Source: a virus. From it: a DNA stretch of 58,998 nucleotides. Shown here piece after piece: positions 1-58,998 of the stretch. Numbering within the stretch: the first letter of the stretch is position 1; every line of letters begins with the position of its first letter. The notes under the pieces were generated by a model. It was not told the DNA's origin. It worked only from the letters and a program-made list of their open reading frames with translations, and did not search any database. Made by a program: the position numbers and the translations under genes. The DNA is taken from IMG/VR virus record IMGVR_UViG_3300012206_000008, positions 1 to 58,998 of that record; one strand, 5' to 3'.

Positions 1-522
1 GCACAAGTGACCGCACAGGCGGCCATTGATGGCACATCGGGCATTATTGAGGTGGTAGACACAGACAACACCCTCAAAGACTTATCCAGTGGACTGATGG
101 AAGCCTCGGCATTGCTCACACGCTACGGGGTGCAAGGGACGATTTTCGAGGGAGAGACTCTGACAAGTGGCTATGCACAGGGGCAACTCGTCACCTTCAC
201 TCTTCCATCCTATGGCTTGAACAGTGCGCAGATGCTCATAGAAGAGCTAACCGTTTCTGACCAAATAGACGGGTACAACCTGTACTATCATATCAAAGCG
301 GTGCTTGGGCCGTCTGATACGTCTTGGGTGCAATTCTTTGGCTCACTGTTCAGACCGAACCAGCCTGGCAACAGCATCAATGTGAGTAGCACATCAACTG
401 TGACATTGCTCGTGGCCTTGACGGCGACCATTACGCCGACTATCACACTCACACCCACAGCTATCATGTGTCCTTTACCGTCAAGCTCGTTATTTCCGTC
501 GAGTACGTTGTACCCATGTTGA
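1..522 (+). CDS. Tail/baseplate protein, C-terminal part (partial)
   Basis: The reading frame is open from base 1, so the gene starts outside the window; a GTG at 7 is probably internal. About 173 residues are visible: a beta-rich stretch with GVQGTIFEGETL and a Trp-containing SWVQFFGSLFRP motif, like the C-terminal domain of siphophage distal tail or baseplate proteins, then a Thr/Pro/Ser-rich tail. It is followed at once by tail-fibre genes. Exact function is inferred from position and composition, not from a firm family match. Confidence 0.55.
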   Translation, partial: AQVTAQAAIDGTSGIIEVVDTDNTLKDLSSGLMEASALLTRYGVQGTIFEGETLTSGYAQGQLVTFTLPSYGLNSAQMLIEELTVSDQIDGYNLYYHIKAVLGPSDTSWVQFFGSLFRPNQPGNSINVSSTSTVTLLVALTATITPTITLTPTAIMCPLPSSSLFPSSTLYPC

Positions 523-533
523 GGAGGTAGTGC

Positions 534-920
534 ATGTCCATTGCGATGACGGTGACTAACAACGGTCATAATATGTTTCGCAGTAGCACGAGCGGGAACG
601 CAAACCCGAAGTTTTTCTATGTGGCTATTGGGTCAGGCACAACGGCCCCTACGGTGACAGATACGCAATTACAAGCAGAAACATTTAGGAAGGCCATTAC
701 TAGTTACGTCAATGGGGCTTCAGTGGGCGAGATACTCATTAGCTGTTATCTTGCACCATCAGATGCAATAGGGGCCAATATACAGGAAATAGGCGTGTTC
801 GCAGATTCATTTGCATCAAGTACGCCCAATAGCGGGACACTCTTTGCACGGGCTTTATGGTCGCACCCAACGAAGACCGCAACCGAATCCATCATTTTGC
901 AACTAGACGCTATCTTCTAA
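534..920 (+). CDS. Tail fibre/baseplate accessory protein
   Basis: 128 residues. The N-terminal half reads FFYVAIGSGTTAPTVTDTQL..ETFRKAIT, a layout common in phage tail-fibre or tail-collar associated proteins (conserved G-T-T-A-P turn followed by an Arg-Lys strand), and the middle has the typical IQEIGVFAD strand and a LFARA motif. A GAGGAGG ribosome site lies 7 bases before the ATG. Sits between the truncated distal tail gene and further fibre genes. Probably links a fibre to the baseplate. Confidence 0.6.
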   Translation: MSIAMTVTNNGHNMFRSSTSGNANPKFFYVAIGSGTTAPTVTDTQLQAETFRKAITSYVNGASVGEILISCYLAPSDAIGANIQEIGVFADSFASSTPNSGTLFARALWSHPTKTATESIILQLDAIF

Positions 921-939
921 ACAAGAAAGTGAGGAGACT

Positions 940-1536
940 ATGCCAATAGGGGGACACATTTATAGTAAGTTTGGTCCATTCGTGGCAAATTCTGCACCGC
1001 CTATTGATCAAACATTCTTGAACGCGGTCGAAGCCTTCTTATATCTCGTCAATTCGGGAGCGGTTGACCAGAATATCGGTTCGGACGCTAGCGGAGTGAC
1101 GTTTGCAAAGGCCACCAGTGCCTACGATAGCACGGTGGTCACGGGAACCACGGCAGGCACAGCCACGGTTTGGCAGTTCTTGCGTATCGGCAGTCTCGGC
1201 GGCCTCAATTCGGCTTACCTCCATTTTGTGGGCTACAAGAATGCAACGGGCACTGAACAAAAAATCACCTTGCCGGTGGCCTTTGGCTCGTATGCCTTGT
1301 ACCTTGCCGGTGGGATACCGCAATGTCACATCTGGAATGGTGGTGCTCAGGTGAACTCTCATGTGGACACGGCAAATGGGTTCCCGACGCCGCCAGGAGC
1401 CGGTGGGAGTTCATCTGGCAATAGTGCTTTCAATGCGTTCTCATTTGGGCAGTTGACGGCAGCTTTTAACCAGATAGGTTTGGGTATCTCGCAGAGTAGT
1501 ACGTATACCGGTGGGGTATTTCTTATCGGGGTTTAG
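940..1536 (+). CDS. Putative tail fibre component
   Basis: 198 residues, Gly/Ala/Thr/Ser-rich and beta-prone, with no charged helices or coiled coil. A GAGGAG site precedes the ATG. Composition and position between two tail genes and the beta-helix spike suggest a structural fibre or receptor-binding subunit. I do not recognise a named family. Confidence 0.5.
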   Translation: MPIGGHIYSKFGPFVANSAPPIDQTFLNAVEAFLYLVNSGAVDQNIGSDASGVTFAKATSAYDSTVVTGTTAGTATVWQFLRIGSLGGLNSAYLHFVGYKNATGTEQKITLPVAFGSYALYLAGGIPQCHIWNGGAQVNSHVDTANGFPTPPGAGGSSSGNSAFNAFSFGQLTAAFNQIGLGISQSSTYTGGVFLIGV

Positions 1537-1568
1537 TAGTACGCGAGATAGGAAGAAAGGTATCAATC

Positions 1569-1928
1569 ATGCCAGATAATTTTTTCGGCAAGATTTCCGT
1601 TGATGAAGCGGCTACACAAACGCCGGTCAACATCACCGTAGCCGCAGGCACAAGTGGTGGAACAACTCCAACGACAACGGGAACCTGTACCGCTAATGCA
1701 GATAACCTGGTGACTTTTGCGAGTGCGGTCAGGATTATCCAACTGCATAATCAATCGAACGTGAATGTCCCCTACGAACATGATATTGTGGCCTCGGCCA
1801 CATCTCCCTATCTTGCACCGGGCCAGTTAGCGTATATCGATGTGCATACGACTTCTCTGCATGTGTATCCAAGTCAAGCGTTGCCTATCAATGCGGCCAG
1901 TGGGCTTATTGTGAGGGGGTGGAACTAA
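1569..1928 (+). CDS. Small virion-associated protein, unknown
   Basis: 119 residues preceded by GGAAGAAAGG. Beta-rich with a Gly/Thr linker near residues 26-42 and a YEHDIVASATSPYLAPGQLAYIDV segment resembling small jelly-roll-like virion proteins. Its TAA stop overlaps the ATG of the tailspike gene, so the two are probably translated together; a spike-anchoring or neck role is inference only. Confidence 0.45.
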   Translation: MPDNFFGKISVDEAATQTPVNITVAAGTSGGTTPTTTGTCTANADNLVTFASAVRIIQLHNQSNVNVPYEHDIVASATSPYLAPGQLAYIDVHTTSLHVYPSQALPINAASGLIVRGWN

Positions 1929-3904
1929 TGTCTTTCATTTATACCCCACCACGCTCCGGCGCGGCTCTCTTGGTAGCAGCTTCTACTGCTTTGGTATCCT
2001 CCAAACTCAGGGCGGATTATGTCTGTACAGGGTCAAATGACGACGTGACCATCAATCTTGCACTTGCTGCTGTGTCGGCCACTGGTGGGACTGTTCGATT
2101 ATCAGAGGGGGCATACTCGACATCTGCCTCTCTGGTCATTTATAGCAATACCAGGCTCATTGTTGACCCAGGCGCAACCGTGACAAGTAGCAATACCAAT
2201 CTACTCAAGAATGCATCTACCATTCCAAGTCGAACCGTGACGGATGCGGTGACAACAGCCGCCTCTGCTACTGTTACCTCTGCTACTGCTAATTTTACAT
2301 CGGGTGATGTGGGGAAATATGTGGGTGTTGTGGGCGCGGGGCCCAATTATGGGTTGTCTACTGCACCAAGCTCCCTGTATGGGACTATCACCACGGTCAA
2401 CAGTTCCACAAGTATTACCGTCTCAGTGGTGGCTACTCTGACGACTTCGGGTTCCACATTAAATGTCTATCCTGCACGAGATACAAACATTGTGGTAGAA
2501 GGCGGAACGTGGAACAGGGGGAACGTGGATGCAATCTATCAGACGTTAAATTCGCACGGCTTTCTGTTCCGTCGGGTGGACACGTTACTCGTTTCTTCCC
2601 TGAAACACACGAGTACCGGAACGAACGGCTTAGGTGGAAGATATGCGGTCGCCATTGGAGACTGTACAAAAGTCGTCGCGGAAAAGTTAGACTTCTCTAC
2701 ATCGGGCGATGGTGTGCATTGCACTGGCCCCGGTCAGTACATCACTGTAAGGGACATAAAAGGTACAACGGGTGATGACCACGTAGCCTTTACTGGTATT
2801 GATGGACAGTCTCAGGTAGGTTCTTCTCTGGGGGACGTGAATGGCGGGTTTACCGATGTTCTGGTGGAGGATATCCAATCGAACGGCTCGTGGACTTCTC
2901 TGAAGATTACAGGGGGGATGACATCAGGCAACGTGGCCAACTCCATTTCACGCTTTAAGGCAAAAGACCTTTTCGGAAGTGTGGTGAATGGTTCAGTCAA
3001 TATCCTCGATTACGGGGGTGCGACGACATTTACCGGTGAAATAGAGAATGTCAATGTGGTCACAGGGACAAACTTTCCTCTCTGCAAGCTAGGGGCAACC
3101 AATGCTTCAGAAGTGGTGTTGAGGGGGTTCAAATGGCCGAATGTTGCTACCCCCACGAGCGGTGTCATTCAAATCACCCAGAACGTCACAAGTCTTCTCA
3201 TCAAGGATATGGAATTTCTGTACTCAGGTGCAACGGGCGGGCCGATTATTCTGTGCAGTACCACCTTTCTGCGACAGTTGGCTCTTGATGGCTTCTCTGC
3301 TCCTCTCCAACCTACGGGCACTCTTGACCTTGTGAAAGTCACCACGGCCAGTTGTATACTCAGCATCTTGCGTATCACTAATGTCTTTAAGAGTGGAAGT
3401 GCGGGTGGGGGCAACCTGATTAATTGCACGGCGGGAAGTTATAACATTAAGGCAGAAATAAGTGATGTGGTGAACTGGATTGGGGCACTCTTTACGACGA
3501 ATAGCGACAGCACCAATGTGTTGTACGTGACGGCATCGAACATCATCAGCATCGGGACGCTCTTTACGCTCCAGTGCCCGGCCACCCTTTTTTTGAATAA
3601 TGTCAGTCATACGCAGTCAAGCGGGAATGCGGTCAACGCGGCCTCTGCTGCTGCCACACCTGTGCGCGTGTACGGGAATAATGTCTCTCTCAGTAGTGGC
3701 ACGCTCTTTACGAGAAGTGCCTCGCAGGCACTTTCAGTGATGGGATTGACTCTCTCGACTGACCTGTCCATCCTCACACCAACTGACCAGGACATTGTGA
3801 ATAACTCCAACGGTGCCTTATCGTGTGGTGCTGGCCTGTGTATCTTCCACACTGGAGGAACTGGGAATGGCTGGAAGAATATCTATAGTGGGTTACTCTA
3901 TTAA
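1928..3904 (+). CDS. Tailspike with right-handed beta-helix (pectate lyase/GH28-like)
   Basis: 658 residues from the ATG at 1928, which has a GAGGGGG site and overlaps the previous stop (TAATG); a GTG at 1919 is a weaker start. The N-terminus has the pectate-lyase-3 style opening NDDVTINLALAA..GGTVRLSEGAYS, then many short beta-rungs such as NIVVEGGTWNRGN. Two acidic motifs (SGDGVHC and TGDDHVAF, about residues 258-286) lie where GH28-type enzymes carry catalytic Asp residues. Likely binds and perhaps cleaves a host surface polysaccharide; activity is inferred. Confidence 0.72.
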   Translation: MSFIYTPPRSGAALLVAASTALVSSKLRADYVCTGSNDDVTINLALAAVSATGGTVRLSEGAYSTSASLVIYSNTRLIVDPGATVTSSNTNLLKNASTIPSRTVTDAVTTAASATVTSATANFTSGDVGKYVGVVGAGPNYGLSTAPSSLYGTITTVNSSTSITVSVVATLTTSGSTLNVYPARDTNIVVEGGTWNRGNVDAIYQTLNSHGFLFRRVDTLLVSSLKHTSTGTNGLGGRYAVAIGDCTKVVAEKLDFSTSGDGVHCTGPGQYITVRDIKGTTGDDHVAFTGIDGQSQVGSSLGDVNGGFTDVLVEDIQSNGSWTSLKITGGMTSGNVANSISRFKAKDLFGSVVNGSVNILDYGGATTFTGEIENVNVVTGTNFPLCKLGATNASEVVLRGFKWPNVATPTSGVIQITQNVTSLLIKDMEFLYSGATGGPIILCSTTFLRQLALDGFSAPLQPTGTLDLVKVTTASCILSILRITNVFKSGSAGGGNLINCTAGSYNIKAEISDVVNWIGALFTTNSDSTNVLYVTASNIISIGTLFTLQCPATLFLNNVSHTQSSGNAVNAASAAATPVRVYGNNVSLSSGTLFTRSASQALSVMGLTLSTDLSILTPTDQDIVNNSNGALSCGAGLCIFHTGGTGNGWKNIYSGLLY

Positions 3905-3931
3905 ATGGTGAGAAAGACAAGGAAATGACCT

Positions 3932-4294
3932 GTGGAGCAACCGTTAAACGAGCTTTTGCTGGCCAATATGCAACCAGTGATTCGACAGCTCGATAGACTA
4001 GAAGAGCGTACCCGTGATATCGTCACACGATCTGATTTGGAAGGATTGCGTAAAGAACTGATCTCACGGGACGCTCTTGAGCCTCATCTGAACGCACTCA
4101 AGGATCGTATTGTGAGGACGGACACCGATAGAGCCAATGATAAGGTGATCCTCGATAAACGGATAGACAAATTAGAAGCAGAGCAAGTCTCGAAACAAGA
4201 TAGAGTATGGATCCGTTTTGGTCAGATTCTTGCCTTCGCGGCGTTTCTCATTGCCATGTTTGATTTTTTGAGTCATATCAGGTTTGCTCCATAA
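3932..4294 (+). CDS. Coiled-coil protein with C-terminal TM, holin-associated (XhlA-like)
   Basis: 120 residues from a GTG start preceded by AAGGAAATG. About 85 residues of charged heptad-like helix (LDRLEERTRDI, DKRIDKLEAEQ) are followed by one hydrophobic helix, residues 98-114. This is the layout of XhlA-type proteins that assist holins, and the gene sits between tail fibres and lysis genes. The next gene overlaps by ATG/TAA. Function is inferred from architecture. Confidence 0.5.
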   Translation: MEQPLNELLLANMQPVIRQLDRLEERTRDIVTRSDLEGLRKELISRDALEPHLNALKDRIVRTDTDRANDKVILDKRIDKLEAEQVSKQDRVWIRFGQILAFAAFLIAMFDFLSHIRFAP

Positions 4295-4308
4295 TGAAAG
4301 GAACGGTT

Positions 4309-4617
4309 ATGCATATGACCCAGCTCTTAGCGAGTATCATTTTCTTCATAGTGTTCATTCAACTCTTTATTGTGCTGAGTATCTATCTGTGGGTGACAAT
4401 GAGGGACTTTCTGAAAGACAAAAAGAAACCATCTCCCAATCCATCTGAACAAGCTCGCGTGATTATGACACTCAACAGTGAGATGGATATCCTCAGAAGT
4501 CGAATTGATCGACAAGAAAAGATTATTGTGACTCTTCAAGAGGAAATGAAATCACGCGGGTTTGTCGTGACGATCAAAGACGAGCAGGTGATAGTGCAAG
4601 AAGCCGACCCAGCATAG
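4309..4617 (+). CDS. Small membrane protein with coiled coil (holin candidate)
   Basis: 102 residues from the ATG at 4309, chosen for its GAAAGGA site at good spacing; an ATG at 4294 overlapping the previous stop is also possible. One strong N-terminal membrane helix (ASIIFFIVFIQLFIVLSIYL) is followed by a basic patch and a coiled coil (SEMDILRSRIDRQEKII). It resembles a class III-type holin or lysis accessory protein; position two genes before the endolysin supports this only loosely. Confidence 0.45.
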   Translation: MHMTQLLASIIFFIVFIQLFIVLSIYLWVTMRDFLKDKKKPSPNPSEQARVIMTLNSEMDILRSRIDRQEKIIVTLQEEMKSRGFVVTIKDEQVIVQEADPA

Positions 4618-4631
4618 CAAGCAAGCTCCAT

Positions 4632-4660
4632 TTGCAATTGTTCATCTAATCAGGTACAAT
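4632..4660 (+). promoter_or_regulatory. Sigma-A-like promoter of the lysis/accessory operon
   Basis: TTGCAA at 4632-4637 and TACAAT at 4655-4660 with a 17-base spacer. It lies in the 138-base gap before the TTG-started gene at 4756 and reads toward it. The leader RNA from about 4667 contains CCTCCT (4705-4710) that can pair with the SD at 4743-4748. Confidence 0.6.
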
Positions 4661-4755
4661 ACTTGTAGATGTCCCGTTGGGGATAAACATATCATAGAAA
4701 TACACCTCCTATGAGGTTGTGTGGATAGTGGAAGATAGTGTGAGGAGGATACCTC

Positions 4756-5607
4756 TTGAGTGATCATCTCGTTTTACTTCCAAGTCATTTTTCGCCTGTT
4801 CAAGCCGTTGAGCCTGGCCATTCCAAGAGCCGTCATATTGCCGCGTCTCTGGCTAATATTCAACAGATTCTCTTACCGAACTCATGCGCCCATTTTCAAG
4901 CCCTTGTGAGTGATATCTATGCCCATTATACTGGCCAGCCTGATATCCCTGCAAATACTCTAGGGATGACACGCGATCAGGCACTAGACTACCTATCTGC
5001 TCTGAAACTCGCTGTTATCGACATGACGCCTCAATTGAATGATATTCACAGTTTTAAGCAAGAGCTCCAATGTGTCACGATTTCAGGCTTACCTGTCTTT
5101 TTGATGCTTGCAGATGAGGCTCAGTTGAAGCTAGGACAACCTGATGGTAGCGAGGGTGCTCCACTACACAATTGGCTTACAACATCCCCAGGGGCCGCTA
5201 CAAGCTTAATACGGGTAGGGTACAGCGATAGCGTAGCCAATGCGTACTACTACGATAGTCTCCTCTCACCAGCCTTTGACCAGCCCGTGGCAATTCCCTG
5301 GCAGAGTGTACAGGATAGTACTATTCTCTGCTGTCTTGCCGTGTTACCAGCATCGATAACAGTAGCACCACCTACTGACTTCCGCTACTTTGCCGGTGTT
5401 GATGCCAACGGTGCAATGCTCCCACCGAATGTCTGGCCAGTACCAGCACCACCAGCACCAACGCTTGATGTGGCAAGTGCTACGGTGAGTGCGCAGGCAT
5501 TCTTAGCAGCGTCTCAGCAGTTAGCGAGTGTGGCCGCAGGAATGAAGGTGAGTGCTGAGAGTTTGTTGAAAGTGTTGGGCAGTTCGGACAGCTCCGTGAA
5601 GGGTTAA
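4756..5607 (+). CDS. Conserved-looking phage protein, unknown
   Basis: 283 residues from a TTG start set by a perfect GAGGAGG at 4742-4748. A helical N-terminus is followed by a mixed domain and a Pro-rich hinge (VWPVPAPPAPT, about residues 232-242), then an Ala/Ser-rich amphipathic helix. No catalytic motif recognised. First gene after the promoter at 4632. Could be a virion decoration or accessory protein; I cannot assign a function. Confidence 0.55.
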   Translation: MSDHLVLLPSHFSPVQAVEPGHSKSRHIAASLANIQQILLPNSCAHFQALVSDIYAHYTGQPDIPANTLGMTRDQALDYLSALKLAVIDMTPQLNDIHSFKQELQCVTISGLPVFLMLADEAQLKLGQPDGSEGAPLHNWLTTSPGAATSLIRVGYSDSVANAYYYDSLLSPAFDQPVAIPWQSVQDSTILCCLAVLPASITVAPPTDFRYFAGVDANGAMLPPNVWPVPAPPAPTLDVASATVSAQAFLAASQQLASVAAGMKVSAESLLKVLGSSDSSVKG

Positions 5608-5610
5608 GAC

Positions 5611-6090
5611 ATGCCAAGCGACTTTGTAAAAGACTTAGTTGACCACAAGCAACGTGTTGCCAGTCATTTGCAATCTATCGCCAATGACTTGTTCAGGCGT
5701 GCTTTTATCCATGACAATTCTAAGTTTAGTCCTGAAGAGTTTGAGGCGTATGAAGAGGCATTCCCTGAATTACAGCACTATGCCTATGGTACTGAAGAGT
5801 TCAAAGCAGCATTACGCAAAATTAAACCGGCTATTCAGCATCACTATGCTCACAACGATCACCATCCTGAATACAGTGAAGCAGGTATCAATGGCATGAA
5901 CTTAGTCCAGATTATCGAAATGCTCTCTGATTGGATGGCCGCATCAGAGAGAAGTCAGACCAACTTTTTGCAAGGTCTTGAGATGAATAAAGAGCGGTTT
6001 CACATTGATGACCAGCTTTTTGAGGTTATCAAAAACACGGTCAAATGGTACGACCCTAACAAACTGGTTGTAGTTGACCCTGTTATCTGA
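5611..6090 (+). CDS. DUF5662-like protein
   Basis: 159 residues, starting 3 bases after the previous stop. It carries the pattern I associate with the DUF5662 family of phage proteins: HDNSKFSPEEF near residues 33-43, HHYAHNDHHPEY near 82-93, and a C-terminal MLSDWMAASER motif. The His/Asp/Asn clusters look like a metal site similar to HD-type hydrolases, but the family's reaction is unknown to me. Likely a soluble accessory enzyme. Confidence 0.7.
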   Translation: MPSDFVKDLVDHKQRVASHLQSIANDLFRRAFIHDNSKFSPEEFEAYEEAFPELQHYAYGTEEFKAALRKIKPAIQHHYAHNDHHPEYSEAGINGMNLVQIIEMLSDWMAASERSQTNFLQGLEMNKERFHIDDQLFEVIKNTVKWYDPNKLVVVDPVI

Positions 6091-6114
6091 GATGGGGAAG
6101 AAAGGAAACAATCT

Positions 6115-6339
6115 ATGATTTGCCCACATTGCGGGAAAAGTTCAGAGGAACAGCAGGTCGCCAATAATCCTACTGTACTGAATGGCTGTAATCCTCTACC
6201 CGTCACTACCTCCATCAATCTGGATGTAAATGCGGCGGCTGTAGCTAACTACCCATTCATCACTACGGTCAATCATCTGGCAGTAGTCAACAATGTTGCG
6301 GGATGTAATCCGGTTTCAGGGACATTCATCCTGTTTTAG
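6115..6339 (+). CDS. Small Cys-containing protein, unknown
   Basis: 74 residues with a GGAAGAAAGGAAA ribosome site. It opens with a CPHCGK zinc-ribbon half-site and has two later single Cys residues (NGCNP, AGCNP), suggesting a zinc knuckle. The rest is polar and Val/Asn-rich. Lies directly before the endolysin gene. Confidence 0.5.
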   Translation: MICPHCGKSSEEQQVANNPTVLNGCNPLPVTTSINLDVNAAAVANYPFITTVNHLAVVNNVAGCNPVSGTFILF

Positions 6340-6373
6340 CAACGTAGGGACGCGACCGAGAGGAGGTCAGAGA

Positions 6374-7987
6374 GTGAAATACTGCTTTATCGGGCTTGAG
6401 TCACGTCCCTGGTCACTTACTGACTTCACTATGGCTGCTCATACCATCCTACAAAATGGCTATGATACGGTTGTTTGGAAAGCCGGAGAGGGACAATCGA
6501 ACCTCTGGTACAGTGATACTGACTTCCATGCACGTCACACCCTCTTTCAACAAGCTGGATTGCACTCTATCCCCTACGTGTTTTTGTACGGCAATAGCCA
6601 GGGCTCTGATGTAGCCAGTGAGGCCAAGTTGTGCAATCACATCCTATCGTTGTCGGGGGAAATCTGCCTGGACATGGAAGCCGGTTTCGATGGGAAGCCT
6701 CAAGATGCCCATACGCTTGTGCAACTTCTCGACAAGGGGAAGATTATTCACATGAGCACCTGGGCAAACATCATTGACCATGCCTGGGTCGAGGTCCTGG
6801 CGGCACTCACACCCATTGCAACATCAGTCTGGCCGCAAGTGTACACCTCATATCTAGCAAGTGTGTGGCAAGCTCAGTATGCAAGTATCACACTCCCCAT
6901 TTATCCAACGTATGTACAGGCGACCATACCAAGCACTTTACCAGAGAGTTTCGGCTATTGGGAACTGGCGACTATTCAAGCACCAAAGGAAACAACTGTG
7001 AAACTCAATGGAAATGGCTGTGTCTGCGATACGACACGATGGTATCAGTTAGAGGATGGAGAGAGTCAAGACCTGTGTGGCCCTGGCTGCGTGATAGTGA
7101 CGGCTCTTTCCAATGAACCAAATAAGGGCAGGCTTGTGTACAATGGGGTACAAGTTGATGCTGAGTTTGTTGATAAGGCAACCGATGATATGGTGGACGC
7201 TTACGGCAAGGCACATGGCAATGCGTACAACCATATCAATTGGCCTGGCTCAAATGACAGTGACATGATTTGGTTTCTCAATTATGCTAGGGATAAATAC
7301 CAACGCACGCACTATCAGACTATCGGGAGTCCAACGCTTGACAAGATACGCAGAGCGGTACGAGCGGGCTATCCGGTGCTCTACAGTTGCAATGAGATTG
7401 ATATCCAGGAGAAACGTACAGGGGCACGTCCTCCCTATCCTTGGCACCTCTCAGCAGGTCACATCATAGCCGTAACTGGCATTGATAAGGATGGAGATTT
7501 CATCTGTTCTGACATTCTCAATAATGCTTTTCAGAACTATTGGCCTGTAACCTATATGGCTAGTAGCATTGCCCCTTCTCTCTCATGGGCGTGCATCATT
7601 AAGCTGCCCTTTTTAGCCGCTATCCCAAATGGAGACCCTACTACGTGGGTAGCTGGCTTCAATGCGCAGAACTTTGGAGGAGGACAACCGATGAATTGGG
7701 CAAGTCAAGGCCAACAGCAACAAGCACAAGATACATGGCTTATCACTGCCAAGTTTTTGCAATTGGCCTTTAATGAGACGGCATCCTATACAACGGGTAT
7801 TGCTCGTGCTTGGCAAGAGAGGTACATGAAGGGTAAGAACTACGGGCCACCTGTCTGCCCTGAACAGAATAGTGTCAATTGGGATACACCCCCTAAGCCT
7901 ATCAAGGTGCAATTGTTTGCCAGCGGAGTACGTGCTGAGTGGGATGGGAGTTGTCACTTTTTCGATAAGGACGGGCCTTTGACATGA
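6374..7987 (+). CDS. Endolysin: glycosidase-like domain plus C39-like cysteine peptidase
   Basis: 537 residues from GTG 6374, selected by AGGAGG at 6361-6366. Residues 1-200 read like a GH25/DUF1906-type TIM barrel used as a muramidase (YDTVVWKAGEG, the acidic ICLDMEAGFD, then ATSVWPQVYTS). Residues 215-410 look like a papain/C39-like peptidase with catalytic Cys in DLCGPGC (about 232), His in SAGHIIAVTGID (about 361) and a following Asp. The C-terminus may be a wall-binding tail. It would cleave glycan and peptide bonds of peptidoglycan at lysis. It overlaps the next gene by ATGA. Confidence 0.72.
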   Translation: MKYCFIGLESRPWSLTDFTMAAHTILQNGYDTVVWKAGEGQSNLWYSDTDFHARHTLFQQAGLHSIPYVFLYGNSQGSDVASEAKLCNHILSLSGEICLDMEAGFDGKPQDAHTLVQLLDKGKIIHMSTWANIIDHAWVEVLAALTPIATSVWPQVYTSYLASVWQAQYASITLPIYPTYVQATIPSTLPESFGYWELATIQAPKETTVKLNGNGCVCDTTRWYQLEDGESQDLCGPGCVIVTALSNEPNKGRLVYNGVQVDAEFVDKATDDMVDAYGKAHGNAYNHINWPGSNDSDMIWFLNYARDKYQRTHYQTIGSPTLDKIRRAVRAGYPVLYSCNEIDIQEKRTGARPPYPWHLSAGHIIAVTGIDKDGDFICSDILNNAFQNYWPVTYMASSIAPSLSWACIIKLPFLAAIPNGDPTTWVAGFNAQNFGGGQPMNWASQGQQQQAQDTWLITAKFLQLAFNETASYTTGIARAWQERYMKGKNYGPPVCPEQNSVNWDTPPKPIKVQLFASGVRAEWDGSCHFFDKDGPLT

Positions 7988-8376
7988 GCACATCAACACA
8001 TCCATTCTTACTGCCTTTGACAAAGAGTGAGCCATGCTCAGAGCCAGAATGCCCAACTCTGTCAAGATATGCCATGAGCATTGACAATCACCCTTTCGAG
8101 GTGAAGTGTAAGCGTCACTTACCTGATGGCATTATCCAAGAATACTGGACACGGCGTATGTTGCTCGCAGCACAAGATGGTGATGAGAAGAAAGCGCGTG
8201 CGTTGCTTCGTCAGGTGACGCAACAAGCACGACTCAACGGCTATGAGCGATGTGCCTGTGTTGCGGATGTCAAAGAACAGGGAGCACACAACTCCTACTC
8301 GAACAAAGATATGGCACGCGGTGCTGAGGATATGGCTAAGCAGATAGCACGAACTATCAGATTGTCTATGGAGTAA
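7984..8376 (+). CDS. Hypothetical protein with paired Cys motifs
   Basis: 130 residues; ATGA overlap with the endolysin stop. N-terminal Cys residues (EPCSEPEC) and KCKRH suggest a metal-binding N-terminus, followed by helices (RRMLLAAQDGDEKKARALL). No family recognised. Probably co-translated with the endolysin. Confidence 0.5.
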   Translation: MSTSTHPFLLPLTKSEPCSEPECPTLSRYAMSIDNHPFEVKCKRHLPDGIIQEYWTRRMLLAAQDGDEKKARALLRQVTQQARLNGYERCACVADVKEQGAHNSYSNKDMARGAEDMAKQIARTIRLSME

Positions 8377-8382
8377 AAACCA

Positions 8383-8607
8383 ATGGAAGATACAACAACA
8401 CAGCAAGCAATCAAAAATCAACGGGTGGATATTGACCGATGCATCAAATACGGCAGGTTGTTGCTTGAGTCGGCTAATCGAGGTACAGGTGCAAGAGAAC
8501 TTGCACTCAGTTTCACTCATCTCCAAGAGGCCAAGATGTGGCTAGGGATGGCACTTGGGGAGCTTGGGCACAAATTGCCTGAAGAATATCGAGACGAAGC
8601 TAAATAA
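8383..8607 (+). CDS. Acb2/Tad1-hairpin-like protein (anti-CBASS sponge candidate)
   Basis: 74 residues, almost all helical. It matches the core of the Acb2/Tad1 hairpin domain as I know it: a first helix, then ARELALSFTHLQEAKMWLGMAL at 37-58, where family members have R-E-x-S/A-L-A-x-T-x-L-x-E-A-x-M-W. Acb2 proteins form hexamers that sequester cyclic di- and trinucleotides made by CBASS. Whether this one binds nucleotides is inference. It lies between late genes, as many such small anti-defence genes do. Confidence 0.6.
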   Translation: MEDTTTQQAIKNQRVDIDRCIKYGRLLLESANRGTGARELALSFTHLQEAKMWLGMALGELGHKLPEEYRDEAK

Positions 8608-8652
8608 TACAATCAAGAGTTACGCAGGGAAGCGGTCATGTGGAGGTGTGGA

Positions 8653-9405
8653 ATGGTCAAACGTTTACTAGTGTCTCTTTTTGTTTGTATTGTCCTATCA
8701 CTGTTCGGGGTAAGAAGTGTCGATGCTCAACCGGCTACTACCAACTGTAGTGCAACTTGTCAGAGTTACTCCTACTGGGATGGGCAAACATACGGCGGTG
8801 CGGTCAGTTTCGTCGTCTCGCAACCTGGCTTCTACAACAGCACTGCTTACTTTGCTCGCTACTTGCGCTTAGGCAGTGGCTCACCTCGCCTATTCATTGG
8901 TGAGGTGGTCAACAAGGGGACAGGCGGCCCATATTGCGCAGGATGGTCACAAGCGTTCTTCATGTATAGCTGGAATACCAGCGGTGGACTCGATTTTCAT
9001 CAGTGCTTCACCCTGAACTCTGGCGATACGAACCAACGAGTCGACATTCAGGCTTATTACGACAACAATACCTGTGGCACGGGTGGGCAATACGTCACCA
9101 TCAATAGCGTGACTAATCACTTCGCGAAGTGCGTAGGTAGCACCTCCAACTACAACCGCATGGAACTCCATGAGGAGATACAGGACAATGTGAGTGGACA
9201 TCAAGTGTGGGGGGTGTACTGGGTCAATAGCAAGTACTTTGCGAGCAATGGGACGTATAGCTACCAAAGTCGAGGGGTAGATACGAACTATGCCAATAAT
9301 CCGCCACAGATGTATTGGTACATTGTGCCAAACAGTAACAACTTAGGCGGAGAGATGCATTCTTGCGATTACGACGGAAGCTACACCTGTACGATAGGCG
9401 GCTAG
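8653..9405 (+). CDS. Secreted Cys-rich protein, paralogue of the gene at 16697
   Basis: 250 residues from ATG 8653, chosen because GGAGG sits 6 bases upstream; an ATG at 8638 is possible. A signal peptide (MVKRLLVSLFVCIVLSLFGV, cleavage near VDA) is followed by a mature domain with about nine Cys and a conserved opening, YSYWDGQTYGGAV. The same layout (YWDG, ARYLR, SPRLFIGEVVNKG, NRME, HQVWGV, GGEMHSC) recurs in the protein at 16697. Likely exported and disulfide-stabilised; function unknown. Confidence 0.6.
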   Translation: MVKRLLVSLFVCIVLSLFGVRSVDAQPATTNCSATCQSYSYWDGQTYGGAVSFVVSQPGFYNSTAYFARYLRLGSGSPRLFIGEVVNKGTGGPYCAGWSQAFFMYSWNTSGGLDFHQCFTLNSGDTNQRVDIQAYYDNNTCGTGGQYVTINSVTNHFAKCVGSTSNYNRMELHEEIQDNVSGHQVWGVYWVNSKYFASNGTYSYQSRGVDTNYANNPPQMYWYIVPNSNNLGGEMHSCDYDGSYTCTIGG

Positions 9406-9426
9406 ACGAGTGAGAGGGTGGGAACG

Positions 9427-9681
9427 ATGCGAGCAGTGAAGAAAGATGAGTTTACCGGACAACTCCGTCCAGTTGAGTTTCTACGCATTATTCCCACTGA
9501 CTCCGGCTACCTTCTCGCCCCTACTCGCGTTTCTCAGACCGGAGACCTCATCCATCGTGAGCAAACACCCCGTGCTTTGCCGTCATTGCCGGACTTTTCT
9601 TTTGCAGATTTCTCAACTCACGAATATTGCACATGCTGGCTGACTCAAAACGAGCCTTGCACCCACGCCAACAAACCATAA
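9427..9681 (+). CDS. Hypothetical protein
   Basis: 84 residues from ATG 9427 preceded by GAGAGGGTGGGA; GTG 9418 is an alternative. Ends with a Cys-rich tail (YCTCWLTQNEPCTH) that could bind zinc. No family recognised. Confidence 0.45.
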   Translation: MRAVKKDEFTGQLRPVEFLRIIPTDSGYLLAPTRVSQTGDLIHREQTPRALPSLPDFSFADFSTHEYCTCWLTQNEPCTHANKP

Positions 9682-9699
9682 CAGAAAGGAATGCTATTC

Positions 9700-10269
9700 A
9701 TGTCACTACCGACTATCACCACTTTTCAGCAATTGTTCGTCCTTCTTCTCTCCCCTCTTGTCTTGGCATTCATAGGCGATACTACGGCCGCTATCCTGAA
9801 ACAAGACGGCTTCGATAAGTACTCACCAATCTGGAATGAACTCATAGCATGGGCGGTAGTACTTGTGTTCGCTCTGCTCAGCGTAGTTGCAGACAATCAA
9901 TTCAACGGCGGGCTCAATGCCGTGGCTGATGCGACCATAGCAGCCTTCTCGCTCCTTGCTAGTGGCAGCTTGAAGAGCCTCAAGTACTGGTTGATCTTCA
10001 CGGGATGGGTACAGGCAGCGACAAATTTTGTCCAGGCACCTGCGCAAATTGCTCCACAGGCACCCGTTGCGCCACCTGATCCGGTTGTTGAGGCCTGGCA
10101 GCAAGCCATTGATAAATCCGTTGTACCAATCTCACAGACAAAGAGCACCAACGCGGTATCACCAAGTCCGTTGTCATTGCCGAGCAAGCCACAACCGAAG
10201 CCAATAACGTTGATGTCGACACAGCCTAATCCGATAACGCCAGCAACAGACGAGGACCATTCAGGGTGA
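9700..10269 (+). CDS. Membrane protein with Pro-rich tail (holin-like)
   Basis: 189 residues from ATG 9700, which has AAAGGA at 9-base spacing. Three hydrophobic stretches (about residues 8-27, 43-66, 74-105) are followed by a long Pro/Gln/Ala-rich cytoplasmic or exposed tail. The compact cluster of membrane helices at the N-terminus resembles a class I holin or mycobacterial-phage-like membrane protein near the lysis genes. The stop overlaps the next GTG (GTGA). Confidence 0.5.
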   Translation: MSLPTITTFQQLFVLLLSPLVLAFIGDTTAAILKQDGFDKYSPIWNELIAWAVVLVFALLSVVADNQFNGGLNAVADATIAAFSLLASGSLKSLKYWLIFTGWVQAATNFVQAPAQIAPQAPVAPPDPVVEAWQQAIDKSVVPISQTKSTNAVSPSPLSLPSKPQPKPITLMSTQPNPITPATDEDHSG

Positions 10270-10496
10270 AGTACTACCTGTGCCAAAAGCGCGCAGAGTC
10301 GCAATGTCCTGATTGCGGGCACTGGACATGTTGGGAGGACAGGCGAGACTTCCCTCCGAACTTCGATGACCATGTGTGCTATCCCTGCGTCGGGAAGCGC
10401 AACGACGCGATGGTAGCCCATTGGCGGGATATGTATGCACAGGGGGAGACGTTGAATGAGATGCAATTACGATGGATTGGAGTACAACCGACATGA
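10266..10496 (+). CDS. Small zinc-ribbon protein
   Basis: 76 residues, GTG start overlapping the previous stop. Two CxxC pairs (CPDCGHWTC, then CYPCVG) indicate a zinc ribbon. Helical C-terminus. Function unknown; stop overlaps the next ATG. Confidence 0.5.
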   Translation: MKYYLCQKRAESQCPDCGHWTCWEDRRDFPPNFDDHVCYPCVGKRNDAMVAHWRDMYAQGETLNEMQLRWIGVQPT

Positions 10497-10846
10497 GCAA
10501 GACAAACATTTGCGAGCGATGTGGTGGGCAGAAAACGCTTTACATCGAGATAGAGCCGACTTATAACAATGGCTTCACCTCTGCTGTACGTGCAGAGCAT
10601 ACAAGTGGCACGGTCAGGATATGCCTGTGTCCTCCAAAGGCAAAGCATGATGGCAATCTCGACAAAGATGGTAAGGTTCGTGTTTGGTTCGATGACGATG
10701 TGCCATTTGAGGATGGGTGTGTCCACCTCGGTAATGAGTGGAGCGGTGGTATGAGCCTGTTTGCCAGTGAAGCCCTTTCCCTTCTTGATTGGTTGCAACA
10801 GAACAAGCGCGCACTAGAACGATTGCGAGATAGGACCGATGCTTGA
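10493..10846 (+). CDS. Small zinc-finger protein, unknown
   Basis: 117 residues from ATG 10493 (ATGA overlap). N-terminal CERCGG and later ICLCPP form a likely zinc site; the C-terminal part is an Arg-rich helix (RALERLRDR). No family recognised. Overlaps the next gene by 8 bases. Confidence 0.5.
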   Translation: MSKTNICERCGGQKTLYIEIEPTYNNGFTSAVRAEHTSGTVRICLCPPKAKHDGNLDKDGKVRVWFDDDVPFEDGCVHLGNEWSGGMSLFASEALSLLDWLQQNKRALERLRDRTDA

Positions 10847-11045
10847 CCTATTACAAAGAGACAAGAACGCAACTGAGCAGATGCCAGCCATGCCTACTAC
10901 TGAAGAGGCCATAGCTGATTTGTACGCGCAGATACGCATCTTGCAACAAACACAATGGTCTATCATTATCACGGTATGCTTGCTCTTTCTGGTTGAAGTC
11001 GCGCAATTGTTTGCGATTTATGGTGTCATGGCTAGCGTGCGATGA
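10839..11045 (+). CDS. Small single-TM protein
   Basis: 68 residues: a polar helix (TEEAIADLYAQIRILQQTQ) followed by one membrane helix (WSIIITVCLLFLVEVAQLFAI). Last gene of the rightward block starting at 4756. Role unknown; size and layout are compatible with a lysis accessory protein. Confidence 0.45.
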   Translation: MLDLLQRDKNATEQMPAMPTTEEAIADLYAQIRILQQTQWSIIITVCLLFLVEVAQLFAIYGVMASVR

Positions 11046-11142
11046 ACACAGATACACGCTGGCCGTTCGTGATGGTGTGGGTAGTGGGACAAATGGGGAG
11101 TAGGGGATGGTGAGAGGCCAAGAGAAGCCTGCTCCAATCAAC

Positions 11143-11169
11143 AGAGTCCCTTGTTTTGTCAGGGACTCT
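11143..11169. terminator. Bidirectional terminator between convergent operons
   Basis: AGAGTCCCT (11143-11151) pairs with AGGGACTCT (11161-11169) around a 9-base loop. It lies between the rightward gene ending at 11045 and the leftward gene ending at 11182. T-runs are short on both sides, so efficiency is uncertain. Confidence 0.55.
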
Positions 11170-11181
11170 TGCCTCATCTGT

Positions 11182-11460
11182 CTATCTTGCGGCTGGATCA
11201 CCTTTGGTGTAGCCTTTTGCCATCTCTTCGTATTCTTCAAACAGCACGCGCTTGGAATCACGCTCTTGTGCCTGCTCAGCTAGCTCCTCCTGCCAGCCTT
11301 GCACAAACTTCGCACGAGCTTCGCCAAGCAGACCGACACTCTCGGTTTCTTGCTCTGCTGTAGTTTTATCGAACCATTCGTATCCTCTTGCAGCTAAAGA
11401 GCCTGCGAGATATGGGTCTCTCTGTACGATTTGCCGCCAATCAATCTGATGTTTGGCCAT
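11182..11460 (-). CDS. Hypothetical helical protein
   Basis: 92 residues; last gene of the leftward membrane/FtsK block. Highly charged and helical (EARAKFVQGWQEELAEQAQERDSKR), no membrane segment. No family recognised. Confidence 0.45.
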   Translation of the reverse strand: MAKHQIDWRQIVQRDPYLAGSLAARGYEWFDKTTAEQETESVGLLGEARAKFVQGWQEELAEQAQERDSKRVLFEEYEEMAKGYTKGDPAAR

Positions 11461-11480
11461 GATAGTCTATCCTTTCTATC

Positions 11481-11696
11481 CTATCCAAACAAGTGTGACC
11501 AAAATCCGCCCCTCGGCTCGTGCGTGAACTGCGAGCGGAGTTCGTTGGCTTGTTCAGCCAGTGCATTCCATTGCTGTTCATTATCCGAGGCTTCAATCAT
11601 CTCGATGCGGATATCGAGGTAGTCGTCATACGCCTGTTGTTGTTCGAGGCAAGGCTCTTGTTCAGATGAGCCACTTAACCAATTCCAAAATCCCAC
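11481..11696 (-). CDS. Small protein with MGFW N-terminus
   Basis: 71 residues, acidic and helical, bounded by aromatic ends (MGFWNWLSG and GGFWSHLFG). The same MGFW start occurs in the next upstream gene (11727-11927), suggesting a shared N-terminal anchor or docking motif. Function unknown. Confidence 0.45.
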   Translation of the reverse strand: MGFWNWLSGSSEQEPCLEQQQAYDDYLDIRIEMIEASDNEQQWNALAEQANELRSQFTHEPRGGFWSHLFG

Positions 11697-11726
11697 GATA
11701 GTGTGTCCTTTCTGTATTATCCGATT

Positions 11727-11927
11727 TCAGAAGCCGTTTCGTTTCGCTGCCTTGTCATATGCTTTCGACAAAGCCCGCGTCATCTGCTCATTGGACAGTT
11801 TCGAGGTGTCCAGGTGAAGCAAGCGATTCAGTTGCTCCACCAAGAGTGGATCGGTGATTACTGTGTCTTCCTGTTCAGTCTGTGCGCTTGTTTCCTGTGC
11901 GTCTTGTTTCTTGCTCCAAAATCCCAT
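11727..11927 (-). CDS. Small protein with MGFW N-terminus
   Basis: 66 residues; shares the first four residues with the neighbour at 11481 but little else. Acidic central part, helical C-terminus (SNEQMTRALSKAYDKAAKRNGF). Preceded by AAAGGACATACACC. Function unknown. Confidence 0.45.
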   Translation of the reverse strand: MGFWSKKQDAQETSAQTEQEDTVITDPLLVEQLNRLLHLDTSKLSNEQMTRALSKAYDKAAKRNGF

Positions 11928-11945
11928 GGTGTATGTCCTTTCTTG

Positions 11946-12995
11946 CTATGCGGTTTGTTGTTCTAATCGAAACGCTTTACGGATATCACTGATATAGGCG
12001 ACTGAAATGGATTGTCCTCTTTCACTCGCCTTACGCTGTATCTCACTAATCGTCATCTCTGAGCTTTCAGTCAGACACATACGAACGAAGGCCCCTTTAT
12101 CAAAATCTTGTAGGGCTTTAGGTGCTTCTTTCGCTACGACTTTCAGCGAAGGGACTGAAACGGTCTGCTCTGGTATCCGGCGGATGACTTTTGATTGTTC
12201 CTCTAAGGTCACTTTCACTACTGAAACCTCTTGAACAAACCCCTGATAGACCTCCTGTAACCTCTGTTCGGTCAGAGCTTCCATCCCCACTAACCGATTA
12301 TCTAACGCTGTTTGTGCTTGACTCAATTGCATCGAAACTTCACGGCGCATCTCGCGCATCTGGCTAGTCGTTGTTTGTTCGAGACGGGCTACAGCCTGCC
12401 CCATTTGCTCGTGCATCAAAGCTATGCGGCTCATTGCCTCGGTAAACGCTCTATTCGTTTCGGCTAGGGCGACCTTCGGTGAAATGGTACCCGAAAAACG
12501 CTTATGCTTCGTGCAGGAGAGGGCAATATAACCAATACTTGCCACGGTTCGCAAGAAGAACAAAGGCCACAAGACCCATGGGTTTATTTGGGTTTCAGTC
12601 AAGCCCGCTATGGAGCTCCCAAATTGCAAGAGGAGCATAGCACCCCCAACGAATGCTAAGAGTGCTGAGAGAATACCGTAGAACCATGCTTTGAGAATAT
12701 CACCCTCTTCTCTTGCATCCAGCGAACACACGAGAACAGGGCCGACCGAAACCTCCATAGCTACACCTTGGGCGATAGACCACCAGAGCGAAAGTTCGGC
12801 GTTGTGTGCAAGGAGCTGCCCTCTCTGCAAAAAGTCAATAGCTGATATGATGATCCCGGCTGCGAGCAGGGGTTCGCTCGTTTTGGCAAAAAAGCGAAAG
12901 ATGAAGGATGTTACGACATCATACCAGTTCAGCCCATTGATATCTTTTCCGAATTGCTTCCAGGTGTAGCGTTCTGATTTATTGGTTATCTGCAT
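11946..12995 (-). CDS. Multi-TM protein with coiled coil and C-terminal HTH-like segment
   Basis: 349 residues from ATG 12995; an in-frame start further up would overlap the HNH gene. Four hydrophobic stretches lie in the first half (for example EPLLAAGIIISAIDFL and AWFYGILSALLAFVGGAMLL), then about 100 residues of coiled coil (SQMREMRREVSMQLSQAQTA), and a C-terminal helix-turn-helix-like part (EMTISEIQRKASERGQSISVAYISDIRKAF). The arrangement recalls the membrane Spd/DUF2637-type proteins that accompany TraB on Streptomyces plasmids, but I see no direct sequence match. Confidence 0.5.
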   Translation of the reverse strand: MQITNKSERYTWKQFGKDINGLNWYDVVTSFIFRFFAKTSEPLLAAGIIISAIDFLQRGQLLAHNAELSLWWSIAQGVAMEVSVGPVLVCSLDAREEGDILKAWFYGILSALLAFVGGAMLLLQFGSSIAGLTETQINPWVLWPLFFLRTVASIGYIALSCTKHKRFSGTISPKVALAETNRAFTEAMSRIALMHEQMGQAVARLEQTTTSQMREMRREVSMQLSQAQTALDNRLVGMEALTEQRLQEVYQGFVQEVSVVKVTLEEQSKVIRRIPEQTVSVPSLKVVAKEAPKALQDFDKGAFVRMCLTESSEMTISEIQRKASERGQSISVAYISDIRKAFRLEQQTA

Positions 12996-13008
12996 AGCTT
13001 TTCGCTTT

Positions 13009-13791
13009 CTACTTTTCAGGATGTTTATTAGACTTCTGAGAGTTACACTTTCGGCAAGCGGGGACACAGTTCTCTTTGGTTGTACCGGCTCCATGTCCGA
13101 TAGGGATATAGTGCTCAAGGGCTTCAAATCGAGTACTTTGACAGTAGGCACAAAGAAATTTGAAGGATTGGAGCGTTTGTACCCATTCTGCTACCGTTAA
13201 CGTAGCTGGCTCACCTGCTTGTTTAGCACGATATTTCTGGGAGCGAACGCGAAGGATTTCATGTGCATAGCGACCTTTACATTCTGCACATACCTCGTAA
13301 TGCATGTCAGTCATAGGGCGTGTCCGACAAATCAAGCAAACCATTGGCTTTGGTGCCGATATCACTGGTAATTGTGGAATAACTTTTATAGGTGTCGTCT
13401 GTACTATCGCAAGTTTTTTTGAGTGGAATGCTACAGGTAAAGTGGTTGTCAATGCACAAAGAACTAGCACAGGAGCCAGCCCCACCATAAGAGGATCAAT
13501 GGTGAAAAGTTGATGTGAATATTCTGCCAACTTCCCTAATTGCTCAAAATGTTGAGCATAGACGCTGCCTAACCACCAACTCATACCAACCCATAAGAAC
13601 ATAGCCAACCAAAGACAAAAACGTGTAATCTTATCCTCACAGAAGCGTAAAGCAATTTGAAGGATAATCACGAAAGTCACAAATGCTATAGCAGGAACAA
13701 TACCTATGAAGTAAGCAACATGAACCGTGATATTGAGCAGAATAGGGGCACATATTAGAAAACACCCCCCATACATCCATATGTTTCTCAT
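13009..13791 (-). CDS. Membrane-anchored HNH endonuclease
   Basis: 260 residues from ATG 13791 with GGGAG at 9-base spacing. Four likely TM helices (residues 9-26, 29-49, 57-77, 100-121) are followed by a zinc site (C152, C155, C168, C171) and a C-terminal HNH domain: CAYC at 214-217, E226-H227, N241 and CRKCN at 246-250. HNH domains cut DNA; tethering one to the membrane is unusual in phages. Neighbours are the TM coiled-coil gene and the FtsK-like translocase, so it may act where DNA crosses the membrane. Confidence 0.65.
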   Translation of the reverse strand: MRNIWMYGGCFLICAPILLNITVHVAYFIGIVPAIAFVTFVIILQIALRFCEDKITRFCLWLAMFLWVGMSWWLGSVYAQHFEQLGKLAEYSHQLFTIDPLMVGLAPVLVLCALTTTLPVAFHSKKLAIVQTTPIKVIPQLPVISAPKPMVCLICRTRPMTDMHYEVCAECKGRYAHEILRVRSQKYRAKQAGEPATLTVAEWVQTLQSFKFLCAYCQSTRFEALEHYIPIGHGAGTTKENCVPACRKCNSQKSNKHPEK

Positions 13792-13804
13792 TTTACAATT
13801 CTCC

Positions 13805-15241
13805 CTAGAATAACTCTGCAATAATTTCACTGAGTTCATGAGCCGCTTTTTTATAAGGTGCCCCACCTTGTTTTGTCGTCACTCCCCAAACCTCTTCAAT
13901 AATTTTCGAGGTGGGTGTTTTTTCTCTGAGCAATTCTCGTACACGGGTCGCACGTGCCGAAATTGGTCTTTCTATCGGGATTTCCACGGAATCCGTGGTG
14001 GAATCCGTGGAAAAAGCTGCAAAATCTGGCATTTCTGTCCGTGAGAAATCCGTGGTTTTGACGTGGGGATAAATCGTCAATAATTCTTCAAGAGCATCAT
14101 TCGATGCATAAGGTACCCGAATCAGTGATGCCTGTGGGGTTGCTTGACTTCTGAGCATCACCAGCCCTTTGCCTAGTCCACCGTCGTCTACCGTCCCCTT
14201 CACATCTAAGAGAACACGCGCCGATGTCGCATCACCACCGACATAGAACGCCGTGCGAAAACAATCCCTGACCGCTCCCGTTCCACCCACTGTTTTGACC
14301 AGCCAATCTTGCGCAGCACTCACCAGGTACAAGCCCACTTTGCGACCTTCTCGCAACAAATCTGCCATGTATTCCGGCGCCTCTGGAATACGCTTCACTA
14401 TCGCTGGGAGTTCATCAATTGCTAGGAAGATGGGATCACCCATGGGTTCCATATCACGCCGTCTCTCTAATCGAGATGGCAATTCTTTGAGAGCCAACCA
14501 GGACAACACATCCTTAATAGCTGGATACATGATAGCCGGTTCCATCATGAGTCTTCTCGCAATAGGTCGCCAGTCTTCATCACTCTCAACATCGACTGGC
14601 GTATAGTGTGGATCGGCCAGGATGACACGCGCACCAACACACAGCAATTGTGGCAGTAAGAGCCTCATCAAATTACTTTTCCCACCTCCAGTGGCTCCTG
14701 CTAAGGCTACATGACACAAAGCTTTGACAGGGACGGTTACACGTTCGCCACCAGGGCCGAGAGCTAGCAAGATTTGTTGCTGGGAGGGTCGCCAATCATC
14801 AAGGATATCGGCAAAGTCGCACGGGCCAGGAAGAGCAAGCCGAGGTGATGGTAATCCTTTGGGTTGCTCAGACTCAACCACCTGCGCAGGCTCTACAGCT
14901 TTGATGTTATAGCGGTATTGCTCGCGAGGGTGTGCCGCCTCAACCTGACGTGCAGATGCGTGATAAATGCCTTTGAACGTGCGTATGATGACCACATCGC
15001 CTTTATGAACGACTGTGGCACTATTGAAGACATGCACGGCTAGACTCACCACCAGCAACACGGCGGCTATCTCAAAGAGGATCATGAAGATGTAGAGAGA
15101 CACAAACAAGAATTGACCAAAGGCGTTGACTTGCTCAGGATGGTTCTTATTCATCCACCACAGCACATAGCCCATAGTCATCACCAGGACAATCAATCCG
15201 GCAAGAGCTAGGTACATGAGAAATGGTACAGCCTTTTTCAT
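13805..15241 (-). CDS. FtsK/SpoIIIE-TraB-like DNA translocase
   Basis: 478 residues from ATG 15241, which overlaps the upstream stop by ATGA. Two N-terminal TM helices (about 5-29 and 43-70), Walker A GATGGGKS at 182-189, Walker B IFLAIDELPA at 271-280, and a C-terminal winged-helix-like end (ARATRVRELLREKTPTSKIIEEVWG). Walker motifs and order fit FtsK/HerA motors that pump double-stranded DNA. Shorter than cellular FtsK and without a long linker, like TraB of mycelial actinomycete plasmids. A DNA-transfer or segregation role is inference. Confidence 0.75.
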   Translation of the reverse strand: MKKAVPFLMYLALAGLIVLVMTMGYVLWWMNKNHPEQVNAFGQFLFVSLYIFMILFEIAAVLLVVSLAVHVFNSATVVHKGDVVIIRTFKGIYHASARQVEAAHPREQYRYNIKAVEPAQVVESEQPKGLPSPRLALPGPCDFADILDDWRPSQQQILLALGPGGERVTVPVKALCHVALAGATGGGKSNLMRLLLPQLLCVGARVILADPHYTPVDVESDEDWRPIARRLMMEPAIMYPAIKDVLSWLALKELPSRLERRRDMEPMGDPIFLAIDELPAIVKRIPEAPEYMADLLREGRKVGLYLVSAAQDWLVKTVGGTGAVRDCFRTAFYVGGDATSARVLLDVKGTVDDGGLGKGLVMLRSQATPQASLIRVPYASNDALEELLTIYPHVKTTDFSRTEMPDFAAFSTDSTTDSVEIPIERPISARATRVRELLREKTPTSKIIEEVWGVTTKQGGAPYKKAAHELSEIIAELF

Positions 15242-15462
15242 ATCGATACCCCAAGTGTGGCATACGCCATCTGTGTCTTTTGAGAGGTCATCACCAACAC
15301 TATCACTTGCCTCGACATCCACCAGAACCCAACGAAAACGGCGATGGTGAGAGCACCCACAAACGCAAAAACAAACCCGACACCCACCAATAAAGAGATG
15401 AGTATCCTCAATCCAATTAATGCGCTCGCATCGTAGTGTGTTAAAATTTCTGTGTTCGACAT
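15238..15462 (-). CDS. Small membrane protein before the translocase
   Basis: 74 residues; GAAAGAAG site, stop overlapping the translocase ATG. One long or two short membrane helices (IGLRILISLLVGVGFVFAFVG through VGFWWM). Position and size resemble spread (Spd)-type proteins next to traB on conjugative plasmids; this is by analogy only. Confidence 0.55.
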   Translation of the reverse strand: MSNTEILTHYDASALIGLRILISLLVGVGFVFAFVGALTIAVFVGFWWMSRQVIVLVMTSQKTQMAYATLGVSI

Positions 15463-15489
15463 GATGAACTTCTTTCATCCGGTTCGAGT

Positions 15490-15512
15490 ATGGGCACCCG
15501 ACACGTGCCCAT
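15490..15512. other. Hairpin between HTH gene and membrane block
   Basis: ATGGGCAC (15490-15497) pairs with GTGCCCAT (15505-15512). On the minus strand it lies between the HTH gene and the small membrane protein and lacks a T-run; on the plus strand it is followed by TTTGTTTT. It may be an attenuator or a weak terminator. Confidence 0.4.
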
Positions 15513-15517
15513 TTGTT

Positions 15518-15742
15518 TTACTCTTCGTCTACAGGACGAAACCTTAACAAACTATCGAGTTCAGATTTTTTATAAAACACATTCCGAGTAATCCCACGCT
15601 TGTACTTGGTCAGTCTGCCCTCTTCACCATACCTCTCAAGCGTCCGACGTGTTACCCCCAGGTACCGACACGCTTCATCTGGCGTGAGATACTCATCTGT
15701 ATCTTGTTTTGTCACTTTTGCCTCTTTCTTTTTTGTTGTCAT
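15518..15742 (-). CDS. Excisionase-like HTH regulator
   Basis: 74 residues from ATG 15742. Contains a clear HTH_17/MerR-type motif: YLTPDEACRYLGVTRRTLERYGEEGRL then a short wing (RGITRNVFYKKSELDSLL). No SD is visible and the ATG lies close to a palindrome (15744-15766), so translation may be leaderless-like. Likely regulates its own operon and the divergent GIY-YIG gene. Confidence 0.65.
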   Translation of the reverse strand: MTTKKKEAKVTKQDTDEYLTPDEACRYLGVTRRTLERYGEEGRLTKYKRGITRNVFYKKSELDSLLRFRPVDEE

Positions 15743-15743
15743 T

Positions 15744-15766
15744 GTGTTATAATATGCATATAACAC
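15744..15766. promoter_or_regulatory. Palindromic operator in divergent intergenic region
   Basis: GTGTTATA (15744-15751) and TATAACAC (15759-15766) form an 8-bp inverted repeat separated by 7 bases, immediately upstream of the HTH gene. Several TATAAT-like words lie around it (15747-15785). A candidate binding site for the HTH protein at 15518. Confidence 0.5.
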
Positions 15767-15850
15767 GTTACTATTATACATTATACGACATGAATGTCAA
15801 GGGTCAAACGTTCCAATTTAAAAACTCGTTTGAATTTAGAGGAGAAACAG

Positions 15851-16477
15851 ATGTACTTTGTCTATGAACTGCTGGATCAAGAAACCCCGTTTTATGTTGG
15901 TCTCACGACTGACCCTGAAAGGCGCATCTATGACCATGTGTATGCATGGAACAAAACAAAGAAAAAAGGAGTCTATCTTCAAAACATGTTCTCACTTGGG
16001 AGAAAGCCCACGTTGAGAATTATTGAAGAGGTTGAAGAAAAAGCCCTTGGACAACAACGAGAAACATACTGGATAGAGACCTATACTGAGCAAGGAATTG
16101 CTCTGACCAATATTGTTCATGTTGAAGCGAAAAAACAAACACCCAAACCGAAAAAAGAGAAAAGAGTCAAGCAAGTCAGGAAGCCGAGAATGAGGAAGAT
16201 GCTCATACAAGAGGTACCACCACCTCCCGTCAAGCCTCTCTTTTATCAATGGCTGAAGTTCAATGTTCTTGATGAATTGTGGAAAATCTTTCTTGGCAAA
16301 AATGACCCTGATTTGCTTCTTCAAGAAGAAATGCTCACATTGGTCAATCAATTCGTTGAAGAGATTCAGACAAAACGAGAGTTGAGAGAAAAGGAAAAGC
16401 GGCATCTTGAAATTTGGCATTCCTGTTTTGTTTGGCAGTTAACGCACCCTGATGTCGGCCCAGCATTCTCAGGTTAA
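15851..16477 (+). CDS. GIY-YIG endonuclease-like protein
   Basis: 208 residues from ATG 15851 with AGAGGAG upstream. The N-terminal 90 residues are a GIY-YIG domain in variant form: MYFVYELL..PFYVGLTTDPERRIYDHV, with the catalytic Arg in PERR, a following His, and the Glu in RETYWIETY. A basic Lys/Pro-rich linker (KKQTPKPKKEKRVK) leads to a helical C-terminus. Free-standing GIY-YIG enzymes are often homing or repair nucleases. It stands alone, divergent from the HTH gene. Confidence 0.68.
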   Translation: MYFVYELLDQETPFYVGLTTDPERRIYDHVYAWNKTKKKGVYLQNMFSLGRKPTLRIIEEVEEKALGQQRETYWIETYTEQGIALTNIVHVEAKKQTPKPKKEKRVKQVRKPRMRKMLIQEVPPPPVKPLFYQWLKFNVLDELWKIFLGKNDPDLLLQEEMLTLVNQFVEEIQTKRELREKEKRHLEIWHSCFVWQLTHPDVGPAFSG

Positions 16478-16579
16478 TCTTGACCTCGAAACGAGCGAAT
16501 CACGCTTTGCACAGCGATATCGGGAAGCTCTCATACAGAAAGAGTCATAGCACAGCGAAAAACGCACGCTTGCACAAAG

Positions 16580-16606
16580 TCCCTGTCATCTGGCAGGGGT
16601 ACTTTT
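16580..16606 (+). terminator. Putative terminator after GIY-YIG gene
   Basis: CCCTG (16581-16585) and CAGGG (16594-16598) form a short stem followed by TACTTTTG. About 100 bases downstream of the GIY-YIG stop and just before the next promoter. Confidence 0.45.
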
Positions 16607-16633
16607 GTGTCTCCTCGCGTCTTGTGTTACAAT
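16605..16633 (+). promoter_or_regulatory. Promoter of the second secreted-protein gene
   Basis: TTGTGT at 16605-16610 and TACAAT at 16628-16633, spacer 17. The leader carries an AGCCC/GGGCT hairpin near the expected start of transcription and leads to the secreted-protein gene at 16697. Confidence 0.5.
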
Positions 16634-16696
16634 AGCAATACAGCCCTCTTGGTGGGCTAAGATACCGGTGGAAAAGTGGAAGTGAGGTTTTATGTA

Positions 16697-17476
16697 ATGC
16701 GACGTGTTTTCATTGTTGTGTTGTTTGTATTCAGTCTTCTGTTAGTGTCTGTCCTCTTTGTGCCTACACAAGCAGCCCATGCAACAAACTGTAGCTCCTC
16801 TTGTATCGCCTATAGTTACTGGGATGGGCCTACCTATGGCGGTGCGACTATCACGACGGTTTCTGACCCTACGCTCACGAATACAAATGCATATTGGGCG
16901 AGATATCTGAGAATGGGGAATGGCACGCCTAGGCTTTTTGTGGGTATGGTAGTAAATAAAGGGAACGGTGATGGCTCACTATTGTGCAATAACGGTATCC
17001 ATTCATTGCAGTACTTTGTCTATGTATGGGGAAGCTCGTCGAGTGCTCATAAATGCTGGACAGCCCAATCTAGCGAATACAATCAGCTCGTAGGGCTTAC
17101 AGCTAAACCTGACTCTAGATGCACCCCCGAATTAGATGTATCCTTAGAGATACCAGCTACTAATAGTCTCTATGAAGTATGCTCTACTAACGGCGGTAGC
17201 AATCCTAACCTGTACAATAGAATGGAGTTTGATGAAATTCTCGCAGATAATCCGCCAACTAATCAACATGAAGTCTGGGGGGTTGACTGGATAGATAACG
17301 GGTATGAGTCAATAAATGGCACGATAACGTATCAAAATAGAGTAGTTGATGGGTATAGTAACCCACAGCCACCACAAGAGTTCTGGGTAACTGACCCGAT
17401 GAATGGGAACTTTGGAGGTGACATGCAATCGTGCGTGTACCAAGCATTCGTTTTTCACTGTAACATTGGTAGTTGA
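16697..17476 (+). CDS. Secreted Cys-rich protein, paralogue of the gene at 8653
   Basis: 259 residues from ATG 16697, preceded by AGTGAGG; a GTG at 16676 is in frame. Signal peptide (MRRVFIVVLFVFSLLLVSVL, cleavage near AHA), then the same opening as its paralogue: NCSSSC, YSYWDGPTYGGA, ARYLR, TPRLFVGMVVNKG, NRMEF, HEVWGV, GGDMQSC. Identity is clearly partial, so the duplication is old or came from separate sources. Has its own promoter, unlike the late-operon paralogue. Exported; function unknown. Confidence 0.6.
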   Translation: MRRVFIVVLFVFSLLLVSVLFVPTQAAHATNCSSSCIAYSYWDGPTYGGATITTVSDPTLTNTNAYWARYLRMGNGTPRLFVGMVVNKGNGDGSLLCNNGIHSLQYFVYVWGSSSSAHKCWTAQSSEYNQLVGLTAKPDSRCTPELDVSLEIPATNSLYEVCSTNGGSNPNLYNRMEFDEILADNPPTNQHEVWGVDWIDNGYESINGTITYQNRVVDGYSNPQPPQEFWVTDPMNGNFGGDMQSCVYQAFVFHCNIGS

Positions 17477-17546
17477 CCCATAGGTAATCTATCCACAGCC
17501 AGAGGGCGTAATCAAAAGCAAGAGAACAAAATGGAGATTGCGCCCT

Positions 17547-17792
17547 ATGAATTGCCAAGAGTTTGAAGAACTTTCAGGGGCCTATGCACTGGACGCCATA
17601 ACCCCTGCCGAACGTCAGGAAGCCGACGAGCATCTTGCCACATGCCTCAAATGTACCTTGTTGCTGAGTGAATTACGCGAAGTGGTCTCTCTCCTCCCCC
17701 TTACTGTACCACAAGTTAACCCATCACCCACTCTCAAAGAGCGTATTTTTGCTGTGATAGCAGCGATAAAGCATCTCTTTGGAGAGCCATAA
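17547..17792 (+). CDS. Mini anti-sigma-like zinc-binding (ZAS) protein
   Basis: 81 residues from ATG 17547; GGAG is 11 bases upstream. The sequence EFEELSGAYALDAITPAER and HLATCLKC (H29, C33, C36) is the zinc-containing anti-sigma (zf-HC2/ZAS) domain found at the N-terminus of ECF anti-sigma factors. The usual membrane helix and sensor domain are absent: the protein ends 45 residues after the zinc motif. It could bind a host ECF sigma factor in the cytoplasm. The SD region can pair with upstream AGGGCG (17508 area). Confidence 0.65.
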   Translation: MNCQEFEELSGAYALDAITPAERQEADEHLATCLKCTLLLSELREVVSLLPLTVPQVNPSPTLKERIFAVIAAIKHLFGEP

Positions 17793-17829
17793 CAGGACTA
17801 CTTTTGTGCTGTCCTTCTATCCCATCCAC

Positions 17830-17858
17830 TTGTCATATGCCCTACATTCTGCTACTAT
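17830..17858 (+). promoter_or_regulatory. Promoter of the double-HTH regulator gene
   Basis: TTGTCA at 17830-17835 and TACTAT at 17853-17858 with a 17-base spacer, about 60 bases before the ATG at 17921. Confidence 0.5.
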
Positions 17859-17920
17859 ATTCACGAAGTTCTATCTTTATTTCTTCGGGATTTTCAGCAT
17901 ATTTTCAGGGAGGAACCGCT

Positions 17921-18604
17921 ATGAGACTCGTCTCTTTGCAAGAACTTTGCCGCATATTTCAGGTTGACCCAGCCACGTTACGCAACTGGATACGCCGTGC
18001 TAACATCAAAGTCGAGATTGACCCTGTGGATAATCGCAAAAAGAGCATCGCACAGAGTGACGCGGTGAGACTCGCACGATTGCATGGTCACATGTTACCA
18101 TCAAGTCACGTGGCATACCTAGCACAATCATCACAGGATTACCGTGAGGACGTTGAAATGGAGTCAGAGGTATATCGGGATATCTCTGACAAAATAGAGG
18201 CTGTAGCGATGAAATTAAACGAATTAGAAAAGAAACATGCTGCCCTTCAGACTCACCTCGATACCATCACCACAAAACTTGACACCCTAGCTGCATCGTT
18301 GCCTATGCCAAAGCGTGACACATTGTCACAAGTTGCGCCCACACGCGCGCCTGAGACACCTGCGCACGTTCCACCTAGGTCTATCACGATGCGTGACTTT
18401 GCAAAAGCGCATGGACTGACAAGGGACTGGTTAGAGCCAAGGATAGAGAGAGGAGAATTGTCGGCGTTGATTGTGCCGTTTCGCAATGGGAAACAGTACT
18501 GGTTTAGCCCTGAGCACAAGCAAGAGGTGATAGCGTATCTGCGTCAACATGGGGTGAAGTATGGAGAGTGTGATGAGCAGGGGTGTGCTTGCCATGTCTC
18601 GTGA
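17921..18604 (+). CDS. DNA-binding protein with two HTH domains joined by a coiled coil
   Basis: 227 residues from ATG 17921, AGGGAGG site. N-terminal MerR/HTH-like region (SLQELCRIFQVDPATLRNWIRRANIKVEIDP), central coiled coil (IEAVAMKLNELEKKHAALQ, about residues 85-125), Pro-rich hinge, then a second HTH-like region (TMRDFAKAHGLTRDWLEPRIERGELSAL) and a Cys-rich tail (CDEQGCACHV). Likely an oligomeric regulator that bridges two sites. Last gene before a terminator. Confidence 0.6.
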   Translation: MRLVSLQELCRIFQVDPATLRNWIRRANIKVEIDPVDNRKKSIAQSDAVRLARLHGHMLPSSHVAYLAQSSQDYREDVEMESEVYRDISDKIEAVAMKLNELEKKHAALQTHLDTITTKLDTLAASLPMPKRDTLSQVAPTRAPETPAHVPPRSITMRDFAKAHGLTRDWLEPRIERGELSALIVPFRNGKQYWFSPEHKQEVIAYLRQHGVKYGECDEQGCACHVS

Positions 18605-18682
18605 GATGTGCGATACTGAGCGTATCCCGTCTTGGCGGATGGGGAGGTTTCTTTGGCTAGATGCACCGAGTGACGAAGAGAG

Positions 18683-18731
18683 ACCGCCTGTGAGGATGGT
18701 GAGCACATCTTTTACAGGCGGTTTCTCTTCT
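18683..18731. terminator. Bidirectional terminator
   Basis: ACCGCCTGT (18683-18691) pairs with ACAGGCGGT (18714-18722), followed on the plus strand by TTCTCTTCTCT. It can end the regulator operon; on the minus strand its first arm overlaps the end of the zinc-ribbon gene. Confidence 0.6.
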
Positions 18732-18921
18732 CTGTCTCTTCTCGCTTCAACTTCTCTTCGCACTGGCCACACACCAACATCGGGACATGCCTTTCATATC
18801 GCTTGCGTGGCCTGAGCATATGGCACCATGCCGTAACACCGCACCACACACACTGGCACATGCGCACACGGTAGTAGGGCAATTGCTCGCGACGATTGCG
18901 AGGTGTCCCAGCTCGCGGCAT
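18712..18921 (-). CDS. Small zinc-ribbon protein
   Basis: 69 residues from ATG 18921 with AGGCAAGG at 7-base spacing. Cys residues are arranged as CQCVWC..CGQC with a basic middle (RPRKRYERH) and a charged helical tail (EEKLKREETEKR). Resembles small phage zinc-ribbon proteins. The frame on the same strand from 19061 is less convincing. Confidence 0.45.
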   Translation of the reverse strand: MPRAGTPRNRREQLPYYRVRMCQCVWCGVTAWCHMLRPRKRYERHVPMLVCGQCEEKLKREETEKRNRL

Positions 18922-18930
18922 GACTCAACC

Positions 18931-19050
18931 TTGCCTCGCTTCCTTCTTTCTGCTATACTGTTCTTGCTGGCAAGTGGCCAGCACTCTTGCAACAAACGAA
19001 CTACCAAAGACAAAATTTTTCGCTGACAACCCCGGAGAGACCGGGGTTGT
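18931..19050 (+). ncRNA. Candidate small RNA with own promoter and terminator
   Basis: Plus-strand promoter TTGCCT (18931-18936), 17-base spacer, TATACT (18954-18959). Directly after it TGCTGGC (18965-18971) pairs with GCCAGCA (18977-18983), loop AAGTG. About 40 bases further on is a strong hairpin ACAACCCCGG/CCGGGGTTGT (19026-19035/19041-19050). No reading frame of note. Predicted transcript about 85 nt. It shares the TATACTG...GGCCAGCA layout with unit 1 at 29684. Confidence 0.45.
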
Positions 19051-19060
19051 TCTGCGTCCA

Positions 19061-19384
19061 CTACTTTCTTCTCGGTGGGCGTCCACGATTGCCGCCGCGT
19101 ATCATAGCTATCTGATGGTCTCCTGCTTCCATGAGTTGTTTTTTCGTGTCAAGAACGTAGTGAGAGAGGCAAGCAGCAACGTAGCTTTCTCCATACAATT
19201 CTTCCAGTTGAGTCAACAGAGTCGCGACCATCGCTACACCTTCTTCTCGCGTCGCTTGGTCAAATTCCATCAGCACGGTAAGTCCAACGCCATCAGGGTC
19301 ACGTTTGGCCGTGACGGTAAATCCACTGGTACCGCCGTGCATAGTCGTCTTGTTTTCGTTCGTGATGAGTGTTGTAATGGTCAT
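19061..19384 (-). CDS. Hypothetical protein
   Basis: 107 residues, overlapping the upstream gene by ATGA. Beta-strand N-terminus then helices (FDQATREEGVAMVATLLTQLEELYG) and a basic tail ending RGGNRGRPPRRK. Looks like a small nucleic-acid-associated protein; no family recognised. Confidence 0.5.
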   Translation of the reverse strand: MTITTLITNENKTTMHGGTSGFTVTAKRDPDGVGLTVLMEFDQATREEGVAMVATLLTQLEELYGESYVAACLSHYVLDTKKQLMEAGDHQIAMIRGGNRGRPPRRK

Positions 19385-19596
19385 GCGGTTTTCCTCTCTT
19401 CTAGCAAAACTTCGTCAACATTGCAATATATCGCACCGGTAGTACATCCATCCAGCACTACGCATATCCTACCACGTGCGAGTTGCACATCGAGCGGCGT
19501 CCCTTGCCAGATATGCCCGTGCCCTTGTGGTGTCGTGCAACGGAGGTGTGGTGTATCATCCTGGACACCAGCCCAGGCATAGCGGATATTCGTCAT
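19381..19596 (-). CDS. Hypothetical protein
   Basis: 71 residues from ATG 19596, which overlaps the upstream stop by ATGA; longer in-frame starts lie inside the neighbour. Beta-rich, with GRICVVLDGCTTGAIYCNVDEVLLEE at the C-terminus. Function unknown. Confidence 0.45.
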   Translation of the reverse strand: MTNIRYAWAGVQDDTPHLRCTTPQGHGHIWQGTPLDVQLARGRICVVLDGCTTGAIYCNVDEVLLEERKTA

Positions 19597-20006
19597 GAGG
19601 CTGCCTCGCTTTCCTGATAGACCGGATAGTCCCCACGTGGGTCTATTGTCCCGAAGTACTTCGTTCGTGTCTTCATACCATCTCGATAGAAGCCTTTCCA
19701 ATATCCGTGACTACTTTGATGGATACCCATCGGGACCCCATCGATTAAGTGACGTTGACCGCGCACCTTGAGCGGCTTCTCTGCTGTTTCAGTGATGGTC
19801 CATTCAGGCACAAACCAGTTCCAAGCTTGCTTGATAGACTCCCATTCTTCCGCTGTGAGAAATGTCTGCGTGAGCCGTTTGTGTGTGAGTGTAGCAACAA
19901 TGGCAAAGCCCTGCTCACCTTTGTGGATACGCTTGATGGTGGTCTCGACATAGCGCGTCTCGCGGCTTATTTGCGCTATGAGCGTTTCAGCCTGGTGTTG
20001 GGTCAT
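19593..20006 (-). CDS. Hypothetical protein, AP2-like C-terminal segment
   Basis: 137 residues; ATGA overlap with the methylase gene upstream. N-terminal helix and beta section, then GVPMGIHQSSHGYWKGFYRDGMKTRTKYFG, which has the strand-rich look of AP2/SAM-like DNA-binding modules in phage proteins. This resemblance is weak. Confidence 0.5.
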   Translation of the reverse strand: MTQHQAETLIAQISRETRYVETTIKRIHKGEQGFAIVATLTHKRLTQTFLTAEEWESIKQAWNWFVPEWTITETAEKPLKVRGQRHLIDGVPMGIHQSSHGYWKGFYRDGMKTRTKYFGTIDPRGDYPVYQESEAAS

Positions 20007-20662
20007 GCTGCCTCGCTTTCCAGATAGGCGAGAAGTTGCCTACCAAGTTCATAGGTATATGCTGGTGGAATCGCTTGCGTCAATTCCTCTTGAGTCATCC
20101 AATTTATTTGCATGGCTTCACATCCTGCCTCAAATGAGACAATGCCAGGACGCACACGCCCATCCTTGCGTGTTGTCCCTCTCAGAGAAGAATCCCAGAT
20201 GGAATGTCCATGCACGCTAATACAGCCTTTCCCATGACGACAGTGCCCTGGTGCAAAGAGCAGCACATTCGATTCAAAAAGCCGATGACGCTGGACACCA
20301 AGCCCGAACATGGAACCGCAGAGCGTGATAGAACCTGGCAATTCTGAGCGAGCACCATCGACATTTTCGATGATAAATGGCTTGCCTGTGGCTTGTAGAC
20401 GTTCGCGAATAGCAGGTATCAACTTTGCATGATGTTCTTTGCCGGTACTATTCAGTTCGGTGTATCCCTGGCAAACTGGGCTAGCATGGTAACAATCGAA
20501 GCCCGCTAGAGGAAAGGTGAGGGCATCGGCTACATGAAACTCATAGGGATACCGCGGCATCGGTGCCAGGTCAACACCGACAACCTCAAAGCCCGCTTGT
20601 GCATAACCCTGAGCACTTCCTCCACTTCCCGCGAACAAATCAAGCATACGGTATTTCTTCAT
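20003..20662 (-). CDS. C5-cytosine DNA methyltransferase
   Basis: 219 residues. SAM-binding motif LDLFAGSGGSAQGYAQAGF (7-25), catalytic loop HASPVCQGYTEL with Cys at 64, and ENV motif at 99-101. The usual Pro before the Cys is Val (SPVCQ instead of SPPCQ). Shorter than typical Dcm enzymes with a reduced target-recognition region, as in several phage methylases. Likely protects phage DNA from host restriction. ATGA overlaps on both sides. Confidence 0.78.
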   Translation of the reverse strand: MKKYRMLDLFAGSGGSAQGYAQAGFEVVGVDLAPMPRYPYEFHVADALTFPLAGFDCYHASPVCQGYTELNSTGKEHHAKLIPAIRERLQATGKPFIIENVDGARSELPGSITLCGSMFGLGVQRHRLFESNVLLFAPGHCRHGKGCISVHGHSIWDSSLRGTTRKDGRVRPGIVSFEAGCEAMQINWMTQEELTQAIPPAYTYELGRQLLAYLESEAA

Positions 20663-20931
20663 GATTGCACCTTCTTTGCTTTGCCATAGTCCCGCAAGAA
20701 CGCCGTGATGGTATCGCTGTACACCTTATCATCGGCACTCTCCCGAAAGTACTTCAACGTCGCGACAATGCGCTTCTCCTCATACCCTCGTACCAGCCAA
20801 TCGAGAACAAGCACCGCAAGTTCACCTCGACGACTGACCGTATAGGGATGCATGGCTGTTATGAGAGAGTGTTTCTCGTGGACGGCCTTCGCGTACTCGG
20901 CTAATGCTTGGGTCGCTCCTTGTTGGTTCAT
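20659..20931 (-). CDS. Hypothetical helical protein
   Basis: 90 residues, overlaps the methylase start. Helical with RRGELAVLVLDWLVRGYEEKRIVATLKYFRES. No family recognised. Its ATG overlaps the stop of the tiny membrane gene at 20928. Confidence 0.5.
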   Translation of the reverse strand: MNQQGATQALAEYAKAVHEKHSLITAMHPYTVSRRGELAVLVLDWLVRGYEEKRIVATLKYFRESADDKVYSDTITAFLRDYGKAKKVQS

Positions 20932-21035
20932 GCCTTTTCATCTCCTTCCCACAAGCTCACAACTCTCATCACCACAATCCCCAGCACCACTGGAGCGAGC
21001 AAACACACTGACAATATCCACTCATTCAGGCTCAT
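20928..21035 (-). CDS. 35-residue membrane protein
   Basis: A short gene fitted exactly between two neighbours: its ATG at 21035 overlaps the stop of the 21032 gene (ATGA) and its TGA overlaps the next ATG. The product starts MSLNEWILSVCLLAPVVLGI and is a single membrane helix with a charged C-terminus (SLWEGDEKA). Tight coupling on both sides argues that it is real. Confidence 0.5.
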   Translation of the reverse strand: MSLNEWILSVCLLAPVVLGIVVMRVVSLWEGDEKA

Positions 21036-21244
21036 GCGCTCACCTCACTTCCCTCATCAGGCGCGCCCTTCCTCTCACGTGCCACAAACTCACGTACACG
21101 CGTGCGCAGCCACGTATCAATCTCGCGTGCATCAGCAAGGTGACACGCCACCTGCCAGAGCATCTCTTGGTCGCGTCCGTAAAACACATGTGGCCTGGTT
21201 CGCTCATCAGCAAAGAGCGTTTCGTTCTTGTGATTGGGTTTCAT
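21032..21244 (-). CDS. Hypothetical protein
   Basis: 70 residues, charged, helical centre (QEMLWQVACHLADAREIDTWLRTRVREFVARE). ATGA overlap with the zinc protein upstream. Function unknown. Confidence 0.45.
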   Translation of the reverse strand: MKPNHKNETLFADERTRPHVFYGRDQEMLWQVACHLADAREIDTWLRTRVREFVARERKGAPDEGSEVSA

Positions 21245-21621
21245 GCTTCACTCTCACTCTCCATCAAAACGGCTTGCATCGCTCGCTCATGCCACCTCTC
21301 ATCAATCCTCTTCATTGCACGCAACAACATCCCTATCATCGCCTCATCTCCCATCATGATGACTGTGCGCCACTGAGCAGCACCACCGACAAGCGTATGT
21401 CTGCCCGTCGGGATGATCGGCCAGGAATATCTAAATGCTAAGGAAAGGAGCAAGCCACGATGCTCGCACGAGGCGCACCAGTGGTTGCCGAGTGCGTCTA
21501 CCATGACCGCGATGTCTCGACAACCAGAGCAGGCACACGGGAACCTTTCGATGTACTGCTGTAAAGCGGATTTCTCTTGTATATCAGTGTCTATAGGAAA
21601 CGGTTCTTTTCTCATAGCCAT
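21241..21621 (-). CDS. Zinc-binding protein, unknown
   Basis: 126 residues with two Cys pairs (CACSGC, then CASCEH) around residue 29-52, followed by a hydrophobic strand section and a Met/Arg-rich helix. Could be a DNA-binding accessory to the adjacent replication genes; not recognised. Confidence 0.5.
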   Translation of the reverse strand: MAMRKEPFPIDTDIQEKSALQQYIERFPCACSGCRDIAVMVDALGNHWCASCEHRGLLLSLAFRYSWPIIPTGRHTLVGGAAQWRTVIMMGDEAMIGMLLRAMKRIDERWHERAMQAVLMESESEA

Positions 21622-21625
21622 TTTG

Positions 21626-22042
21626 CTATACCCTCACCTTCACTGACTTCAGTCTAGAGTTGTCAACAATGTCAACCTTAACTGCAATCTGTTCTTGACT
21701 ATAGACAACATAGCATTCATCACTGTTTGTCTTGACCATACCTTGTGTGATCGCGCTTCTCATCCACTTAGGAACATTGGGGTGAAACCGCCTGGCATCG
21801 GAGCGAGGATATGGCTTATTGCGTGTATCACGTACCCAGGCTAGACCTTCTTGAGTGATTTCATCATCGGGCTTTTCCCAGAGGTAGTTAACAAGCTCGT
21901 TATAACAAGGCGAACAGAGCGTAATATTCGGCACATCTCTATTTGTAACAGTCCATCCATAGAAGGTATATCCACAGTGGTCACATTCAAATGGAGCAAT
22001 GGTACTTCGATGCTTCGTTTCCTTGCCTATTCCATTTTTCAT
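21626..22042 (-). CDS. Zinc-finger protein downstream of the primase-polymerase
   Basis: 138 residues. CDHCGY and CSPCYNEL form a zinc ribbon near residues 20-47; the C-terminal half has basic and Pro-rich stretches (RNKPYPRSDARRFHPNVPKWM). The ATG overlaps the primase-polymerase stop, so the two are co-translated. Possible replication accessory. Confidence 0.55.
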   Translation of the reverse strand: MKNGIGKETKHRSTIAPFECDHCGYTFYGWTVTNRDVPNITLCSPCYNELVNYLWEKPDDEITQEGLAWVRDTRNKPYPRSDARRFHPNVPKWMRSAITQGMVKTNSDECYVVYSQEQIAVKVDIVDNSRLKSVKVRV

Positions 22043-24771
22043 TATGCGCTTACCTCCGGTCTATAATGCTTTGAACAATAAGGGACACCAGTAGGGGTGT
22101 AGTACTCGACTTCTGCCTTACAGACTGAACAGAGTCCAGGGTCATCGGTTTGCGGGGTATGCGGTATTTGCGGGGTTAGTTTTCCACCACCCTCTATATG
22201 AAAAATCTCTATACTTCCTTCCTTTTTGTTAGTATCTAACTCTTCTGATTTTTCACACATGCGTAGGGATAAATTAGATACCGCATACCCCGCATACCCC
22301 GCAACTTTAAAAGTTGCTACTTTGGAATGACTTTCAATACCTTGAACAATGCGTAAGTTTTGCAAACCGTAAGGCGTGCCATTCTTCTTAGAAAGCGCAC
22401 GCCCTAGTTTTCGTGAGAGCGATTTATCTTCTTTGAGGAACATTGATCCTAGAGGTTCAGGAAGAACTTCAGCTAAATCCTTATGAGCATTGAGCTTTTC
22501 AATCAACTCTGAGGTTTTATATTCTTTGTCCCCTAGAATGTTTTGCCAAGTTTCTAAGAAAATAGCCCAAGCATTCCCATCAACATCGGCTTCTTTGTGC
22601 AATTCTGTGATATTTTCAAGAAAGCCGTCTATCCCTGCATAGGAAAGGATTCCCCCAATAACTTCAACCCATCTTGAAAAAGTTGCCAACTTCGCGAGCT
22701 TTTTAGTTGGTTGCGGCTGCCCAGCTTCAAACCATCCTCTAGCGATAATCAGTAGTGCTGAAATGATTTTCCCTCGATTCTCAAGAACAGCCTGATCAAG
22801 ATCAGGATATTTGAAATCTTCTCGTGTCCAAGGGTCGGATATCTGGCTAATGAGGCGGATACGATAGCTCCGGCGTGGTATATCCCCGCCTAACTGGATA
22901 TTATTTCCGTTGGCTATCCAGACGGCACGTTGCGGTACCGTCACATTTTTTGAGAAGCCTAAGACGCGGCTTTTGTGATAATCAGAAGTCAAAACTTTCG
23001 CGAGGATAGGGGATCGTAAGACACCCTCAATATTATCAACTGTAATCAGAGATGCCCCTTCCATGAGTAAAGCGGTAATCCGCTTATCCCATTCTTCATC
23101 ACTGCTTGTTTGTGTGATTGCGGCAGAAGACTTGCCGGTTGCTATCAGAGCAATCATATCTGTAAGCAGTCCTTTTCCCGTTCCTTGTTTTGTTGCATCA
23201 ATGAGAGCAAGAGGCACATGTTTGAACATTTGACGTGTCACTGTGCTAAGCAGCAATCCAACGGTATTAGCATGGTCAGCACGTCCCTCGAAAGGAAAAT
23301 CTTGAATGAATCCGGTGATGAATGCTGCTGCTGCTTTGACTTCCTCGTGTGTAGGATGGGGTGGAATGAGATCGAGGTTGAGACCCTCTTGAGGCATATA
23401 ATAAATACCTGTAGCTTGATCATAACCTGGGGTATCTAGCACCGTTCCATTAGGCCGAATGATGGGTGTTTGCACTAAAGCTTCAAGTGGGGGGAAAGGC
23501 CATTCATCAGGCTTCATAGCGAGAATATCTTGTACTGCATCTTTCGGAGGGGAAACGGCAACTTGGATAAATTCTCCATTTTTTTCTTTCAATCGGTAGT
23601 AGTTGGCAGCATTGGTCAAAACATGACGAAGTTCAGGCTCTCCCATATCCATGATGATCGGGGTGTGTTTTTCATCTCGCCCAATTCGCTTGATTTGAGC
23701 CGATTGAATGAAAAGCATAGGGTTCTGCTTTTCTGCCAGGGTTAAAGCTTGAAGTGATTCATGTGCCGTATTTCTGAGTTGATCCCCAATAAAGATGGTT
23801 GGTAAAGAGGTCTCATCAACAGAAGGAAGAGGGATCTCTGGTTTGTGTCCATTTGCGTTTGTATGAGAAGTCTTTTCCTGTTCGGTGGGGATGTAGATCG
23901 GTTCTTTGACAGGTACAAAACGCGGTTCTCTCGTACCGGCTTCAAGGGCACCGCGTAGGGTATCTTCAATCTCTTTTTCATCTAATCCGGTTCGGAGAGA
24001 TGCATCATAGAGAGCATTTTCAGCAGTAGAGCGTCCAAGTGCATTGCCTCCTACAAGTTGCCCCATCTTGAATGCTGAGAGGTTTAATTGAGTATTGCGT
24101 CCCCCTTGTGGGGTTGTTGCCAGTTCTCTACATTCATTTTCTAAGGCACCTAAACCATAGGGAGTATCACCTGAAGTGGTATGCTGATATCGTGGTTGGT
24201 TGTGAGGGATAGGATTTTTAGCTTTAGCACGCTTTTCTTGAACTTCCTCATACAAGGCAGTTATTTCAGATTGACGTTGCTCTAGTGTGGTAGGGGTATC
24301 AGGAAAATGTCTCCCTGTTATGGTAAAGTATCGTTTGCAGTCGTAAGCCTCGATACGATCATCCCTATCCGCTTTGATATCTGCGTTGATGTTCTCAGGA
24401 AGTGATCCGCGTACCCATATATGTAAGCCTTTCCCACTAGGGGAATATTCGGTATAGGAGTTTAATTTGCGTATGACGTATAAAGCCCATTCAGAAACGT
24501 TACCTTGTTCATCTACACAGTGATCAAGGTCAACACCACTAATCCCTTGCTCTTTGATAAATTCACGGCCTAACCCTTTGAGTAATTGCCTATGTGTTCG
24601 CAAATACTTAACGGCTTGTTCATAGGTAGCCCATGTATCGGGATTGTCTGCTTCCGCTCCGGTTCCTTTTCCGATCTCAAGAGGTTTTTTGTTCTGATCA
24701 TAACCAACCCATTGTTTTCCTGGTTTCAATTCCTCTAACGCTGGTAAAGATTTTTTTGCTACGGTGGACAT
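22042..24771 (-). CDS. Primase-polymerase/helicase replication protein (NrS-1/AEP type)
   Basis: 909 residues. N-terminal archaeo-eukaryotic primase-polymerase core with catalytic pair in GVDLDHC (D81, D83), the SGKGLHIW strand (His 117) and IEAYDCKRYFT near 140-150. Central linker, then an SF3/D5-like ATPase: Walker A ATKQGTGKG (about 527-535), Walker B SLITVDNIEG (574-583), sensor WIANGNN and IPRRSYRIRL. C-terminal zinc ribbon (CSVCK..YCSKHY). Such proteins prime, extend and unwind phage or plasmid DNA. No separate family A/B polymerase is seen. Confidence 0.8.
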   Translation of the reverse strand: MSTVAKKSLPALEELKPGKQWVGYDQNKKPLEIGKGTGAEADNPDTWATYEQAVKYLRTHRQLLKGLGREFIKEQGISGVDLDHCVDEQGNVSEWALYVIRKLNSYTEYSPSGKGLHIWVRGSLPENINADIKADRDDRIEAYDCKRYFTITGRHFPDTPTTLEQRQSEITALYEEVQEKRAKAKNPIPHNQPRYQHTTSGDTPYGLGALENECRELATTPQGGRNTQLNLSAFKMGQLVGGNALGRSTAENALYDASLRTGLDEKEIEDTLRGALEAGTREPRFVPVKEPIYIPTEQEKTSHTNANGHKPEIPLPSVDETSLPTIFIGDQLRNTAHESLQALTLAEKQNPMLFIQSAQIKRIGRDEKHTPIIMDMGEPELRHVLTNAANYYRLKEKNGEFIQVAVSPPKDAVQDILAMKPDEWPFPPLEALVQTPIIRPNGTVLDTPGYDQATGIYYMPQEGLNLDLIPPHPTHEEVKAAAAFITGFIQDFPFEGRADHANTVGLLLSTVTRQMFKHVPLALIDATKQGTGKGLLTDMIALIATGKSSAAITQTSSDEEWDKRITALLMEGASLITVDNIEGVLRSPILAKVLTSDYHKSRVLGFSKNVTVPQRAVWIANGNNIQLGGDIPRRSYRIRLISQISDPWTREDFKYPDLDQAVLENRGKIISALLIIARGWFEAGQPQPTKKLAKLATFSRWVEVIGGILSYAGIDGFLENITELHKEADVDGNAWAIFLETWQNILGDKEYKTSELIEKLNAHKDLAEVLPEPLGSMFLKEDKSLSRKLGRALSKKNGTPYGLQNLRIVQGIESHSKVATFKVAGYAGYAVSNLSLRMCEKSEELDTNKKEGSIEIFHIEGGGKLTPQIPHTPQTDDPGLCSVCKAEVEYYTPTGVPYCSKHYRPEVSA

Positions 24772-24927
24772 ATCTATCCTCCTCTTCCATCAGCCACCCA
24801 TCTTGATCATACCTTGTGTTCTTAGGCAACACATGATAGAATATAGACAAGGTGGCTTTAGCTACTCAGGGTTATTGCTCTCGATAGTCGGCAAAACTTT
24901 TAAGAAGCAGTAACCCGAACGCCCTTT
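24772..24927. other. Intergenic region upstream of the primase-polymerase
   Basis: 156 bases with an imperfect long-range pairing (GGGTTA-TGCT near 24868 with AGCA-TAACCC near 24907). A promoter for the primase-polymerase is expected here but I found no pair of good hexamers at proper spacing. No gene seen. Confidence 0.3.
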
Positions 24928-25164
24928 TTATGCGTATATTTTATATGGGTTTGGCGGTTTCGGCTTTCTCTGTAACTTATCGACAATATCCTGCTCGGTC
25001 AACTCGTTGACCCGATGTACCGGCGCAATATAGCGAAAATGCGTTTTTCTGGTGTTTGGACTCCATTGCGCAGCGTACAAGTACCTGCCCCCTTTTCCAT
25101 GGGTCTGTAGATGTGGTGTCCATCCATATTTCTTGAGTATGGCTTCAACTTGCGGCAAGTCCAT
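24928..25164 (-). CDS. Hypothetical protein
   Basis: 78 residues from ATG 25164 with AAGGAGGGCT; an earlier in-frame start at 25218 lies in the promoter. Basic, with KGGRYLYAAQWSPNTRKTHFRYIAPVHRVNEL, looking like a small beta-sheet nucleic-acid-binding protein. It has its own strong promoter (25199-25228) and is probably an early gene. Confidence 0.55.
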   Translation of the reverse strand: MDLPQVEAILKKYGWTPHLQTHGKGGRYLYAAQWSPNTRKTHFRYIAPVHRVNELTEQDIVDKLQRKPKPPNPYKIYA

Positions 25165-25198
25165 AGCCCTCCTTTGCTCTTCTGTACTTCTCTTCTCT

Positions 25199-25228
25199 AT
25201 TATATAACAATTGTACAAGGTATGTCAA
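25199..25228 (-). promoter_or_regulatory. Strong consensus promoter
   Basis: On the minus strand TTGACA (25223-25228) and TATAAT (25199-25204), both perfect, spacer 18. Drives the gene at 24928 and possibly the primase-polymerase operon. Confidence 0.7.
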
Positions 25229-25295
25229 GTCATATCATTCTATCTACTTGTATCAAGTTGCCCACACACGCGAAACCGTCCAGGGCAAGACGGCG

Positions 25296-25436
25296 TTACC
25301 GTTCGTCCTTGTTACACAAGAGGCGTAGTACAGCCTGGGACATCTCGACCAGGTAGGAGAGTGCCAGCCCGATGAAGGACACGCCGAGGGTAGCAGCAAG
25401 GGCGAGGGCAAGCGCGAGGGTGATAAGTCGTGTCAT
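25296..25436 (-). CDS. 46-residue membrane protein
   Basis: ATG 25436 overlaps the stop of the 25433 gene (ATGA). The product is one Leu/Ala-rich membrane helix (LITLALALALALAATLGVSF) plus an amphipathic C-terminus (MSQAVLRLLCNKDER). Too short for most gene finders; coupling supports it. Role unknown. Confidence 0.5.
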   Translation of the reverse strand: MTRLITLALALALAATLGVSFIGLALSYLVEMSQAVLRLLCNKDER

Positions 25437-25705
25437 CGTTGTCTGACGTTAGCCGCTCGTGCCATATTGTGCAAGACCTCATCTGGCGTGATGACTCGGC
25501 CTTTGAGGGTCATCTGAGAGTGGAAGTCGTTTTCAGTAATCATGGTAGAAGCCTCGTACATGAGACGCAAGGAGTCACGCAGCTCCACCAGATTGTTGAT
25601 GAGGATTTGCAGGTCCGCACTGTCTTGATATCGACGTTGGTGTTGACAAAAGCGTATGGACTCGTTGAGCGTGGTGATGGATTTCAGGAGTTGTTTCTCT
25701 GTCAT
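25433..25705 (-). CDS. Hypothetical helical protein
   Basis: 90 residues, overlapping the dUTPase stop by ATGA. Helical throughout (LNESIRFCQHQRRYQDSADLQILINNLVELRDSL). No family recognised. Confidence 0.5.
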   Translation of the reverse strand: MTEKQLLKSITTLNESIRFCQHQRRYQDSADLQILINNLVELRDSLRLMYEASTMITENDFHSQMTLKGRVITPDEVLHNMARAANVRQR

Positions 25706-26145
25706 GATTGCTCCTCTTTCAATCCAGTTGACCCTAGTCCATTTGTGCCACGCTCTGACGTTGAGAGACGGTCAACTTCTTCAAACTGCGCATGTATCAC
25801 AGGGCAGACAACCATCTGCGCTATTTTCTGGCCTTTGTTAATGCGTATCCACTCATCACTGAGATTGATGAGGATGACATAGATCTGACCCCTATAACCA
25901 GCATCAATAGTACCTGGGGTATTGAGCACAGTGAACCCTTTGTCGAGGGCTAATCCACTCTTGGGCCTGATTTGTAGCTCGAAGCCTGGTGGCACTTCGG
26001 CACTCAGACCAGTCGGGATAGCACGTCGAGCGTTTGGGAGCAACATACAGGGTGCATTGGCGTACAAGTCTGCACCGCTATCCGTTGGGTGCTCATACTT
26101 TGGCATGAGTGCGTCGCTATTGAGACGTTTGATTTTGATGTGCAT
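25702..26145 (-). CDS. dut: dUTP diphosphatase (trimeric dUTPase)
   Basis: 147 residues. All five trimeric dUTPase motifs are visible: DSGADLYA (22-29), RPKSGLA (60-66), NTPGTIDAGYRGQI (75-88), GQKIAQMVV (105-113) and the C-terminal ERGTNGLGSTG (131-141). Hydrolyses dUTP to dUMP and keeps uracil out of phage DNA. Length fits the family. Part of the nucleotide/replication block. Confidence 0.9.
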   Translation of the reverse strand: MHIKIKRLNSDALMPKYEHPTDSGADLYANAPCMLLPNARRAIPTGLSAEVPPGFELQIRPKSGLALDKGFTVLNTPGTIDAGYRGQIYVILINLSDEWIRINKGQKIAQMVVCPVIHAQFEEVDRLSTSERGTNGLGSTGLKEEQS

Positions 26146-26296
26146 ATTTCTTTAGTTTCTTCTTTCGTGTACGTCGAGTAGAGTATGAGCGTTTCGTACA
26201 GCAAAACTTCTCGTGCTTCTCTGTATCCCTGTACTCGTGGTGTGGCTGCTATCCCTCTGTTTGCCAGCTTGCATGATGTGTGTAGGCTGGCACCTC

Positions 26297-26614
26297 TTAT
26301 GCCGCTCGCTGCTTTAACCTCAATTGCGTCAAGATGTCCTCATCACAAATTGTTTTGATGTATGTGCCCTGTCTCGTTCGTCCTAGATAGCCTGCTGGCG
26401 TAATATAGGTGAACTCGCGGTCGAGAATGGCCTGTGCCACATGGATATCTGGTACAGGGGTCACGCGCACAAGTGGCACACCGTAGATGGTATTGTGTCC
26501 CTTATTGATGTGGAAGCCCTGAATGGTGACAGGTATCCATACTCGCGCTGACGGTACGAAGAGCTCACAGTACGATTGTGCTAAGTAGGCAGTTTGGAGT
26601 TGGTCAAGGGTCAT
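26297..26614 (-). CDS. Hypothetical protein
   Basis: 105 residues, mostly beta-strand and polar helix (RVWIPVTIQGFHINKGHNTIYGVPLVRVTPVPD). The ATG overlaps the upstream stop. A hairpin GCCAGC/GCTGGC downstream (about 26262-26292) may terminate it. Function unknown. Confidence 0.5.
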   Translation of the reverse strand: MTLDQLQTAYLAQSYCELFVPSARVWIPVTIQGFHINKGHNTIYGVPLVRVTPVPDIHVAQAILDREFTYITPAGYLGRTRQGTYIKTICDEDILTQLRLKQRAA

Positions 26615-26814
26615 GGGTTGCCTCCTTCAATGGTATAGGTACAGCCGAGGGGAAGATGGATAATCGCTACACGAGTTGGCTTCAGTCGGCTATCAACGGT
26701 CAGGACAGGACCATGTGGCTCATTTTTGTGCCAGTAGGTGATGAACCAGCGTTTCATGGGCCATTCCTGAGTTGGGGGACGATGAAAGCGACGGGTGATG
26801 AGGTTAGTGGTCAT
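26611..26814 (-). CDS. Hypothetical protein
   Basis: 67 residues from ATG 26814 with AAGGAG at 8 bases; the frame stays open further upstream but that part belongs to another product. Basic N-terminus (ITRRFHRPPTQEWPMKRWF) and a beta-strand C-terminus. Function unknown. Confidence 0.45.
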   Translation of the reverse strand: MTTNLITRRFHRPPTQEWPMKRWFITYWHKNEPHGPVLTVDSRLKPTRVAIIHLPLGCTYTIEGGNP

Positions 26815-26834
26815 GATGGTATCTCCTTGTGTGG

Positions 26835-27028
26835 CTAGAACCTGTCCCAGACACGCTTGTGCCATGTGTAGTCCATGGCATCGAGACGTTGCTCCAAGAG
26901 GAAGCACATCTTGTTGAAAATGCGCACGCGGCCAGGGGAAGCATTGCGTGTAGAGCAGTCCACTGAAGCGCCATTCTCGCATGAGAAAGTCAATCTCGTC
27001 GTGGTCTACGGGTTGGGTGAAGTTTGGG
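26835..27028 (-). pseudogene. Possible frameshifted small gene
   Basis: Two protein-like segments lie in different frames. The first (LDPNFTQPVDHDEIDFLMRE, then WRFSGLLYTQCFPWP) is followed, one base on in the +1 frame, by RVRIFNKMCFLLEQRLDAMD and YTWHKRVWDRF ending in TAG at 26835. Joined, they would give one ordinary soluble protein with no good start or SD visible. A one-base insertion near the CCCC at about 26936, a sequence error or programmed frameshifting could explain it. Confidence 0.35.
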
Positions 27029-27361
27029 TCAAGTTGCTGAGGTATTTTGTGCCTCGCTTCCTGCTCTGGGGTTGAGCAACTTATCAAGCGTCCTGCGATG
27101 AATGCGGTAGACTTGATAGTGCCCTTTGTGTGGCAGCGTAATGGCATCAAGAATGCCTTGTCTAATCCATCTGCGTACAGATGAAACATCACACCGCAAG
27201 ATAGCGGCTACTTCGGTCACAGTCAGCAAGTCGGATTCAGGTTCTGTGTTTGGTGTGTTCAGATTTCCATCCAACCACCGAGGAAAGTAGACGGATGCTA
27301 CAGGGGTACCTGATGTGGTTTCGCGGGCTATCCCGATGTACATACTTTTGTGGTCAGTCAT
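27029..27361 (-). CDS. Excisionase-like HTH protein
   Basis: 110 residues. Residues 44-90 carry an HTH_17 motif: LLTVTEVAAILRCDVSSVRRWIRQGILDAI then a wing (GHYQVYRIHRRTLDKLL). The N-terminal part is polar. Likely a regulator or recombination directionality factor; no integrase is present in the window. Confidence 0.6.
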   Translation of the reverse strand: MTDHKSMYIGIARETTSGTPVASVYFPRWLDGNLNTPNTEPESDLLTVTEVAAILRCDVSSVRRWIRQGILDAITLPHKGHYQVYRIHRRTLDKLLNPRAGSEAQNTSAT

Positions 27362-27560
27362 ACTGTTTCACCTTCCTTGTTGGATACATCACGCGGTACA
27401 GCACACACATGGCAATCGCTCGGCGTGTCGTCTCTGCGTAACGCCTCTGTCCACACCAGGGAGCAAGCTGAGCGAGGTACTGCCGTTCGGTGATGTATCC
27501 CTCGACATAGGCGTGGAGTGCTTGTGAGGGTGTGATGGAGGTAGGAGTAGTTATTCCCAT
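27354..27560 (-). CDS. Hypothetical protein
   Basis: 68 residues, overlapping neighbours on both sides. Contains SQALHAYVEGYITERQYLAQLAPWCGQRRY, helical. Possibly co-translated with the HAD phosphatase. Function unknown. Confidence 0.45.
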   Translation of the reverse strand: MGITTPTSITPSQALHAYVEGYITERQYLAQLAPWCGQRRYAETTRRAIAMCVLYRVMYPTRKVKQYD

Positions 27561-28045
27561 GGATCATCCCCAAAGAAATATTTTGCCCATTCAAAATGGC
27601 ACCCTGCTGCCTTTGCTGCGAACATATCCTCTTCCCTATCACCTACCATCAGCGTCTCTTCCGGCTTTGCATCGAAGGTCTGCATAGCCTCACGAAGCAT
27701 GCCAGGAGCGGGTTTACGCCGTGGGTCATCGTAGCGATATTGCTCTAATGGGGCAGTAGGCATATTACAGCAGATGTTGATCCCTCCAAGCGGGATACGT
27801 GCTTCTTGGCACATGCGTGTAATTTCAGCAACGATATCTTTTTCCTGCATGTATCCAAACGCAACGCCCCCTTGGTTACTCGCAATTGCAACACGTGCCC
27901 CTTGCTCATAGAGACTATGCAACTTGATGAGGCGGTGAGGAAGCCACTTCCAATCATCGGCGGTCTTGCGAAAGGTCGCACCTGATTTGGTTTCAACGAG
28001 CGTCCCATCTACGTCGAATATGCACAACTTGTAGAGCTTATCCAT
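27551..28045 (-). CDS. HAD-family phosphatase (HisB-N/PNKP-like)
   Basis: 164 residues. HAD motif I FDVDGTLV (D11, D13), motif II ASNQGG (S56), Lys of motif III in RRKPAPGML (K111), motif IV VGDREEDMFAAKAAG (D136, D140). This pattern fits the heptose-bisphosphate/PNK 3'-phosphatase subgroup. In a phage it might remove 3'-phosphates from broken DNA or RNA ends, or act on nucleotides. No kinase domain is attached. Confidence 0.75.
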   Translation of the reverse strand: MDKLYKLCIFDVDGTLVETKSGATFRKTADDWKWLPHRLIKLHSLYEQGARVAIASNQGGVAFGYMQEKDIVAEITRMCQEARIPLGGINICCNMPTAPLEQYRYDDPRRKPAPGMLREAMQTFDAKPEETLMVGDREEDMFAAKAAGCHFEWAKYFFGDDPWE

Positions 28046-28062
28046 TTGTTCCCTCTCTGTTG

Positions 28063-28272
28063 CTATGCGTACTGCTTACCATCATTAGGCGAAACTTCAG
28101 GCTCTACTTGTAGCTTCTGAAATTGCTCTGCAACTATCGTGAGGAGTTTTTGTACCTCTTCCAAGTCGCCTCTATAGGTGATGTAGGCATTCTCACCGGC
28201 TTCTTTGAAGCCACCAATGGATATGCGTAATGCCATGGGGTCATCTTTTTTCTTCGTTACGAGTATTTTCAT
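28063..28272 (-). CDS. Hypothetical protein
   Basis: 69 residues: a beta-rich N-terminus (RISIGGFKEAGENAYITYRG) then a helix (DLEEVQKLLTIVAEQFQKL). Overlaps the upstream gene by ATGA. Function unknown. Confidence 0.5.
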   Translation of the reverse strand: MKILVTKKKDDPMALRISIGGFKEAGENAYITYRGDLEEVQKLLTIVAEQFQKLQVEPEVSPNDGKQYA

Positions 28273-28535
28273 GCTGCATATCTTTCTGCTACATAGGCCG
28301 CCTCAAGTTTATCCATTGTGCGCCAGAAATCATGCTCTATCTGCTCATCAAAAGGAGAGACAGCTAATGCTGTGCCACATACCACACAGCCTGGGTCTAT
28401 CCATGTGCTCGGCACGGATAACAGGCGTATCACAATATCCGTAGGCTTTGTTATGGGGACGTAGCATGTTTCGTGATACAAGGTTAGTCGAGGGGCTTGG
28501 AGGTGGATGACTTCGATAATATCAATTAACGTCAT
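28269..28535 (-). CDS. Hypothetical protein
   Basis: 88 residues; contains CVVCGTAL, one zinc half-site, and a helical C-terminus (HDFWRTMDKLEAAYVAERYAA). ATGA overlaps on both sides. Function unknown. Confidence 0.45.
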   Translation of the reverse strand: MTLIDIIEVIHLQAPRLTLYHETCYVPITKPTDIVIRLLSVPSTWIDPGCVVCGTALAVSPFDEQIEHDFWRTMDKLEAAYVAERYAA

Positions 28536-28738
28536 ACTGTCCCTGCCTTTTCTCGCTGCTCACGGGCGCTCTCCCAACCTTCTAACAAGATTTCTATTAC
28601 CTGGTCAGTGAGACGGATGAACTGCGCTCCTGTCATGGTTTGTACTGCGATAGTGAGGACAAGTTGGAGACGGTCGTCATTCTCGCGTGCCATGTCCAGG
28701 ACGATTTTCGCGATGTGCTGATACTCTTGCTCGCTCAT
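28532..28738 (-). CDS. Hypothetical helical protein
   Basis: 68 residues, all helical (IAKIVLDMARENDDRLQLVLTIAVQTM). Coupled by overlap to both neighbours. Function unknown. Confidence 0.45.
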   Translation of the reverse strand: MSEQEYQHIAKIVLDMARENDDRLQLVLTIAVQTMTGAQFIRLTDQVIEILLEGWESAREQREKAGTV

Positions 28739-28992
28739 GCCGCTTTCTCTCTTTCCACATCACTGCACATGGCACACACGACCTGCATGGTCATCACCCA
28801 CGCACGCAATTCTAGCCAAGCTTGCCGGTACGCAGCAATGGCCTGTATGGCTTCCCAGTGGGCTTGTATGGTTTCACGGGATGAATGCCGCCCATCATGG
28901 TAGGGGTTGTCACGGTCGGCTTGCTCACAGGCAAGGTAACGGGCTATGGCAGCATGTCTAGCTTCTCTGAAACAGGTAATATCTTCTGACAT
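28735..28992 (-). CDS. Hypothetical protein
   Basis: 85 residues, His/Ala-rich helical (EARHAAIARYLACEQADRDNPYHDGRH). GAGGAG lies upstream. The start is inside the end of the RHH gene (49-base overlap). Function unknown. Confidence 0.45.
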   Translation of the reverse strand: MSEDITCFREARHAAIARYLACEQADRDNPYHDGRHSSRETIQAHWEAIQAIAAYRQAWLELRAWVMTMQVVCAMCSDVEREKAA

Positions 28993-29174
28993 GGGGGTAT
29001 TTTCTCCTCACTTCCAACTTCCCTGTTGCTTTGTGTGACTTGCTCTAACTCTGTTCTCACCAACCGAGCTAAAACGGTTTGCATCGTCTCGTGAGTAAGA
29101 GCAGCAATAATCTTGAGTTGCTGACGAGTTTCATCAGACGCTCGCAGCATCGGCTTCTTTTGTTCTGTGTCCAT
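28944..29174 (-). CDS. Ribbon-helix-helix regulator
   Basis: 76 residues. MLRASDETRQQLKIIAALTHETMQTVLARLVRTELEQV is a clear RHH/CopG-type unit: a short strand then two helices. The tail is polar. First gene of the leftward 29174-25.2 kb operon and divergent from the gene at 29319. GTATAC words in its promoter may be its own binding sites. Confidence 0.65.
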   Translation of the reverse strand: MDTEQKKPMLRASDETRQQLKIIAALTHETMQTVLARLVRTELEQVTQSNREVGSEEKIPPCQKILPVSEKLDMLP

Positions 29175-29272
29175 GTATACATAGTACCATACGTATACAG
29201 AGTTTTCAATCCTTGCTTGGGTAGTACCTCCGTATCGTTGTGTTTGAATGTATACCTGAGATGCATTATACT
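29175..29272. promoter_or_regulatory. Divergent promoters with repeated GTATAC sites
   Basis: Minus promoter: TTGAAA (29204-29209), 17 bases, TACTAT (29181-29186). Plus promoter: TTGAAT (29244-29249), 17 bases, TATACT (29267-29272). GTATAC occurs at 29175-29180, 29193-29198 and 29250-29255, inside or beside both promoters. Fits autorepression by the RHH protein. Confidence 0.6.
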
Positions 29273-29318
29273 ATCTTGTGGATTTTTATATTTTTGCAAA
29301 GTAGAGGAGAGGAAGAAT

Positions 29319-29654
29319 ATGAGCGAACAATCGAGCATGAGTTTTCTTGGGACTCGCCCAGCATTGACACAACGCACATCACCTACCTGGGGTGAAACCC
29401 CGCTACCAGAGGCAAGTGTAGAGCCAACGAGTGGCATAACCGTCGGCCAGGTAGTACACTTTGTGCCTGTTCATGCTATGACTACCGCTTGCGAACATGC
29501 CACGATAGAAGAAGTATGGCAAGCGGCTAACGGGATTGTCAGTCTGCGCTTTGCCGATGGGCAGGTGCTTCATCGGATAGGCTATAGTGCTGAGATGCTA
29601 GGTAACTCGTGGCACTTCAACAACCAATGTGAACTGGGCACAGAAGCCTCGTGA
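29319..29654 (+). CDS. Hypothetical protein
   Basis: 111 residues from ATG 29319 with GAGGAGAGGAAGAAT. Polar N-terminus, then a beta-rich part (GITVGQVVHFVPVHAMTT, IVSLRFADGQVLHRIG) that looks like a small SH3-like barrel. It stands alone, upstream of the RNA-rich region. Function unknown. Confidence 0.55.
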   Translation: MSEQSSMSFLGTRPALTQRTSPTWGETPLPEASVEPTSGITVGQVVHFVPVHAMTTACEHATIEEVWQAANGIVSLRFADGQVLHRIGYSAEMLGNSWHFNNQCELGTEAS

Positions 29655-29683
29655 TGCTCCCCCATGGACATGCGCCTGATGGC

Positions 29684-29785
29684 TTGACCCTTTTGCCACA
29701 TGCGCTATACTGGAAATAGGCCAGCAGCCCCTATCAACAACTTGGAGATCAACATCAACTACATACTGCTGGCTTCTCTTTTTGC
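29684..29785 (+). ncRNA. Candidate small RNA unit 1
   Basis: Promoter TTGACC (29684-29689), 16 bases, TATACT (29706-29711). GCCAGCAG (29720-29727) near the predicted 5' end pairs with CTGCTGGC (29766-29773), closing a roughly 38-base loop, and TTCTCTTTTT (29774-29783) follows as a terminator-like run. Predicted RNA about 65 nt. No coding potential. Confidence 0.45.
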
Positions 29786-29786
29786 C

Positions 29787-29905
29787 TTGACACTTCCCTA
29801 TCTGTGACATACACTAAGCCTGGCGGCCAGTGGCACTACATATCACGTACTACACAACGATGCACGAGGCTTTTTTCCTTGCCACTGGCAAGCCCCCCCG
29901 TTTGC
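29787..29905 (+). ncRNA. Candidate small RNA unit 2
   Basis: Promoter TTGACA (29787-29792), 17 bases, TACACT (29810-29815). GCCAGTGGC (29826-29834) pairs with GCCACTGGC (29881-29889), perfect over 9 bp, with TTTTTTCC in the loop before the second arm. The pairing bases differ from unit 1, yet complementarity is kept. Confidence 0.45.
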
Positions 29906-29994
29906 TTGACACTTCCCACTACAACGACGTACACTAGAAACAGGCCAGCAGCAACGAGATGGATTCTCGCGAGTGGAGGGAAATTGCTGGTTTC
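29906..29994 (+). ncRNA. Candidate small RNA unit 3
   Basis: Promoter TTGACA (29906-29911), 18 bases, TACACT (29930-29935), with the same CACTTCCC after the -35 as unit 2. GAAAC..CCAGCA (29937-29950) pairs with TGCTGGTTTC (29985-29994); inside is CGAGA/TCTCG (29955-29959/29965-29969). No clear terminator at 29995, so transcription may continue into the structured region that follows. Confidence 0.45.
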
Positions 29995-30334
29995 AAAAAC
30001 CATAGACATTTCTCCCATTACCGTTTTTGAGGGGCTGTGGGAGAATAGGTCTATGGATGGGATGAGAACCAAGTTTCATCCATTCAGTACCGTGAGTTAC
30101 ACGGGAACTGGCAGGACTTGAGTCCTGTAAAACGCCTGATTGAGAGAGCGTAAGACGGGGTGACAACCTCGCAGTTTTCGTTGATGCAGGAACCGGCCAT
30201 CGTTTATGGCTTGTCCATAAACGGGTAAGTACCGGATAACGGAAATTGCTGGAAGGTTCTCCTTGTGATTGTCTTGTCATGACAAAGGAAGCTCGCTTGA
30301 TGATTGATGTGATCAAGCGAGCTTCCTTTGTTTT
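29995..30334 (+). ncRNA. Candidate structured RNA with strong terminator
   Basis: 340 bases without a convincing gene, packed with stems: CCATAGAC/GTCTATGG (30000-30007/30049-30056) stacked on TTCTCCCA/TGGGAGAA (30010-30017/30038-30045); GATGA/TCATC (30061/30076); CCGTG/CACGG (30090/30100); CAGGACT/AGTCCTG (30112/30121); CGTTTATGG/CCATAAACG (30201-30209/30215-30223). It ends in a perfect 20-bp hairpin with TTTT. Likely a single RNA starting at unit 3's promoter. Confidence 0.45.
30282..30334 (+). terminator. 20-bp perfect hairpin terminator
   Basis: Bases 30282-30301 pair without mismatch with 30312-30331 around a 10-base loop, followed by TTTT. One of the strongest hairpins in the window; placed at the end of the RNA-rich region. 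Confidence 0.75.
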
Positions 30335-30545
30335 CGCACTCTTCCCCCACTATTGCTAATGGATTTCTCTGTCTTCCCCTCAATTGGTACAAAAATATGG
30401 GAAAATAGCTATCATGTTGTGTTATACTTCTAAAGTATGCCTCTACCTCCAAGCATTCAGTTTTTGTTTAGTGTGTGTTTGATAATGCATTTTTGTACAG
30501 ATAAACTTTTTCCAAGGAAGAATATAGTATTGAAAGGTCAATACA
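30335..30545. other. Leader of the response-regulator gene
   Basis: 211 AT-rich bases without a gene. A GATAAT at about 30479-30484 with TTTTTG-like bases upstream is a possible promoter. AAAGG precedes the ATG at 30546. Confidence 0.35.
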
Positions 30546-30944
30546 ATGCCCACACAACCCGTCGTTTTGATTGTTGATGACCAGGCGGATATCCGAGAGA
30601 TGTTGTCAGTGGCTCTCCATATGTGGGGTTACAGGGTACTCACGGCGAGCAATGGTGACACCGCGTTGGGAATTATCGTGAATGATAGGCCGGATGTGAT
30701 CCTCTTGGATAGTTTGATGACTCCCATGAGCGGAGAAGCCTTCATCAAACAACTGTCAGTTCATGAGCGTACAATCCCTATTATTGTGATGACCGCTCTC
30801 ACTGATCGGAAAACACTTGATCGCATGTGGTCATTGGGAGTGAAACAAGTGGTCACGAAGCCATTTCGTTTGGCGGCTTTGCAAGAGCATCTCTTGTCTG
30901 TCAAAGCGGCTATGTACTCTTTATCGTCATGCGTATATAGATAA
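30546..30944 (+). CDS. Stand-alone response regulator receiver domain
   Basis: 132 residues, a complete receiver (REC) domain: acidic pair D11-D12, phosphoacceptor D55 in VILLDSLMTPMSG, T83 in IVMTAL, K105 in VTKPF. The C-terminal 20 residues carry no output domain. It resembles CheY/SpoO-type single-domain regulators. A phage-borne receiver could compete for phosphoryl groups of host kinases; this is inference. Confidence 0.75.
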   Translation: MPTQPVVLIVDDQADIREMLSVALHMWGYRVLTASNGDTALGIIVNDRPDVILLDSLMTPMSGEAFIKQLSVHERTIPIIVMTALTDRKTLDRMWSLGVKQVVTKPFRLAALQEHLLSVKAAMYSLSSCVYR

Positions 30945-31079
30945 GTGTGTATTTAGTTGTACATGCGGATGTGGATAAGTGGTGCTAGATGTGGAAAACT
31001 TAACCGGAATGGGGAGAACTCCATAGGAGAAACACGGTTTTGTTGAGATTTCTCCATGGGGCTTACGGTATGACTCTGC

Positions 31080-31190
31080 TATACTACCACAAGCAGAAAA
31101 AGCCGCAGATGGTTGGGGTGAAGTCGATGTGAAGTGTGGCACTGCGGACGAAAAACGGCTGGGAGGATTCATTCCCCCAGCCGCTTTTGT
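31080..31190 (+). ncRNA. Weak small-RNA candidate with terminator
   Basis: TATACT (31080-31085) lacks a good -35, but about 70 bases downstream is a strong terminator, CGGCTGGG (31156-31163) with CCCAGCCG (31176-31183) followed by TTTTGT. The terminator may simply serve the response-regulator gene. Confidence 0.3.
31156..31190 (+). terminator. Rho-independent terminator
   Basis: Stem CGGCTGGG/CCCAGCCG (31156-31163/31176-31183), then CTTTTGT. Lies between the response-regulator gene and convergent leftward genes. On the minus strand AAAAGCGGCTGGG..CCGTTTTTC also gives a T-run, so it can act both ways. Confidence 0.65.
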
Positions 31191-31301
31191 GTGCTTCAAC
31201 CGCCCCACTGTCTACTTATCCCCACAAGCACATTTCAATTATGCCTTGCTTAGTGGTTCGAGGGATAGGGGCTTAGGTACTTAATCTGTAGTACTTGTAG
31301 G

Positions 31302-31520
31302 CTACTCTATCTCTTTTAATGTCAATTCTAGATTTGTAGCCACAGTATGTATAGCCACTTGCATGGCTTCCCATCGTGTTGCTGCTAGGGCATACTCATA
31401 GCCCGATTGGGCATTCAGGCTTTCTGCACAGAGTTTACGGGCAGCTCGCATGCGCCCATAGTAGTAGTGGTTGAGACGGTTGAGGACTTCCAGGATGGTG
31501 CTTGTGCTGATTTCATTCAA
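31302..31520 (-). CDS. Hypothetical protein
   Basis: 72 residues, helical, with repeated Tyr (NRLNHYYYGRMRAARKLCAE). ATGA overlap with the gene upstream. Last gene of the leftward early block. Function unknown. Confidence 0.5.
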   Translation of the reverse strand: MNEISTSTILEVLNRLNHYYYGRMRAARKLCAESLNAQSGYEYALAATRWEAMQVAIHTVATNLELTLKEIE

Positions 31521-31777
31521 CCTAACAACCTCGTTTCATCTTCGATTGGATAGACTACGCTACCATCAACAACCGTGCGAATGACATCTTGAACAAACGG
31601 AATATCCTGATGCTCGATGAAAATGCACAGACAGGGGTGCCATCCCTCTTTGATGAAAGAGTGTGGAGGTCTTTCGATGTATCGCTCGCCTTTGCCATGA
31701 CAGCGTGAGCAATCAGGATAGGGAGCATATTTGGCCTTTGGGTATTTAGCTTTCAATTCATCGGATAGCTCGCTCAT
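31517..31777 (-). CDS. Small zinc-binding protein
   Basis: 86 residues from ATG 31777 (ATGA overlap). CSRCHGKGERYIE resembles one repeat of a DnaJ-type zinc finger, with a second pair in HPCLCIF. The rest is helical. Function unknown. Confidence 0.5.
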   Translation of the reverse strand: MSELSDELKAKYPKAKYAPYPDCSRCHGKGERYIERPPHSFIKEGWHPCLCIFIEHQDIPFVQDVIRTVVDGSVVYPIEDETRLLG

Positions 31778-32037
31778 CACTCAACCTCTTTCCATTCTTT
31801 CCGCACAATTTGCATTTCATTTTCGATGTTCTCGGAACGTTCTGCTAGTGTATCGCGAAATTGTTTCCATGAAGCCTGAAAGTCTTCACATGCCGCATTA
31901 GCCACATGGACAAAGCTCCAATTGCAAAAGACATGATAGTTGTGGATAAGCAATTGTTGCTCCCTGACTTGCTGCTCTAACGTCTCTATACGCCGTATCA
32001 GGCTCATAGTGTCTAGCGGTGGGTATTGCTCGCTCAT
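31777..32037 (-). CDS. Hypothetical coiled-coil protein
   Basis: 86 residues from ATG 32037, AGAGGAAAAC site and ATGA overlap. Coiled coil (LIRRIETLEQQVREQQLLIHNY) then an amphipathic helix with Glu/Lys (SENIENEMQIVRKEWKEVE). Function unknown. Confidence 0.5.
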   Translation of the reverse strand: MSEQYPPLDTMSLIRRIETLEQQVREQQLLIHNYHVFCNWSFVHVANAACEDFQASWKQFRDTLAERSENIENEMQIVRKEWKEVE

Positions 32038-32249
32038 TGTAGTTTTCCTCTGCATCCTGGACAAACTGAGAGCGGGTCAGCATCAGGCGCAATGCGGTAT
32101 TCATAGGTCAGTGTCCGCTCATAATTGACGGTCGTGGTTAGTTCTTGTAGAGGTATTCCTTGAGGAAGACTGGTACGCTTAAACCTCCATATGCTCCGTC
32201 GATAGAGAGGAGTGCCACAATTGGCACATCTGCCTAGTTCATCGCTCAT
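32034..32249 (-). CDS. Small zinc-ribbon protein
   Basis: 71 residues with CANCGTP near the N-terminus and CPGCRGK at the C-terminus, a split zinc ribbon around a basic section (RRSIWRFKRTSL). Overlaps neighbours. Function unknown. Confidence 0.5.
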   Translation of the reverse strand: MSDELGRCANCGTPLYRRSIWRFKRTSLPQGIPLQELTTTVNYERTLTYEYRIAPDADPLSVCPGCRGKLQ

Positions 32250-32754
32250 TGTACTTGTTCCATATCTTCCAGGCTTCCGGTACTAGCTCTGCATTTTCGT
32301 AGAGGTTTCCAATAATCTCGACACCGAGTACATCGGGATTAGAGCGGATCGCCTCACTGATCTTTTGCAAGTCAGAAATGTCCCATCCTACTACAAAGGT
32401 TTCGGTCACGGTGGTGATATCGCTTTCCTTGACACCTTCTGGCAAGTGTAGCCATGGCTCATTCCCAAACTTGCTAAAGTCATTGCCGGCAAAGTACCCA
32501 CGCCTAATGATATCACCTTCAAAAATCAATTTGTTATCCTTGTCCTTCAAGGTGGTGTATTGCATCAATGCCATATTTTTTGCCACGATGAAATAGAAGT
32601 ACTTCCCATTGACAATCTCCATCTTGTGCTTGTATTGCTGGAAAGTTTCATCGTCGTCATGCATCTCGACATACACCAGATGCTCAAAGGGATAGGCGTT
32701 CTGGTACATATGTCCATATTCGATATCCCAGGCGCGGAATTTTGTCTCTTTCAT
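32239..32754 (-). CDS. YopX family protein
   Basis: 171 residues. YopX hallmarks: MKETKFRAWDIEYGHM at the start and LMQYTTLKDKDNKLIFEGDIIR around 63-84, then a C-terminal VLGVEIIGNLYEN strand. The family is widespread in phages; its role is not known. A second, shorter YopX-like protein is at 44852. Confidence 0.8.
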   Translation of the reverse strand: MKETKFRAWDIEYGHMYQNAYPFEHLVYVEMHDDDETFQQYKHKMEIVNGKYFYFIVAKNMALMQYTTLKDKDNKLIFEGDIIRRGYFAGNDFSKFGNEPWLHLPEGVKESDITTVTETFVVGWDISDLQKISEAIRSNPDVLGVEIIGNLYENAELVPEAWKIWNKYNER

Positions 32755-33086
32755 GATGCTTTCTCTCTGAGCGTAGCTTTCTCTCTCAGCAATTGTATCA
32801 CTTCATCGATTTGATGTGGCTTCCAGATATAGACTTCTACCCCTGGACATGTTGAGAGGGTAGCAATCCAGGTTTTTTGTTCTGGACGTAACCGGCCTTT
32901 TTCTGTTTTGAGTTCTGCCATGATACATCTTCCAGGTTTGGTCATCACTAAATCAACAAATCCTCTTTGGCATCGTCGGCTATCAAAAGTGTGATAAACG
33001 AGATAGCCTAGCAGTTCAGCGGCTTGGATGATTGTAGATTGAAAGTCTCGCTCACTTACTGATTGGTACAGCATCTTCTTGCTCAT
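32751..33086 (-). CDS. VRR-NUC nuclease
   Basis: 111 residues. VRR-NUC core: ERDFQSTIIQAAELLGY, GFVDLVMTKPGRCIMAELKTEKGRLRPEQKTW with the D..E.K catalytic pattern, then VEVYIWKPHQIDEVIQLL. Stand-alone phage members are Holliday-junction-type or endonucleases. ATGA overlap with YopX. Confidence 0.82.
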   Translation of the reverse strand: MSKKMLYQSVSERDFQSTIIQAAELLGYLVYHTFDSRRCQRGFVDLVMTKPGRCIMAELKTEKGRLRPEQKTWIATLSTCPGVEVYIWKPHQIDEVIQLLREKATLREKAS

Positions 33087-33104
33087 GATAGCCTCTCTTT
33101 GGCG

Positions 33105-33434
33105 TCAGAATGCTTCTGGTACGTCCTCTTTCTGCATACTCTGCCGATTGTACTGTATCGCAGAAACTTGCTCTGTGGTGGGCAACACAACTGGCATTTT
33201 CACCGTGTTCTGGGTGATATATCCAGATATTCTATGCTCCTCGACAAAGGGACAGGCATAAATTTCTCTCCCCTGAAGCACTTCTCGATGCATAGGAACT
33301 TGGTGTTCAGGGCAAAGCGAGCCGATGTAGTGGTGGTATCCTTGCCAGTGCTGACGTTCTATCTCACGTCCTTTGTGAAGCCAATGCCAGTACCATTGTT
33401 CAAGGTCTGCCGTGTCTATCTCAATTCGTCCCAT
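33105..33434 (-). CDS. Hypothetical protein
   Basis: 109 residues; aromatic N-terminus (WYWHWLHKGREIERQHWQGYHHY) and two Cys with several His that might bind metal. Overlaps the HicB-like gene by 19 bases. Function unknown. Confidence 0.45.
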   Translation of the reverse strand: MGRIEIDTADLEQWYWHWLHKGREIERQHWQGYHHYIGSLCPEHQVPMHREVLQGREIYACPFVEEHRISGYITQNTVKMPVVLPTTEQVSAIQYNRQSMQKEDVPEAF

Positions 33435-33619
33435 GCTGTACCCTCTTTTTCTGTATCTATCAGCGTTTCTAGCACTTCTTGTCCATGTCTCGCCGCTTCA
33501 ACGTAGGTATCACCATGAGTACAGGGCATGAGCACCCCGCGAGACTGCCATTGCGGCAAGGTGACGACGTAGCAGTGGTCTGCTTCGGAGTATTCAATGA
33601 GCATAGTGTATTTGAGCAC
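33416..33619 (-). CDS. Orphan HicB-like antitoxin domain
   Basis: 67 residues matching the HicB N-terminal RNase-H-like fold: MLKYTMLIEYSEADHCYVVT then LPQWQ..MPCTHGDTYVEAARHGQEVLETL. No DNA-binding tail and no HicA toxin next to it. Might neutralise a host HicA; that is inference. Confidence 0.7.
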   Translation of the reverse strand: MLKYTMLIEYSEADHCYVVTLPQWQSRGVLMPCTHGDTYVEAARHGQEVLETLIDTEKEGTAWDELR

Positions 33620-33621
33620 GG

Positions 33622-34014
33622 CTAATCCTCAATTCTTGTTGGCATCATAGCTACATCGGCATGCCTGCGCAACTTAATCAGGCGCACAATCCCGAATATG
33701 CCGAACTGTGACCACAGTTCCCGCACGCGCTTATCGAACTGAATACCATGCTCGCGTTCCAATTGGAGCAACAAGATGGCGTTGGTGTTCGCCCACACGT
33801 GACCTGTACGACGGTCAAGGTCAGCTTTTGCTTGTGCGGTTTCGTCTGTCAGTGGGATATCAGGCTGTGTGTGGATGATAGGCTCTTGTGAAGAGGGTGG
33901 GTCAATCCAGAGATTGTTGACGGCTTTTTCGAGGCGTTTAAGCAGGTAGCCTAATCCAATCAGGGTCAGGGACAAGCACAATAAGAAGATGAGTATTTCT
34001 CTTTCAGTGGACAT
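33622..34014 (-). CDS. Membrane protein with soluble C-terminus
   Basis: 130 residues from ATG 34014 (GAGGGA site). One N-terminal TM helix (LIFLLCLSLTLIGLGYLLKRL), then a soluble charged domain (LLLQLEREHGIQFDKRVREL). Function unknown. Confidence 0.5.
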   Translation of the reverse strand: MSTEREILIFLLCLSLTLIGLGYLLKRLEKAVNNLWIDPPSSQEPIIHTQPDIPLTDETAQAKADLDRRTGHVWANTNAILLLQLEREHGIQFDKRVRELWSQFGIFGIVRLIKLRRHADVAMMPTRIED

Positions 34015-34094
34015 ATTTCCCTCACAACGACGTAACACCCGCACAATGATGGACGTATTTCTCTGCATTGTACCACAGCAATTCGTACAACAAA

Positions 34095-34118
34095 AAGGCT
34101 GGGTATCTGACCAGCCTT
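34095..34118 (-). terminator. Terminator after the 34123 gene
   Basis: AAGGCTGG (34095-34102) and CCAGCCTT (34111-34118). On the minus strand the stem is followed by TTTTTG, so it would end the upstream leftward operon. Confidence 0.65.
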
Positions 34119-34122
34119 GCCA

Positions 34123-34410
34123 CTACTCTTCTTGCAACTTATGGGCATATGTCCTTTCTATTGTATTGGCTACCACTTGCAATGTCGCATTTCTTTTTGC
34201 GCATTCAGGGTATATCTCGCGTCGATTGAGGTTGCCTCGTAGTTGCTCGACCAGCGTCTCGACTCGGCCTTTGCGTATGGCATCACTGAGCAAGTGAGCC
34301 ACGAAATCATAGTCCAGAGACAACAACCGTATGAGATTGCTGTCCTGGACTGCTTTCAGGTTGGTGGCTATCTGGCGGTAGCGAGCCGCCAGGGAGGAGA
34401 GAGAGGTCAT
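34123..34410 (-). CDS. Hypothetical helical protein
   Basis: 95 residues, helical with many Arg/Leu (DFVAHLLSDAIRKGRVETLVEQL). ATGA overlap with the gene upstream. Last gene of the operon from the promoter at 35368. Function unknown. Confidence 0.5.
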   Translation of the reverse strand: MTSLSSLAARYRQIATNLKAVQDSNLIRLLSLDYDFVAHLLSDAIRKGRVETLVEQLRGNLNRREIYPECAKRNATLQVVANTIERTYAHKLQEE

Positions 34411-35309
34411 GCGATCATCTCTTCCTCTTTTGGCATATCACGCTCAAAGTACGATGGCACGCTCTGAAGGGAGAGCCAGGCCGCTTCTAACTCAGCTTTC
34501 TGATTGGCTTCTTGCTCTTTCCTGATGACTATCGCACACTCTCGGCAGGCATTCAGGCGATGGTCAAGCGTGCCCCACTCGCAATAGGAGCAACAGGGCT
34601 TCTGGCACCGTGGGCATTGTTTGCTCGTATGCTTGCCACAAGTACAGCGTGGCAAGCCGAGATACTTTGCAATATAATCCAGTTGATGAGATTGAATAGA
34701 CTCATCACTATACGCACCGTCTCGGCAATACGAAGGGACTGCATGGAAGATGATATTTTCCCAGGTGTAGCCCTCTTGATGGACACGTGCCTTGAGAGAA
34801 GCGAGACGCTTGCTTAATGCCTCTTGACGTGCGCTATGACATTGCTCCGCATAGGCTTCGATGGAAGAGGGTGTGAGGATGGATGGAGGTTCAACCTGCT
34901 CAGCACTCGGTTGGGCGCACAAGGAAGCCTCAACCGTGGCAACAGGCTCTTGCTCAGAGGCTTTGCGTGTATCTTCCTGCTTTGCGATAGTGAGGAAGTA
35001 GGCGTTGGCTTCCTCACTATTCATCTTCTTGTTCTCAGTTGAGTTGACGAGGTTCAAGAACATGTTTTGCGCCTCAACCTGCTCAACCGTGGAAGCCTCT
35101 TGCATCTTCTCAATAACGGGCTGTTGTGGTAACGGCAGGTCAGCAATCTGTGCTTGTTTGCTACGTGTGCGTGGGTTCATCGCATCAGCAGCACGCTTGG
35201 CACTGCCATACGACTTGAAATTGCGACGAACAATCTTGCCTTGCTCGTCGATAATGCTGTAGCGATAGGTCGCGCCGTCGGTCGTGGTGGTCTGGACTGT
35301 ATAGGTCAT
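34407..35309 (-). CDS. Cys-rich zinc protein, first gene of a repressor-controlled operon
   Basis: 300 residues from ATG 35309 with AAGGAG. N-terminal strand section (TTTTDGATYRYSIIDEQGKI), long polar linker rich in Gln/Glu/Ser, then a C-terminal cluster of zinc ribbons (CTCGKHTSKQCPRCQKPCCSYC and CREC, about residues 224-258). May bind nucleic acid. Driven by the consensus promoter at 35368-35396 with an operator in its spacer, so likely silenced by a phage repressor. Confidence 0.6.
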   Translation of the reverse strand: MTYTVQTTTTDGATYRYSIIDEQGKIVRRNFKSYGSAKRAADAMNPRTRSKQAQIADLPLPQQPVIEKMQEASTVEQVEAQNMFLNLVNSTENKKMNSEEANAYFLTIAKQEDTRKASEQEPVATVEASLCAQPSAEQVEPPSILTPSSIEAYAEQCHSARQEALSKRLASLKARVHQEGYTWENIIFHAVPSYCRDGAYSDESIQSHQLDYIAKYLGLPRCTCGKHTSKQCPRCQKPCCSYCEWGTLDHRLNACRECAIVIRKEQEANQKAELEAAWLSLQSVPSYFERDMPKEEEMIA

Positions 35310-35367
35310 GGGTGTTCTCCTTCGTGAGTGTTTGGTTGGATGGGCCACTTGCTCATCTCTTGGTTTT

Positions 35368-35396
35368 ATTATACCATTGCTTTATGGTATTGTCAA
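35368..35396 (-). promoter_or_regulatory. Consensus promoter with operator in spacer (site 1)
   Basis: Minus strand TTGACA (35391-35396) and TATAAT (35368-35373), both perfect, spacer 17. The spacer holds the palindrome ATACCAT-tgcttt-ATGGTAT (plus-strand 35371-35390). Drives 34407-35309. The same word recurs in two more promoters nearby. Confidence 0.75.
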
Positions 35397-35731
35397 GAGA
35401 TTTGAACACCAATATTTACCATATCGGCACGGTTTTCATTTTGTGTTGCTTTGTTCGTTCTTTTATAGTGACCACGGTAACGTTTGATGAACTCGACACG
35501 CCAGCGATAGTACTGGTGGGCACTGCCGATATTTTTCCCTGGTACAGCTTCCAACCATTTTTGACGGATAAGGTCAGGAAGAAGTTTGGTATTTACTTCT
35601 AATATATCCGCAGCTTCACGCGGGGTGAGTAAGTCAAAGGCGGTGTGCCCTAACTCTGCAATTAGTTCAAATTTATGGCTCTCTAAGAGCGTTTTTGCTC
35701 TCTCAACAGGTTTGTGTTTATTCTTTGTCAT
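35393..35731 (-). CDS. Putative repressor/HTH protein of the switch region
   Basis: 112 residues from ATG 35731 with AAGAAAGG. Residues 30-60 form an HTH-like unit (DLLTPREAADILEVNTKLLPDLIRQKWLEAV), followed by a basic C-terminus (RWRVEFIKRYRGHYKRTNKATQ). It lies among three operator-bearing promoters, one of which is its own. Best candidate for the regulator binding CCATTGCTTTATGG, but this is position-based inference. Confidence 0.6.
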   Translation of the reverse strand: MTKNKHKPVERAKTLLESHKFELIAELGHTAFDLLTPREAADILEVNTKLLPDLIRQKWLEAVPGKNIGSAHQYYRWRVEFIKRYRGHYKRTNKATQNENRADMVNIGVQIS

Positions 35732-35770
35732 GATTTTGCCTTTCTTGATGGATACATAATTTTCTCTCTT

Positions 35771-35799
35771 AGAATACCATAAAGGCATGTTTTTTGCAA
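35771..35799 (-). promoter_or_regulatory. Promoter with operator in spacer (site 2)
   Basis: Minus strand TTGCAA (35794-35799) and TATTCT (35771-35776), spacer 17 containing CATGCCTTTATGG. Drives the HTH gene at 35393. Confidence 0.6.
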
Positions 35800-35824
35800 G
35801 AGGCAAAAACTCAGATAAAATTGC

Positions 35825-35853
35825 TTGACTTTTCCATTGCTTTATGGTATTAT
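35825..35853 (+). promoter_or_regulatory. Promoter with operator in spacer (site 3)
   Basis: Plus strand TTGACT (35825-35830) and TATTAT (35848-35853), spacer 17 containing CCATTGCTTTATGG, 14 bases identical to site 1. Drives the rightward recombination operon from 36145. Confidence 0.7.
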
Positions 35854-36144
35854 GATATCAGTGAAACAAACAAAGCACTTGTACCTGAACAATCTAGCCA
35901 ACCGGACAGCCAAGCAAAGCCTCTCAGTCATTGACTGATACAGAGGATAGCCTGATAAGCGTACAAAGGAAGGCACACACAGTCAGACAAGCAGACAGAG
36001 AGGTGTAAGTCCTCTCCTGACTCTTGACCGCGAGTGCGTGGTCAAACAAAAAAGAAACCTCCCTCGCAATGAGAGAGGCCAGTGTACCGCCAGGGCCAGG
36101 AACGTTCACCGCTTCACCCTGGCGGCGTAGGAAGGAAGCATATC
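35854..36144 (+). promoter_or_regulatory. Long structured 5' leader
   Basis: 291 bases between promoter site 3 and ATG 36145 without a convincing gene. Hairpins: CCTC-TCAGTC/GACTGA-GAGG (35920-35946), GAGAGG/CCTCTC (35998/36011), TTGACC/GGTCAA (36024/36040), CTC/GAG around 36066, and CCGCCAGGG/CCCTGGCGG (36087-36095/36117-36125) just before the SD. Suggests RNA-level control. Confidence 0.5.
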
Positions 36145-36543
36145 ATGGCAAAGCAAGTAACACAAGTAGTCATTCTCGAAAGAGATTTCATTGTTCGTAC
36201 CGGCAAGAGCCTGTATCGTACCCTCTCAAGCGATGGGGTCACGAAGTACTACACCATCCTTGACCCAAAGGGGGGGCAGGACTTCTGTGAGTGCAAAGGG
36301 AACGCTGAGTATCATGTGTGGTGTCGGCACCTTAAGGCATGTGCCGCCTTTGAGATGCGCCTCTCCCTTGCCGACGGTGCATTCACCCCAGCTCATGCCG
36401 AGATGGTGAAAGAGGCGCATCGCCTGTATGATGGACGCAACGAGATGGACGCGGCGTATACCGAGCGGTTCAAGCGCCAGGTTAAGAGCGGTGCCGAGGA
36501 AGCTGCTGACAGTGATTTCAGATGGTCATTTGAATCATGGTGA
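36145..36543 (+). CDS. SWIM-type zinc-finger protein
   Basis: 132 residues from ATG 36145 (GGAAGGAAG). FCECKGNAEYHVWCRHLKAC (about 50-69) is the C-x-C...C-x-H pattern of SWIM zinc fingers, used for DNA or protein binding in recombination and transposase-type proteins. First gene of the rightward early operon. Stop overlaps the next ATG. Confidence 0.65.
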   Translation: MAKQVTQVVILERDFIVRTGKSLYRTLSSDGVTKYYTILDPKGGQDFCECKGNAEYHVWCRHLKACAAFEMRLSLADGAFTPAHAEMVKEAHRLYDGRNEMDAAYTERFKRQVKSGAEEAADSDFRWSFESW

Positions 36544-36749
36544 AAGACTTTGTGGGTAATTTGTGGGAGATGGACAACCTTCTCCCGCATTGGGAGGATG
36601 ACAATCATATCGATTGTGCCTACTGTTACCGGACCGAGCATGGTGAGTTTCCGCCTGTGATGCCAGCGAATGTGTGTAGTGTGCATCTGGCATGGTTGGA
36701 AGCCAGATATCGTGAATTGTTGATAGAGCGGAAACGCGAAGAAAGATAG
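36537..36749 (+). CDS. Hypothetical protein with zinc half-sites
   Basis: 70 residues with CAYCY and later NVCSVH, a possible CCCH zinc site, and a basic tail (LLIERKREER). Overlaps the SWIM gene by 7 bases. Function unknown. Confidence 0.5.
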   Translation: MVKDFVGNLWEMDNLLPHWEDDNHIDCAYCYRTEHGEFPPVMPANVCSVHLAWLEARYRELLIERKREER

Positions 36750-36760
36750 GAGAAACATTT

Positions 36761-37318
36761 ATGGCAATAACACAGCAAGTCACCTCTGAATTGTCCATTA
36801 AGCGGGTGGCTGCTTACTTCAAGCAGTCACACAAAGACACCGCGATTAGCGTCCAGCGTGTTGAGGATGAGTTTCTCATCTCAGATCGCTTCATTGCGGT
36901 CAAGGTGCCTGCCCATCCTGACCTGTTTCCCTATGTCCACTTTGAGGCCAGTTGGGAACGTGCTAGTTTTGCCGCAAAAGAGATGGTGAGTACTGAGGGT
37001 GGCCCTGATATTGCTCGCCTTTGGGATATACATTGTGAGGATGACATCAAGCAAACCCTCACCATGACGCACTACCTCTTTGAGATAGCCGGTGTACGTA
37101 ACAAGTCAGGGAAGTTGCATCGCAAGCTGACTCTCTCTGAGCTGAATGTTCAGACACGGGAGACCCTGATTGACAAGAAGTTCTGTGATTTGCTCAGTCC
37201 TGATATTGATGAGTGCGAGGGCTTTCTCTTTGAGCAAGGAGAAAAGGATACGCCGGTTCTGGTATCGGCGCGAAATGGGAGAGTTGCCCTGTTCATGCCG
37301 ATGGCGAATAAACGATAG
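36761..37318 (+). CDS. Hypothetical early protein
   Basis: 185 residues preceded by AGGAGAAAC. Mixed alpha/beta with EDEFLISDRFIAVKVPAHPDL and a central DIKQTLTMTHYLFE. It lies directly before the annealing-type protein, so a recombination-partner role is possible. No family recognised. Confidence 0.5.
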   Translation: MAITQQVTSELSIKRVAAYFKQSHKDTAISVQRVEDEFLISDRFIAVKVPAHPDLFPYVHFEASWERASFAAKEMVSTEGGPDIARLWDIHCEDDIKQTLTMTHYLFEIAGVRNKSGKLHRKLTLSELNVQTRETLIDKKFCDLLSPDIDECEGFLFEQGEKDTPVLVSARNGRVALFMPMANKR

Positions 37319-37357
37319 TCGTTTTGTAGTTGGGGCTTCGGCCCCAGGAGGTTTAGT

Positions 37358-37942
37358 ATGGCATTCAATCCTGTTGAACATTTATCCAAGTTGCAAAATA
37401 AAGAGTATCTTGAAATTAAATGGCGAATTGCCTGGTTTCGAGATAAATATCCGCAGGGAAGTATCGAAACGACCTTGTTGCATATTGACCTGGAAAAACA
37501 GATAGCCGTCTTCAAGGCCACTGTCAAAGATACTGAGGGCGGTATTGGTGAGGGTCATGGTTCTGAGACGGTCAAAGACTTTCGTGATTTTATTGAGAAA
37601 GCTGAAACCAAGGCCATTGGTCGCGCCTTAGCAGTTTTAGGGTATGGAACTCAATTTGCACCTGAGATTGAAGAGGGTGAACGGATTGCCGATAGTCCTG
37701 TCGAGCGAAAGGGATTGAAACACCTCATAGCACCCTCTGAAGTCGATGCTATCCGCACTGCCTGGGCTTCTGCCTACAACATCGCCTCTGAGCAAGTCAT
37801 GGCACGCTGGGCCAAGTACAAGCCCTATGCGCTGGGCTCACAGATAGCCGATAGCGACCTAACGACGGCGCATCTGGCAAAGATGAGTGCTGATATTGAC
37901 AAACAAAAAGCCACGAGCAGCAATGGAGCAAGCGGCAAGTAG
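37358..37942 (+). CDS. Putative ssDNA-annealing/recombination protein
   Basis: 194 residues preceded by AGGAGG. Contains YLEIKWRIAWFRDKYPQGSI, an alternating beta section, and FIEKAETKAIGRALAVLGYGT (about 84-104), reminiscent of the basic motif before the G-x-G turn in Rad52/Erf/Sak-like annealing proteins. C-terminus is helical and Lys-rich. I call the family with caution; it could be another phage ssDNA-binding type. Confidence 0.5.
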   Translation: MAFNPVEHLSKLQNKEYLEIKWRIAWFRDKYPQGSIETTLLHIDLEKQIAVFKATVKDTEGGIGEGHGSETVKDFRDFIEKAETKAIGRALAVLGYGTQFAPEIEEGERIADSPVERKGLKHLIAPSEVDAIRTAWASAYNIASEQVMARWAKYKPYALGSQIADSDLTTAHLAKMSADIDKQKATSSNGASGK

Positions 37943-37994
37943 TCGAGAGGGTGTCATCCGCGAGGGTGGCACCTTTCCAAGAAAGGATACCCCT

Positions 37995-38213
37995 ATGTGG
38001 GGATGGCAATCATTAGACCGTCAAACGTTGGCATGGTATGAACCATACGAAAATGGCCTAGGCACGAAGGGCTGGGTTTCTGATGCCATTGCACCAGGCT
38101 TGTTCTTTGGAGTAGCAAAGCTCCACAAAACAGAAGAAGAAGCGGCGCAACGAGTTCAGGCTTTCTATCAATCGTACCTCAAATTGCAAGCAAGAAAGGA
38201 TAACCTCCAATGA
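37995..38213 (+). CDS. Small hypothetical protein
   Basis: 72 residues from ATG 37995 with AAGAAAGG; longer in-frame starts overlap the upstream gene. Aromatic N-terminus (MWGWQSLDRQTLAWYEPYE) and a helical C-terminus. Overlaps the next ATG. Function unknown. Confidence 0.5.
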   Translation: MWGWQSLDRQTLAWYEPYENGLGTKGWVSDAIAPGLFFGVAKLHKTEEEAAQRVQAFYQSYLKLQARKDNLQ

Positions 38214-38527
38214 CCCTCCAACAACGAGTACAGGCAGGAATCGCCCTGCTTGACGCACACAAGCCCGATTGGCGTGAGCATGTGTGGATTGATGGGCTGG
38301 ATATGGGCAGCAACACCGATGGGCTTCTAGAGCAAGTGTATGGCAATTGGACAAATGGCATAAGGATACTTGGCTTGAGGACGGCGCAAGGCTATGAATA
38401 TGGCTTCGATATTGCCTCTGCCGAAGGTACGTCGGAAGTCAACAAGAGGGAGTGGCACAAGTTGACCGAGGCTTGGAAACAAGCTATCAATTTTGTGCCA
38501 TTCCATGAAAAAGTGAGTGAGGAATGA
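38210..38527 (+). CDS. Hypothetical protein
   Basis: 105 residues. Starts LQQRVQAGIALLDAHKPDWREHV and ends with EWHKLTEAWKQAIN, a layout seen in small conserved phage proteins of unknown role. ATGA overlaps on both sides. Confidence 0.55.
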   Translation: MTLQQRVQAGIALLDAHKPDWREHVWIDGLDMGSNTDGLLEQVYGNWTNGIRILGLRTAQGYEYGFDIASAEGTSEVNKREWHKLTEAWKQAINFVPFHEKVSEE

Positions 38528-38808
38528 GCAATCTTCTCGATTGGTTCGGAAACGAAATACCAGAGCCAATAAAACCAGATTCGACGAGTCCGAACCCATG
38601 CGTGAATCTGTACGGCCCTGGCCCTGATGAAGCACAATGCAAGGATTGCACGCAGATAGCGGGCATTTGCAAAGCAAAAACCTATTACAAATGCCGCTTG
38701 CGTGAGAACACTCATGGCAAAGCGACCGACCACAAACTTCGTTGGTCAGCGTGCGCTAAATTCGTCAAGCGTGAAGGAAACATTCCGCTTTATGACGGAA
38801 GAGGCTAA
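38524..38808 (+). CDS. Cys-rich conserved phage protein
   Basis: 94 residues. Cys pattern CKDCTQIAGIC, YYKCRLRENTHG and TDHKLRWSACAKF matches a common phage protein with a KCxLR and DHxxxWxAC signature, likely zinc binding. Overlaps the upstream stop by ATGA. Function unknown. Confidence 0.6.
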   Translation: MSNLLDWFGNEIPEPIKPDSTSPNPCVNLYGPGPDEAQCKDCTQIAGICKAKTYYKCRLRENTHGKATDHKLRWSACAKFVKREGNIPLYDGRG

Positions 38809-38897
38809 TGTTTCTGGCAGTCTTGCCGATTCATACAGTATGCCCACTGAAAGGCATACACAACCAAAGTCAACTGTAGAAAGGTTCTTAATCAATC

Positions 38898-39392
38898 ATG
38901 AAAAACCCACGTAATCGCATCCTAACCGCCGTCCTGGCAGGAGCATTCCTCGCCCTGGTCATCGTCGCTCTCGTCTCGTTTGTGCCCGTCAGTGCTCATA
39001 TGATAGGTGGTACACCCAAGCCTGTACAGAATTGCCACTACCTTATCGGTGGGGCCTCACATCAACCGTGTGTCCACCAGCCCACGCTTCACCCTCTCAG
39101 CTTCACCGGTCTGGATTGCTTCAATGGCACCTGCCGTGCTTACCTGTCAAATAGCATCCTGATACCTGCTGGCAATTGGACGCTTTCTCTTGAGTGTGTT
39201 TACCCCGCAGCAGGATACCCCGACCAATACGATGTTTCGTACATCTGGAAACACAACGTCCAGTTGCCGCTTGAGATGCATGCTGCCCTCGTGTGCGATG
39301 GGAAGTATCACAGTGAGCCGTTCCACTTCAAGTTCTCACATCCGGTACAACTGATGACTAGCCGTCCGGTGTATGCCTTAGTCACGTTCTAG
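38898..39392 (+). CDS. Secreted protein with signal peptide
   Basis: 164 residues. N-terminal signal peptide (ILTAVLAGAFLALVIVALVS, cleavage near VSA), mature part beta-rich with about six Cys (QNCHYL, QPCVH, LDCFNGTC, LECV, LVCDG). AAAGG lies about 13 bases upstream, so translation may be weak. Not similar to the YSYWDG pair. A third exported product in a phage-like region. Confidence 0.55.
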   Translation: MKNPRNRILTAVLAGAFLALVIVALVSFVPVSAHMIGGTPKPVQNCHYLIGGASHQPCVHQPTLHPLSFTGLDCFNGTCRAYLSNSILIPAGNWTLSLECVYPAAGYPDQYDVSYIWKHNVQLPLEMHAALVCDGKYHSEPFHFKFSHPVQLMTSRPVYALVTF

Positions 39393-39400
39393 GTAAAAGT

Positions 39401-39428
39401 GAGGGATAGGTGAAAGCCTATCCCTCAG
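39401..39428 (+). terminator. Hairpin after the secreted-protein gene
   Basis: TGAGGGATAGG (39401-39411) pairs with CCTATCCCTCA (39418-39428), 11 bp. No T-run follows, so it may be an mRNA-stabilising or attenuating hairpin. Confidence 0.45.
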
Positions 39429-39444
39429 AAAGAAAAGAGAAACC

Positions 39445-39648
39445 ATGAAAAAACTGACGTTTTCCCCCAGAGAGACCTCTGGCAAAATCACCCAGAGAAC
39501 GGTCATAGAGAGCAAACTGTACGATTTTATCGCTGGTGATTTTGACACGGCTACATTCCACTATGGCAGTGGTGAACAGGTCGCGTTGGTCTGTGTCGAT
39601 GGTGTGGTGAAACGGCTTGATTGCCAGAAGGAAGGAAAGTCATCATGA
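39445..39648 (+). CDS. Small hypothetical protein
   Basis: 67 residues with AGAAAGAAAAGAG upstream; beta-rich (ESKLYDFIAGDFDTATFHYG, QVALVCVDGVVKRLD). Overlaps the next gene. Function unknown. Confidence 0.45.
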   Translation: MKKLTFSPRETSGKITQRTVIESKLYDFIAGDFDTATFHYGSGEQVALVCVDGVVKRLDCQKEGKSS

Positions 39649-39857
39649 AAGTCCGATTTGAACTCAAATGGAATGACATGTGGATAGGTGCGTATTGGAC
39701 AGCGCAATGGAGTCACGAGGTGGAAGCTCATGTCTGGCATGTTTGGATATGTTTCCTCCCTTGCTTGCCTCTCCATATCCAGGTGCTTCCCGTTGCTCAG
39801 CATACAATCAAATCATGGTTGAGTCCGTCTCAGAAAGGGAAATCATCATCATGCTAA
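39645..39857 (+). CDS. Small phage protein, Trp-rich
   Basis: 70 residues from ATG 39645 (GAAGGAAAG). Trp-rich N-terminus (MKVRFELKWNDMWIGAYW) and a LPCLPLHIQV motif, similar in look to a small phage protein family of unknown function. Overlaps both neighbours. Confidence 0.5.
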   Translation: MKVRFELKWNDMWIGAYWTAQWSHEVEAHVWHVWICFLPCLPLHIQVLPVAQHTIKSWLSPSQKGKSSSC

Positions 39858-40213
39858 AAATCTGTAGTGAATGTTTTAGTCTGCACGAGACGGGCCAGCC
39901 CTGTCCGCCACTCGTGCAGTGTGAGATATGCGCCACGATGTACCGCGAGGGCAAGGGGTGCCTGGTCTGCGTGCTCATGAATAATCACCAGCCGTCGGCT
40001 AGCCTCATCTTCAAGAAATTGCAAGAGAGGGCCATGAAGCAACGCGAGGAAGCATTGGAGGATGAAGTAGACGACCTGATAGCACAAGTGGAGTGTGTAC
40101 GTGTGCCTGAACCGGAGCCGGAGTCACACGAAGAACGGCATGATTGCGGATGTGAAGCGTGCAAGCGTGCGAGGTTTGATGCGTGGCAAATGCAGAGATG
40201 GGAAGGAAGGTGA
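39851..40213 (+). CDS. Zinc-binding protein
   Basis: 120 residues from ATG 39851. Several Cys pairs: CSECFS, CEICAT, CLVCVL and C-terminal CGCEAC. Central acidic helix (EEALEDEVDDLIAQVE). Function unknown; zinc count suggests a nucleic-acid contact. Confidence 0.5.
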   Translation: MLKICSECFSLHETGQPCPPLVQCEICATMYREGKGCLVCVLMNNHQPSASLIFKKLQERAMKQREEALEDEVDDLIAQVECVRVPEPEPESHEERHDCGCEACKRARFDAWQMQRWEGR

Positions 40214-40216
40214 AGC

Positions 40217-40423
40217 ATGAGCAATCTCTCTGCCCTTGCAAGTCACATCCGCCATGTTGCTGAACGGCTCGCCGGTGAAGTGACCGCGTACCAGGTGGTC
40301 GGCACACCTCTCAATCGTGACAATGCACGCGCGTGCATCGCACGGCTACGCAGTCTCGCCGATGAGGTTGAACAGGGTATCAATGAGCGTGAGCAAGCCA
40401 TGGGAAGGCAAGGTGAAGCATGA
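40217..40423 (+). CDS. Hypothetical helical protein
   Basis: 68 residues, GGAAGG upstream. Helical, with ARACIARLRSLADEVEQGINEREQ. Overlaps the next gene by ATGA. Function unknown. Confidence 0.45.
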   Translation: MSNLSALASHIRHVAERLAGEVTAYQVVGTPLNRDNARACIARLRSLADEVEQGINEREQAMGRQGEA

Positions 40424-40608
40424 AAAAAGACACTCTTGAGACTCTCATCTCCAATCTAGACGGTATCATAGCTACGCTTGAACAGGCTGTGGTTCTCGGT
40501 GGTCGCTCCAAGAAAGAACGAGAAGCCACCGAACTCTTGATACTGGCTCGGTTGAAATTGGTAGAAGAGCTTGAAACGAAAGGCAGATGGCATGACCATC
40601 TACGTTGA
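40420..40608 (+). CDS. Hypothetical coiled-coil protein
   Basis: 62 residues, helical: TLISNLDGIIATLEQAVVLG then a basic helix. Overlaps both neighbours. Function unknown. Confidence 0.45.
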   Translation: MKKDTLETLISNLDGIIATLEQAVVLGGRSKKEREATELLILARLKLVEELETKGRWHDHLR

Positions 40609-40888
40609 TACCCTCTTCACCATGCCACCTCGAACTGCACAGGCGCGCAAGTTTGGAAATCAGTGGTCACATATGACCTGTGACGGCAATATTGAGGAAT
40701 TACATCGCATGGCAGAAAAAATTGGCTTAAAGCGTTCCTACTTTCAAGACCACGCTCAGTGGTACCTGAAACACTATGACCTCACTCCAAGCAAACGAGC
40801 ATTAGCCGTAGCACATGGGGCTATTGAGGTTGATATGGTGACACATATCCGCGAGATGAGTCGTCGCGAGAAGGCAGGTGAGCCATGA
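40592..40888 (+). CDS. DUF4031-like protein
   Basis: 98 residues from ATG 40592. Typical DUF4031 features: MTIYVDTLF at the start, WSHMTCDGNIEELHRMAEKIGL, and WYLKHYDLTPSKRALAVAHGA. Widespread in phages; role unknown, though conserved His and Asp suggest an enzyme. ATGA overlap with the next gene. Confidence 0.7.
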   Translation: MTIYVDTLFTMPPRTAQARKFGNQWSHMTCDGNIEELHRMAEKIGLKRSYFQDHAQWYLKHYDLTPSKRALAVAHGAIEVDMVTHIREMSRREKAGEP

Positions 40889-41517
40889 CGCAAATAGACA
40901 CCACCATGTTGAGTACGTCGCAACTCAAAGAGCGAGGGTGGACACCTGCTCTTATCACTACATTTCTCGGTCATCCTGATGTTCTCAAGCCGAATCCGTA
41001 CTATCGCTCATCGCCTCCCTGGCGTCTCTATGATGTGAGCCGTGTGGAACAAGCCGAACAAACCGAGGAATGGCAACAAGCGCAAGCATCTGCGACTATC
41101 CGCTCAATTCGTGGCAAGATGGTCGCGGCACGTCAAGCCACCAAGTTGAGAGCACAAGCTGAGTTGTTGCCTATTGCAGTGATACGAGTGCCTCTCACCA
41201 CAGTGGTACGGCGGGCTATTGCGTCCTACAATGCTTTCCATGCAGAGATGCTCTGGGAGCGCGGCCATGACTATGAGCCTGCGAGCGAGCAGAGTGATAC
41301 GGCATTCTTAGAGCGGATTAGCGTGAATTTCATCAGGCATGAACTCACCGAGTACGATACGCATCTAGAAGAGTTAGCAGGTCGCGTAGGCGTGAGTATA
41401 GCCCAAATCGTGATACGACGGCGTGTCTATGATGAGATAGCACGTATCTATCCCGAATATGCCGATGAATGCCAACGGCAGATACAGTATCGTTCTTTGG
41501 AAGCAGGTGCCGCGTGA
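40885..41517 (+). CDS. Hypothetical protein with conserved N-terminal module
   Basis: 210 residues. N-terminus LKERGWTPALITTFLGHPDVLKPNPYYRSSPPWRLYDVSRVE is a recognisable small module in phage and plasmid proteins, probably DNA- or protein-binding. The rest is helical (ATIRSIRGKMVAARQATKLRA). Function not known to me. Confidence 0.55.
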   Translation: MTQIDTTMLSTSQLKERGWTPALITTFLGHPDVLKPNPYYRSSPPWRLYDVSRVEQAEQTEEWQQAQASATIRSIRGKMVAARQATKLRAQAELLPIAVIRVPLTTVVRRAIASYNAFHAEMLWERGHDYEPASEQSDTAFLERISVNFIRHELTEYDTHLEELAGRVGVSIAQIVIRRRVYDEIARIYPEYADECQRQIQYRSLEAGAA

Positions 41518-41732
41518 TACAATTTCAGTCTGCACCGAAACCCACCCCTCGCTTCATCTACGATGCTTTGTACAGTCTGAATACAAGGCTCATTCTCTCG
41601 GCCTATGAAGACGATACGACACGAGCGGCTCTCATGAGCAAAGCAGAGCAGGAATGTGATGCGAAGTTGGCTGAGTGGGGCCTGTGCTGCGAATTGAGCA
41701 GGGATGGGTATGTGGTCAAAATGAAGCTTTGA
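41514..41732 (+). CDS. Small hypothetical protein
   Basis: 72 residues from GTG 41514, overlapping the previous stop as GTGA. Mixed helix/strand. Last gene of the operon before terminators at 41784-41857. Function unknown. Confidence 0.45.
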   Translation: MIQFQSAPKPTPRFIYDALYSLNTRLILSAYEDDTTRAALMSKAEQECDAKLAEWGLCCELSRDGYVVKMKL

Positions 41733-41741
41733 TGGCTATGC

Positions 41742-41857
41742 TATACTGTGAGTATCGGTATCGCTATTACCTTGATAACATGCTACCTATTTTGTCTCTC
41801 TGCGAGATAGGTAGGACAAAAAACGCCAGGAGTTCTCTTTCACTCCTGGCGTTTTTT
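41742..41857 (+). ncRNA. Weak small-RNA candidate
   Basis: A TATACT-like -10 near 41742, then CTACCTAT/ATAGGTAG (about 41784-41815) and the strong terminator at 41823-41857. There is no good -35, so this may just be two hairpins at the operon end. Confidence 0.3.
41823..41857. terminator. Bidirectional rho-independent terminator
   Basis: ACGCCAGGAGT (41823-41833) pairs with ACTCCTGGCGT (41842-41852), flanked by A-run and TTTTTT. Separates the rightward early operon from the leftward endonuclease VII gene. Confidence 0.8.
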
Positions 41858-41930
41858 GTGGGCTTCTCTGTTACACAAGACTAGGCTGTCTTCTTCTTTT
41901 TGTGCGAATGTCAAAGCTCTACATGAGCCA

Positions 41931-42479
41931 CTAGCTTTGATGTTTCTTGAGATACTTTATCAGGAGTTTCACCCTTTGAGAGTCTTTCTCAATGTTTCCC
42001 AACACTTGATTGCACGTGGTACAGAGCAATTGACGCACCTTACCTGTCTCATGGTCATGGTCAACAGATAGGGACTTTGGTTGCTGAGTATAGTGGTCAA
42101 TCACGGTTTCTTCCTGCTTACACACAGCACACACATAGCCTTGCTGAAAGAGCATGATGTTGTAGTCTTCCAGAGTGAGACCATAATTGTTGCGTAGGTT
42201 CCTCTCACGTATCTTCTCTGCATCATAAGTGGACTTCAAGCGCTTCTTGTGACACGCTTTACATCTCGCTCTGTTCGCCTTATATTCCTGAACAGAGACG
42301 CACGCTAAGCATCCTAAACAGCGTCTTTGTCCATTGAGGACAGGTGGGAGAGAGTGTTCACATTGCATGCAGATAGGGGAGATGCATACGCCATTGCCGC
42401 CAAAGTGAGCTAACAATTTCTCTTCATTGCACAGTTTACACGTCTTGAATCGGTAAGGCTTGAGGGAGGCAATCATCAT
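41931..42479 (-). CDS. Recombination endonuclease VII-like HNH protein
   Basis: 182 residues. Zinc ribbons (CKLCNEEK, CMQC, CLACVS, CKACHK) lead to an endonuclease VII/HNH core: NYGLTLEDYNIMLFQQGYVC, then LSVDHDHETGKVRQLLCTTCNQVLG. T4-type endonuclease VII resolves branched DNA before packaging, and the gene lies beside terminase. ATGA overlap with the ArsR gene. A second member is at 50099. Confidence 0.78.
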   Translation of the reverse strand: MMIASLKPYRFKTCKLCNEEKLLAHFGGNGVCISPICMQCEHSLPPVLNGQRRCLGCLACVSVQEYKANRARCKACHKKRLKSTYDAEKIRERNLRNNYGLTLEDYNIMLFQQGYVCAVCKQEETVIDHYTQQPKSLSVDHDHETGKVRQLLCTTCNQVLGNIEKDSQRVKLLIKYLKKHQS

Positions 42480-42739
42480 GAGGCATTCCTCACCATCTCA
42501 TAGCACACTCTCCCCCCCTTATCCCTCCTGTCTTTCGCTCGTATCGCCCCTGACCTGCGCATCAAGCCTAAGTGATAGCTTGCCATCCGTCCCGAAATGC
42601 CACAGTGTTCTATGATATCTCCCGTGCTGATGGTACCCGATGCGCGCACCATGCACCATATCTGTATTCTCGTGGGGTCTGATAATACCGCATGCCACTT
42701 GGCTTCCTGGCATGCCTCTGCATATGTGGGAATGTTCAT
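42476..42739 (-). CDS. ArsR-family winged-helix regulator
   Basis: 87 residues from ATG 42739 with GAGGAGG. ALSDPTRIQIWCMVRASGTIS then TGDIIEHCGISGRMASYHLGLMRRSGAI is the ArsR winged helix. No Cys metal site typical of ArsR/SmtB sensors. Palindrome GTGTATTATACAC overlaps its promoter. Probably autoregulates the endonuclease VII operon. Confidence 0.75.
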   Translation of the reverse strand: MNIPTYAEACQEAKWHAVLSDPTRIQIWCMVRASGTISTGDIIEHCGISGRMASYHLGLMRRSGAIRAKDRRDKGGRVCYEMVRNAS

Positions 42740-42784
42740 CACGTCGTCCCTCCTCCTCACTTGCCACCTCATGAACATCTTTGT

Positions 42785-42818
42785 GTGTATTATACACCAA
42801 TATGTGTGTGTGTGCCAA
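42785..42818 (-). promoter_or_regulatory. Promoter and operator of the ArsR/endonuclease VII operon
   Basis: Minus strand TTGGCA (42813-42818) and TATAAT (42789-42794), spacer 18. The palindrome GTGTATTATACAC (42785-42797) covers the -10, a likely repressor site. Rest of the 256-base gap shows no gene. Confidence 0.5.
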
Positions 42819-42995
42819 CATTCTGCTTGCATGCTCGCGCCGTTTGGCTCTACACTGAGAAGAGATGGGCTGTCTCACGTGCAATGTGGAGGATGGTGGT
42901 TGGTGTGTATCGGTTGAGATGGCTCATCGCCCAAACCGTCACGCAACTTCTTCATCAACTTAAAGAAAGCAACTTCGCGCATCAGGACAAGAGAA

Positions 42996-43436
42996 ATGGC
43001 AAGAGGAACAAAACCATCCGATATTAACGCTGCTGTCCGGTCTAAGCAAGCTTTGGAATTGCGCAAGCAGGGAGCTACGTTAGAAGAGATTGCGCACTCC
43101 TGCGGATATCAAGATAAATCAGGGGCATGGCGTGCCATTAAGCGGGAGCTTGACCGCCTTCCTGCTCCCGCTGTGGATGAATGGCGAAAAGTCCAGTTGT
43201 CGCGTCTTGAGCAGATGCATTCTGAGTGTTGGCTTCTGGCTATGGACCGCAAAAACAAGGGAAGACTTTTCGCCATGGATAGATTGCTGATGGTCAATCA
43301 AGCTATCAACAAGCTCCTTGGATTGGATATTGCTAAAGATGGCAATATTGCCCTGGCACAAACCATTATTCGAGAAGTCCCGCCTGGTTACTTGTCACCA
43401 CCGCCAGAACTCACCACGGAGGCACAGCCAAGTTGA
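42996..43436 (+). CDS. terS: Terminase small subunit
   Basis: 146 residues. N-terminal HTH (ALELRKQGATLEEIAHSCGYQDKSGAWRAI) typical of TerS DNA-binding, then an oligomerisation-type helix pair (RLEQMHSECWLLAMDRKN). Recognises the packaging site and feeds DNA to TerL. It overlaps TerL by TGATG or TTG. Confidence 0.75.
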   Translation: MARGTKPSDINAAVRSKQALELRKQGATLEEIAHSCGYQDKSGAWRAIKRELDRLPAPAVDEWRKVQLSRLEQMHSECWLLAMDRKNKGRLFAMDRLLMVNQAINKLLGLDIAKDGNIALAQTIIREVPPGYLSPPPELTTEAQPS

Positions 43437-44785
43437 TGACGACCACTCTTCATGGACGGCAAGAGGTCGTTATTCAGGCCCCTGAGCTCAGAGGCGCAGC
43501 ATTAGAACTTGGCAGATGTCGAGATTTAGAGTGCTTGCTTGATGGGCCAGCAGGGACCGGAAAAAGTTATGGGGCCTTATTTAAGGTGAACATGATGTTA
43601 ACCTTGTATCCTGGCTCTAAATGGCTACTTGCTCGTAAAACCAATACCGCGCTTGCTGGCTCTGCCGTGGCAACCTATCGTGAATTGCTTCATCCATCTG
43701 AAAATGTCCGGTTCTTTGGTGGGAATAAAATCAAACCGGCAGCATTTGAGTACCCCAATGGGAGCCAACTTATCGTCAATGGGCTTGACAAGCCTGACAA
43801 GGTGAAAAGTTGGGAGTTTGACGGTGCGATGATTAATGAATGTAGCGAGTGTTCGCTTGAAGATATTGAATTTGTTCGCTCTCGACTTCGCCACGGCAAA
43901 GGCCCCTATCATCAGTTAATCATGGACACCAATCCTGATGCTCCCACTCATTGGTTAAATGTTCGCTGCAATGAGGGTATCACCACCAGATTGCTCAGTC
44001 GTCACGAAGACAATCCTCGCCTCTACGATACGAAAACCAATGACTGGACGCAAGAGGGACGGCGGTATATCTTTGAGGTGTTAGGTGGGCTGACAGGTGT
44101 CAGGCTTGCACGATTGCGCTATGGTGTGTGGGCCGCTAGCGAGGGCAGTGTGTACCAAGACTCCTGGGATAGGAATAGAAATGTGATAGACCGCTTTCCT
44201 CTTCCTGCTACCTGGGAAAGGTACTTATGCATCGATTTCGGGTTCGTGAATCCCTTTGTCTGTGGCTGGTGGGCAAGAGACCCCGATGGGCGGCTTATCT
44301 GCTATCGTGAGATATACCTGACCCAAAAATTAGTTGAAGACCATGCCAAAGATATCAAGCGGCTTTCCCGTTGGGGTCAAGACGGAGGCGACCCTCTCCC
44401 ACGAGAGATTATCTGCGACCATGACGCAGAAGGCCGCCAGACGCTCGAAAGACACTTAGGGTTAATCACGCGCCCAGCCTATAAAGCGGTATCTGAAGGT
44501 ATCCAGGCTGTAGCGGCAGTCTTGAAACCTGCTGGTGATGGACGACCACGCCTTATGTATTTCAGAGATGCGCTTGTTGAACGTGATAGGGACTTGGCGG
44601 CTAGGAAGAAGCCCACTTGCACGGTTGAGGAATATGATACGTATATTTGGAGGCAAGGCCCGAATGTAACCGTCAAAGATGAGCCGAACAAGGAAGATGA
44701 CCATGGAATGGATATGTCAAGATATATCGTAGCACGCTTTTCTTTGCGCCCAACCGACGTTCGGTATTCATCGCGGATATACTGA
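43436..44785 (+). CDS. terL: Terminase large subunit
   Basis: 449 residues; ATG 43436 overlaps the TerS stop, TTG 43433 is also possible, GGAGG is 12 bases upstream. Walker A GPAGTGKS at about 37-44, Walker B region FDGAMINECSE, coupling motif MDTNPDAP, and the RNase-H-like nuclease: LCIDFGFVNPF, IICDHDAEG, and EDDHGMDMSRY. ATP-driven motor and nuclease for headful or cos packaging. Order terS-terL-portal-MuF is standard. Confidence 0.9.
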   Translation: MTTTLHGRQEVVIQAPELRGAALELGRCRDLECLLDGPAGTGKSYGALFKVNMMLTLYPGSKWLLARKTNTALAGSAVATYRELLHPSENVRFFGGNKIKPAAFEYPNGSQLIVNGLDKPDKVKSWEFDGAMINECSECSLEDIEFVRSRLRHGKGPYHQLIMDTNPDAPTHWLNVRCNEGITTRLLSRHEDNPRLYDTKTNDWTQEGRRYIFEVLGGLTGVRLARLRYGVWAASEGSVYQDSWDRNRNVIDRFPLPATWERYLCIDFGFVNPFVCGWWARDPDGRLICYREIYLTQKLVEDHAKDIKRLSRWGQDGGDPLPREIICDHDAEGRQTLERHLGLITRPAYKAVSEGIQAVAAVLKPAGDGRPRLMYFRDALVERDRDLAARKKPTCTVEEYDTYIWRQGPNVTVKDEPNKEDDHGMDMSRYIVARFSLRPTDVRYSSRIY

Positions 44786-44851
44786 GAGTGTATCGGCATT
44801 GCACTGGCGCGCACGAGCGAGGATAACGAGGCAAGGGAGGAAGGAGGAGCA

Positions 44852-45181
44852 ATGAGGGTAATCAAGTTTCATGCTGTCCACAAAGCCACCGGTCAACGCT
44901 ACATTGTCGTGAGTATGGACTTCACGAAGACAGGTATCTATGCGCTCTTCTTACTCGATATGCACGAATGTGTGAAGCTGACCACAACCCGGGTTGATGA
45001 ATACAGTGTTCTGCAATTCACGGGCTTACATGATAAATCAGGACAAGAGATATATGGAGGGGACAAAGTGCAAGGGAGAGATGGAGTGGGCATCGTGCGA
45101 TGGATCGGTGATGGATGGCGAGTTGACTTGGGCGAGGGTTGGATGAGATTGTCTGAGGATATCTGGGAGGTGGTGAGATGA
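44852..45181 (+). CDS. YopX-like protein (short)
   Basis: 109 residues, AGGAAGGAGGAGC upstream. Starts IKFHAVHKATGQ and carries LQFTGLHDKSGQEIYGGDKVQ, the YopX core. Sits between terminase and portal, an unusual place. Role unknown. Confidence 0.65.
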   Translation: MRVIKFHAVHKATGQRYIVVSMDFTKTGIYALFLLDMHECVKLTTTRVDEYSVLQFTGLHDKSGQEIYGGDKVQGRDGVGIVRWIGDGWRVDLGEGWMRLSEDIWEVVR

Positions 45182-46656
45182 CGCAAACCATGCAACCGCC
45201 AACAACACAGGCTTTACCTGTCTATGAGATTACTGAGCAGGATAAGAAACGATTGCAAGCTATCGCGAGTGCCTGGCAGGCGTACGACGGTCTCTTAGAC
45301 CCACCACTGCAAAAAATGCCGGATGGCACCGACCCCAACGTCATGTCAAATAGAATGGGCCCCATTGTCGATAGAGGCATAGACTTCTTATTCGGCAAAG
45401 AATTAGAGATATCCGTTGAAGAAGACGCACCCAAAGAAGCACAAGACTTCTTGAATGAGATATGGGGGCGTAAAGAAGCCCGTATTCCACTCTTGCAAGA
45501 TTTAGCCATGAATGGAGCCATGGCTGGGCGTGCCTTCCTGCGCATTGTGCCTACACCTGATGGCTCGTTTCGCCTGGTGGTGGTTGACCCTGCTACCGTG
45601 TTTGCGGCTACCGCACCACAAGACTGCGAGACCGTGCAGTTGTATTGCATTGAATACGCAACCACTGAGAAACGCAACGGCAAACCGGTTCAGGTGTACT
45701 ACCGTGAAGAGATGAGCCGTATTGACCTAGATGAAGGTGCTGAGCCTGCGATGCAGGACACCGATGCCACATGGCAAATCCAGCACTGGACGCGTGAAGG
45801 TGAGCGGGGGCAGTGGCAAGCAGCAGGGGAGCCTATTGAGTGGCCTTATCCGTTTGCTCCCTTGTTCTCCTGTAAAAACTTGCCCAGACCTAACGACTTT
45901 TGGGGCAAGCCAGATATCACCCCTGACTTGATAGGCGTGAATAAGTCACTCAACCTCACGCAGTCCTGTATCAACCTGGTGAATATTCTGTATGGCCATC
46001 CTATCCTGTATGCGACAGGAACGGGAGAGCAGGTCATTGACATTAAACCTGGGAAGATTATCGGGTTGCCACTCGGAGAGAGTAAGATTGTAGCGGTTCC
46101 CATTGCCTCTGACATGGCGAATGCACTGGCCTTTACGGCAAACTTGCGCTCAGATATTGATGAGCAGTCCGCGACTCCTGGTGTCGCGACAGGGCGCATT
46201 AGTGACTTGCCGAGGGGCAACATGTCAGGCATTGCTATTGAGTTATTGTTTATGCCATTGCTCCTCAAAAGTGAAAAGAAAAGATGTTTGTACGGCAATC
46301 TTTTGATAGAAGTTAGTAAAGCTTTGTTAGTTCTCAACAAGATGAGTGAAGATATCGACATCACACTTGCTTGGCAGAACCCACTTCCACACGATGATTT
46401 GCAAAGTGCTCAGTACGCTGTAGCTCTTAAGGGGCTTTCTGTCTCGGATACGACGCTTTTGAGGAACTTAGGTTTTGACCCTGAAGAGGAGGCTGCTCTC
46501 AGTGCCGAAGAGGATGCGAAAAAGATGACTTTATATAGCCAAGGGAGAGGTTTTCCACCATCTCCCCCGACTAATCAGGCCCCTCCTGAGCAGCCACAAG
46601 CACAAGCACCACAATCACCCTTCATTGGTCGGGATAATCAGGGAGGACAGCCATGA
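45178..46656 (+). CDS. Portal protein (SPP1 gp6-like)
   Basis: 492 residues. Typical gp6-type order: N-terminal YDGLLDPPLQKMPDGTDPN, central FRLVVVDPATVFA, DFWGKPDITPDLIGVNKSLN and long helices, then a Pro/Gln-rich tail. Forms the dodecameric DNA entry channel. Overlaps MuF by ATGA-type coupling. Confidence 0.85.
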   Translation: MTQTMQPPTTQALPVYEITEQDKKRLQAIASAWQAYDGLLDPPLQKMPDGTDPNVMSNRMGPIVDRGIDFLFGKELEISVEEDAPKEAQDFLNEIWGRKEARIPLLQDLAMNGAMAGRAFLRIVPTPDGSFRLVVVDPATVFAATAPQDCETVQLYCIEYATTEKRNGKPVQVYYREEMSRIDLDEGAEPAMQDTDATWQIQHWTREGERGQWQAAGEPIEWPYPFAPLFSCKNLPRPNDFWGKPDITPDLIGVNKSLNLTQSCINLVNILYGHPILYATGTGEQVIDIKPGKIIGLPLGESKIVAVPIASDMANALAFTANLRSDIDEQSATPGVATGRISDLPRGNMSGIAIELLFMPLLLKSEKKRCLYGNLLIEVSKALLVLNKMSEDIDITLAWQNPLPHDDLQSAQYAVALKGLSVSDTTLLRNLGFDPEEEAALSAEEDAKKMTLYSQGRGFPPSPPTNQAPPEQPQAQAPQSPFIGRDNQGGQP

Positions 46657-47717
46657 GTCAGGGACGATTACAGCAAGTCGTAAAAGACTATCGGCAAGCC
46701 CTCAAGCAACGTGAAGCTGAAGCCTCGCAGGCTTTAGAGCAAGCCTATGCGCAAGTCCTTGCACAGATACAGCCTCATCTTGACAAGCTCTACCTCCTTA
46801 TTGCCGAGCGAAAAGCCAACGGCGAGGAGGCCACACCGGCTTTGTTGTATGAACAACGTCGCTTAGAGACCCTGAAACTCTTCATCACACACGCTATCTC
46901 CCATTTTGGTGCATTAAGTCATATGACCGTTTCGCAACTGCAACACGAAGCCGTTACCCTTGGTCAAGAGGCGGCACAAGCCTTGATGCAAGCCACTGTA
47001 CCCAAAGGCGTGTCGTTCTCGTTTGGTGTTCCTGACCCATCAGCTATAGCAAGCATTCTCGGTGCGACACAAGCCGGTTCACCTCTTGCCGACCTCTTCA
47101 ATGGCTTTGGGCAAGAAGCGGCTAAACTCACGAGTGAGGCTCTCATACGTGGGTTGACCTTGGGCAATAATCCCAGGCAAATCGCACGGGATGTTCAGCA
47201 GGCATTAGGGGTATCACGCAATCGGGCTTTGGTCATATCACGCGACCAATCCAATCGTGCATACCGGTCTGCATCCCTCGAAAATTATCGGGCAAATGAA
47301 GCGTCTCTGAGTGGATATCGTCGACAAGCTGACCTCTCAGCTAGAACGTGTGCCGCTTGCCTGGCACTTGATGGCAAGGAGTACCGCTTGGATGAAGACC
47401 CTGAACTTCACACGTGTGACCGGTGTGTGATGGTTCCCATCACGAAGTCTTGGGAGGACATTTTATCAGGTTTGGGCATAGATACCTCAGATATACCGGA
47501 GACGAGTGTGAGTGTGAGTGAGCGAGAAACGGGTCAGGATTGGTTGGCAAACCAAGATGAGGCGACACAGCGTCAAGTCCTGGGTAATGCGGGTTATGAG
47601 TTGTATGCGTCGGGGGACGCAAATTTGCAAGACTTTGCACAGACCTCACATGACCCTGATTGGGGGCCACAATTGGCCGTGAGACCGGTCAAAGAATTAG
47701 CGAAAGGCAAATCATGA
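46653..47717 (+). CDS. Minor head protein, MuF domain
   Basis: 354 residues. N-terminal coiled coil (AEASQALEQAYAQVLAQIQ), MuF core near residues 165-270 with LGNNPRQIARDVQQALGVS, SRDQSNRAYRSASLENY, and the zinc-like CAACLALDGKEY..CDRCVMVP. C-terminus acidic and Ser-rich. Binds the portal during head assembly. Confidence 0.85.
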   Translation: MSQGRLQQVVKDYRQALKQREAEASQALEQAYAQVLAQIQPHLDKLYLLIAERKANGEEATPALLYEQRRLETLKLFITHAISHFGALSHMTVSQLQHEAVTLGQEAAQALMQATVPKGVSFSFGVPDPSAIASILGATQAGSPLADLFNGFGQEAAKLTSEALIRGLTLGNNPRQIARDVQQALGVSRNRALVISRDQSNRAYRSASLENYRANEASLSGYRRQADLSARTCAACLALDGKEYRLDEDPELHTCDRCVMVPITKSWEDILSGLGIDTSDIPETSVSVSERETGQDWLANQDEATQRQVLGNAGYELYASGDANLQDFAQTSHDPDWGPQLAVRPVKELAKGKS

Positions 47718-48004
47718 TTACTCAAGAGCAAGCGGAACACGCGTTTTATGCACACTACTTACAACCACAGTCCTCTTCCAAGCCTGAAATACGTCATGTG
47801 CAATTCGAGCAAGTTGACACGGCTACGATAGAGCTTGATGACGATATCGGCCCGTTTGACTTGCAAGAGCAGGGATGGAAATGCACCTTCGAGATACGCT
47901 ATAGACGATTGCATTTAGGTGAATGGACGGGAGACTATTCTGAGTGGCGAAAAAAGACATGCTACATCGTTGAGCCAGAGCCAGGGCCATATGTGCTTGA
48001 TTGA
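47714..48004 (+). CDS. Hypothetical protein
   Basis: 96 residues from ATG 47714 (ATGA). Strand-rich with paired charged residues (WKCTFEIRYRRLHLGEWTG). Function unknown; lies in the head operon so perhaps a small accessory. Confidence 0.5.
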   Translation: MITQEQAEHAFYAHYLQPQSSSKPEIRHVQFEQVDTATIELDDDIGPFDLQEQGWKCTFEIRYRRLHLGEWTGDYSEWRKKTCYIVEPEPGPYVLD

Positions 48005-48101
48005 AGACAAGAAAGGAAGCATCTCACGATGGGATACATACAAATTGGCATCTGTCCAGAACATGACCTATGCACAGTTTCAGGCATTGAAAGGCAAATG
48101 A
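47991..48101 (+). CDS. Possible 36-residue protein
   Basis: Small frame overlapping the previous end, product starting MCLIEDKKGSISRWDTYKLA and ending MTYAQFQALKGK. AGGG lies 4 bases upstream. Composition looks protein-like but support is limited. Confidence 0.3.
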   Translation: MCLIEDKKGSISRWDTYKLASVQNMTYAQFQALKGK

Positions 48102-48104
48102 ACC

Positions 48105-48383
48105 ATGATAACAAATCAAGGCTACGATATCATCAAGCAGCATCTCGCCGAACAAGCCATTGCCTTTGTGGAGTCCATGTGGGAGATTGTCAAAGGCTTT
48201 GCAGACACCGACCCCTATGTTTACAACGACAATAGCGGCATGATGGAATGCCTGTATTGCTTTGACTCGTATGGATGGGCACCAACTGACAAGCATACGA
48301 AAACGCATGATGCGGATTGCTTGTGGCTACAGGCTCATAATCTTGTTGAACAGGCACAAGAACGGGAGAAAGAACCATCATGA
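48105..48383 (+). CDS. Small zinc-finger protein
   Basis: 92 residues, AAAGG upstream. CLYCFDSYGWAPTDKHTKTHDADCLWL is a CCHC-type metal site like those in small phage proteins. Overlaps the next gene by ATGA. Function unknown. Confidence 0.55.
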   Translation: MITNQGYDIIKQHLAEQAIAFVESMWEIVKGFADTDPYVYNDNSGMMECLYCFDSYGWAPTDKHTKTHDADCLWLQAHNLVEQAQEREKEPS

Positions 48384-48550
48384 AAGCACTCCTCGCACCC
48401 ACCTTCATCGTCGCCTTCTTCATTCTCGTGCGAGCGGGCGACTTGGCTTTTACGTATGGCCTTGCACGAGAGTATATCAGAGCCATTCTGTATGCTCTCG
48501 CTGCCATATTAGCTTTAGTTGTGGTTATCCTGGCCTTATTGGCCGTGTGA
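48380..48550 (+). CDS. 56-residue membrane protein
   Basis: ATG 48380 overlaps the previous stop (ATGA). Two membrane helices: LLAPTFIVAFFILV and AILYALAAILALVVVILALL, joined by RAGDLAFTYGLAREYIR. Short but well coupled. Role unknown. Confidence 0.5.
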   Translation: MKALLAPTFIVAFFILVRAGDLAFTYGLAREYIRAILYALAAILALVVVILALLAV

Positions 48551-48565
48551 GAAAGGAGACTCGCG

Positions 48566-48850
48566 ATGACTTCTGAGCAACTCGGTTCCTTGTTGGGGCC
48601 AAAGATGCTGAGAGCTCTGGCAATAAGCTTGACCTCTGCTGGACGAGCGAGACTAGACAAAGAAGCCCGATATGAGCAAGAGATACTCAAAGTGATGTGT
48701 GTGCTTCCTGGCAAGTATCGATACGCGCAGGTAGAGGCCGCTATCAATGCGTCAGGGACGTGGCCAGAGGACATTTATGAATGCCTTGCTGCGAACAATC
48801 AGACTTTTGCGCTAGTACGATTCTATGAGGCTCTGAACGGGCCACAATGA
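48566..48850 (+). CDS. Hypothetical protein
   Basis: 94 residues, GAAAGGAG upstream. Helical, with LGPKMLRALAISLTSAGRARLD and YRYAQVEAAINASGTWPEDIYECL. Function unknown. Confidence 0.45.
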   Translation: MTSEQLGSLLGPKMLRALAISLTSAGRARLDKEARYEQEILKVMCVLPGKYRYAQVEAAINASGTWPEDIYECLAANNQTFALVRFYEALNGPQ

Positions 48851-48861
48851 GAAAGGAAACT

Positions 48862-49143
48862 ATGAATAAACAAGAACTCATTGAATTGCTCGCAGACAAA
48901 GAACATGATAGTTGGGCACGCTGGCAATCGTATCTCTTTTCTCGGTGTCCATTCACCCTAGAAGGAGATGCAATTATTCCGCGTGAACTGGTACAACGCT
49001 GGAAAAGACAAATAAATACTCCTTATGCAGAACTATCCGAGCAAGAGAAGCAATCAGACAGGAATGAAGTGGCTCATATCGTGCCTCTCATCGACACGTA
49101 CGTGTCTTGGCTCAGAAAGGAGACCAATGACCAAACCACCTGA
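48862..49143 (+). CDS. Phage protein with RyR-like domain
   Basis: 93 residues from ATG 48862 (AGAAAGG). DKEHDSWARWQSYLF then RWKRQINTPYAELSEQEKQSD resembles the RyR-type repeat seen in many phage proteins (W-x-x-W ... Y-x-x-L-S-E-x-E-K). Role unknown. Confidence 0.55.
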   Translation: MNKQELIELLADKEHDSWARWQSYLFSRCPFTLEGDAIIPRELVQRWKRQINTPYAELSEQEKQSDRNEVAHIVPLIDTYVSWLRKETNDQTT

Positions 49144-49357
49144 ACCCAATCCGCGCAAATGTCACACGGAAGATGCCATGCGACGTGCCTTAGCCCGTTT
49201 TGCCGCGTTGCGTGACCATCTCAACTTGCTACGTGACGACGATGACCCTGTAGCACTGCTTGAAGATGCCATTGAGGAAGTGTTGCAACGACGGCAAACC
49301 ATGCAAGAGCATCTGGCGTATATGCAGATGCAAGTGGTGAAGATGGCACGGCAATAA
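49127..49357 (+). CDS. Hypothetical helical protein
   Basis: 76 residues from ATG 49127 with AAAGGAG. Helical (AMRRALARFAALRDHLNLL) with a C-terminal Gln/Met-rich helix. Directly before the exonuclease gene with its unusual start. Function unknown. Confidence 0.5.
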   Translation: MTKPPEPNPRKCHTEDAMRRALARFAALRDHLNLLRDDDDPVALLEDAIEEVLQRRQTMQEHLAYMQMQVVKMARQ

Positions 49358-49365
49358 GGAGGTGC

Positions 49366-49968
49366 ATTATCAAATACTGGCTAGACTCTGAATTTCTGGA
49401 TACCGGAGACAAGATAGACTTGGTATCTATCGGGATTGTGTGTGAGGATGGACGTGAACTGTATGCTCAGTCTTGCGAGTTTGACTACAGACAAGCATCC
49501 GCGTGGGTCAAAGAAAACGTGCTTCGTCATTTGCCGATGTGTCCTTGGGCACCTCCATCAGAAAAGGAGATACCTGGGCTTTATCGTGCTGATAGAGCCT
49601 ATCACAAAAAGTATGGTGGGCAATGCATAGACCAGCAACGCGGACTCATTCATAATTGTCCTTGGCGTACACGTGAGCAATTGAAGCGTGATATCCTCTC
49701 ATTTATGGATGTTGAGGCATATGGCAAGCCTGAACTGTATGGGTGGTGTGCGAGTTACGATTTTGTCGCTCTCTGTCAGCTCTTTGGAACCATGATGGAC
49801 TTGCCTGCTGGCTATCCGCACTATATTTGCGACTTGCAACAGACATTAGACGAACGAGGCATTCTCGACAATATGTTACCCAAGCAAGAAAGCGGTATCC
49901 ATAATGCTCTTGAAGACGCAAGACACACCAAGCGATTGTGGGAATGGTTGAGGGAACAGCATGAGTAA
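49366..49968 (+). CDS. DEDDh 3'-5' exonuclease with apparent ATT start
   Basis: 200 residues if started at ATT 49366 (ATC 49369 is next). The frame has no ATG/GTG/TTG that keeps motif I: LDSEF (D7, E9) comes before the TTG at 49420. AGGAGG (49357-49362) precedes ATT/ATC. Motif II region GWCASYDFVALC, motif III HNALEDARH (H-x4-D). A DnaQ/RNase T-like exonuclease, possibly for recombination or proofreading. Confidence 0.7.
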   Translation: MIKYWLDSEFLDTGDKIDLVSIGIVCEDGRELYAQSCEFDYRQASAWVKENVLRHLPMCPWAPPSEKEIPGLYRADRAYHKKYGGQCIDQQRGLIHNCPWRTREQLKRDILSFMDVEAYGKPELYGWCASYDFVALCQLFGTMMDLPAGYPHYICDLQQTLDERGILDNMLPKQESGIHNALEDARHTKRLWEWLREQHE

Positions 49969-49993
49969 ACTGGCTTTGCAAGCAGCTTCTTGC

Positions 49994-50022
49994 TTTACAA
50001 GTAAGCGCAAAAGTGGTACAAT
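49994..50022 (+). promoter_or_regulatory. Promoter inside the endonuclease VII cassette
   Basis: TTTACA (49994-49999), 17 bases, TACAAT (50017-50022). It starts just after the exonuclease and reads into the HNH gene, so the cassette carries its own promoter. Confidence 0.5.
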
Positions 50023-50098
50023 TGATCTAGAAATATTGTTGCCCCTGCGGGTACTGGAATACCCCAGAGGCCGGATACACCTGATTGGAGATGTACCA

Positions 50099-50728
50099 AT
50101 GGATACTGTATCACCTCATACACAAGATGACAATACTCCTAGGAAGCAATGCAAAGGCCCATGCAGTCGTTGGCTTCCCGCTACCCCTGAGTTCTTCAAA
50201 ATCCATTATAAGGCAAAAGATGGATTGGTAGCTAAGTGCAGAGAATGTAGAGACGTAATAAGGATATGTGGTGTATGTGGATCACAGAAGACGAGGAGAA
50301 TGGTGAGCGGAACAAGCCGTTCTGTATGTAAAGTATGTGAGCGGCGGCATGGTTATGAGTCATTCAAGCGTAAGGGGTCTCCGCCTACTACCGATGCCAT
50401 AAGAGCTATAAAGGCGCGGAATCGTAATAAGATAAGACCGAGTGGACTTAAAAATGCCAAAGTATGGAGACTAAGAACAGACTTTGGCCTTGAGGAAGCA
50501 GATTACTTACGTTTGTTAGAATCTCAGGACGGACATTGTGCTATCTGTCAAAAACAACTACTAAAGGGTGCCCATGTAGACCATGACCATGAAACTGGAG
50601 TGGTTCGAGGCATTTTATGTAATCGCTGTAACATCGGACTTGGATATTTCTCTGAAAGTCCTGAAAGTCTGAGAAATGCTGCGTTCTACATTGAGTCTTG
50701 GAAGGGGTATCCACATGAAACGCCGTGA
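50099..50728 (+). CDS. Endonuclease VII/HNH protein (inserted cassette)
   Basis: 209 residues from ATG 50099 with GGAG at 8-base spacing; the frame is open upstream but lacks a start with SD. Zinc ribbons (CKGPCSRWLPATPEFF, CRECRDVIRICGVC) then the HNH core: HCAICQKQLLKGAHVDHDHETG and RGILCNRCNIGLGYF. Related in layout to the 41931 protein. Behaves like a free-standing homing-type insertion between two exonuclease pieces. Confidence 0.75.
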   Translation: MDTVSPHTQDDNTPRKQCKGPCSRWLPATPEFFKIHYKAKDGLVAKCRECRDVIRICGVCGSQKTRRMVSGTSRSVCKVCERRHGYESFKRKGSPPTTDAIRAIKARNRNKIRPSGLKNAKVWRLRTDFGLEEADYLRLLESQDGHCAICQKQLLKGAHVDHDHETGVVRGILCNRCNIGLGYFSESPESLRNAAFYIESWKGYPHETP

Positions 50729-50879
50729 TATTCATGAGTTTCAGCAAGTCCTCGATGACCGTGGTATCTCTGATGAGGAGATACCCGAACAAGAAGAGGG
50801 ATTACACAACGCATTAGCCGATGCTCAACATCTCAAAAAGGTGTGGGGGTATATCGTGCGAAATGATGCTTGGCAATAA
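50715..50879 (+). CDS. Duplicated C-terminal fragment of the exonuclease
   Basis: 54 residues from ATG 50715 with GGAAGGGG, overlapping the end of the HNH gene by 14 bases. FQQVLDDRGISDEEIPEQEEGLHNALADAQHLKKVWGYI parallels DLQQTLDERGILDNMLPKQESGIHNALEDARHTKRLWEWL at the end of the 49366 exonuclease, including the HNALxDA motif III. The N-terminal catalytic part is missing. Likely a remnant left by insertion of the cassette. Confidence 0.6.
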   Translation: MKRRDIHEFQQVLDDRGISDEEIPEQEEGLHNALADAQHLKKVWGYIVRNDAWQ

Positions 50880-50964
50880 GGCGCTTGGTATTACATCTAT
50901 CTGTCTGTCCTATCACCATATCATCATATTGCATTGACAATATGAGAAGGAAGCAAGTATACTC
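50880..50964 (+). other. Gap before the scaffold gene
   Basis: 85 bases. A GAAGGAAG site lies about 12 bases before ATG 50965. TTGACA and TATACT occur here but the -10 ends one base before the ATG, so I did not call a promoter. Confidence 0.35.
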
Positions 50965-51654
50965 ATGGGAGAAACACCCTCAACTGAAGGTGCAAGCGTG
51001 ACGCCGACACCGACAGCACCGCCCGCGACGGGCACATCGAACACGGCCCCAGGTAGCGCGACGCCACCAACGAAGCCGAGCGTAAGTATTGAGGACGCAT
51101 TAGCACGTATCGCGGAATTAGAACACGCGAACAAGAACGCCACGGAGGAACGCGACCGGCATCGCAAGAAACTCTCGACGTATGAAGAGGCGGAAAAGAA
51201 AGCACAAGACGCCCAACTCTCTGAGGTCGAACGTATCAAGAAGCAACACGCCGATTTGCAAGTCCAGCATGATACCTATGTTCGCACCATGCAAGAACGG
51301 CTTATCAAAGCAGAGATACAGTTGCAAGCCAGTAAGTTGCATGTGATTGACCCTGGCGACGCAGCCAAGCTTCTTGACTGGTCTGAGTTGGAATATGATG
51401 AGGATGGCATGCCCAAGAATGCAGATAAGCTCCTGGAAAAGTTGTTGAAAGCGAAGCCCTATCTGGCATTAGCCTCACAACAACAGACAGAGCCAACGCA
51501 GAACGGCACCACGCCAGCACAAAACCCAACGAGACCGAATACGCCTGCTCTTCCTGCGATGAACCCAGGACGGACAACCATTACCCCGCCTGGACAGGCA
51601 CCCGGTCAACATCCCTCGAAAATTGGATGGGGTGACGTGTATAAACGCCCGTAA
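50965..51654 (+). CDS. Scaffolding protein
   Basis: 229 residues: Thr/Pro/Ser-rich N-terminus, long coiled coil (DALARIAELEHANKNATEE through QERLIKAEIQL, about 43-120), and a Pro/Gln/Asn-rich C-terminus. This is the usual layout of phage scaffolds, directly upstream of the capsid gene. Guides procapsid assembly and then leaves. Confidence 0.72.
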   Translation: MGETPSTEGASVTPTPTAPPATGTSNTAPGSATPPTKPSVSIEDALARIAELEHANKNATEERDRHRKKLSTYEEAEKKAQDAQLSEVERIKKQHADLQVQHDTYVRTMQERLIKAEIQLQASKLHVIDPGDAAKLLDWSELEYDEDGMPKNADKLLEKLLKAKPYLALASQQQTEPTQNGTTPAQNPTRPNTPALPAMNPGRTTITPPGQAPGQHPSKIGWGDVYKRP

Positions 51655-51745
51655 TCCCAGATGAACTGAATATCTTTTGTACCTCTTGCTCAGCACCTAA
51701 ACACGGTTTGGATATTGAGCTAGCGGTAGTCAGGAGATCCACGCT

Positions 51746-52753
51746 ATGGCTATTGGAGCCGGAACGGTGACATTGGCGGATTACGCTCTCATGAGCAATA
51801 GCCCGCTTATTCAGAAGGTCACTTACTCTCTTATCTTGTATGCCAACGTCATACAAGATATCCCTCTTGTCGAAAAGAAAAGCCTTGTCGTCAATGGCGC
51901 AAGGTTTGAAGGCAACCTTCCCACGGTCAACTGGTCGCAGCTCAATGCTGAAGGCGTGACCACCAAAGGCACGCCCACTCCCTATCAGGAACAAGCCTAT
52001 ATTATCCGCAACTACATTGATGTGGACAAGTTTCTGGTGGAGGAAGAAAACGCCATCGTTGACCCTCGTGGCGTGCAAACCGACGCCTATCTCAAAGCCC
52101 TCACCTATGACCTCAACTACAAGTTCATCAAGAATGACCATATCACCGGTGATGTGAACTCGTTTGTTGGGATTCGCTCCCGTATCGATAATGGCAGTGT
52201 GTTTGGTGTGCGTTCAGAGAACAAGATTGATGCCGGGGGAGTTGACCTCTCACAAGGCGGTCTCACCCAAGCCACAGCCAACAAGTTCTTGGAGCAGCTT
52301 GACCAACTTCTCTGGAGCGTAGATAGCCCAACCGGTTCGGGTGTGGTCCTCTACATGAATGAGGTTATGCGCCGACGTTTCGCCTTTGCCATGAGAACGA
52401 TGGGGACAAGCGGTGGCTTGGCTATCACTCAGGACCAGTTCAATCGCACGATTGAAATGTATAAGGGTGCGGTCATTCGTGACCCAGGCTACAAAGCCGA
52501 CCAGTCCACGCGTATCATCACCACCACGGAAACCAACCTCGGTGCTGATGGTTCATCCAACTTCACCAGCATTTACGCCGTGAATTATGATACTGACCAC
52601 TTCTTCGGCTGGCAGTTCAACCCGCCCAATGTCCAAGACTTGGGTTTGATTTACAATGGTGCGATATATCGCACGCTTATTGACTGGGCCTGTGGACTCG
52701 TGAATACCTCAAACCGCTCTCTGGGTCGTTTGTACGACATTAAGATATCGTGA
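51746..52753 (+). CDS. Major capsid protein
   Basis: 335 residues, AGGAG site. N-terminal LADYALMSNSPLIQKVTYSLIL, then VNGARFEGNLPTVNW and TPTPYQEQAYIIRNYIDVDKFLVEE, a pattern of HK97-fold capsid proteins; central RRRFAFAMRTMGTSGG and C-terminal QDLGLIYNGAIYRTLIDWACGLV. Position between scaffold and connector supports it. No cleavage protease gene is seen, so probably unprocessed. Confidence 0.82.
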   Translation: MAIGAGTVTLADYALMSNSPLIQKVTYSLILYANVIQDIPLVEKKSLVVNGARFEGNLPTVNWSQLNAEGVTTKGTPTPYQEQAYIIRNYIDVDKFLVEEENAIVDPRGVQTDAYLKALTYDLNYKFIKNDHITGDVNSFVGIRSRIDNGSVFGVRSENKIDAGGVDLSQGGLTQATANKFLEQLDQLLWSVDSPTGSGVVLYMNEVMRRRFAFAMRTMGTSGGLAITQDQFNRTIEMYKGAVIRDPGYKADQSTRIITTTETNLGADGSSNFTSIYAVNYDTDHFFGWQFNPPNVQDLGLIYNGAIYRTLIDWACGLVNTSNRSLGRLYDIKIS

Positions 52754-52771
52754 GTCTGAAAGGAGAATATC

Positions 52772-53146
52772 ATGCCAACTGATGCACTGCTGTCTTTTCA
52801 GGCATCTGTAACAAAAACGGCGACCTTCAATTCAACAGGCGTGGATTTGGTGACGGGAACGCCACGGCGCGGTCTGAAATGTCGAGTCATCTATAGTGCT
52901 GCGAGCACCTCAGCTGGTGCTGGCTCGCTTACCTTCCGTGTCACCGAGTCCAGTGATAACAGCACGTTCACCGGCATAATGCAGACCACAGAAAGCACAG
53001 TAACGCTCTCGACAACTGCCGTGAGTGGAGAGCTCTTTATTCCCTTCGAAACCAGTAAACGCTATGTTCGTTTGGAGTTATCCGCCATCTCTGGTACGGG
53101 AGCGACAGTGACGTACTTCGCAGACCCCGTCCTATCCAGGCCGTAA
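52772..53146 (+). CDS. Capsid decoration/cement protein (Bbp16-like)
   Basis: 124 residues, AAAGGAG upstream. Beta-rich with SLTFRVTESSDNSTFT and RYVRLELSAIS near the end, like small capsid cement proteins. Stabilises the expanded head; inference from position and fold. Confidence 0.6.
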   Translation: MPTDALLSFQASVTKTATFNSTGVDLVTGTPRRGLKCRVIYSAASTSAGAGSLTFRVTESSDNSTFTGIMQTTESTVTLSTTAVSGELFIPFETSKRYVRLELSAISGTGATVTYFADPVLSRP

Positions 53147-53175
53147 GTTGAGAGTGTGAGGAGAGGAGACACGCG

Positions 53176-53769
53176 ATGGCCAGAAGTACGATGTCAAGTC
53201 TGATATCGCGTGTTCGCTTGCTCATAAACGACGCTGCCGGGTCAAGTCAGATATTCTCTGATGATGACATTCAGAACGTTATGGATGAAGCGCGCATAGA
53301 CTACAAAAATCTTGCCCTGGTTGCTCGCCCGACCTTCACGGGGTCAACGATAGCTTACCTCGACTATTGGGCTGATGTCGGCGGCGGTTGGGAAGACGGC
53401 TATACCTTGAAGCAATACCTCATCACGACCGTCACGGCAAGCGTGTTAGAGCCGATTGCAGGTCACTGGCAGTTTTCGGCGAGTACCTTCCCGCCTGTGT
53501 TCATCAATGGGTCTCAGCATGATGTGTATCGCGCAGCCGCCGATTTGCTAGAACGATGGGCTGCCAAGTATGCCACGCGGTTCGATTTTGCATCGGATGG
53601 TCAGAGTTTCAAAGTCTCCCAAGCCTCTCAGCAGTTGTGTGCTCTTGCCACACAATATCGCAGGAAACAACGTCCAGGCTCACTCACTCTGATACGCTCA
53701 GACATGGCCGGTAAGTCAGGGAGGGTGTCTTTGGGGCCACAAGAGATAGACCGTATGGCTAGTGGCTGA
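53176..53769 (+). CDS. Head-tail connector (adaptor)
   Basis: 197 residues, GAGGAGAGG upstream. MSSLISRVRLLINDAAGSSQIFSDDDIQNVMDEAR is typical of HK97 gp6/SPP1 gp15-type adaptors, followed by helices and a basic C-terminus. Joins portal to stopper. Confidence 0.7.
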   Translation: MARSTMSSLISRVRLLINDAAGSSQIFSDDDIQNVMDEARIDYKNLALVARPTFTGSTIAYLDYWADVGGGWEDGYTLKQYLITTVTASVLEPIAGHWQFSASTFPPVFINGSQHDVYRAAADLLERWAAKYATRFDFASDGQSFKVSQASQQLCALATQYRRKQRPGSLTLIRSDMAGKSGRVSLGPQEIDRMASG

Positions 53770-53782
53770 TGGGAGAGTGTGA

Positions 53783-54139
53783 GTGTTAAGTTCCGCAGAA
53801 ATCACGAGCATGACCTCAGTTGTGGTCAGCAGTCTTGATATAACCGTCACCATCCAACGCAAGACAACTGCACCTGATGGCTATGGGCATACCACCGAGA
53901 CATGGGTAACACAGAGCACGCCGAAGGTCAATATCATGAAGCCGTCTGCTACGCAGTTGCAAGCCTTTGCTGGCATTATCGGGTCACAGTGGGCTGCACT
54001 GATACGGTTTGCACTGACGACGGACATTCGTGAAGGAGACCATATCCTTTATCAAGGTCAAACGTGGCTTGTTCAACACATACTCAACGCTGAGTCGTAC
54101 ACGTTTGTTTTAGATGCCTTGATGACAGTGGTGGTCTGA
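53783..54139 (+). CDS. Head closure/stopper protein
   Basis: 118 residues from GTG 53783. ITVTIQRKTTAPDGYGHTTETW then IREGDHILYQGQTWLVQHIL is the phage head-tail joining (stopper) pattern. Seals the head after packaging. Confidence 0.68.
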   Translation: MLSSAEITSMTSVVVSSLDITVTIQRKTTAPDGYGHTTETWVTQSTPKVNIMKPSATQLQAFAGIIGSQWAALIRFALTTDIREGDHILYQGQTWLVQHILNAESYTFVLDALMTVVV

Positions 54140-54150
54140 GGTGAGATGAA

Positions 54151-54555
54151 ATGGCAACAAGTTTTAACCACTACGCACAGCTTGCTACCGCATTCCATGA
54201 GGCGTGTAAGCAGATTGTTATCAAAACTGCGCATGACTGCCAAGCTAACATCCAAGCTCATATTAGAGCGAACGGTCAAATAGATACAGGCTTTATGGTC
54301 AATTCAGTCTATACAGTCACAAGTGAGGGAAGCAGTTACTCAGGTGGAACGGATGCTTTGCCAGAGGTACAAGCGCCTGAGAATGATACAACGGCTTATG
54401 TTGGTGTAGCGGCTTCATACGGCTACTGGCAGAATTATGGCACAACGAGACTTCCAGCCCGCCCCTTTTTTGAGCCTGGAATAGAAGAGACTCGTGCCTC
54501 GTTCGAGGCAGCCTGTGCCGCTATCGAAGACAAGATGAGGCAAGCTGGGATATGA
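54151..54555 (+). CDS. HK97 gp10-like head-tail protein
   Basis: 134 residues. IDTGFMVNSVYTV and VGVAASYGYWQNYGTTRLPARPFFEPGIE (about 90-118) is the HK97 gp10 signature (Y-x-x-x-x-x-G-T, PARPFF). Overlaps the next ATG. Confidence 0.8.
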   Translation: MATSFNHYAQLATAFHEACKQIVIKTAHDCQANIQAHIRANGQIDTGFMVNSVYTVTSEGSSYSGGTDALPEVQAPENDTTAYVGVAASYGYWQNYGTTRLPARPFFEPGIEETRASFEAACAAIEDKMRQAGI

Positions 54556-54971
54556 GTGAAGTCGCGCAATGTTTTCAATGGATTGTTTCCACTTGCCAAG
54601 CCGATACGACTCTTATGGCATCAGCCACGGGTGGTATTTGGACAGGCTTTGCCGACCAAGGAACGATTGCGCCTTACGTGCTCATTGTGCAACAAGCCTC
54701 TCCTGATGCCTTAACGATGCAAGGGGTTCGTTTGTTTGCGAGGTTGCTTTTGCAAATCAAGGGCATTTCACCAGCATCCCAATTTGCAACGCTGGTCACG
54801 GTCGCAAATCGTCTCGATGCGCTTTTCAAGGATAAGCGCAATGTGGCTCTCAGCCTCGGTGGGGTCTTGAGTTGTTACCGCGAGTCTAGCCTTGCCTACG
54901 ATGAAGTCTCGAATGGAGTTCATATCTCCCACCTTGGTGGGTTGTACCATATTGACTTGCAAGGCAGTTAA
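54552..54971 (+). CDS. Tail terminator (DUF3168-like)
   Basis: 139 residues. GIWTGFADQGTIAPYVLIVQQ..RLFARLLLQIKGIS and RLDALFKDKRNVALSLGGVLSCYRE fit the tail terminator/DUF3168 fold. Caps the tail tube. Confidence 0.7.
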   Translation: MSEVAQCFQWIVSTCQADTTLMASATGGIWTGFADQGTIAPYVLIVQQASPDALTMQGVRLFARLLLQIKGISPASQFATLVTVANRLDALFKDKRNVALSLGGVLSCYRESSLAYDEVSNGVHISHLGGLYHIDLQGS

Positions 54972-55001
54972 GCCAGGGATAAGTGGAAGTGAGGGAAGAA
55001 A

Positions 55002-56015
55002 ATGACGTGGACAGCCGAGCGGACTACGATAAATCAGAAGTGCCAAATAGGGGCAGAAAGCACAAGTGCTTTAGGAACGTCAGTAGCGGCGTCAAAACTG
55101 GTAGAATGCCTGGACTTTCAATTCCAGATAAACGGCGACACCAACCTATACACTCCTACTGGAAGAAAATATCCTAACATTTTGGAAGAAAATACAGAAT
55201 GGATTGATATGACTCTCGGTGGAAACCTCGATTATAATGGTGTCCTCTATCCACTCGCTGGTGTGATGGGTTCAGCGTCACCAGTGGCTCATGGCTCATC
55301 TGCGACCGCGAAAGATTGGGTGTTCACGCCACCGGTGACGGGTAGTGTTGTGCCACAAACCTACAGCATTGAACAGGGTGATACGGTGCGTGCTCACAAG
55401 TTCGCTTATGGTCTCTTCACTGAGTTTGGGTATAAAGGCACACGTAAAGACTTCACCTGCTCAGGCAAGGGCATTGCACAACCTCTCAGTGACGGTATAA
55501 CGATGACCAGTTCGCCCACCGCTGTCGCCTTATCGCCTGTCGTTGCCAAACACGTCAATGTCTATCTCGACTCGACATCAGGCGGGCTAGGAACGACACT
55601 TCTCACTCGTGTTCTCTCCGTGGATTACCTCTTCACGGGTTTATATGGGCCATTGTGGGTACTCAACCGTGCCACGACGGGATGGACGGCACATGTCGAC
55701 CTCATGCCAAAGGCCACTCTCAAACTCAAATTGGAAGCCGATGCAAATGGGATGGCCTTGCTCTCCTACTTGCAAGCAGGTTCCACGCAGTTTGTGCGTG
55801 TGAGTGCGCAGGGTGTGCAGATAGCCGCTGATGGGCCAGGGGCGGTCAATGCGACCATTCAGCATGATATGGCTGTGAAGATAAACAAACCCACGGGAAC
55901 GTTTGCCGACGACCAGGGGGTGTTCGCTCTCGAATGGGAACTCGATATCATCGAAGACCAAACGTGGGGCAAAGCCCAGACATTAACCGTTACCAACCTT
56001 ATCACTGCTCTTTAG
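55002..56015 (+). CDS. Major tail (tube) protein
   Basis: 337 residues, GTGAGGGAAG upstream. Beta-rich: TINQKCQIGAESTSALGTSV at the start, DMTLGGNLDYNGVLYPLAG, and EWELDIIEDQT near the end. Length and place between terminator and chaperones fit a siphophage tail-tube protein. Confidence 0.7.
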   Translation: MTWTAERTTINQKCQIGAESTSALGTSVAASKLVECLDFQFQINGDTNLYTPTGRKYPNILEENTEWIDMTLGGNLDYNGVLYPLAGVMGSASPVAHGSSATAKDWVFTPPVTGSVVPQTYSIEQGDTVRAHKFAYGLFTEFGYKGTRKDFTCSGKGIAQPLSDGITMTSSPTAVALSPVVAKHVNVYLDSTSGGLGTTLLTRVLSVDYLFTGLYGPLWVLNRATTGWTAHVDLMPKATLKLKLEADANGMALLSYLQAGSTQFVRVSAQGVQIAADGPGAVNATIQHDMAVKINKPTGTFADDQGVFALEWELDIIEDQTWGKAQTLTVTNLITAL

Positions 56016-56022
56016 AGGGATT

Positions 56023-56406
56023 ATGCCAGTTAGTTTAGCCAAGATAGCCAGTAATACCGCGAGTGTAACTCTTGCCGTGGGTGAGGATACCGTCACGATT
56101 GTGTACTACCCATCTCGTGTGACGGAAAGGACGTTCGCACAATTGCAAGCCTTTAGTCGCATGAATGAGGCCACGATGGGGTCAACGTTTGGGGACTTCA
56201 ATGAGATGCTTGCCAAGCTTATCAAAAGTTGGGATGTGTATGAAGACGAAGAGCAGCAGGTGATGTTTCCACTTGACGCAGAGCGGTTATCAGAATTGCC
56301 ACTCGTGTTTCGCTCTGAAATCATGCGGGCTATTATGGGGGATATTCGCCCGGAAGCCTTCGCGTCTCAGACCAGGACGAGGTTGACCCCGAACTCCTTG
56401 GGTTGA
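56023..56406 (+). CDS. Tail assembly chaperone (short form, gpG-like)
   Basis: 127 residues, GAGGGATT upstream. Helical and acidic, as for gpG-type chaperones that coat the tape measure during assembly. Its last 30 codons overlap a -1 frame that continues as the long form (56319-56597). Confidence 0.65.
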   Translation: MPVSLAKIASNTASVTLAVGEDTVTIVYYPSRVTERTFAQLQAFSRMNEATMGSTFGDFNEMLAKLIKSWDVYEDEEQQVMFPLDAERLSELPLVFRSEIMRAIMGDIRPEAFASQTRTRLTPNSLG

Positions 56407-56597
56407 GACGCTACTTAGCCATGGGCGGACAAATGGGCTTTTGCCCTGACTGGTACCTGGTCATACAAGCGGCCAAGTATTTAGGGGTGGCCCCCTGGGA
56501 GATGTTAGAGCAGTCGGTGTGGTGGCGTGATCGCGCATTCATTGCGATGACAGCCGAAATTCAGGCAAAGCAAATCGTCAAGGGAGGAGGTGGTTAG
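56319..56597 (+). CDS. Tail chaperone frameshift extension (gpT-like)
   Basis: The -1 frame relative to the short chaperone, open from a stop at 56316. It encodes LRVSDQDEVDPELLGLRRYL, AMGGQMGFCPDWYLVIQA and AKYLGVAPWEMLEQ, ending at TAG 56597. No good separate start exists for the upstream part (TTG 56403 is internal). GGGGG at 56337-56341 is a plausible slip site, so a gpG-gpGT fusion is expected, as in many siphophages. Confidence 0.6.
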   Translation, partial: NHAGYYGGYSPGSLRVSDQDEVDPELLGLRRYLAMGGQMGFCPDWYLVIQAAKYLGVAPWEMLEQSVWWRDRAFIAMTAEIQAKQIVKGGGG

Positions 56598-56598
56598 C

Positions 56599-58998
56599 AT
56601 TTCTATCACAGCAGCGCAACTTGTGGGAAAAGTGAGTATCGAGGGCGCGGATGAAGGGCAGACTAGCCTCAAAAATGTCGGACAGGCCGCCGATACGCTC
56701 GGCCAAAAGCTTGAGAGCGTCAAGCCCTTTGATGCTAGCAAAACGATAACGGATGTTGACGTAGCCGAAGCCAGGTTTACGCTTCTCCAAGAGAAGGTCA
56801 AACAGGCACAACAAGCCTTGCAAGAGATGCAAGATGCATCAGCACGTGGCGAGAAGGTGGAAGGCATCGAAAGCGCAGAGGCCAACCTGACCATCTTGCA
56901 AGCCAAAGCCCAAGAAGCGGGCGCGGCTATGTATGATTTATCCATCTCTGAATTAGCGGCAGACACGGCAGCAAAAGAGACGGCCTCTGCATCAGACCAA
57001 TTAGCATCACAAGAGAAAAAGGCTGGTGATGCTGCTCAGCAAAGTTCCGGCCAACATGAATCACTCGCGCGAAAGTTGCTCACCATTGGCTCTCAAATGG
57101 GGCAAACTATTTTCGGCTTCCAACAACTCTACCAGGGTGCAGTTGGCTTTGGGCAAGCCCTGCTTGGGCCAAATGCGGCTATGGAGCAAACCACCGTTGC
57201 CTTTGAGACGCTCTTGGGCAAGGGCAAAGCCACACAAGACTTCCTCAAACAAATGCAACAATTTGCGGCGGCGACTCCTTTCACCTTCCCTGAAGTGGCG
57301 ACCTCCGCTCAGCATATGCTCGCCTTTGGTTTCTCCGCCAAGCAAGTCTTGCCTTATCTCACCAATATTGGCGATGCCATGTCGGCCATGGGCAAAGGCT
57401 CAGCCAATATTGACCACATTGTCGAAGTATTCGGGCAAATGCACGCGGCGGGCAAGCTCAATGCTGGCGACATGATGCAACTTGCCTCTGAGGGTATCCC
57501 AGCATGGAAGTTCTTAGCCGATGCGATGGGCAAAACCGTTCCTGAAGTCCAGAAACTTTCCTCACAAGGTCTCATTCCTGCTGATAAGGCTATACAGGCT
57601 GTCTCCGATGGCATGCATAAGATGTTTGGTGGTGGGATGCAAGCTCAGGCGACGACCTTCAATGGCTTACTCTCTACCTTCCAGGATAACATTGGTATGG
57701 CGATGCGAGCCTTTACGGGGCCTCTCTTTGATATGGCAAAGAAGGGGCTAGAGACGCTAGGAAACCTGGTGTCCTCTCCGGCTTTCCAGCACTTTGCTAC
57801 CCAGATGGGGCAAAACGTTGGCAAGGTGCTTCTCAATGTAGGGGATATGCTCGTGAAGTATCTTCCCTCCTGGAAACAATTGGGAGACTTTTTCACCGTT
57901 GCCACATCCAAGGGCGGCATTCTTCAGGTAGGCATGCATGACCTGGGAGATATTCTCTCCAAAGTGATGAGTACGGTTACGACGCTCAGTGATGACCTCT
58001 GGAAGTTCGGTACCGGTATCCTTGACGCCGCGAACAAAAGTGGTGCCATTCAATCTGTCCTTAAAACCATTCATGATATTTTGCCCGATGTCGCCACGTT
58101 TTTTACTCGCGCTGGTGATGACCTCAATCAGAACTTGCTCCCACCTCTTGAGAAGCTGATTACCAATGTTGGCACCTCCATCAAAAACTTCGCGGACTGG
58201 TTGGATAAAAGCGGCATTCTTAAAACGGCTCTGAGCGACTTAGGTGACGCCACCAATACCCTTTCAGGCTATGCAGGGACATTAGTCGGGTGGGTCGCTG
58301 ACCTCGTGGGGTATTTCAACGACAATGCGCCAGCCGCCGAGGCTCTCAAAGCGGCTCTTTTGGGTGTTGGGTCGGCCATTGTGGCGATGAAAATTGTGGA
58401 TTTCGTGAATAACATCATTGATATGGGCAAGAACATTGTCGATGCTGCGGGAAAGTTTCTTGAGTTTGCCGGAGACATCAAGCAACAGGTGATGGATGCT
58501 CTGCATACGTTCTCGAACAAGGGACTCACTGAAGTCCAGGACGCACTTGGGAAAACGAGAGAGTCTTCAGAGGCGACCAAAGGCTCATTTGAGACGCTGG
58601 GTCCAGCCGCTCAAACGAGTGCGGGTGAAGTGGATATGGCCTCGGCGGATATGGAAAAAGACATGAAGGGTATTGGAGCCTCGGCGGATGGAGCGACCGC
58701 ACAAATTGAGACCATTGGGCCTGCGGCAATGACGGCTAAAGGCGAAGCGGATGCCGCGACGGCGGGAATTGAGGGTGATGCGGCGGCAGCCAAAACCAGC
58801 CTGGACACGGTAGGGCCATCGGCGATGATTGCCAAAGGGGAATCCGATGTGGCTATGGCAGGAGTCGAGGCGGATGCAGCGGCAGCCAAAGTGAGCATTG
58901 GCGGTCTCACCACTATGCTCGGCGGCCTGCTCTCTCTCATCAATATCGGGGAAAGCACCATTAAACAGGACCGCATGACGCCTGACCAGATTAAGCAA
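56599..58998 (+). CDS. Tail tape-measure protein (partial), apparent ATT start
   Basis: About 800 residues visible; runs off the right end. ATT 56599 sits 8 bases after AGGAGG (56585-56590); GTG 56590 has poor spacing. N-terminal ISITAAQLVGKVSIEGADEG, long coiled-coil region (QEKVKQAQQALQEMQDAS), tape-measure core (TTVAFETLLGKGKATQDFLKQM, EGIPAWKFLADAMGKTVPEV), hydrophobic helices and Ala/Gly-rich repeats at 58594-58905. Sets tail length. Confidence 0.85.
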   Translation, partial: MSITAAQLVGKVSIEGADEGQTSLKNVGQAADTLGQKLESVKPFDASKTITDVDVAEARFTLLQEKVKQAQQALQEMQDASARGEKVEGIESAEANLTILQAKAQEAGAAMYDLSISELAADTAAKETASASDQLASQEKKAGDAAQQSSGQHESLARKLLTIGSQMGQTIFGFQQLYQGAVGFGQALLGPNAAMEQTTVAFETLLGKGKATQDFLKQMQQFAAATPFTFPEVATSAQHMLAFGFSAKQVLPYLTNIGDAMSAMGKGSANIDHIVEVFGQMHAAGKLNAGDMMQLASEGIPAWKFLADAMGKTVPEVQKLSSQGLIPADKAIQAVSDGMHKMFGGGMQAQATTFNGLLSTFQDNIGMAMRAFTGPLFDMAKKGLETLGNLVSSPAFQHFATQMGQNVGKVLLNVGDMLVKYLPSWKQLGDFFTVATSKGGILQVGMHDLGDILSKVMSTVTTLSDDLWKFGTGILDAANKSGAIQSVLKTIHDILPDVATFFTRAGDDLNQNLLPPLEKLITNVGTSIKNFADWLDKSGILKTALSDLGDATNTLSGYAGTLVGWVADLVGYFNDNAPAAEALKAALLGVGSAIVAMKIVDFVNNIIDMGKNIVDAAGKFLEFAGDIKQQVMDALHTFSNKGLTEVQDALGKTRESSEATKGSFETLGPAAQTSAGEVDMASADMEKDMKGIGASADGATAQIETIGPAAMTAKGEADAATAGIEGDAAAAKTSLDTVGPSAMIAKGESDVAMAGVEADAAAAKVSIGGLTTMLGGLLSLINIGESTIKQDRMTPDQIKQ
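58594..58905 (+). repeat. Degenerate ~32-residue repeats in tape measure
   Basis: Three imperfect copies starting TLGPAAQTSAGEVDMASAD, TIGPAAMTAKGEADAATAG and TVGPSAMIAKGESDVAMAG, each ending in an Asp/Ala-rich stretch. Repeats of this kind set tape-measure length in some phages. Confidence 0.6.

Follow-up and report, generated by a model that had tools for sequence, protein, structure and literature searches.

Known single-motor DNA transfer systems

Single-motor DNA transfer of the TraB type has been described for actinomycetes, and the TraB/Spd operons (PMC12857230), the composition of AICEs (PMC3218068) and the properties of clt (PMC3583192) form the background to the locus examined here. 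In the 2011 survey, which searched actinobacterial genomes alone, AICEs were confined to the Actinomycetales (PMC3218068). No publication that connects Chloroflexi with ICE and FtsK came up in our literature search.

The TraB/Tra and Spd systems of Streptomyces plasmids and AICEs (pIJ101, pSVH1, pWTY27) resemble the phage locus in having a single FtsK-type, membrane-anchored motor with an HTH-like C-terminus, an operon in which an HTH repressor accompanies small membrane proteins, and relatives located beside Int and Rep/primase genes. However, the phage translocase (T), at ~480 aa, belongs to a Chloroflexota family with a low profile score to pIJ101 Tra, its partners showed no homology to SpdB, an HNH nuclease is inserted, and the carrier is a tailed phage. 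The Streptomyces plasmid-phage pZL12, as it is named in PMC3583192, is a precedent for a conjugal plasmid-phage and the nearest one to the block described here. It comes, however, from another host phylum and lineage, and a plasmid state and transfer are putative for the phage described here.

Outside the actinomycetes, TdtA of the Thermus element ICEth1 (transjugation) is likewise a membrane ATPase, of the FtsK-HerA type, whose gene lies next to one for a nuclease, NurA, and it exports DNA from donor cells independently of a T4SS (PMC5365140). Unlike T, it is HerA-like with no DNA-binding domain detected, its nuclease is NurA rather than HNH, and it sits in an ICE. The translocases of small cyanobacterial and actinobacterial plasmids (pDU1, pPg_01, pTpau01 and the Streptomyces MBT27/11x1 plasmids) share the FtsK-type core and the association with mobile replicons, whereas their membrane partners differ or are without annotation, and their function is putative. 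Judged by terminase, with 43-48% identity, the closest phages that have names are the Streptomyces and Thermobifida siphophages TP1604, YDN12 and P1312, whose hosts are mycelial bacteria, but none of them matched in the translocase search of phage records.

Organization and setting of the block

The window, i.e. the whole stretch of DNA that was analyzed, is 58,998 nt long. It is phage DNA, as it carries a terminase large subunit (TerL), a portal and a major capsid protein. The block lies on its minus strand in an operon-like arrangement inside the tailed-phage genome. Starts and gene limits were set from the sequence and from upstream purine-rich stretches. The features are as follows.

15773..15800, minus strand: sigma-70-type promoter TTGACA-16-TATAAT, 5' of the block, called from a 12/12 consensus match alone
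15744..15766, no strand: palindrome GTGTTATAATATGCATATAACAC between the promoter and the first ATG, candidate operator from sequence reading
15518..15742, minus strand: HTH_17/excisionase-like regulator with which the block begins, ORF open to 15781 (PF12728 8.4e-10, gathering score passed; TIGR01764 1.1e-8)
15238..15462, minus strand: small membrane protein, 74 aa, two hydrophobic stretches
13805..15241, minus strand: T, membrane-anchored FtsK-type DNA translocase, 478 aa, HTH-like C-terminus (DUF87, PDB profile search, tree)
13981..14055, no strand: candidate clt-like cluster in the translocase linker, three GGAATCCGTGG copies and one inverted copy (repeat scan, inverted repeat)
13009..13791, minus strand: 4-TM protein whose C-terminal part holds a zinc-type Cys cluster and an HNH nuclease domain (PF01844 7.1e-8; hydropathy; PDB 4h9d HNH 3e-5)
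11946..12995, minus strand: M2, a 4-TM/coiled-coil membrane protein with an HTH-like C-terminus (hydropathy; secondary structure of a low-confidence model)
11727..11927, minus strand: 66-aa small ORF, assigned to the operon by spacing and AGAAAGGA upstream
11481..11696, minus strand: 71-aa small ORF, assigned to the operon by spacing
11182..11460, minus strand: 92-aa small ORF, assigned to the operon by spacing
22042..24771, minus strand: primase-polymerase/D5-like replication protein, context gene (PHROG DNA primase/polymerase)
43433..44785, plus strand: terminase large subunit, context gene marking a tailed phage (phrog_2 7e-33)

The preliminary description had listed four genes in order of transcription, a small membrane protein, an FtsK-type translocase, a membrane-anchored HNH nuclease and a multi-TM coiled-coil protein. 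All four ORFs are present in that order, and the block extends beyond them to the HTH regulator upstream and the three small ORFs (11182-11927) downstream. The start of the translocase gene overlaps the stop of the small membrane protein gene, whose product had no match in family searches. The start of M2 is probably at 12995 and not at 13151.

The translocase and its family

T has an FtsK/HerA-type core with the Walker A motif GATGGGKS. Its Pfam matches are DUF87 (2.7e-7), a sub-threshold FtsK_SpoIIIE and weak DUF87/TrwB ones. A profile search of solved structures in the PDB placed FtsK/SpoIIIE and EccC on top and TcpA next. Two hydrophobic helices occupy the N-terminus (residues ~5-78), and the structural model also predicts a helix pair there, with a pLDDT of ~70-80 at residues 11-50. 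The C-terminus looks HTH-like by eye in several family members, with a model confidence there of ~30. The AlphaFold models of T and M2 were built from three-sequence alignments and are of low confidence throughout (mean pLDDT of 43.7 and 49.6).

In a phylogenetic tree, calculated without one Ktedonobacteria protein (G003_C21), the phage translocases group with T proteins of mobile elements and apart from chromosomal FtsK. The proteins of the small plasmids listed above fall near them, and pIJ101 Tra is found on the mobile side with a support of 88, on a long branch. A direct hhalign comparison of T with pIJ101 Tra gave a probability of 91.7% and an E-value of 7.6e-7, and the profile of the translocase family scores 9 bits to pIJ101 Tra versus 46-81 bits to FtsK. 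The motor core is of the FtsK type by profile, yet the protein does not belong to the clade of chromosomal FtsK. The weak DUF87/TrwB matches could point to a standard T4SS coupling protein (VirD4/TrwB) or a copy of chromosomal FtsK. Both identities are hardly credible. Against the family profile, TrwB scores 7 bits and F TraD below 0, and general family scans of the ORFs found no relaxase or VirB4 family. T also falls outside the tight FtsK clade, having two TM helices and 478 aa as opposed to four TM helices and 700-850 (up to 1300) aa.

Relatives in Chloroflexota elements

Members of this translocase family occur in chromosomes of Ktedonobacteria and other Chloroflexota, in many cases accompanied by the same membrane partners. 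The membrane partner M1 of a related phage (G002, see below) is 60% and 52% identical to two Ktedonobacteria copies, and the window primase-polymerase shows 36% and 41% identity to two primases encoded beside translocases in Chloroflexota elements (L119 and L123). In one element the neighbors of T are ArdC and a large serine recombinase; in other loci they are a HUH Rep (PF23343), tyrosine integrases (PF00589), and D5 and NrS-1-type primases. This gene company, which is assembled from different loci and not from one element, appears to resemble the AICE layout of actinomycetes. The boundaries of one such element (G003) were sought and its ends were not found. Two copies (G001 and G034) are unlike prophages of this phage family, as they have no terminase of the phage lineage.

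We tentatively regard the block as a captured transfer module that is TraB-like in function and belongs to a family of small Chloroflexota translocases of the FtsK type, which reside in integrative or plasmid-like elements, and we would put this reading at slightly less than an even chance. If it is true, TraB-type transfer arose or spread in a second filamentous phylum with membrane partners of its own.

Distribution among phages

The translocase is rare in phages, as the preliminary description had supposed of the whole set: 50,697 phage records gave one weak match, and there was one close viral contig. Scans of viral contigs with the HNH and M2 proteins as queries found no relative. Two related phages, G002 (TerL identity of 61%) and G056 (62%), have a translocase together with multi-TM partners at the corresponding locus, in the orders M1-T-M2 and M2-M1-T, respectively, and in both the module is convergent to the late genes. 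The block is absent from the full-length relative G051, which shows that the module is accessory, and likewise from the contigs of other relatives, so that its presence in close relatives holds for G002 and G056 but not for G051.

Given its accessory position and its presence in no more than three of the examined TerL relatives, the block could be moron cargo, i.e. transfer genes of an element that are passive passengers of little help to the phage or that serve DNA entry or host takeover alone. This is distinctly improbable in our opinion. The reading frames of the translocase have stayed open, and its partners have been kept, over ~50% divergence; the block has its own promoter and operator-like palindrome; and the G056 translocase belongs to another subclade of the tree (support 95), which indicates that phages acquired the module at least twice, in G056 independently at the same locus. 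If the capture of a transfer module is true, phages have taken up and exploited single-motor transfer more than once, and virion-free phage spread becomes testable.

Membrane partners and the HNH nuclease

In a comparison of nine proteins, the C-terminal half of M2 resembled the partner protein of an element copy (G001:C282) with an E-value of 7e-5, and homology between the TM parts of phage and element M2 proteins was not significant. The kinship of the M2 proteins rests, for this reason, on topology and one C-terminal match. Direct comparison of the partner proteins, including M2, with pIJ101 SpdB detected no homology. A DUF2637 search gave no match anywhere and was silent in the controls too, thus being uninformative. 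M1 and the TM part of the HNH protein did not match each other in a direct comparison.

The HNH protein retains an intact C-terminal HNH motif. Its nuclease domain, joined to four TM helices within the operon, together with PADLOC matches of T to mad8/HerA and of the HNH protein to PDC-M01B/PtuB, could suggest superinfection exclusion or defense, in which the membrane nuclease and the FtsK/HerA ATPase cut or block incoming phage DNA at the membrane. We consider such a function quite unlikely. The PADLOC HNH matches span only the short HNH motif, and the HNH gene, which is missing in G002, G056 and the chromosomal modules, cannot define what the module does. A MADS/HerA defense system, considered on the basis of the mad8 match, was rejected by a control with E. 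coli FtsK, which scores 185 bits against mad8, whereas the window T scores only 36; the match marks the fold only, and no other MADS genes were seen.

Proposed mode of transfer

Returning to the captured transfer module, we note that motor, membrane and DNA-binding parts are all encoded in one operon. While the phage is lysogenic or extrachromosomal, the HTH repressor would leave its operator and the operon would be expressed. A hexamer of T might then be held at the membrane by the two N-terminal helices of its subunits, with the small membrane protein and M2 as putative docking or pore partners. The C-terminal HTH domains would recognize a site in the phage genome, for which 13981-14055 is a candidate, and the motor would pump double-stranded phage DNA through the membrane into the neighboring cell of the filament, a direction and a substrate that we infer. 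The membrane HNH nuclease would be a phage-specific addition that may process DNA or exclude competitors.

The candidate site, the one cluster that a search for clt-like repeats yielded, is the sole one of its kind in the window in a genome-wide repeat scan, with none in 8 shuffles. Its repeat spacings of 12 and 45 nt are, however, both in frame, and the cluster may therefore be a coding repeat and carries little weight as a clt; the translocase gene of G002 has no counterpart. The parallel to TraB/Spd drawn in the preliminary description holds for architecture and genomic company, but not for homology of the partners to SpdB or for a proven clt.

No tyrosine or serine integrase (PF00589, PF00239) was found in the window, which is compatible with extrachromosomal life, and the carrier is possibly a phage-plasmid; the same finding fits a purely lytic phage too. 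No ParA was found in the window or its relatives. These two absences, the FtsK-type motor core and the presence of two proteins that join membrane helices with HTH-like ends are also what would be expected if the block served maintenance. The translocase in the membrane and the membrane-bound HTH protein would then tether and position the genome of an extrachromosomal prophage and pump it through septa as these close. This would take the place of ParABS and involve no transfer between separate cells. In Streptomyces, functions in spread and in stability are difficult to tell apart (PMC4170104). We nevertheless think this reading rather unlikely, as G002 and G056 have tyrosine recombinases, and presumably integrate, and still keep the module, and as relatives of T occur in integrating elements, where partition counts less.

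The transfer reading implies that the phage may move its genome between cells without virus particles, in line with the cell-to-cell spread suggested earlier. In its broadest form, tailed phages of filamentous Chloroflexota would spread in two ways, as virions and directly through T, which would pump double-stranded prophage DNA from cell to cell within a filament as part of a single-motor machine shared with undescribed AICE-like elements outside the Actinobacteria; this generalization is doubtful at present. The window comes from a soil phage that probably infects filamentous Chloroflexota, and Ktedonobacteria, which grow as filaments and had been proposed before, are a plausible host. The structural half of the window was recovered at 99.8-100% identity in a contig from another sample, and this contig joins both window ends over a gap of ~4.4 kb.

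Composition and control of the block

All four proteins of the preliminary description are present as described, as judged by ORFs and domain matches. The starts of two of them were revised to 13791 and 12995, because these ATGs sit a few bases past the preceding stop, after purine-rich stretches. The block also extends further upstream, to an HTH gene with a perfect TTGACA-16-TATAAT promoter (consensus match) in front and, between this promoter and the ATG, a 23-bp palindrome; it ends downstream in three small ORFs.

15518-15742, minus strand: excisionase/MerR-type HTH gene
15238-15462, minus strand: small membrane protein
13805-15241, minus strand: T, membrane-anchored FtsK-type translocase
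Start 13791, minus strand: HNH protein, four hydrophobic stretches, then a Cys cluster and HNH motif
Start 12995, minus strand: 4-TM/coil/HTH protein

Among the loci examined, the HNH nuclease gene occurs in the window phage only; Thermus NurA-TdtA, a nuclease adjoining a transfer ATPase, is a precedent for its position beside the translocase (PMC5365140). A GIY-YIG endonuclease gene (15794-16477), possibly a homing endonuclease, diverges from the block and shares its promoter region.

Type of the motor

In Pfam, T matched DUF87 (HerA central domain) at 2.7e-7, with FtsK sub-threshold. Against solved structures, a profile built from six family members found FtsK/SpoIIIE and EccC, followed by the pCW3 coupling protein and, lower down, HerA. 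It scored 46-81 bits against chromosomal FtsK proteins; pIJ101 Tra reached 9 bits, TrwB 7, and F TraD stayed below 0. The motor is therefore of FtsK type and not of VirD4 type. A maximum-likelihood tree built on the ATPase core of 26 proteins gathers chromosomal FtsK into a tight clade; opposite it lie the phage and Chloroflexota element T, plasmid proteins from cyanobacteria and actinobacteria, and pIJ101 Tra (supports 88, 95 and 91; branches long). Hence, T resembles ordinary chromosomal FtsK in its core profile, but does not group with it.

Related phages and Chloroflexota elements

Gene orders at T loci (M1 and M2, membrane partners)
G002, phage contig, 58,807 bp (TerL 61%, portal 39%): M1-T-M2
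G056, phage contig, 33,228 bp (TerL 62%): M2-like, M1, T
L003 and L013, bacterial: M1-T-M2
L012, bacterial: M1-T
L123, bacterial: T-M2

The block adjoins the late-gene end, on the opposite strand, in all three phages that carry it. M1 of G002 is a 4-TM protein of 177 aa, to which that of G056 is 33% identical. The block is accessory and was acquired on at least two occasions at a single locus, since the related phage G051 (59,070 bp; TerL 65%) yielded no such translocase when searched and T of G056, at the same locus, belongs to another subclade (support 95). Absence from close relatives, which was to count against the preliminary reading, thus applies to G051 but not to G002 or G056; most of the remaining TerL relatives are represented by fragments, where a missing translocase is uninformative. 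G051 (L070) has an array of short TTGGYTCACAC-like repeats with 36-nt spacing near its late-gene end (~11620-12690; contig 51622-52686). In G061 (L077, 15841-17808), an HTH gene like the block regulator precedes a 4-TM protein of M2-like topology; this 38 kb contig has no translocase. Tyrosine recombinases are present in G002, G051, G056 and G062, near the terminase genes in the first three.

Four T-family members occur in the Ktedonobacteraceae MAG G001, and others in G003, G034 (13.7 Mb) and other Chloroflexota. Membrane partners are kept at at least four bacterial loci. The genes next to T include ArdC together with a large serine recombinase that reads into a PALP gene. An HUH replication protein, tyrosine integrases and primases of the D5 or NrS-1 type also occur beside it. 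Taken across these different loci, the composition matches that of AICEs, which comprise Int, Rep or Prim-Pol and an FtsK-type Tra (PMC3218068). The window replicase is 36-41% identical to primases at two such loci. Searches of G001 and G034 found no terminase of the window's lineage, so their T copies are unlike prophages of this phage family. Integrative-looking elements with a small FtsK-type translocase and an integrase, HUH Rep or primase were seen at L117, L118, L119, L120, L122, L123 and L011; our literature search found no paper on such Chloroflexota elements.

Possible function

TraB is a single FtsK-like dsDNA motor whose C-terminal HTH reads short repeats (clt), and Spd membrane proteins encoded in its operon are required for intramycelial spread (PMC12857230, PMC3583192, PMC4170104, PMC5365140). 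The block has corresponding parts: an anchored motor, HTH-like ends, membrane partners and a repressor. T is a phage-borne member of the Chloroflexota translocase family, and by this analogy it would work like TraB. Of the TraB/Spd-like interpretation, the architecture and element company were borne out; identity with TraB was not, and stays putative. DNA transfer is our leading hypothesis, held tentatively. Segregation of an extrachromosomal prophage explains the block nearly as well: neither ParA nor a tyrosine or serine integrase was found in the whole window. The tyrosine recombinases of G002 and G056 count against this reading. A role in defence is weakly supported, as PADLOC matches the block (best, mad8), but E. 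coli FtsK matches mad8 far better than T does.

The search for clt-like repeats gave one candidate, the one place in the window where repeated 11-mers cluster (13981-14055, inside the T gene; three direct copies and one inverted). We give it little weight, since its spacings are all divisible by three and the repeated stretch codes for S/T-T-D motifs, which makes a coding origin equally likely.

Genome and host

The 58,998-base virus record encodes terminase large subunit, portal, minor head protein and major capsid protein. Another sample yielded a contig that is 99.8-100% identical to the structural half of the record and runs beyond both window ends (window 43350-58998 = contig 1-15649; window 1-3288 = contig 20083-23370). 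As this contig bridges the ends, the window is a permuted genome without ~4.4 kb of the tail gene region. By terminase, the closest named phages are Thermobifida P1312 and Streptomyces siphophages (43-48%). Ktedonobacteria are a plausible host, because T relatives occur there and one of 47 genomes of the class (G012) has a terminase of the window's lineage.

Two endonuclease VII-like genes lie at 41931-42479 and 49961-50728. The block is flanked by a paralogous pair of no known family (8638-9405 and 16676-17476; 40% identical to each other), both with N-terminal hydrophobic, signal-like stretches.
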